From a virus: DNA of 24,962 bases. Positions 1 through 24,962 of this stretch are shown one piece after another. The DNA is taken from the IMG/VR virus record IMGVR_UViG_3300037847_000523, positions 7,149 through 32,110 of that record; one strand, given 5' to 3'. The notes under the pieces are model-generated. The model saw only the letters and a program-made list of their open reading frames with translations. It was not told the DNA's origin and made no database searches. Position 1 is the first letter of the stretch, and each line of letters begins with the position of its first letter. The translations under genes and the position numbers were made by a program.

Positions 1-182
1 CTATACTTTTTATTTTCTTCTTTAGGTTTATCTGGTGTTTTTTCTACTATCTCTTTTATACCCCACTTTGTCATTTGCATATATTCTTCCCATGATAAAT
101 GAGCATAATTTGTATTGAAGTCATTCCACATCGCTTGTGTAAAATCATAAGGGGCATTTGGGTTTTTCCATCCTGCTGACAT
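1..182 (-). CDS. Hypothetical protein, C-terminus cut by window edge
   Basis: The frame opens with ATG at 182 and runs to base 1 without a stop, giving 60 visible residues that begin MSAGWKNPNAPYDF and end in a lysine- and glutamate-rich stretch (EKTPDKPKEENKKY). The start is well supported: a strong Shine-Dalgarno sequence (GGAGGA) lies just upstream, inside the end of the preceding gene, whose TAA stop is immediately before this ATG. The visible part is rich in aromatic residues (several Trp and Tyr), with a motif like LSWEEYMQMTKWG that could be a short helical segment. I do not recognise the family. It is the last visible gene of the replication-side operon and probably co-translated with its upstream neighbour. 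Confidence 0.7.
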   Translation of the reverse strand, partial: MSAGWKNPNAPYDFTQAMWNDFNTNYAHLSWEEYMQMTKWGIKEIVEKTPDKPKEENKKY

Positions 183-554
183 TTAGTCCTCCTCTATAGG
201 TTCTATTGGTGTTAATAAGTCTTTCATAATTACAAATATAGGAGTTCTATCTCCCATCCACGCTCCTTCAGTGTTGTATTCAAAGTATTCCATTGCTTCC
301 TCATATGCTTCATCCCCTACTGCCTGTACAACATTTAAACGTGTCTCTGCATCCATATCATCAAAATTATATTCTTTCTTTTTTTCTTTATAAAAATCTC
401 TTGCAATTATTTCAATAGCTTTTTCTCTATCGTATATGGCGTAAGGTCCTTTGAACTGTTGATGTCCTAAACCTATAAAGGCTTCTTTTAAACCATCATA
501 GTATATAACTTCATCATCATTTTCTTCACAATGGAATATATCTTTGCTAGACAT
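183..554 (-). CDS. Hypothetical acidic protein, 123 aa
   Basis: A 123-aa acidic protein with many Asp and Glu residues, including the stretch EENDDEV near the N-terminus and EPIEED at the C-terminus. There is no signal peptide, membrane segment or cysteine cluster. The middle (about residues 40-60) is charged and probably helical; the phrase EGAWMGDRTPIFV near residue 97 looks like a beta segment. The ATG at 554 overlaps the last 8 bases of the bS21 gene (ATGTCTAG), with a GGGA-type ribosome site just inside bS21, so translational coupling to bS21 is likely. I do not recognise the family and assign no function. Its acidity could suit a protein that mimics DNA or binds a basic partner, but nothing shows this directly. 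Confidence 0.75.
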   Translation of the reverse strand: MSSKDIFHCEENDDEVIYYDGLKEAFIGLGHQQFKGPYAIYDREKAIEIIARDFYKEKKKEYNFDDMDAETRLNVVQAVGDEAYEEAMEYFEYNTEGAWMGDRTPIFVIMKDLLTPIEPIEED

Positions 555-729
555 CTTGTTCCCTACTCTTTCTTAACTTATTTGCTTTTTGTTGTTGTCT
601 CTTTACACTCTTAGGCACAAACTCTTGTTTCTGTCTATAAGTATTAAGGATATCGTCTTTTTGTAAATTCTTTTTAAAACGTCTTAATAGTTTTTCAAAT
701 GTTTCGTTTTTTCTTGCTGTTACTTTCAT
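547..729 (-). CDS. rpsU: Phage-encoded ribosomal protein bS21
   Basis: A 60-aa, strongly basic protein that I recognise as small-subunit ribosomal protein bS21. The pattern matches the family: KV near the N-terminus, NETF, the hallmark LLRRFKK block at residues 17-23, then a helix with R-x-K-Q-E-F and P-K-S-x-x-R, and a Lys/Arg-rich C-terminal helix. Sixty residues is close to cellular bS21 (about 55-70). bS21 sits on the 30S platform near the anti-Shine-Dalgarno end of 16S rRNA and acts in translation initiation, so a viral copy could replace the host protein and bias initiation; that role is inference. The chosen ATG at 729 overlaps the polymerase stop as TAATG. A longer reading from TTG at 738 lies inside the polymerase and is less likely. 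Confidence 0.88.
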   Translation of the reverse strand: MKVTARKNETFEKLLRRFKKNLQKDDILNTYRQKQEFVPKSVKRQQQKANKLRKSREQDV

Positions 730-2786
730 TAATCCCAATCTATATGTTCTTCTAAACTAAACTTGTTTATATCATCAAAATCTTTTTTTACTGCCCATGA
801 AGGGTCACATACTTCCATATCTACCTCTAAAGGTATATCAAGAGTATTCTCTTTCATTAACCTTCTTATCTCAGGGGCTACTTCATCTACCTCATCTTTA
901 TGTACCTCACAGATAATTTCATCATGTACTTGTAGTAACAGATTACTCTTCTTGTCCTTAAGGTATTCTGCCACAGCAACCATACGTTCACTCATTATAT
1001 CTGCACTAGTCCCTTGAATTAAGTAGTTAACACCCTTATATCCAAATTCACTAGGTACTCTATATACTCTACCATACTTATTCCTAACTCTGCCGTCTGC
1101 TTTTATCTTTTTAATAACAGCATTGAAGAATTTTCTAGAACCCTTCATATTTTCTAAGTATGTATTTTTATATTGAGCAGCCTCATCAGGAGTAGTATTT
1201 AATTGTAAAGCTAACTTATCTTTACCAATACCATATATAACTCCAAACGTAATTGATTTAGCTAGTTGTCTAAAGAATTTGAACTGTTCGTCATCCTCTG
1301 TAACATTAAAAGCTATCTTTGCCGCTTCTCCATGAAAGTCAACATCATCCTGTTTCATCAGTTCATTCATTTCTTCGTTATTTACATAACTCATAAATAC
1401 TCTAACTTCCATTTGAGAGTAATCATATGCTATCATTTTGTAATCATCTCTAGGTATAAACAAGTTTCTAATAGCAATTTGTCTACCATCATTAGCGTTA
1501 AACTTATCGCCACCTAAAAAGCTCCATGTATCTAACACATCATCAGTTAGTTCTGTGTTTGCATTACCACCCTTACTTGACACAATTGCAGCAACTCTAT
1601 CTCTAACATCTGCTTTATCAGATTCAGACAGTTGTCTATCCTCAATGTAAACTGTATCTCTAGGTATATTCTGCAAGTTAGGCGAGCTAGATGATAACCT
1701 GCCTGTTACCGTACCCCAATTGTTAAAGCTGGTGTGAAGCACAGGCATGTCTAAGTAAGGCTCAATATATGTAGACCTTATCTTCTCTAAGGCTCTATAC
1801 TGTCGTATTAATCCTGCTAGTGGTGAGTTTAATCTTACAAGGGCTTCTTCGTTCCACGCCTCTGCACCTTTTGCAGTGCGAAGTGGAGAGTGTATTCCCA
1901 TAGCATTAAATGTTTCCCCTAATTGTTTAGTGCTACTAATATTAAACTCATGCCCCACTAATTCATATATTCTATTCTTTAAAATATCTATTCTAGCTAA
2001 TGTCTTATCATAAGCCTGTGCAGCGTACTTATTATCTATTACCACTCCACGTCTCTCCATCATGTAAAGAGTTTTAGTTAGCTTTGTTTGGAAATGAAAC
2101 AACTCTATTTGATTACTAGTAACTAATTTTCTGAATCTATCTTTGTATAGTTTTCGTGTCCATTTAACGTCATCTATACAATAGGGTCCTAAAACTGATG
2201 GGGGTGCTAAAGAAAAGTCTCTAAACCACTTATTCTTTTTTAAAACTTTTTTAGTTTCTAAATCATATGCCCCAGCTTCTTCTCCATACGTCCTTATTAA
2301 AGTATCAGTCAAACTAAGTCTATTCATTGTAGTAGGCTCAGTCATTCTTACCATAACAAGTACATCTAATAAATTCATAGCATCTATATTTATGCCTTCA
2401 TTGTGTAAAAATTTAGCATCAAACTTTACGTTATATCCTACAACTGTTTTACAAGTATTATTAATAAACTCAACTAATTGTTTTAATTGGTCTTGTGATA
2501 AATTAGGTTCGTCTGATTGATGCCTAAAAGGGAAGTAATACGCATGCTCACTATCAAGGTCAGCTAACCCTATGCCACATATCTGATGCATATCGTAAGG
2601 GTTAAAACCATTTGTCTCTACGTCCATTATCCACATTGGAGAGGTAGGTAAAGAGTTTATAGTGTCTGTAAATGTATCTGGTGTTACTATCATATTACTA
2701 CTATGACTCCCCGAAAGGACATCTAACGAGGAGTCATTAATTATGGAGGTTGATGTTATCCTAGAATAAAGAGTCGTCATCGTCAT
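729..2786 (-). CDS. polA: Family A DNA polymerase with 3'-5' exonuclease
   Basis: The phage replicative polymerase, 685 aa from ATG 2786. It lacks the 5' nuclease domain of bacterial Pol I, as in T7-like polymerases. The DEDDy exonuclease is complete: D56-V-E58, N120/D124 and Y203/D207 (numbered from the TTG one codon upstream). Polymerase motifs are intact: TGRLSSSSPNLQNIP near 362, motif A DYSQMEVR at 456-463, motif B R507/K511/F515/Y519, motif C QVHDE at 620-624. The residue equivalent to E. coli Phe762 is Phe (F515). About 55 residues (379-435) are inserted between NLQNIPRD and IRNLF, where family members usually have a short link. The first 32 residues are Ser/Thr-rich; ATG 2693, with GGGGAG 13 nt upstream, is an alternative start. 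It overlaps the SSB gene by 26 nt. Confidence 0.95.
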   Translation of the reverse strand: MTMTTLYSRITSTSIINDSSLDVLSGSHSSNMIVTPDTFTDTINSLPTSPMWIMDVETNGFNPYDMHQICGIGLADLDSEHAYYFPFRHQSDEPNLSQDQLKQLVEFINNTCKTVVGYNVKFDAKFLHNEGINIDAMNLLDVLVMVRMTEPTTMNRLSLTDTLIRTYGEEAGAYDLETKKVLKKNKWFRDFSLAPPSVLGPYCIDDVKWTRKLYKDRFRKLVTSNQIELFHFQTKLTKTLYMMERRGVVIDNKYAAQAYDKTLARIDILKNRIYELVGHEFNISSTKQLGETFNAMGIHSPLRTAKGAEAWNEEALVRLNSPLAGLIRQYRALEKIRSTYIEPYLDMPVLHTSFNNWGTVTGRLSSSSPNLQNIPRDTVYIEDRQLSESDKADVRDRVAAIVSSKGGNANTELTDDVLDTWSFLGGDKFNANDGRQIAIRNLFIPRDDYKMIAYDYSQMEVRVFMSYVNNEEMNELMKQDDVDFHGEAAKIAFNVTEDDEQFKFFRQLAKSITFGVIYGIGKDKLALQLNTTPDEAAQYKNTYLENMKGSRKFFNAVIKKIKADGRVRNKYGRVYRVPSEFGYKGVNYLIQGTSADIMSERMVAVAEYLKDKKSNLLLQVHDEIICEVHKDEVDEVAPEIRRLMKENTLDIPLEVDMEVCDPSWAVKKDFDDINKFSLEEHIDWD

Positions 2787-3492
2787 CAATGCTTACTGCA
2801 TCTGATGGTACATCATCAGAGCTTGCGGTGTCATCAGCACCGTACCTCTGGTGAAGATACTCTTTAATAGGAGTAAGATTTTTTACTTCTGCTTGTTTAT
2901 CATCAGGTAATTCCATAGTGCCTGAAGTAGAAGTAATTGTGTATGTAGTGTCTAATGCACTACCTCTTCTTTTAACTCTAATGACAGACTTATCTAGTGT
3001 GCCATTATCTTCATAGATATCTACAAACTGATTCCAATTAGCGTTCTGTGCTCCAAAAGATAGAGTCATAACTTTAAAATCGTTTACAGTCTCTTTATAT
3101 AATTTACTACCAGAGGGGCTAGTTACTTCTTCCCAACTATCAACTCTTTGTTCTGTGTGTAATATTTCAGTTACATACACCCACATAGCAAATTTATGTC
3201 TTGGAGCTCTTCGTCTCCCATCTTCGTATACCATAGCTTCACTTGGTACAGAGGCTACAGGTTCACCATTCTCAACTAGTACGCTAGTCCAGCTTTTCTC
3301 TATGCCTTGTTGAAACTCATAGACATGGAAATCATCTAGATGAATGTCACCTTCTTCTCCGGTAGCTATAGTTTTCATAAAAACTTGGTCTCCATCTTTA
3401 AGCCACACTTCTCTTCCAGTTGACTCATTTGATTGTGATGACCTGTTTTCTCTACTTTGTATATTGTTTTGTATCATACTGATTCCTGACAT
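2761..3492 (-). CDS. ssb: Single-stranded DNA-binding protein
   Basis: A 243-aa protein whose body is rich in beta-strand-like segments (WLKDGDQVFMKT, HKFAMWVYVTEIL, YTITSTSG) with aromatic and basic residues suited to an OB fold. It ends in a very acidic tail, DDDDDSLF, the classic SSB C-terminal tip used to recruit replication proteins. The first 30 residues are polar and probably disordered. It lies between primase and DNA polymerase in the replication operon, starts after a clear GGAGGA ribosome site, and its last bases overlap the polymerase start. It would coat single-stranded DNA at the fork and bring in polymerase or helicase. The tail and position are direct evidence; the OB-fold assignment is by pattern only, so distant families of phage SSB or recombination mediators remain possible. 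Confidence 0.78.
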   Translation of the reverse strand: MSGISMIQNNIQSRENRSSQSNESTGREVWLKDGDQVFMKTIATGEEGDIHLDDFHVYEFQQGIEKSWTSVLVENGEPVASVPSEAMVYEDGRRRAPRHKFAMWVYVTEILHTEQRVDSWEEVTSPSGSKLYKETVNDFKVMTLSFGAQNANWNQFVDIYEDNGTLDKSVIRVKRRGSALDTTYTITSTSGTMELPDDKQAEVKNLTPIKEYLHQRYGADDTASSDDVPSDAVSIDDDDDSLF

Positions 3493-3502
3493 GTGTCCTC
3501 CT

Positions 3503-4366
3503 TTACCAGTATCTTTTATTTTTGATTACATTACTTAGTATATCATAAGATTTTATATCCTGCACATCTTTATATTCTTTAGGTATATTGATGTAAGATA
3601 CTTTTATTTTATTACCTAGTAAACTCATTGCTCTTTTCAATCCCCGTTGCCCAGCTTCATCGTTATCTAAACATAGTATAAGTTCATTTGTAGGTAAAGT
3701 CAATAGTAAATCTCTTTGTTTTTCAGACATGCTCATACCTAATAGTGCCACTGATGGAAAACCAAGTTGGTCTAACCACATAGTATCTAAAGGTCCTTCC
3801 GTTACACATACATAATTTGTTTTTTGCACATGAGGTTGTCCAAATAATACATGGGATTTCTTCAAACCCCTAGAATATAAATACTTAGGTATCTGTTTTT
3901 CTTGTCTAGTAATCCATCCCACAGTTCTAACAGCCTTATCATGCACTGGAATAATTAATCCATTTGCTGCACTTACTCCACAGTTCCATTTTTTCATGGT
4001 TTGTTTAGTAAACTGTCTATCAAATATCCATCTAGGCACTGCCCCAAGATTGTAAGGAATCTTAACCATAGGTAATTCTTCGTCTACTTCTGTAGTAGGA
4101 ACAATAAATAACTTTTTATTGTAAGTATCTTTATAACTTACAAGATATTGATTAACCTGTTTGAAATCCCACTGTTTATATTGCTCTATAAAAGATTTTA
4201 AACTACCTTGCCCACATCCAGCAAAACAAATCCATACCCCTTTTTCTAAGTTTATTGAGCAAGACTCTGAGGTATCATCATGAAAAGGGCACAATATAGA
4301 TAGCTCGTCACTACCCACAGGTATATCTATGTTTAAATTTAGTAACGCTTGTGTCCAATCAATCAT
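3503..4366 (-). CDS. DNA primase, CHC2 zinc finger plus TOPRIM
   Basis: A 287-aa primase that makes RNA primers at the replication fork. The N-terminus carries a CHC2-type zinc finger (C26-P-F-H29, then C47-F-A-G-C51). The TOPRIM catalytic centre follows: EGPLD with E190, and DNDEAG with D234 and D236, the metal-binding acidic residues. No helicase domain is attached, so this is a stand-alone primase partnered with the separate DnaB-type helicase nearby, unlike the fused T7 gp4. I chose ATG 4366 because it lies 7 nt after the upstream stop, follows an AGAG ribosome site and puts the zinc finger at the usual place. Upstream frames at 4396 or 4456 would overlap the zinc-ribbon gene and add residues that look unlike primase. 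It ends about 10 nt before the SSB start. Confidence 0.93.
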   Translation of the reverse strand: MIDWTQALLNLNIDIPVGSDELSILCPFHDDTSESCSINLEKGVWICFAGCGQGSLKSFIEQYKQWDFKQVNQYLVSYKDTYNKKLFIVPTTEVDEELPMVKIPYNLGAVPRWIFDRQFTKQTMKKWNCGVSAANGLIIPVHDKAVRTVGWITRQEKQIPKYLYSRGLKKSHVLFGQPHVQKTNYVCVTEGPLDTMWLDQLGFPSVALLGMSMSEKQRDLLLTLPTNELILCLDNDEAGQRGLKRAMSLLGNKIKVSYINIPKEYKDVQDIKSYDILSNVIKNKRYW

Positions 4367-4373
4367 AGCAGCT

Positions 4374-4577
4374 CTATATGCGGTATATGAAACCATTAAC
4401 TTCCTTCCAAAAACCGTCTGGGAATGTTGTGCCACATTGAAAACAATATGGGTCATTACGAACTAATCCTAAAACCTTTTTATTAAGTAAATCGTTTGTG
4501 TCAATAATTGTTTTACCAACGCGTAAAGTTCCCTTGTTGGAACATTTACCACATTTTATGCTAATTAAACGTGTCAT
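4374..4577 (-). CDS. Small zinc-ribbon protein, 67 aa
   Basis: A 67-aa protein with two CxxC knuckles, C9-G-K-C12 and C45-F-Q-C48, the spacing of a zinc ribbon; the linker is predicted to form beta strands. It begins at ATG 4577, 17 nt inside the end of the helicase gene, and ends 7 nt before the primase start, so it is embedded in the helicase-primase operon. Possible roles include helping load primase or helicase, binding nucleic acid, or modifying transcription. None of these is shown by the sequence. It is not obviously a detached piece of the primase zinc finger, because primase has its own complete CHC2 motif. Confidence 0.72.
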   Translation of the reverse strand: MTRLISIKCGKCSNKGTLRVGKTIIDTNDLLNKKVLGLVRNDPYCFQCGTTFPDGFWKEVNGFIYRI

Positions 4578-5799
4578 GATTCTCCTCTATTCTTCCAATA
4601 TCTACATCCCAGATAAACTCTGTAGTGCTTTGACCTAAGTCTCCATCTCTGTATTTCTGAAATGCTATCTCTCTCAGTTGAGGCTCATCTTCAATCATAC
4701 ACATAGATATCGCTATGTCTGATGCCCTAATCAAAGCATCTCCAAAAGCTACTTGACCTGCTGTAGGTTGAGAATACATGTTTGCTGCATCTCTTGTAGC
4801 TTGGGTTGAAGCGATTACTGTGGTATTAGTAGACAATGCCATAGTTTTAAGTCCATAAAATAAAGAATGTGACTGTTCCCATGCAGCTTTATTCTTATCT
4901 GCCGTAGAAACTAAGTACACTCCATCAATAATTAGTACGTCTGGACTGTATTTACGCACTAAATTAGTTATACTTGGTAAAGATATGCTGTCTTCCCCAC
5001 TAATGTGGTCACATACTAACAAGTTTTTGTAATTTACTTCTTCTAAAAAGCGTTTATATTCGCCTTCATCTATCTCTTTTCCGTTTCTAAGGGCACTATG
5101 AGACAAATTGTAGCCTAATGAGTGTCCTAATAGCACATCCATACGCAAAGCTATAGAAGATGTAGGCATTTCAGTAGATACTAGTAGTGTTTTATGCCCA
5201 CTACGCACTGAATCAGCCGCTAACTTGCAACATAACCAAGTTTTACCCACTGTAGGTCTTGCATAAGACGTAATTAAGTCTCCGGGTTGCCAACCAACAC
5301 CTGATGCATTAATTAAATGGAAAGGGGTGCGTATTCCTATCAAACCATCTCCCATTTTCCTAATTTTACTACGCCTTTGCCACTCTTCATACCTATCTAA
5401 CTGCCCATTATCATACTGATTCACGTCTTCATCGTGTAATATCTCAATATCACTAAGACCTTCAATCAAACTACCTAATGCTTTCTTAGGATTCTCATCT
5501 AATATAGCTTGATTTGAGTTAATAGTGCTGACTATGTTCCTAAACATAACCTGTTTACTAAACTCATCAAGTGCATAATTGAAGTTTACGGATTGAGCAT
5601 CAGGTTTTAGAGTATCAAAGTTCTCTATCAACAGACTAGGCTTAGGAAAGTCTTTATATGTATCTATATGGTCTTGTATAAACTTAAAAGTTTCTCCGTG
5701 CTCTGCAAAATCTTTAGGTGAATAAGTAAAATTCTTGTAATTACTAGATTCACACAGACTAAATATCACTGCAGACTCTATAAAATTATAATTTTCCAA
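4561..5799 (-). CDS. dnaB: Replicative DNA helicase, DnaB/RecA-like
   Basis: A 412-aa DnaB-type hexameric helicase that unwinds DNA ahead of the phage fork. The N-terminal ~145 residues are a divergent helical domain. The RecA-like motor follows: Walker A ARPTVGKTW at 180-188 (K186, T187), catalytic Glu in STEM (E210), Walker B VLIID with D292, sensor STQATR (Q333), and the arginine-finger region QKYRDGDLG (R384). The start codon is TTG at 5799, preceded by an AGAG ribosome site; the next in-frame Met is near residue 85 and would remove half the N-terminal domain. It starts 2 nt after the sigma-like gene stop and overlaps the zinc-ribbon gene by 17 nt. A KaiC-like or T4 gp41-like label is possible, but DnaB family is the best call. 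Confidence 0.93.
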   Translation of the reverse strand: MENYNFIESAVIFSLCESSNYKNFTYSPKDFAEHGETFKFIQDHIDTYKDFPKPSLLIENFDTLKPDAQSVNFNYALDEFSKQVMFRNIVSTINSNQAILDENPKKALGSLIEGLSDIEILHDEDVNQYDNGQLDRYEEWQRRSKIRKMGDGLIGIRTPFHLINASGVGWQPGDLITSYARPTVGKTWLCCKLAADSVRSGHKTLLVSTEMPTSSIALRMDVLLGHSLGYNLSHSALRNGKEIDEGEYKRFLEEVNYKNLLVCDHISGEDSISLPSITNLVRKYSPDVLIIDGVYLVSTADKNKAAWEQSHSLFYGLKTMALSTNTTVIASTQATRDAANMYSQPTAGQVAFGDALIRASDIAISMCMIEDEPQLREIAFQKYRDGDLGQSTTEFIWDVDIGRIEENHDTFN

Positions 5800-5801
5800 T
5801 A

Positions 5802-6344
5802 CTATTTCTCTTCGTTTAATTTATTTCTAAGCGACTTTTTCACTTTGTATATCGAATAGTTTACCACAACTTCTTGCCCATTGACAATCTTTGTGTCAGA
5901 AATGCTTTTTAATTTTTCCTCTATGTCTTTCATAGTGTGATTTTGAAACTTCTTTAGTAAAAACTCTTTTTCACCTTTATCTAGATTAAGTGAATCTAAA
6001 TAGTCTACAAACTCAACCTCATCTAAATTGTCATCTAATTGTTTTACAAAGTCACTTAGTTTATAAGAGTTACCATCCTCAGATGTTTCTAAATCTAAAC
6101 TATATCCTTGTATTTTTTTACTTGCTTGCATCCATAATGTTTTTAATCTATTGACCATAGCCGTGTGTAAATAAGTATGGAATATAGCATTTCTATTTGG
6201 TTTATATAATTTAGCCGCTTTTAAAACTATCATTCGTAATTCTTGTGCAAGGTCATCTCTATCATAACCTTGTATATAAATGTTTGACAACATTTTATTA
6301 ATCTTCGGCTCCCACTGTAATATTAGGTCGTTGTCTATTTTCAT
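5802..6344 (-). CDS. Sigma-70-like RNA polymerase sigma factor
   Basis: A 180-aa protein resembling a compact sigma factor. Residues 8-75 match region 2, with GYDRDDLAQELRMIVLKAA followed by FHTYLHTAMVNRLKTLW, the core-binding and -10 recognition helices. Residues 113-175 look like region 4: SLNLDKGEKEFLLKKF, then a helical segment and a basic C-terminus. It would direct host RNA polymerase to phage promoters; T4 gp55, also about 185 aa, does this for late genes. I chose ATG 6344, which overlaps the preceding gene by 47 nt. ATG 6395 would add 17 residues and overlap by 98 nt. It sits directly before the helicase, so replication and transcription control share an operon. An ECF-like or other helical DNA-binding protein is the alternative. 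Confidence 0.8.
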   Translation of the reverse strand: MKIDNDLILQWEPKINKMLSNIYIQGYDRDDLAQELRMIVLKAAKLYKPNRNAIFHTYLHTAMVNRLKTLWMQASKKIQGYSLDLETSEDGNSYKLSDFVKQLDDNLDEVEFVDYLDSLNLDKGEKEFLLKKFQNHTMKDIEEKLKSISDTKIVNGQEVVVNYSIYKVKKSLRNKLNEEK

Positions 6345-6717
6345 GTTTTCTTTGTTTCCTATATGTTTGATAGCAATCTCTTGTGCAATAAACATTCTTT
6401 AGTTTTAATCTATATCCCTGCATTACTCTTTTTCTGCTCCTATAAAAAGGAACTCTGCAAAAAGAACAAGTCAGTCTTATTCTATTCCACTTAAATCTAC
6501 ATTCACCATCATGTAGTCCGTAACGGTCCGTGGTTGCCAACCTACATACTTTACAGTATACCACAGGTTTAGGTTTAGGCGGGTTGGTTTCTAGATTATT
6601 CTTGAGTAAAACTCTTCTTGCATACGATATATCTGCCCCTGCTCGTCTTGCAATTTCAGATGTAGACATAAAAGGGTTTTGTTTCCTTAGTCTAACAACC
6701 TTATTCTTTACCTTCAT
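6298..6717 (-). CDS. HTH plus zinc-finger protein, putative regulator
   Basis: A 139-aa basic protein. Residues 17-40 form a helix-turn-helix-like segment (STSEIARRAGADISYARRVL), typical of DNA binding. The rest carries two cysteine groups: C55/C58/C73, and C84-x2-C87 with C111-x3-C115, the latter looking like a treble-clef or HNH-associated zinc site. Arg and Lys are abundant (RSRKR, YRKQRKHENRQR), consistent with nucleic-acid binding. No HNH catalytic histidines are evident, so a nuclease is not supported. It begins inside the last 17 nt of the hub gene and runs into the sigma-like gene, linking the structural block to the transcription and replication block. It may be a transcription regulator or sigma partner; that is inference. 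Confidence 0.75.
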   Translation of the reverse strand: MKVKNKVVRLRKQNPFMSTSEIARRAGADISYARRVLLKNNLETNPPKPKPVVYCKVCRLATTDRYGLHDGECRFKWNRIRLTCSFCRVPFYRSRKRVMQGYRLKLKNVYCTRDCYQTYRKQRKHENRQRPNITVGAED

Positions 6718-9700
6718 TTTCTAATTTATCTACTTTATCAGATAACTCTTGTATTGCTTTAATTAAAGGAGCAATAAATTCTGTGTACGCTAAACCCATC
6801 TTAGTTTTTTTAACATCTCCCTTTACTCCGCTGACTAAAGAAAAACCTTTTGGGTCTAAATCCATATCTTTTAACAACTGTTCTACATCTTGAGCAATTA
6901 AACCGTGTTCAATTTTACTAGCTTCTAATCGAGTATATTTAGATGGCTTTAATTTTTTTACAAAGTCTAATCCAAATTCTGAAGGTTCAATATTTTCTTT
7001 TAAAGTTTTGTCAGATGATGTATCATCAGGATTAGCCGAATACACTTTTTTCCATGCAAAACTACTATTCCCTAATTCAAATCCAGTAGTGCCATTAGAA
7101 TTTACAGTAGGCAGCCAATTTTTATTTACATTACCAGTTAGACCTCTACCACCAATAACACCTGATGGGAATCCTTTAGTATTCGCTGTATTTGAATTTT
7201 CTCCATCTGTAGCTGCCCCAACACTAATAAAATACTCTATAGCGACATCACTACCCGTAGCATTAGGAGTTATTTTAGCAATCTTAAGTCTATTAAGACC
7301 TATAGGTGAGTGTTTATTATTGCCAGATGTTGTGTTACTACCCTCTTCGGAGTTCCTTTGTTGAAACTCTGATTCTGTTTTTACATAAAAACGAGTTTTT
7401 GATAAAGCAGGCTCAAAAAACATTACATAAGATACATCAGACATGCCATCATTATCAGAATCATTTGTAGCCATGCCTGCTCCGATACCATATGTGCCAT
7501 CTCTACTATCTGTTGCAGTTATTCTGTAGGTCTCTGTCCCTACATATAAAGTCCCTGTTCCGTAAGTCACAGTATCATCATTTGTTCCAGCTACAGCACT
7601 TCCTGTAGAGGTATCATCTGATGTTTGACCTGCAAAAATTTCACCTGTAAAGTGTGGTTTATATGGCGTGAAGTTGTATGTACCTCCGTAATCATCATCA
7701 GTATCATCATCTATATTGCTATAATCAGGCATTCTTGCTGCAATCACATCAGCTGAATCATCATTGTAAGACACTGTTTCAATATCTGTAAACGCCTCAC
7801 TAGCAGTTTCTTGATACATCATAGAAGTTACTAATCCACGTCCTCCTTTTAAATCACCTCCACCTACAGCAACCCCATGCACTAATGAGGTCATTTGTAT
7901 CATGTGCCCCGGAGTTAATGGAATAGCAAATCTTAAATAATCATTTGCGGCAATACTACCAGATTCTAACATAAAACCTAGACTAGGGTTAGAATTATCA
8001 TTACTATTTCTTACAAAGTTTAAATATCCATGAGTGCTAACATTTCCACCATCTCCATCTAGTTTCATAATAGGCATGCCAGCTCTCATACCCGTAAAAG
8101 GGTATCCAACTGCCGTAAAATTATTCCCACTATCAGTTAATCCACTACTTATGTTTGCGTCAGTGTATTCTACATAAGTTCTACTGCCGACAGTTGTTTC
8201 AGTAATTGTATCTCCGCTTGATGGTATTTGAACTTGAAAACTTTCAGACGGGAATTGCCCTAAAGTTTGAAACCTACCTCGTAATTTAGGTCTGCTTTGT
8301 TGTAAAAATCTAGCTGCAACTGCTTCTCTAATGTGTTGAAAGTTAACATCATTTCCAAATTCCATAGTTATAGCCACTCTTTTTTCACTGGTTGCTTGAG
8401 GTCTAAATGAATTTGGAGCGTTAGGGTCAGTTACTGAAGATAAAACTTTAGTGTTACCACTATCTTTATTATCAAGATAAATTGTTTCTCCTGCAGCTAC
8501 ATCACTGCCACTTCTAGCTGTACTAGTCCCTGATAATACTAGTAAACCAGCAGAGTTAGAGCTAAATCCTGCATACTGTACATATCCAATTATATTGTTA
8601 CTTGCATCAACAACTCTACTTCTAAAATTAGCTTGGTCACTTACAGATTTTAAATCTGGGTCATGTGAACCATTAACACCTGCAATGTCTTCTCTAGTAG
8701 CTACTAGTCTAAGACTTGCAGCACTATTTGGTAGGTATGCTTGAGAAAAATGTAAATCACTAAAAGCTCCTCCCGTTCCTACATAAAAGGCTTCCATTTC
8801 AAGCTCTCTCATGAATCCTGATATGGGGTCTCTATACCTTACGTTAATTATGTTAACATTTTCTGTGTCAAATTCATCAAAAGATACATTTGATATCATT
8901 CTTTTTCTAGTCCCATTTTCATCTGGTATAGTAGAACTAAAATTATTAAATAACAATCTACCGGCAGTAGACGCATTTCCTGAATCTGCACTAGGTTGAA
9001 ATCCTATGGGATAATAATTTAATACTGGGGTGGGTTTTAAACCCGTAGAAAAATTATACTGATTAGGGTCGGTGTGAAAATAATAACCTAAAGTGCTTCC
9101 TGCAGGGCTTTTATCAGTAAGAGCTAATCTCTGCATAGTATGTAATACTCTATCTTTACTGCTAGCAAAAGATATTCTACCATTTCTAGCACTACTTTCT
9201 TTTGCTGTATGAGATGGTTGAAATCTAGGTTCAGCGTTTGATGCTATAGGCTCTATCATAGTTAATACAGACTCTGTGCCATCTGTACCCCCAAATTGAT
9301 ATCTTTGGGCTAATAGCTTAATTACAGAAGATATCTTTCTGTCAGAGGCATCTTCTGTGTAGCCATCAGATTGAGCACTACTATCTACATCAAAATCTAT
9401 TTCTGCTCCGTCACCGGTTATAGCACTTCTACCTAACTCATATAATGCATCATAAGCTGTTAATTGAAGGGTTGTTCCTGCAGCATTATCATATTGTCTG
9501 GTAAGTGAATGTACTCTACCCCTAAACATTGCAATAAAATTAGCTCCATTAATGACTTTTATTGGGGTTCCCTCTTTTATCACATTATCTAGTATACCTA
9601 CATCAGTTAAAACATTAGCTCTTGATGGGTTACTTAATACTAATTGTAAAGAGTCTGGTTGATATAAAGTTTTTTCTAAACTTAATTGTTGTGTTAAAGA

Positions 9701-10066
9701 GTTTCCATTATTATCATTTAATTCTGACCATGCATATATTGCAGTGCCATCGGTATGGCTAGCTGCTGCTCCCCCTCTACCAAAAGCTGAGTCATGAATT
9801 TTGGCATTAGCTAATTCTGCTCTAGTAACTGTTATAGAATTATCTGTAGAACTACTTACATCTGATACTTTCATGATTTCGCTATCAATTAAGATGTCCA
9901 TACCATTTACAATTCTATGCCCTACTGTATCTGTTTCACTAGTAACAATAGATGGTTGTATTTCTAAAGTAGTAGCAGTATCATTTATGTCAGTTCTTAC
10001 TTCTCCAACTTGAATCCATGCGTATACTTTAGAGGATTGAAATACTAAAGGGTCTGTACTTGCCAT
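6701..10066 (-). CDS. Tail hub/fibre protein with S74 chaperone domain
   Basis: A 1121-aa tail-tip protein. The first ~220 residues resemble a baseplate hub or tail-associated protein, notably FRGRVHSLTRQYDNAAGTT followed by LQLTAYDALYELGR. The middle is a long, Gly/Ser/Asn/Asp-rich, beta-rich shaft. The last 104 residues (from Ser1018) are a Peptidase_S74 intramolecular chaperone: SSDKTLKENI with the Ser/Lys cleavage dyad, HGLIAQDVEQLL, and a closing coiled coil (IQELSDKVDKLE). In this family the chaperone helps fibre trimers fold and then cuts itself off. Preceding FAWKKVYSANPDD is also typical. It follows the tape measure and distal tail genes, where hub proteins are expected. A hub and a receptor-binding fibre seem to be joined in one chain. 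Confidence 0.85.
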   Translation of the reverse strand: MASTDPLVFQSSKVYAWIQVGEVRTDINDTATTLEIQPSIVTSETDTVGHRIVNGMDILIDSEIMKVSDVSSSTDNSITVTRAELANAKIHDSAFGRGGAAASHTDGTAIYAWSELNDNNGNSLTQQLSLEKTLYQPDSLQLVLSNPSRANVLTDVGILDNVIKEGTPIKVINGANFIAMFRGRVHSLTRQYDNAAGTTLQLTAYDALYELGRSAITGDGAEIDFDVDSSAQSDGYTEDASDRKISSVIKLLAQRYQFGGTDGTESVLTMIEPIASNAEPRFQPSHTAKESSARNGRISFASSKDRVLHTMQRLALTDKSPAGSTLGYYFHTDPNQYNFSTGLKPTPVLNYYPIGFQPSADSGNASTAGRLLFNNFSSTIPDENGTRKRMISNVSFDEFDTENVNIINVRYRDPISGFMRELEMEAFYVGTGGAFSDLHFSQAYLPNSAASLRLVATREDIAGVNGSHDPDLKSVSDQANFRSRVVDASNNIIGYVQYAGFSSNSAGLLVLSGTSTARSGSDVAAGETIYLDNKDSGNTKVLSSVTDPNAPNSFRPQATSEKRVAITMEFGNDVNFQHIREAVAARFLQQSRPKLRGRFQTLGQFPSESFQVQIPSSGDTITETTVGSRTYVEYTDANISSGLTDSGNNFTAVGYPFTGMRAGMPIMKLDGDGGNVSTHGYLNFVRNSNDNSNPSLGFMLESGSIAANDYLRFAIPLTPGHMIQMTSLVHGVAVGGGDLKGGRGLVTSMMYQETASEAFTDIETVSYNDDSADVIAARMPDYSNIDDDTDDDYGGTYNFTPYKPHFTGEIFAGQTSDDTSTGSAVAGTNDDTVTYGTGTLYVGTETYRITATDSRDGTYGIGAGMATNDSDNDGMSDVSYVMFFEPALSKTRFYVKTESEFQQRNSEEGSNTTSGNNKHSPIGLNRLKIAKITPNATGSDVAIEYFISVGAATDGENSNTANTKGFPSGVIGGRGLTGNVNKNWLPTVNSNGTTGFELGNSSFAWKKVYSANPDDTSSDKTLKENIEPSEFGLDFVKKLKPSKYTRLEASKIEHGLIAQDVEQLLKDMDLDPKGFSLVSGVKGDVKKTKMGLAYTEFIAPLIKAIQELSDKVDKLENEGKE

Positions 10067-10079
10067 TTTTTCTCCTTAA

Positions 10080-10550
10080 CTAATTTTCAGAATTAAATCT
10101 GCTTACGAATACTAATGTAAAACTAAACCTATCTTCAGTTGCAGGAGCTAAGTCAAATCTTGCTTGAGATATAGCAACTTCATAAGCAGCAACAGGAGTA
10201 GATGTTCCATCAGAAATCATTATTTCAACTTTTGACGTTGCCTCATTATAAAATTTACTAGTTACAAAGTTTTCTAATTCTTCTTTACTTGGCACAGTAT
10301 ATACTTGACTACTGTTTCTTGTTGGACCTGTAACATTTTCTACAGAACCCGGAGCTGTCGTGTCCACTAAACCTGTAACTGTAATTGTAGGTCTAATTTG
10401 TCCAATGTCTATTAGTCTAGGGTCCCCACCATTAGCTATAGGTATTTGTATAGGAGTTTTTACATAGTTAACAGAAAAAGAGTCTGCTTTTAGTGCAAAT
10501 CTTTTTTCACTAGAGGTTAGTCCATCATACAAACATACTCCTAAAGCCAT
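10080..10550 (-). CDS. Distal tail / baseplate-like protein, 156 aa
   Basis: A 156-aa, beta-rich protein without signal peptide or membrane segment. It contains segments like RFALKADSFSVNYVKTP, IRPTITVTGLVDTT and RFSFTLVFVSRF that suggest a beta-sandwich. It sits between the tape measure and the hub/S74 protein, the position of distal tail or small baseplate proteins in siphoviruses and myoviruses. The start ATG follows GGAGGATATTAATA, and the TAA of the tape measure is 3-5 nt upstream. Function is assigned from position and fold-like composition, not from a recognised family signature. It could also be a second tail tube-like protein. Confidence 0.6.
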   Translation of the reverse strand: MALGVCLYDGLTSSEKRFALKADSFSVNYVKTPIQIPIANGGDPRLIDIGQIRPTITVTGLVDTTAPGSVENVTGPTRNSSQVYTVPSKEELENFVTSKFYNEATSKVEIMISDGTSTPVAAYEVAISQARFDLAPATEDRFSFTLVFVSRFNSEN

Positions 10551-10552
10551 TA

Positions 10553-11620
10553 TTAATATCCTCCAGTAGTGCCTAATCTAGCCGATTGTCTATCAATGCC
10601 AAATTTACTTACTTCTTGTGACCCTATAAATCCTGCACTTGCAGATTGAGGGTACATTTGTGAACTTTGAACAGCTCCTATAGCGTCCCCATAATCAGAA
10701 CGACCTCCTCGTACTCCACCAGTATTTATTTCAGCACCAACAGCACCTACTCCGCTTCCTCCCATTAGAGCGTTTGCAATATTACCTCCTAATACAGCAC
10801 CTCCAAGTGAACCTATAATTGTTCCAACCACTCCAAACATGCTTCCTAATATTGCTCCTAAAGCTGAAGTTAAAGTTATTACAAAGAATCTACCTAATGC
10901 TTTTATACCTTGTTCAATTCCTTGCTCTCTAAATGTTGCTGCTATATTTACACCAGAAAAAAGTAATCCCACAAAACCAGCACTTCTAACAAAGGCGTTT
11001 AATCTACTGACTGTGCCCGTCATCATACTAAATACTGTGTTACTTACTACTGCTGAAGAACCTGTTTGTAATGCTGCTACTATACCGGGACCTAAAGCCG
11101 CCGCTCCTAATCCAGTTATAATGTCAGACAACCTTAATCTACCATCTGCAGACACCCCATCTTTATCAAATAAATTTATTATGGGTCTAAATACATTACC
11201 TAATGCTCCTGCAATAGAACCTAAAATTTGACCTACGCCTTGAAATAAAGCTACTAATCTAGGAAAAGTTGCTTCTGAAATTCTAGCTACTGTAGGAAGA
11301 AAGTTAGCTAAAGCTGATAACCCTGTAGCAATTAATGGGGCTAGTGGAGCTAAGATAGTATCAATCGCTGCTCCTATGATTTGAAATAAAGCACCTAAAG
11401 AGTTAGTAAATATCTGTGAGTTTTTTAACAACGCAGCTATACTTACTTGTATTCCTAACAATGCTAAAATATTCTTTTGTCTTTGACCTGCAGCCACTGC
11501 ATTATCTTTTCTACGTTGAATATTTTCATTTAATTGATTTATATTCGTAGCTCCCTGAGTAGCAGCAGTTCTAGTTGCATCTTGCAACAGATTAAAATTT
11601 ACTGTATATTCTTCAGCCAT
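10553..11620 (-). CDS. Tape measure protein, short (355 aa)
   Basis: A 355-aa protein with the composition of a tape measure: a polar helical N-terminus with Asn/Gln-rich heptads (TNINQLNENIQRRKDN), then several hydrophobic helices rich in Ala, Gly, Leu and Ile (about residues 48-70, 75-110, 130-145, 165-190 and 245-290), and a flexible Gly/Ser tail. It lies after the tail assembly chaperones and before the distal tail gene, the standard place. Tape measure length sets tail length; at roughly 0.15 nm per residue this would give about 50 nm, a short tail. That number is inference. Many tape measures exceed 700 aa, so this is small. A membrane-active pore or holin-like protein is a less likely alternative. 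Confidence 0.75.
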   Translation of the reverse strand: MAEEYTVNFNLLQDATRTAATQGATNINQLNENIQRRKDNAVAAGQRQKNILALLGIQVSIAALLKNSQIFTNSLGALFQIIGAAIDTILAPLAPLIATGLSALANFLPTVARISEATFPRLVALFQGVGQILGSIAGALGNVFRPIINLFDKDGVSADGRLRLSDIITGLGAAALGPGIVAALQTGSSAVVSNTVFSMMTGTVSRLNAFVRSAGFVGLLFSGVNIAATFREQGIEQGIKALGRFFVITLTSALGAILGSMFGVVGTIIGSLGGAVLGGNIANALMGGSGVGAVGAEINTGGVRGGRSDYGDAIGAVQSSQMYPQSASAGFIGSQEVSKFGIDRQSARLGTTGGY

Positions 11621-11622
11621 AT

Positions 11623-11859
11623 TTAAAACCCTTTAGTTGATTTCGGAAAATGTGTAGGATGTGCTTTAGCAGCTTCTTGATGTCTTTGTTGTCTTTCCAT
11701 TTGCTCTGATTTATAATCCTCAAGAGAATGGCTCATCGCTAAAAACATAGCTGCCTCAGTATTATCCAGTTCCTTTATCTCCTTATAACTTAATCCTAAA
11801 TTTAATAGCGTCAACGTGGTTGCAAAGTGCGTAAATAAAACCGATTCTTTTGTTGACAC
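11623..11859 (-). CDS. Tail assembly chaperone downstream part (T-like)
   Basis: A 78-aa segment starting at GTG 11859, helical and charged toward its C-terminus (YKSEQMERQQRHQEAAKA). It follows the first chaperone (11883-12257) and precedes the tape measure, as lambda T follows G. The same frame is open upstream to 11901, so a -1 slip at the A7 run (11889-11895) would join it to the first protein as a ~211-aa fusion, adding residues RIDRFLRGIKV before this segment. Independent translation from GTG is possible, but its ribosome site is weak (GGA about 9 nt upstream). In lambda, the GT fusion binds the tape measure and tail tube protein to build the tail. It overlaps nothing and ends 2 nt before the tape measure start. 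Confidence 0.78.
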   Translation of the reverse strand: MSTKESVLFTHFATTLTLLNLGLSYKEIKELDNTEAAMFLAMSHSLEDYKSEQMERQQRHQEAAKAHPTHFPKSTKGF

Positions 11860-11895
11860 TTTTATTCCGCGTAAAAATCGGTCTATCCTTTTTTT
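11840..11895 (-). other. Programmed -1 frameshift signal (slippery A7 and hairpin)
   Basis: On the coding strand the codons are ATA AAA AAA GGA TAG, giving the heptamer A AAA AAA (11895-11889) in the X XXY YYZ register needed for a -1 slip. The zero-frame stop is two codons on. After a 6-nt spacer, ACCGATTTTT (11882-11873) can pair with AAGAATCGGT-type sequence (11849-11840), a 10-bp stem with one G-U pair and a 23-nt loop. The loop sequence GTCAAC (11857-11852) can pair with GTTGAC downstream (11815-11810), which could make a pseudoknot. The -1 frame has no stop before the T-like segment. I paired these by eye; no folding was run. Confidence 0.8.
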
Positions 11896-12257
11896 ATTAC
11901 GTCAACCTCTGCGAAATTAGAATCAAAAGCTGAAGGCACTAATTGTTCTAAAGCAGCTCCTAGCTCTTGATTTATTGTGAGTAAAAACTCATCTGTGGTG
12001 TCACCCCAAGGAGCTTCCACTATAATTTCTTTTAACACTTCTTTTATGTAAATTCCACTATCAAAAGTAGAACTACCTTTATCATCAAACTTCATACATC
12101 TAGCAACCAATTCGTTTTTACCTTGCCATGTCATAGGTTTGATAACTATGTCAAACTCATCTTCTGCTAGTTTTACTGTATATGTCTGATTCTCTTCTTT
12201 AATTTTATACTTAGATACATCAAATGCTTTTGATGCACCGTTTGACTGTTCTGTCAT
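11883..12257 (-). CDS. Tail assembly chaperone upstream part (G-like)
   Basis: A 124-aa protein with a beta-rich N-terminus (YTVKLAEDEFDIVIKPMTW) and a helical C-terminal half (ELGAALEQLV), typical of phage tail chaperones of the lambda gpG or phi29-like DUF class. It starts at ATG 12257 after AGGAGA, and ends at TAG 11883 just past the slippery A7 run. It follows the tail tube gene and precedes the tape measure, the conserved chaperone position. Most ribosomes would make this short form, and a fraction would make the fused form with the next segment. The family is assigned by position, size and the frameshift, rather than a sequence signature. Confidence 0.8.
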   Translation of the reverse strand: MTEQSNGASKAFDVSKYKIKEENQTYTVKLAEDEFDIVIKPMTWQGKNELVARCMKFDDKGSSTFDSGIYIKEVLKEIIVEAPWGDTTDEFLLTINQELGAALEQLVPSAFDSNFAEVDVIKKG

Positions 12258-12268
12258 TATGTCTTCTC

Positions 12269-14050
12269 CTATGTATATACTTTTTCTGTATCTGTTACTA
12301 CAATTTTTAAGTTTCTGCAGCTAAACTCTGCTCCTACTTGTAAAATAGGTTCTCCACTAATTGGGTGTGGAGCTGATGTTAAGAAAGCACCATTTTCTCC
12401 TAATCCTGTAGCTGCCCCTGTGGTTTCATCTGCTGAGGTGTAATCTGATGGGATAAGTATTTGTATACTATCATCAGTTCCTCTAGTAAATGTAAGTTCA
12501 ATATTGAATCCTTCCATTCCACTTCCATAGTTACCTTCCATCAACAGTTGTTTAAAAAACTCTGTTGCTGAATTTCTACTTATTCCTGTAGCAGATGCCG
12601 CACTATCTGGCAGTGCTAAAGTACAGCTTAAACTGTAACTTCTTCTGCCTTCTCTAATTTCGGCTGGACCTCTGTGTCTACCAAATCTTGGAGATATATA
12701 GTATCTAGATTCCTCACCATTTGTAATGCTTAAGTTAAAACTTCTAACTCTAGCAAATTCTTGACCCATAAATTTAACAGAACCTTGTGAGAAATAAAAA
12801 GGTTCAGTAGAAGGCAAATTAATATCTGAAGATAATATATCAGCCATTTCAGAAAACCTAGGCATACCTGCAGAGAATGAATCCCCACTGAATAAACCTG
12901 TGTTATTAGCTTCAGAACCCGGATTTACGTTAGGTTGTGATACGTTTTCTTGGTTGTGCATCATATCTAAAAACTGCACTGTATCCCAACTTGTCATGAG
13001 CATACTACCTTCATCAGCAGATATTGTACATGAACCTACAAATCCCCCAACGTATCTTCGGTCAAAATCATTAGCAGCTGTTTCGCTACTATCTCTCATG
13101 TGTGCATGCCAAGTCATAGTATCTAACAATACTGACTCAACTATGTGATGCTTTATTGTAGCACCAGAGCTTACCTCTCTAGCGGCAGAGTCATCTGGGT
13201 GGTCAAACCTAAAAGGTTTTTCTAATCTTGCTACGTTTGTGCTTGGAAATGCCGCAATCCTTTGTATCTCTTGACTTGTGTCATCAACTGATGTGCCTGT
13301 TCTAGGCGTTGCACTACTAGAAAATGATATAAAATCTCCAGCACTATAACCATGCCCCGCATCTAATGTTACGTAAATATCACCTTTACTTACAGCACCA
13401 TCAATATCTGTGGTTGCAGATTCTACTGCAGATGGTACATCAAACACATTTCCGATAGCCCACCTTAAAGGTTTACCATTCAACGGTATGAATCCCGGTA
13501 ACGCTCCTGTAAATGATTGTGCTCCAATATACATTTTAGTCCAGTCTCTTTTTTGACCTACACCTAAAAAGTATCTTGGTTCATAAGAAGGAGTTAAATC
13601 TGGCAATGTAACTGACTCGTATACACCCGGAACTTCAGTAATTACTTTTGCTTGTTGGGTTGTACTTGAACCATCTATTTCAACAATATTAGCATTGTTA
13701 GCATGATTAAATCCTATAGGTCTATCTAAAAATATAGTCCCTGTTTTAGAGCCACTACTACCAGAAGTAGTAAAATGTTCTACTCTCCTAATTTCAAAAG
13801 GCACTACTGTTGAAGCTCCTGCGTTTGCAGATTCTGATATTGCACCTATTCTTACAAAGTCTCCTACAGTAAGCGTATTAGTGCCTGTGTCATACGTAAG
13901 CTGAGTAACCCCCGCTGAATGAGCTGCTGTTAACAACGCATGAAAGGGATTACTAGATACTACTGACCCGTTATTTAATTCTACATCTCCTCCCGGAGCT
14001 GATTCCATCGCATACGTTAGTTGCGATTGGTCTGACCGAAATACTGCCAT
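12269..14050 (-). CDS. Major tail tube protein, large (593 aa)
   Basis: A 593-aa protein, beta-rich and Ser/Gly/Asn-rich, with no signal peptide. It comes just before the chaperone pair and after the tail-completion gene, the standard tail tube slot. The N-terminus (MAVFRSDQSQLTYAMESAPGGD) is like those of other tail tube proteins. Segments such as VKFMGQEFARVRSFNLSITN and GFNIELTFTRG match strands of the tube fold. It is two to three times longer than typical tube proteins (about 150-250 aa), so extra surface domains are likely, for example in residues 60-300. The gene is preceded by AGGAGG and by an AGTATAATAAA motif. A tail sheath is an alternative, but no separate tube gene follows, so tube is preferred. 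Confidence 0.68.
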   Translation of the reverse strand: MAVFRSDQSQLTYAMESAPGGDVELNNGSVVSSNPFHALLTAAHSAGVTQLTYDTGTNTLTVGDFVRIGAISESANAGASTVVPFEIRRVEHFTTSGSSGSKTGTIFLDRPIGFNHANNANIVEIDGSSTTQQAKVITEVPGVYESVTLPDLTPSYEPRYFLGVGQKRDWTKMYIGAQSFTGALPGFIPLNGKPLRWAIGNVFDVPSAVESATTDIDGAVSKGDIYVTLDAGHGYSAGDFISFSSSATPRTGTSVDDTSQEIQRIAAFPSTNVARLEKPFRFDHPDDSAAREVSSGATIKHHIVESVLLDTMTWHAHMRDSSETAANDFDRRYVGGFVGSCTISADEGSMLMTSWDTVQFLDMMHNQENVSQPNVNPGSEANNTGLFSGDSFSAGMPRFSEMADILSSDINLPSTEPFYFSQGSVKFMGQEFARVRSFNLSITNGEESRYYISPRFGRHRGPAEIREGRRSYSLSCTLALPDSAASATGISRNSATEFFKQLLMEGNYGSGMEGFNIELTFTRGTDDSIQILIPSDYTSADETTGAATGLGENGAFLTSAPHPISGEPILQVGAEFSCRNLKIVVTDTEKVYT

Positions 14051-14068
14051 TATATTTCCTCCTACATC

Positions 14069-14079
14069 TTTATTATACT
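14069..14079 (-). promoter_or_regulatory. Putative late promoter motif, tail tube gene
   Basis: Reads AGTATAATAAA on the coding strand, 18 nt before the tail tube ATG, with AGGAGG in between. It lies in the 37-nt gap after the tail-completion gene. It resembles a -10 box or the T4 late TATAAATA. No convincing -35 was seen. The identical 11-mer recurs at three other gene starts. Confidence 0.55.
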
Positions 14080-14087
14080 ACAAAACA

Positions 14088-14537
14088 CTATGTTTCTAAA
14101 GTAATTGCAGTGTTAACTAATTGTACAGATATTGTTCCTACCCACACATTAGCTTGTGCATTTGTTAATTCATTAAAATCTAAAAATTGTATACGTTGAA
14201 AATTAGTTAGACTATGTATTCTTGCGTGACAAATACGTCTAATTTCTCTCATTACGTCATATAATCGTTGCCTACTTTCTTGTGTATATATTTCTAAAGT
14301 AAGATTATATATTCTATTACCAAACTTTCTATTACCAATAGGTATTTCTTGTAATGCTGGACCAGATGCTCTGGCTATAATCTGGTCATTAACATTTAAG
14401 TTATATCTCATAGGTTCAGCAGCCCCTGTAACTTCTATAAAACCCGGTTTTTTAGAAGTGCCACTAACATTACTAAAAGTCCACTGATTTTCTAATTCAG
14501 TAATAAATTCATTTACAGGTATAGGCTCAGTAGGCAT
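14088..14537 (-). CDS. Tail completion / terminator-like protein, 149 aa
   Basis: A 149-aa protein with an N-terminal helix (EFITELENQW), strands around EIPIGNRKFGNRIYNLTLEIYT, a helix RQRLYDVMREIRRICHARI, and a strand-rich C-terminus (WVGTISVQLVN). This alternating pattern and size fit tail terminator or neck proteins such as lambda gpU, which cap the tail tube and join it to the head. It sits between the adaptor-like gene and the tail tube gene, as expected. Its ATG follows GGAGA and a 1-3 nt gap after the adaptor stop. Function rests on position and fold pattern. Confidence 0.6.
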   Translation of the reverse strand: MPTEPIPVNEFITELENQWTFSNVSGTSKKPGFIEVTGAAEPMRYNLNVNDQIIARASGPALQEIPIGNRKFGNRIYNLTLEIYTQESRQRLYDVMREIRRICHARIHSLTNFQRIQFLDFNELTNAQANVWVGTISVQLVNTAITLET

Positions 14538-15674
14538 TTAGAATATCTCCACACGTTTAAGTGATTCAATACCCTCTGCTACTTCATTTTGAAATAATTG
14601 TAATTTAGTTTGTAAAGGAACTCTATCCATACCACTTACTGCTAAATTACCAAAGTCAGAGTTTTTAAGTATCTCTATCGCCGCTAATTTCTTAGTTATT
14701 TCAGTGACAAATGGACCCTCTCGTGTATCTGTTCCTATGTTTCTACCATACAAATATTTTAGTTTTATAGGCATTATAAACTCACCACCCCCAAATCTAA
14801 AGGTTGGTGTATTAAATCCTCTAAATCTTGCAGGTAAAAAGAAATATCTAGAAAAGTGTATCATCCCAGTATCCCTGACTAAAAAGTAATCTTTATCTCT
14901 ACCTTTGCTTCTAACGTCAAATTCAGAGCCATCCCATACTGCTAGCTCTAATATCTTATAAGGGTCGGGTCTGTCGGGCTTAAATCCAAATATATTAAAG
15001 TCATGTTTTTCATCTGCAACATAATTCATTCTCCAAGACTTCCTAGTCTGATAATCTAATTGAGCTTGAGCCCCATGAATGTATGTTTCTACTGTAGCTT
15101 TAGTTGGGATAGTGGCTGTTGTAAAATCTGTAGTGCCTGTTACGTTTGCAAGTTGTAATAATTCAAATACTTCTTGTGTAGTGCAATATGCTTCTACAGG
15201 TCTTTTTCTAATATTTTTAACGGTTGCACCAGTAGTTATACCATTCGGAGCACTTATTCTTATCCAATATGCAGACTGTCCTTCATCAACAGTTGTTTTA
15301 GCCCAATCACTTATTACTCTTATTGGAAAAATTTCAACACCATCTCCTGCAAAGCCATAAGCCTCTCCAGAGTATGTACCATCATCATTATCATCTAAAT
15401 TAAATTCTTGAGTGTCAGGGATAAATTCTTTAAAAGTAGACCCGTTGAAGTATTCATATTTTAAAGGTGCTGTGTAACTGCCGGGTGTATCTATATCAAA
15501 TACTGCCATATCAAATTTAGCATCGTCCCCTAAATATAAAAAGTCATCAGTGCCTTCTATTACTGAAAATGATGTACCAGTAATAGACCTAGCTTCTAAA
15601 TCTCTATTGGTAAAAACACCTCCACCAGTATCGATTCTAACATAATCAAATTGTTCGTTTGCCGCTGTAGGCAT
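14538..15674 (-). CDS. Head-tail adaptor-like protein, 378 aa
   Basis: A 378-aa protein in two parts. Residues 1-160 are beta-rich (YVRIDTGGGVFTNRDLEA, PLKYEYFNGSTFKEFIPD), perhaps an extra surface domain. From about 164, CTTQEVFELLQLANVTG followed by a helix IHGAQAQLDYQTRKSWR (199-215) resembles head-tail connector or adaptor proteins of the gp6 type, where such helices form a ring on the portal. The later part has strands around MIHFSRYFFLPARF. It comes before the tail-completion gene, consistent with a connector. It starts at ATG 15674 after GGAGG. A short adaptor-only protein is usual (about 100-200 aa), so the N-terminal extension is unusual. Confidence 0.65.
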   Translation of the reverse strand: MPTAANEQFDYVRIDTGGGVFTNRDLEARSITGTSFSVIEGTDDFLYLGDDAKFDMAVFDIDTPGSYTAPLKYEYFNGSTFKEFIPDTQEFNLDDNDDGTYSGEAYGFAGDGVEIFPIRVISDWAKTTVDEGQSAYWIRISAPNGITTGATVKNIRKRPVEAYCTTQEVFELLQLANVTGTTDFTTATIPTKATVETYIHGAQAQLDYQTRKSWRMNYVADEKHDFNIFGFKPDRPDPYKILELAVWDGSEFDVRSKGRDKDYFLVRDTGMIHFSRYFFLPARFRGFNTPTFRFGGGEFIMPIKLKYLYGRNIGTDTREGPFVTEITKKLAAIEILKNSDFGNLAVSGMDRVPLQTKLQLFQNEVAEGIESLKRVEIF

Positions 15675-15677
15675 TGG

Positions 15678-15902
15678 TTAACCCTCCGAGTTTTCCTCCG
15701 TTGTTTCTTCAGGCTTTTCTTCTACTTGTTCTTCTGGGGCTTCTACACCAAGTTTACCTCTTAAATAAGCAGCAGCTCCATCTACTTGCTGTATTCTAGC
15801 TACTAGCACTTGGCGTTGATTACTAAGAGTGTTTAACTGCTGTCTTAATCCTGCAGCCTCATTTTCTAAAGTTTCTAAATCTTGTTTAAGCTCTTCTTGC
15901 AT
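15678..15902 (-). CDS. Small coiled-coil protein, 74 aa
   Basis: A 74-aa protein with a clear coiled coil (LKQDLETLENEAAGLRQQL, then QRQVLVARIQQV) with Leu/Val in heptad positions, followed by a very acidic C-terminal tail (EEQVEEKPEETTEENSEG). Its ATG overlaps the stop of the upstream gene as TAATG, with an AAGGAGA ribosome site, so coupling is likely. It lies just before the adaptor-like gene, where small head or neck proteins are found. It could be a scaffold-like or minor virion protein; no family was recognised. Confidence 0.75.
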   Translation of the reverse strand: MQEELKQDLETLENEAAGLRQQLNTLSNQRQVLVARIQQVDGAAAYLRGKLGVEAPEEQVEEKPEETTEENSEG

Positions 15903-16324
15903 TACGCATTTCTCCTTGAACTAATACCTCTTTTCATTGAGGCTCTTCTAATTCTTTTCGGTGGGGGGTCTCCCCACACTGGTCTAATCCCATTTAAAAA
16001 GGGTAGACAATTGTTTACATATAAATAGTGCCCTTCATCTTTTTTGGTTTGCCATGTTTCTTTACATTCTTCTGATGCATCCTCACATGGTTGAACCATC
16101 CCGTTGAAACCACTTACATATAGTATATCATCTCCAGTCAAAATGTTCGTATTAAGTATGAAAGATTTACCTCTTCTTAATAAACTTTTTATTTTTCTTT
16201 CAACTGTTTTAGTCCTTGCATAGTGTTTCTTGTAAGTTAAAACAGGAAACTCTACATAGTCTTCATTTTGCCACCACTTTTTATCCGTCCAGTAATGTTT
16301 GTACGTTTTAGTTTCTATTGGCAT
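15902..16324 (-). CDS. Hypothetical structural-region protein, 140 aa
   Basis: A 140-aa protein, aromatic- and lysine-rich at its N-terminus (YKHYWTDKKWWQNEDYVEF) and Arg-rich at its end (PPPKRIRRASMKRGISSRR). A Cys pair lies near residues 80-86 (PCEDASEEC). A central strand-like segment (SFILNTNILTGDDILYVSG) suggests a compact beta fold. It has one of the strongest ribosome sites in the window, AGGAGGTACAT before ATG 16324, which suggests high expression. Its position upstream of the coiled-coil and adaptor genes suggests a virion or neck role, but no family was recognised. Confidence 0.72.
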   Translation of the reverse strand: MPIETKTYKHYWTDKKWWQNEDYVEFPVLTYKKHYARTKTVERKIKSLLRRGKSFILNTNILTGDDILYVSGFNGMVQPCEDASEECKETWQTKKDEGHYLYVNNCLPFLNGIRPVWGDPPPKRIRRASMKRGISSRRNA

Positions 16325-16343
16325 ATGTACCTCCTAAAATCGT

Positions 16344-16372
16344 ATCTTAACTTATTCCAACTCATTTTGCAA
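16344..16372 (-). promoter_or_regulatory. Possible sigma70-like promoter before 140-aa gene
   Basis: On the coding strand, TTGCAA (16372-16367), 17 nt, then TAAGAT (16349-16344) gives a weak -35/-10 pair, each with 4 of 6 consensus bases. The start would fall very near the AGGAGG site of the 140-aa gene, leaving a tiny leader, which argues against it. The AGTATAATATA element at 16381-16391 may be the better promoter. Confidence 0.3.
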
Positions 16373-16380
16373 GTTCTACT

Positions 16381-16391
16381 TATATTATACT
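16381..16391 (-). promoter_or_regulatory. Variant late-promoter-like motif
   Basis: Reads AGTATAATATA on the coding strand, one mismatch from the AGTATAATAAA set, in the 74-nt gap between the 135-aa and 140-aa genes. It lies 56 nt before the ATG, much farther than the other copies, so it is weaker evidence for the motif family. Confidence 0.4.
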
Positions 16392-16398
16392 AATATTT

Positions 16399-16806
16399 TT
16401 AATATTCTCTTAAAATATCTATTATAGTTTGGTCAGTGTAACTTAATGCTTTTAGTCGTGCTGCAGCAGCTAACATCTGTGGAAGTTTTTGTATCCAATT
16501 ACTTTTAATTGTAAAACCTGCAATCCATGTTTGCTGTTCACTTGTATAATCATTTGCATCTGTATCATACACAATAGTTGCAGTTGTATCAGAATGACCA
16601 GCACTATATTTTTTTATGTTTACCAGTGCTTTTATTTCGTCAGCAGAATATGTTTTAAGTCTTTCCTTAAAACTATCTTGGTCCCACATGCTAACTGCTT
16701 CTACCATTTCTGTATTTGTGTCAGCAGTTTTTCTAGCGTCTGTAACTTTATTTAATTGTGTAACTTGGTCATCTGTGTAACCATCTGTTCCATTCCATGT
16801 TGCCAT
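16399..16806 (-). CDS. Hypothetical protein, 135 aa, structural region
   Basis: A 135-aa protein starting MATWNGTDGYTDDQ after AGGAGAAA. It is mostly helical, with helices around MVEAVSMWDQDSFKERL, DEIKALVNIKKY and LPQMLAAAARLKAL, and a C-terminus ending in DILREY. No cysteines or membrane segments. It follows the three repeat-rich proteins and precedes a 74-nt gap holding promoter-like sequence. Its context suggests a minor virion or fibre-associated protein, possibly a base or chaperone for the neighbouring fibres. No family was recognised. Confidence 0.75.
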   Translation of the reverse strand: MATWNGTDGYTDDQVTQLNKVTDARKTADTNTEMVEAVSMWDQDSFKERLKTYSADEIKALVNIKKYSAGHSDTTATIVYDTDANDYTSEQQTWIAGFTIKSNWIQKLPQMLAAAARLKALSYTDQTIIDILREY

Positions 16807-16817
16807 ATATTTCTCCT

Positions 16818-18038
16818 TTATGTATTGCTACTATTTCCTGCTACTGTTCCATCACTTGCATCATCAAGGACATCACCGTAACTTGTATCGTTGCTGTGTA
16901 TATTTAAACCATAAACTACGTTGTCATTTGCACCACTTAGTAACCTCACAGCATCACCTGCTGCATCTGCACTTTGCATTTCTATTGTAGAAGCAACAAT
17001 TAGTGCGTCATCATCTGCACTGGCTATACCACCACCATCATGATTGCTGTTACTACTACCTGCACTGCTTTCCATTTCTAAAAATTGAAAACCACTTAGT
17101 ATGCTTTTTTTGTAAAGGTAACTGTTGTCTGGCTCATTGTGATTACTTGTTGAGTCTGTAAATCCTGCAACAACACAATTCCTTATATGCATTTTATCAG
17201 CATTACCTCTAAAGACCTGCCTATGACTACTAAAGTCTGCCAGAATAAATGATAGATAATAATACTCACTATTCCGTGTCGTTAACATTGCACCCGGTAC
17301 ACCATTAGAATTTGACATTGTTCGTGTACCATTAACCATTCCTACAGTGCAATTTCTAAAGTCTACAAATTCAGGCGACTGACCACCATGACTTATTGCA
17401 CGATAATCGCTTGAAGCACTAAATTTGTGAGGTGCGTATGACATGCTCATAACGTCATAAGCCTCGTAACCACAGTGGAACGTACCAAAGCCGTCATCTA
17501 CATCACCCATTGCTGGGTCTTGTACGCCGGGGTTGGTGTCAACTATTGCCATCTCACCTGAATGCTTCATGTATGTTTCATAACCAGTACCTTGAAATGT
17601 ATAAGGTTTAGTTGCTATCTCGTCACCAAGCGTTGTGCTTACAGTGCTACTACCACTGCCTGTAAAGTTTACGTTTGTAATATCAGCAGCACCTACTGCA
17701 TTTACATTTGAGCCATATGCTGCGTCAAAAAGTAACGGTTGCATTGCACTTGTGCCTGCTTGTAAATTTAACGTAGTGTATTCTGCATTAAAATAATGTA
17801 AGTCAGATATTGTTACACCAGTTTTCCAAGTCATATCTTTTCGTGGTACTTCATTAGTAGCTGACCAGTCGACTTGTGCCATGTTGCCTGTAAACATTAT
17901 ATTGTTACCTGCTTCTAAAACAGCAGTACAATCGGCACTGCTTGTAACACTACTTACATTTTCAAACTCGCCATCAATACCATGTATGTAGTTTGGTGTA
18001 AATTTTTGATGTGAAAAATAATTAAATGTTTCTGCCAT
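16818..18038 (-). CDS. Repeat-rich, probably beta-helical virion protein, 406 aa
   Basis: A 406-aa protein rich in Ser, Asn, Gly and Asp with short strand-turn repeats (VDFRNCTVGMVNG, MHIRNCVVAGFTD, VVYGLNIHSND), the look of a right-handed beta-helix such as in tailspikes or depolymerases. No catalytic motif was recognised. Its ATG overlaps the upstream stop as TAATG, with GGGA nearby, so it is coupled to the next fibre-like gene. It is the third of three adjacent similar proteins and the most diverged. Likely a receptor-binding or virion surface protein; that is inference from fold-like composition and position. Confidence 0.7.
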   Translation of the reverse strand: MAETFNYFSHQKFTPNYIHGIDGEFENVSSVTSSADCTAVLEAGNNIMFTGNMAQVDWSATNEVPRKDMTWKTGVTISDLHYFNAEYTTLNLQAGTSAMQPLLFDAAYGSNVNAVGAADITNVNFTGSGSSTVSTTLGDEIATKPYTFQGTGYETYMKHSGEMAIVDTNPGVQDPAMGDVDDGFGTFHCGYEAYDVMSMSYAPHKFSASSDYRAISHGGQSPEFVDFRNCTVGMVNGTRTMSNSNGVPGAMLTTRNSEYYYLSFILADFSSHRQVFRGNADKMHIRNCVVAGFTDSTSNHNEPDNSYLYKKSILSGFQFLEMESSAGSSNSNHDGGGIASADDDALIVASTIEMQSADAAGDAVRLLSGANDNVVYGLNIHSNDTSYGDVLDDASDGTVAGNSSNT

Positions 18039-19072
18039 TATAAAGTCCCTAACTCGTTATTTCCTACTTGACTGTTCGTAGCGTTTGTTCCAATACTAGC
18101 CTTGTTACCACCTCTATTACCTGCCATAACCATTCTGTCAGCACTGCTTGTCTGACGTATCGGTTCTGCAGATGTACCTTTTGCATCATTCCAATAAACC
18201 AAGTTACCTGAAAAAACAACATTATCTTCTGATACTTCAGCACCATAACTGCCACCATGTGCTACGTGATTAAATAAAACAATGTTACGTTTACCAGCAA
18301 CAGTAAGATTTATACCACCTGTATAAACTGGCTGTATGTGGTTTTCTACGAATCTTGTTGTACCAGCAACAAGAGCAACTTGACCACCACCCCCTGTAGT
18401 ATCTTGTCCTGCACTTATAGAGCTATCGTACCCACCTAAAGTACCAAACCAGTTATTTGTAATTAAATGCCCACACGCTATCGCACCATGCGTACTACCA
18501 TTTACATACATTGAATATTTACCACTGCCATTTGATGAGCCGTTATATAAAACCATAAAATTTGTTTTTTCTACAATGCACCATTTTGTTGGTGTGCTTA
18601 CTGCATTACCATCACTTGCTTGTCTACCAATAACACATGCATAAGTAGTTTTACCTGACGCAGTTTCTAATGCAACTTTTGTATTCATACCACTGCCTTC
18701 CCAATGTGTGTAGTCGCCATTAATCTGCAAAGCGTATTGAGTATTGTCGTTATAGTCATTAGGGTCACGAGTTATAAAAGTTTTACCTAAACATTTAATG
18801 TGATTACCTACACCAACTGTTGAACTTGTGTCAGCACCTATAAGTATGCCATTGTTAAAGTTAACATCATTGTGTATTGTAATTTTATTGTAATCACCTG
18901 ACACTACAAACTTGCCATCAAATCTGCAACCAGCATTTATAATAATTACATTGTAATCGCCTGCAATTTCCACAGCAGTATATCTACCTCTAGTAAATAC
19001 AATTCTTTCGTACTCTTCGCTGTGTATTCCACTATGTCCTTCTATATTTATTGTTTGTGCATATTTAGGCAT
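18038..19072 (-). CDS. Beta-helix-like virion protein, 344 aa
   Basis: A 344-aa protein with regular repeats of about 20 residues: GDYNVIIINAGCRFDG, GDYNKITIHNDVNFNN, and GNHIKC, a pattern seen in right-handed beta-helices with an Asn ladder. No catalytic residues were recognised and there is no signal peptide. It shares the phrase GC-x-FD/LD with the 357-aa neighbour, so the two are probably paralogues. It starts at ATG 19072 after AAGGAGA. As a likely virion fibre or spike it could bind host surface sugars. Confidence in the fold is moderate. Confidence 0.75.
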   Translation of the reverse strand: MPKYAQTINIEGHSGIHSEEYERIVFTRGRYTAVEIAGDYNVIIINAGCRFDGKFVVSGDYNKITIHNDVNFNNGILIGADTSSTVGVGNHIKCLGKTFITRDPNDYNDNTQYALQINGDYTHWEGSGMNTKVALETASGKTTYACVIGRQASDGNAVSTPTKWCIVEKTNFMVLYNGSSNGSGKYSMYVNGSTHGAIACGHLITNNWFGTLGGYDSSISAGQDTTGGGGQVALVAGTTRFVENHIQPVYTGGINLTVAGKRNIVLFNHVAHGGSYGAEVSEDNVVFSGNLVYWNDAKGTSAEPIRQTSSADRMVMAGNRGGNKASIGTNATNSQVGNNELGTL

Positions 19073-19080
19073 GTATCTCC

Positions 19081-20154
19081 TTAATCATTAGTCAACGCTG
19101 TTATACTTCCACCAACTGCTACATTATTGGTTTGTGTGCCATTAGAATTGCTTGGGTCTTTAAATATACTTGCTACGCATGTACCAGTTGCTTCTTGTGA
19201 CATGTTGCTAGCACTATCCCAAACGCAACCGTAAATTAATGTGTACGGCTCATACATACCTAATGACGCAGTTTGACCATCACTATCTAAGTATGTACCT
19301 ATTAATTGCGAATGTGGGGCTCCATAGTTTTGTATGCCAAAATTATTATTTGCTGAACTTCCTGTTGGCAAAGAAGTTGCACTGCCATAAGGACTATTGC
19401 CTGAACAATCCTGATAACTATAAATAACTTTAGAACCATAGCCATTACCATTACTATTGCTTGCACTACCTGTTCCTGCTATCGGTCCTAATTTAAAAGT
19501 GCCGTGTTTATAACCACCATTATTTTCGGTATTAGTACCACCCGGACTAGCATAGTCAGACAAGCAATTATAAAAGGTAGTATGTGGTGCAGAAGCATGC
19601 CAGTCTGCTGTTGACACATAAGAACCGTTATTAGGTCTATTTCTACCCCTTAAATTTTTGAATGTGTTATGTTCTGCTGTACCACTAGAGTTATATGCTG
19701 CACCTGCACTATGTGGACCTACTAATATTGAAGTCCAGTTAGCACCTTCAACTGTGTTGTAAGAGCCACTTATAACACAAGCCATACCATTGCCACCGTC
19801 TGTGCTGTTTCTAGCATTTGGTGTTCCATTATCTGTTATCACAGAGTTTGGACCTATATACACATAATTTCTGTCACCCGTAATACTTATCATGCCATTT
19901 GACTTATCACCTGTCATTGTTAATTTTGGACCAAAAATAACAGTGCATTGGTCTGCTGTAATTCTTAATGAATCTAGTGTGCAACCACCATCAAACTCTA
20001 TAATACATTTGTTTGTTGATAATGTGACATCACCATACGAACCACGCTTTACTAAATGATAGCCTGCAGTTGTTGGGACAGTACCACCATTATAAGTGAC
20101 ACTATCATAAGGCATAGCATGGTTAGGTGCGTTACCGAAAAAATTATCTGGCAT
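19081..20154 (-). CDS. Beta-helix-like virion protein, 357 aa
   Basis: A 357-aa protein with the same kind of short strand repeats as its neighbour (NKCIIEFDGGCTLDS, QCTVIFGPKLTMTG, GDRNYVYIGPNSVIT, GSYNTVEG). This suggests a right-handed beta-helix, followed by an Asn/Ser/Gly-rich region (residues 200-300). The N-terminus MPDNFFGNAPNHAMPYD may anchor it to the virion. It starts after AAGGAGG, 9 nt after the small MAQDF protein stop. It is the first of three adjacent beta-helical genes. A role in receptor binding or surface decoration is inferred; no enzyme motif was recognised. Confidence 0.75.
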   Translation of the reverse strand: MPDNFFGNAPNHAMPYDSVTYNGGTVPTTAGYHLVKRGSYGDVTLSTNKCIIEFDGGCTLDSLRITADQCTVIFGPKLTMTGDKSNGMISITGDRNYVYIGPNSVITDNGTPNARNSTDGGNGMACVISGSYNTVEGANWTSILVGPHSAGAAYNSSGTAEHNTFKNLRGRNRPNNGSYVSTADWHASAPHTTFYNCLSDYASPGGTNTENNGGYKHGTFKLGPIAGTGSASNSNGNGYGSKVIYSYQDCSGNSPYGSATSLPTGSSANNNFGIQNYGAPHSQLIGTYLDSDGQTASLGMYEPYTLIYGCVWDSASNMSQEATGTCVASIFKDPSNSNGTQTNNVAVGGSITALTND

Positions 20155-20163
20155 AATTCCTCC

Positions 20164-20493
20164 TTACGATGATGCTGTATCTATAGCACTAACTATTGCT
20201 TGTGTATCGTTATTAGCCCCTGTGGTTATATCTGCGTGTAAAATATCGCCATTTTTCAAGACCATTTTAGCACCGCCTGTTAGTAATTGTACTGATGAAC
20301 CTGCTGGTAAACTAAGTCCTTTTGCAACGTGATATTTTGTAGAACTGTTTTCAACATATACATCTAAAACATTATCGTCTGTATCTGAATTACATAACAT
20401 AATACCAATTATAACGTCATAATCTCCAGCGGTCCAAATTGCTGGAGCAGACGTTGTTACTAGTGTAAGTTGGTTTCTAAAATCTTGTGCCAT
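20164..20493 (-). CDS. Small MAQDF-type fibre-associated protein, copy 2
   Basis: A 109-aa protein, paralogous to the one at 22250-22576: both start MAQDF, share PAGSS-x-x-L and GG-x-K-x-VL-x-x-GD-x-L, and end in a D-x-x motif. Beta-rich with no cysteine pairs except C34. It directly follows the 557-aa fibre, as its paralogue follows the 761-aa fibre, so it may be a cap, adaptor or accessory for its fibre. An AGTATAATAAA motif and GGAGA lie just upstream. Marine phages commonly carry such small proteins next to fibres, but the function is unknown. Confidence 0.78.
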   Translation of the reverse strand: MAQDFRNQLTLVTTSAPAIWTAGDYDVIIGIMLCNSDTDDNVLDVYVENSSTKYHVAKGLSLPAGSSVQLLTGGAKMVLKNGDILHADITTGANNDTQAIVSAIDTASS

Positions 20494-20521
20494 ATTTAAG
20501 GTCTCCTATATTTATTATACT
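20476..20521 (-). repeat. Duplicated promoter/5' end, copy 2 of MAQDF gene
   Basis: The first codons of the 109-aa gene, its ribosome site and the AGTATAATAAA motif match the same region of the 108-aa gene at 22559-22602 almost base for base, apart from a 2-nt indel just before the ribosome site. This marks a segmental duplication that included the regulatory region. Confidence 0.7.
20511..20521 (-). promoter_or_regulatory. Putative late promoter motif, MAQDF copy 2
   Basis: AGTATAATAAA on the coding strand, 17 nt before ATG 20493, followed by GGAGA. It fills the 31-nt gap after the 557-aa fibre gene. Confidence 0.58.
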
Positions 20522-20524
20522 ATA

Positions 20525-22198
20525 TTATGTTGCTAATGCAAAAACTAAAGCTCCTACTGCATCCACTCCCCCTGACGCAGTTAATTGTGAGCTAGAAACT
20601 GATATACCTGAACCTGCAATCGCACTTAGGAAGTCATCAATACTTTCTACAATTACATCTCCAGTCGCACCACCATCTAAGAAGAGCATGTGGTCACTAG
20701 CTTGTGCTACTGTATCTGCACTAGCCACGCTAAATAATTTAGTAGCTAAAGTGTCTAATCCAATTCTTTTAACAGTTCCTCCGTCTGAATATAAAAGTTC
20801 ATCTGCTGCATTTAAACCAGAAGTAATTTCTGTTTGTCCTGAAATAATATTGTCATTTAACATTCCTGATTCAACAGCATCATTTGCTATTGTAACTGCA
20901 CCATTTGATGCTAAAGTAATATCACCACTTACAGCTACTGGGTTGTAATTTGTGTCATCACCAACAAGAATGTGTCCTGCTGTATTTGTGTTCATAAATA
21001 AATCATCACCAGTAATTGTTAAATCCCCAGAAATTGTAAGATTACCTCCTGAACTTAAAGACATTTTTTCAGCTGCGGCTTCTGATGAACCTGTTAAAAA
21101 TGATAGTTTAGTAGCGTTACTAGAAGCACTAAAGTCTCCTTCAGATACCGCCTCAATACCGGCTGCTACTAAAATAGCATCAGTGCCTGAACCTTCATCT
21201 GGAGCTTTGAAAAATATTGAACCTAACACATCATTTGCTGCTATGTCATTATCACCCGCATGGAAAGAAAAACTTGGTTCTTTTCCATCTGCAGTGCCTA
21301 CATGTTTAAGTATTAATCCATCATCTGCAACGTGTGTTAAAGTTATTTCTTGGTCATTACCAAATAATATCTGACCACCGTCTGCTAAAAATAAATCAGA
21401 CCATTCTGCTGAAGCAGAACCTAATGCTTGTCCGTCAGCACTTGTTGGTGTGTTAGATGCTACATCGGAAAACGATAATACAGCACTACCATTTGTTACT
21501 AATGCTTGTCCATTAGTTCCGTCAGATGTAGGTAAACTAAACGCAGTACCCCCAGAGGTAATAATTACTTTGCTGCCGTCTGAGGCGATTGATTCATTTT
21601 GGTCATGTAATTGTAATGTAGGTGTGCCTCCAGAATCTGTAAGTCTTAATCCTGTGTCTGCAATGTGAGTTAATTTTATTTCACTATCTGCTCCAAAATT
21701 AAGGACTGCATCATCTGATAATAGGGATACATCATCACCAAATACTGTATCTAATGCTACGCTTAATCCACCATCAGTTTGTAATGAACCATCAGTTGTA
21801 GATGTAGCATTAGTAGTGCTATTTGTTTGGATAACACCACTCGCAGTTATAGTGCTTGAAGTCAATGCTGCTGTTGCAAGTGTACCTCCTGCTACAGTTA
21901 AAGTATTAGCAGAGTGTGTCAGTGTTACATCACCGTTATTTAAATTTATGACACTACCACTTGCAAGAAATAAATCAGACCACATAAGGCTAGTTGTACC
22001 TAATGCAGTCCCATCGCTTGCACCCGGAGTCAAAGCATTTTCTACTAATACCATTTCTTTCGCGTTATTAGCGTGAAAGTTTATAGTATTAACATCCGCA
22101 AAATCTATTTTAGTTTCGTCATCTTCACCAATTTTAAAATCTGTTTCTAAAATTTGATTAATTGGTGTCTCAGCCGGTTGATTTCCGATATATCCCAT
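20525..22198 (-). CDS. Repetitive tail fibre-like protein, 557 aa
   Basis: A 557-aa protein of repeated beta-rich modules. The unit SDLFLA-x-G, followed by an I-x-L-x-N/G-x-D-x-x-I/V-x-LTH strand pair, appears three times (around residues 70, 155 and 265), as in marine phage fibre and virion structural proteins. GDLTITGDDLFMNTNTAGH near 390 closely matches the 761-aa fibre, so they are paralogues. The N-terminus MGYIGNQPAETPINQ is typical of phage fibre starts. The end is Ala/Gly/Ser-rich. It would form trimeric fibres on the virion. A 51-nt gap upstream holds an AGTATAATAAA motif. The host receptor is unknown. Confidence 0.8.
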   Translation of the reverse strand: MGYIGNQPAETPINQILETDFKIGEDDETKIDFADVNTINFHANNAKEMVLVENALTPGASDGTALGTTSLMWSDLFLASGSVINLNNGDVTLTHSANTLTVAGGTLATAALTSSTITASGVIQTNSTTNATSTTDGSLQTDGGLSVALDTVFGDDVSLLSDDAVLNFGADSEIKLTHIADTGLRLTDSGGTPTLQLHDQNESIASDGSKVIITSGGTAFSLPTSDGTNGQALVTNGSAVLSFSDVASNTPTSADGQALGSASAEWSDLFLADGGQILFGNDQEITLTHVADDGLILKHVGTADGKEPSFSFHAGDNDIAANDVLGSIFFKAPDEGSGTDAILVAAGIEAVSEGDFSASSNATKLSFLTGSSEAAAEKMSLSSGGNLTISGDLTITGDDLFMNTNTAGHILVGDDTNYNPVAVSGDITLASNGAVTIANDAVESGMLNDNIISGQTEITSGLNAADELLYSDGGTVKRIGLDTLATKLFSVASADTVAQASDHMLFLDGGATGDVIVESIDDFLSAIAGSGISVSSSQLTASGGVDAVGALVFALAT

Positions 22199-22214
22199 AC
22201 TTTAATCTCCTTAT

Positions 22215-22225
22215 TTTATTATACT
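22215..22225 (-). promoter_or_regulatory. Putative late promoter motif, 557-aa fibre
   Basis: AGTATAATAAA on the coding strand, 16 nt before ATG 22198, with AAGGAGA between. It lies in the 51-nt gap after the 108-aa gene. Confidence 0.58.
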
Positions 22226-22249
22226 ATTTTTTCTATATATGTTTAAATT

Positions 22250-22576
22250 TTATTCACTAATTGTGTCTACTACACTGCACCATACGTCTAATGCGTTGTC
22301 CGTATCACAATCTACTTTTAATGTATCACCACTAACTAAGACTATTTTACTACCCCCATCAATTAATTCTAAAGATGAACCAGCAGGGATAGTAGCACCT
22401 TTAACTAAAAAATAATTAGCACTACTTCTTGTAATAAAACAATCTACAGTAATTGCTGCTGTATGAATATTAGCAAGACGTAATCCTACAATGGCATCAT
22501 CACTATTAGCAACTCTAATGTCTGCCCCTGAAGTGCCAGTGCTTCTGGCTATGCTGTTTTCAAAATCTTGTGCCAT
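22250..22576 (-). CDS. Small MAQDF-type fibre-associated protein, copy 1
   Basis: A 108-aa protein, beta-rich, starting MAQDFENSIARSTG and containing PAGSSLELIDGGSKIVL-x-SGD-x-L, shared with the paralogue at 20164-20493. It follows the 761-aa fibre gene, and the same fibre plus small protein order is repeated next door. It may cap or organise the fibre tip or attach it to the virion. An AGTATAATAAA motif lies 15 nt upstream with GGAGA. It has two Cys residues (in VDCFIT and VDCDT) but no CxxC motif. Function unknown. Confidence 0.8.
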   Translation of the reverse strand: MAQDFENSIARSTGTSGADIRVANSDDAIVGLRLANIHTAAITVDCFITRSSANYFLVKGATIPAGSSLELIDGGSKIVLVSGDTLKVDCDTDNALDVWCSVVDTISE

Positions 22577-22602
22577 ATTTAGTCTCCTATATTTATTATA
22601 CT
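22559..22602 (-). repeat. Duplicated promoter/5' end, copy 1 of MAQDF gene
   Basis: Counterpart of 20476-20521. The shared stretch covers the first codons (coding MAQDF), the GGAGA ribosome site and the full AGTATAATAAA motif. Near-identity in a non-coding stretch suggests a fairly recent duplication, or conversion, relative to the more diverged coding parts. Confidence 0.7.
22592..22602 (-). promoter_or_regulatory. Putative late promoter motif, MAQDF copy 1
   Basis: AGTATAATAAA on the coding strand, 15 nt before ATG 22576, with GGAGA between. It lies in the 40-nt gap after the 761-aa fibre gene. Confidence 0.58.
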
Positions 22603-22616
22603 TACTTTCTAGTTAT

Positions 22617-24902
22617 TTATAAAGCAATTGCCATTGCTGTTGCAAATCCTTTAGTTGCCGCACTACCTGTTGCATAAGTTTTAATATCACTAGCTGGTAT
22701 TTGCTTTGAAGTTGTTCCATCTATTACTATAAAAGCATCTGAATCTGCAATTGTTATAGATGAAGTAGATTTAGCAGAGCCATCTAATAAATTTAATTCT
22801 GCTGCTGTAGACCCTACATTAGTGCCACCTATATCTAGTGTAGTCATTGAAACTTCACCTGCAACAGTAAGAACCCCATCTGCTAAGGTCATTAAATCTG
22901 TATCATCAGTATGCCCAATAGTTGTGCCGTTTATATTTATATTATCTACTACTGCTTGGGTTACAGCAGAATTTGTACCCAATGTTACTCCATCAATAGC
23001 ACCACCATCTATATCTATAGAACTAAGTGTTCCAAGAGATGTAATATTTGTTTGTGCTGCTGTTTGTAATGTACCTGCAAGTTGAGTAGCTGTTAGTCTA
23101 CCTGTGCTTGGATTATAAGTTAAATCACCATCAGATTCTAATCCTAAATTACCACCATCTACATCTCCACCTGCTGTAAATACAACTGCATTATCCTCGT
23201 TTGTGTTTTCGTTATCTGTAATTGTAACTGTAGTTGCAACAGTAGCTGTTGCTGCATTACCAGAGTATCCAGATGATGTGATTGTACCTAGTGATGCACC
23301 TGCATCTGCAAATGTAATTGTTCCACCATCTGCGTTTAGTTCTATGTTTGCTTCCGCATCAAGAGTAATACTACCAGATGACAATGAATCTATTTCAGCT
23401 ATCTTAGGTGTGGTTAATGTTTTGTTAGTAAGTGTGTCTGTTGTTGCTCTACCTACTAGTGTGTCAGTTGAAACTGGTAAAGTAACAGTTACATTACCTG
23501 AATAATCAGAGTGAGCAGCACTTTGTAGTTGCGTGTAGTGAGCATTGCTTACTTCACAATAAAATCTTACATAAGACTGTGCACCAGAGTTTTTAATTGA
23601 TATGGCACCTGACTGCATGTCAATACCATTAGAGCCATCTATTCTAACAACACCTGAACCATTTGGTGTAAGTGCTATATTACCATCTGAAGTAGATACT
23701 AAAGCATTACCATTTACATCTAAATCACCCCCAAGTTGAGGTGTAGTGTCATCCACTACATCTGTTATTGCACCTGATGATGCTAATCCTGATACAACCT
23801 GAGACCTTGATACTTTTTTCAAGCCCCCACCAGATGTGTCTACTGCTAAAAATACATCATCATTTGCTATAGATGTTATTTCTGCTAAATCACCAACTGC
23901 TACAGGATTAAAATTTGTGCCATCTGCAACAAGTATATGACCTGATGTATTTGTTCCCATGACCAAATCATCACCTGATATAGTTAAGTCACCAGTTACA
24001 ACAACATCTCCGTTAAATGTAGCTTTACCTGCAAGTGCCATGTCAATATCTAATGCAGTGATAGCAGACGCACCATCTGTTCCTTTAATTTTAAAATTTT
24101 TATCTGCTGTGCTAACAGTTAATTCAACATCTGTAGAATTGTTAGCTATGTCAAGTATGGATGTTCCGTCATCTTTAATAGTTACATTTGCCCCATTTGC
24201 GTCAAGAACAAGGTCACCTTCAACATCTAGTGTAAGGTCTCCTGCTGATGTAGCTATTGTACCCGCATCGGTTAGCGTAATATTACCCTCTAAAAATAAA
24301 TCTTGGAATGCTGCTGATGCAGAACCAATATCATGTGTATCGTCTGCAGCTGGTAGAATATTACCCGTTACAGTTAATCCGCCTGCAAGTGTCATATTAC
24401 CACTAGTATCTAAAGTAAGTTTTGTTGCACCGCCTACAGTGCCACCTGTATCAATCTTTAAATTATCACTATCATCATCATCTACACCAATGGTAAATTC
24501 ATCTGTGCCGCCGATTTGGAAAGAAAGATGTGGGTCACCCGAAGATATGTCAATGTTTACTTCACCACCATCATTTGTGAGTATAGTGCCATCATATAAA
24601 AGATTAGACTCACCTATTAAAGCAGAACCAGTTCCAGTAATAACACGATTATCTACGTTACCAGTAATTGCTACAAGACCTTCTCCAATAAAATTAGACT
24701 TAGTTATGTATTTAATTTTATCAGGCGTTTCAGAAACATCTAATACAAGAACTAAATCACCATCTGCTGCTGCGGTTATTACTTCTTGGTCTGTAAAAAT
24801 ATCTTCATCAATAGATGTAGCTTTTACATTAGTATCAAAAAGGTTAGGTCGCCCTAATCCTCCTAAGATAATATTATTTCTGGCACCTTGTCCTACAGGC
24901 AT
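22617..24902 (-). CDS. Long repetitive tail fibre-like protein, 761 aa
   Basis: A 761-aa protein built from repeated beta modules rich in Asp, Gly, Thr and Ala. Examples include GNITLTDAGTIATSAGDLTL, the matching GSITLDAEANIELNADGG, and GDLTISGDDLVMGTNTSGH, which is nearly identical to a segment of the 557-aa fibre. TDTLTNKTLTTPKI is a signature often seen in marine phage fibres. The C-terminus (residues 700-761) contains TAAELNLLDGSAKSTSS. It is likely a trimeric fibre on the tail or capsid. ATG 24902 follows GGGGGAGA, 3 nt after the upstream stop. No enzymatic motif was seen; the host receptor is unknown. Confidence 0.82.
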   Translation of the reverse strand: MPVGQGARNNIILGGLGRPNLFDTNVKATSIDEDIFTDQEVITAAADGDLVLVLDVSETPDKIKYITKSNFIGEGLVAITGNVDNRVITGTGSALIGESNLLYDGTILTNDGGEVNIDISSGDPHLSFQIGGTDEFTIGVDDDDSDNLKIDTGGTVGGATKLTLDTSGNMTLAGGLTVTGNILPAADDTHDIGSASAAFQDLFLEGNITLTDAGTIATSAGDLTLDVEGDLVLDANGANVTIKDDGTSILDIANNSTDVELTVSTADKNFKIKGTDGASAITALDIDMALAGKATFNGDVVVTGDLTISGDDLVMGTNTSGHILVADGTNFNPVAVGDLAEITSIANDDVFLAVDTSGGGLKKVSRSQVVSGLASSGAITDVVDDTTPQLGGDLDVNGNALVSTSDGNIALTPNGSGVVRIDGSNGIDMQSGAISIKNSGAQSYVRFYCEVSNAHYTQLQSAAHSDYSGNVTVTLPVSTDTLVGRATTDTLTNKTLTTPKIAEIDSLSSGSITLDAEANIELNADGGTITFADAGASLGTITSSGYSGNAATATVATTVTITDNENTNEDNAVVFTAGGDVDGGNLGLESDGDLTYNPSTGRLTATQLAGTLQTAAQTNITSLGTLSSIDIDGGAIDGVTLGTNSAVTQAVVDNININGTTIGHTDDTDLMTLADGVLTVAGEVSMTTLDIGGTNVGSTAAELNLLDGSAKSTSSITIADSDAFIVIDGTTSKQIPASDIKTYATGSAATKGFATAMAIAL

Positions 24903-24905
24903 TGA

Positions 24906-24962
24906 TTATCTCCCCCATGCGATTCCTCTAATTCTAGCGTTTGTTGATGCTGCTCTAATTAT
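24906..24962 (-). CDS. C-terminal end of an unknown gene, cut by window edge
   Basis: An open frame runs from the window edge to TAA at 24908-24906, giving 18 visible residues ending ASTNARIRGIAWGR. The spacing to the next start (3 nt) and the ribosome site inside its last codons fit the tight packing of its neighbours, which is why I call it coding. Function cannot be judged from so little sequence. Confidence 0.5.
   Translation of the reverse strand: MIRAASTNARIRGIAWGR

Follow-up and report, generated by a model that had tools for sequence, protein, structure and literature searches.

The tail assembly chaperone gene of this uncultured virus very probably uses a programmed −1 ribosomal frameshift of the lambda G/GT type. 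This reading, put forward in an original prediction made from the window (the whole 24,962-nt stretch analyzed here, positions 7,149 to 32,110 of IMG/VR record IMGVR_UViG_3300037847_000523), is supported by conservation in relatives, covariation in a downstream stem, family profiles and gene order. The G-like zero-frame open reading frame (11883–12257; this and all other window features below are on the minus strand) encodes 124 aa ending in VIKKG, and its 3′ end reads GTA ATA AAA AAA GGA TAG. It contains, base for base as predicted, an in-frame slippery heptamer A_AAA_AAA at 11895–11889, followed by G and separated from the TAG stop by a single codon, so that the 6-nt spacer GGATAG (11883–11888) includes the zero-frame stop. 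The predicted open −1 frame and fusion length were likewise reproduced: the last upstream stop in this frame is TGA at 11904–11902, the frame is open from 11901, and after a slip it would continue as a T-like extension of 88 aa plus stop (11621–11889; KK-RIDRFLRG after the shift), reading RIDRFLRGIKVSTKES...KGF. The predicted fusion is 123 + 88 = 211 aa.

To judge how much weight these features can bear, we compared them with chance expectation. The window is AT-rich and holds eight A7 runs, against 14.4 expected from shuffles; such runs are, if anything, rarer than expected, and an A7 run by itself is not unusual and lends no support taken alone. Its position is more distinctive: the 27 probable genes contain about 50 in-frame XXXYYYZ heptamers, and the one at 11895–11889 is the only one no more than 50 nt from a stop codon. 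Folding of the single downstream sequence gives an unexceptional score (z = −1.06), and covariation was used instead. The significance of the arrangement rests on its conservation in relatives.

We collected relatives with several probes. The chaperone and T open reading frames as queries gave five close loci; the tail-tube gene, a query that does not contain the slip site, gave 26; and 80 viral loci, some of them shared with the tube-derived set, were reached through a profile of two motifs away from the slip site. After deduplication, 66 distinct fusions remained, which form 39 clusters at 65% identity; the junction was excluded from the probes. In all 66 loci, A_AAA_AAA-G is present in frame, 3 to 15 nt ahead of the zero-frame stop and in most cases 3 nt from it, and at every locus examined a recognizable T domain continues in the −1 frame. 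This includes all 26 loci reached through the tail tube, each with the A7 run and a conserved −1 extension. The same chaperone profile also finds three contigs whose genome assemblies bear the labels Maricaulis, Daviesbacteria and Nanoarchaeota, and these carry the chaperone and the A7 arrangement as well; the contigs may be prophage or misbinned virus. Relatives that lack the A7 run and keep two separate, well-initiated genes were sought across the 26, the overlapping 80 and the three additional loci, and none was found; nor did any of the 66 distinct loci fuse the chaperone and T in a single open reading frame or use A_AAA_AAG as the slip site.

The conservation is visible at the level of single codons. 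In the 15 close sequences, the two lysine codons of the slip site are always AAA AAA, whereas AAG makes up 20% of lysine codons in the genes compared, and the codon before them is always ATA or GTA: the residue varies while the A is kept. The second open reading frame overlaps the slip site in −1 and is under protein-level selection. An artefact of sequencing or assembly, or a decayed gene, might be suspected, since homopolymers are prone to indels and the data come from metagenomes; this reading has a negligible chance of being correct, being ruled out by the recurrence of the arrangement in about 80 contigs from different samples and by purifying selection on both frames.

The invariance of the homopolymer raises a second alternative, transcriptional slippage, in which RNA polymerase would gain or skip an A within the A7 run, the edited mRNA then being translated normally into the fusion. 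A homopolymer does stand at this site in every relative, and in one it is extended to A9. Such slippage needs no particular phase, yet the A_AAA_AAA phase is kept in 66/66 loci, and the run is nearly always of length seven; nor would it require the covarying stem and conserved pseudoknot codons described below. We consider transcriptional slippage a very improbable source of the fusion.

The RNA structure downstream of the slip site was analyzed in an alignment of 17 sequences. Stem 1 had been predicted as a 10-bp stem of 11882–11873 with 11849–11840, beginning 6 nt past the slip site, and these coordinates are correct; it includes one G-U pair, and an additional G-U at the foot brings it to 11 bp. 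These 11 pairs are formed in 98.9% of cells, with two-sided changes in three of them, the clearest being a U-A to C-G exchange in four sequences. The original prediction also paired loop bases 11857–11852 with 11815–11810, and GTCAAC is indeed the exact complement of GTTGAC. We found that this second pairing extends from 6 to 9 bp, between a 5′ arm at 11860–11852 (AGTGTCAAC) and a 3′ arm at 11815–11807 (GTTGACGCT), and that it is formed in 94.8% of cells. For the whole structure, 97.1% of cells are paired, and sliding the partners by one to three bases lowers pairing to 32–47%. Among the 17 sequences, two-sided covariation in stem 2 was not found; its changes are one-sided only, so that covariation in this stem is not decisive.

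Evidence on stem 2 comes from codon usage. Conserved degenerate codons are codon-perfect in 4/6 cases when their third base falls in the stem arms, versus 2/42 elsewhere in the two open reading frames (p = 0.001). The four invariant codons are GTG and TCA in the 5′ arm of stem 2, TCG in the 3′ arm of stem 1, and TTG in the 3′ arm of stem 2 (15/15). Three of them are uncommon in the genes compared, where TCG accounts for 4% of serine, TTG for 11% of leucine and GTG for 13% of valine codons, and the leucine codons neighboring the TTG vary freely. This constraint on the stem-arm codons supports a pseudoknot, which now stands on firmer ground than the original prediction had claimed for it, with covariation in stem 1 and invariant uncommon codons in both arms of stem 2. 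The region downstream of the slip site probably forms an H-type pseudoknot, whose three-dimensional form we infer. Across the wider family, downstream folding lies in the lowest 10% of its own locus in 23 of 39 cluster representatives, compared with 4 expected, and is unremarkable in 12/66 loci. A downstream stimulatory structure, a feature common but not universal in the G/GT family, thus appears from the alignments to be present here.

One of the invariant codons deserves separate attention. The GTG at 11857–11859 is a possible start, in the list of open reading frames, for a separate 78-aa T protein, which could be made by reinitiation or translational coupling past the TAG, with no frameshift at all. 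The invariance of this GTG in the close clade, together with a GGA-like sequence upstream, fits such a start. The invariance is explained, however, by the position of the codon in a pseudoknot arm, and the GTG is lost outside the close clade. Furthermore, T-frame ATG, GTG and TTG codons are absent up to codon 12 in 29/66 loci and up to codon 25 in 11/66. The stretch between the slip site and the GTG also speaks against it: its −1 reading is conserved as RIDRFLRG, with most substitutions falling on third positions of −1 codons, and the stretch is therefore translated in −1, ahead of the proposed start. A separate T protein made in place of the fusion is thus an exceedingly improbable reading, while a product from GTG 11859 could exist in addition to the frameshift fusion.

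We also considered the sequence upstream of the slip site. A Shine-Dalgarno-like AGAGG (11906–11910), a possible stimulator, lies about 10 nt upstream; like the rival GTG start, it had not figured in the original prediction. Its predicted anti-Shine-Dalgarno pairing of −7.0 kcal/mol is in the best 4% for the chaperone open reading frame. Most members of the close clade carry it, and it shows no family-wide enrichment: an internal Shine-Dalgarno element as a stimulator throughout the family was rejected, with only 14/66 loci in the best 10%. The AGAGG may therefore be a clade-specific helper at most.

Is the first gene indeed a tail assembly chaperone? The window protein alone gives no significant family match (best E 0.015, PHROG 25860), and a PHROG scan run directly on the window proteins yielded nothing useful. 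Through the alignment, in contrast, 54/64 members match PHROG tail assembly chaperones at E ≤ 0.1 (best 1.2e-6), and 29/64 match Pfam Phage_TAC_5 weakly, at E ≤ 1 (best 0.0026). Structure models were built from two alignments: with 17 sequences the model was of low quality (pLDDT 64), and with 64 sequences the pLDDT rose to 82 while the PDB match was still weak. In both models the top PDB match is YqbN (3KLU), which we take to be an XkdN-like chaperone, with probabilities of 0.72 and 0.84, E-values of 0.23 and 0.097, and a TM-score of about 0.45. A profile scan with the T domain returned no consistent family, and neither the chaperone nor the presumed tape measure protein had a match in protein searches of 50,697 annotated phage genomes.

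Gene order supplies the remaining context. The original prediction placed the two frames between tail tube and tape measure genes, and the tube is borne out by homology, while the tape measure is assigned by position only. The 593-aa tail tube protein (12269–14050) matches tubes of haloarchaeal viruses (tblastn E 9e-5; BLASTP 24% over 235 aligned columns), and its only matches in the 50,697 annotated phage records are the tubes of HCTV-5, HVTV-1/2 and HHTV-2, at 24–27% identity. The presumed tape measure protein (355 aa, 10553–11620) comes after the chaperone, a position that the tape measure also has in HVTV-2 and HHTV-2; no sequence homology to the HVTV-2 tape measure was found, and none to HVTV-2 for the 156-aa gene that follows it. 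Taken together, the family profiles of the relatives, the homology of the tube and the gene order of HVTV-2 support the assignment of the 124-aa protein as a putative tail assembly chaperone.

Other genes of the virus were noted along the way. A 197-aa protein (5802–6395, −) has a significant match to Sigma-70 region 2, which suggests a virus-encoded sigma factor and, although the tube resembles those of archaeal viruses, a bacterial host. Our impression from the kind of matching records is that the source of the virus is marine. By reading only, the rest of the 32-kb record (positions 1–7200) appears to hold open reading frames for large-terminase-like, RecA-like ATPase and Holliday-junction-resolvase-like proteins. 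Similarly judged, the region 16818–24902 (−) encodes several long, repetitive, beta-rich proteins, in which the pairs 20164–20493/22250–22576 and 20525–22198/22617–24902 (−) are alike in design and seem to be duplicated genes for fibres or capsid decoration.

These results suggest the following course of events. The majority of ribosomes would terminate at the TAG and release the 124-aa G-like chaperone. A minority would be delayed at the slip site by the 11-bp stem, probably pseudoknotted, about 6 bases beyond it, perhaps with assistance from the upstream AGAGG, and would slip back by one base on A_AAA_AAA, with both lysine tRNAs re-pairing in the −1 frame. The shifted ribosomes would then complete the 211-aa fusion bearing the T-like domain. 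If the proteins act as they do in lambda, the G part would coat the tape measure protein, tube subunits would be recruited by the rare fusion, and the ratio of the two products would matter in tail assembly. The slippage itself, its efficiency and the roles of the proteins are what we infer from the comparisons above.

The element belongs to a known frameshift class, of which it is an unexceptional example in an uncultured virus group. It extends a known phage recoding device to a group in which the chaperone and presumed tape measure have no matches among the 50,697 annotated phage genomes, and the frameshift element, which is supported by covariation and is probably a pseudoknot, is directly testable. 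The fusion would escape automatic annotation, and chaperone genes in genomes of this kind can be located by means of the conserved A7 run. That A_AAA_AAA is the sole heptamer used poses a small puzzle concerning host tRNAs: in E. coli, shifting is weaker on it than on A_AAA_AAG (PMC5009743). It is conceivable, although we think it unlikely, that a large lineage of uncultured tailed viruses froze A_AAA_AAA-G, without the stronger A_AAA_AAG, as its proteins diverged to 33–40% identity, and that the site works in hosts with an unusual lysine tRNA pool or through combined ribosomal and transcriptional slippage, with a pseudoknot in some clades.

It is instructive to compare this arrangement with systems already described. 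The counterparts of lambda gpG/gpGT were reportedly surveyed by Xu, Hendrix and Duda in 2004. As in lambda, two small overlapping open reading frames lie between the tube and (here presumed) tape measure genes, and a −1 shift shortly before the first one ends would give a longer fusion. The lambda slip site is G_GGA_AAG; here it is A_AAA_AAA, followed by a covarying stem and a probable pseudoknot. In E. coli dnaX, the slip site is preceded at about 10 nt by a Shine-Dalgarno-like element and followed after 5–6 nt by a stem, an order of elements that recurs here around an A-rich slip site. The dnaX gene is unrelated, and it differs in that about half of the ribosomes shift on A_AAA_AAG to give a shorter product (PMC5009743), whereas A_AAA_AAA would here give a longer one. 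The likeness to XkdN/YqbN-like chaperones (Phage_TAC_5; 3KLU) consists of the weak matches given above (29/64, best E 0.0026; TM-score ~0.45). Further parallels are found in the haloarchaeal viruses, one of which has a G_GGA_AAT site (PMC7911831). HVTV-1/HVTV-2 and HHTV-2 share with this virus a homologous tube and the order tube, chaperone, tape measure, although their hosts are archaea and the sigma-70 region 2 gene suggests a bacterial host here. The HVTV-2 and HHTV-2 chaperones align with the profile built from this family (hhalign 89% and 96%, respectively). In HVTV-2 the heptamer near the end of the first open reading frame is G_GGA_AAG rather than A_AAA_AAA, and the annotation of the chaperone gives a putative programmed −1 frameshift.
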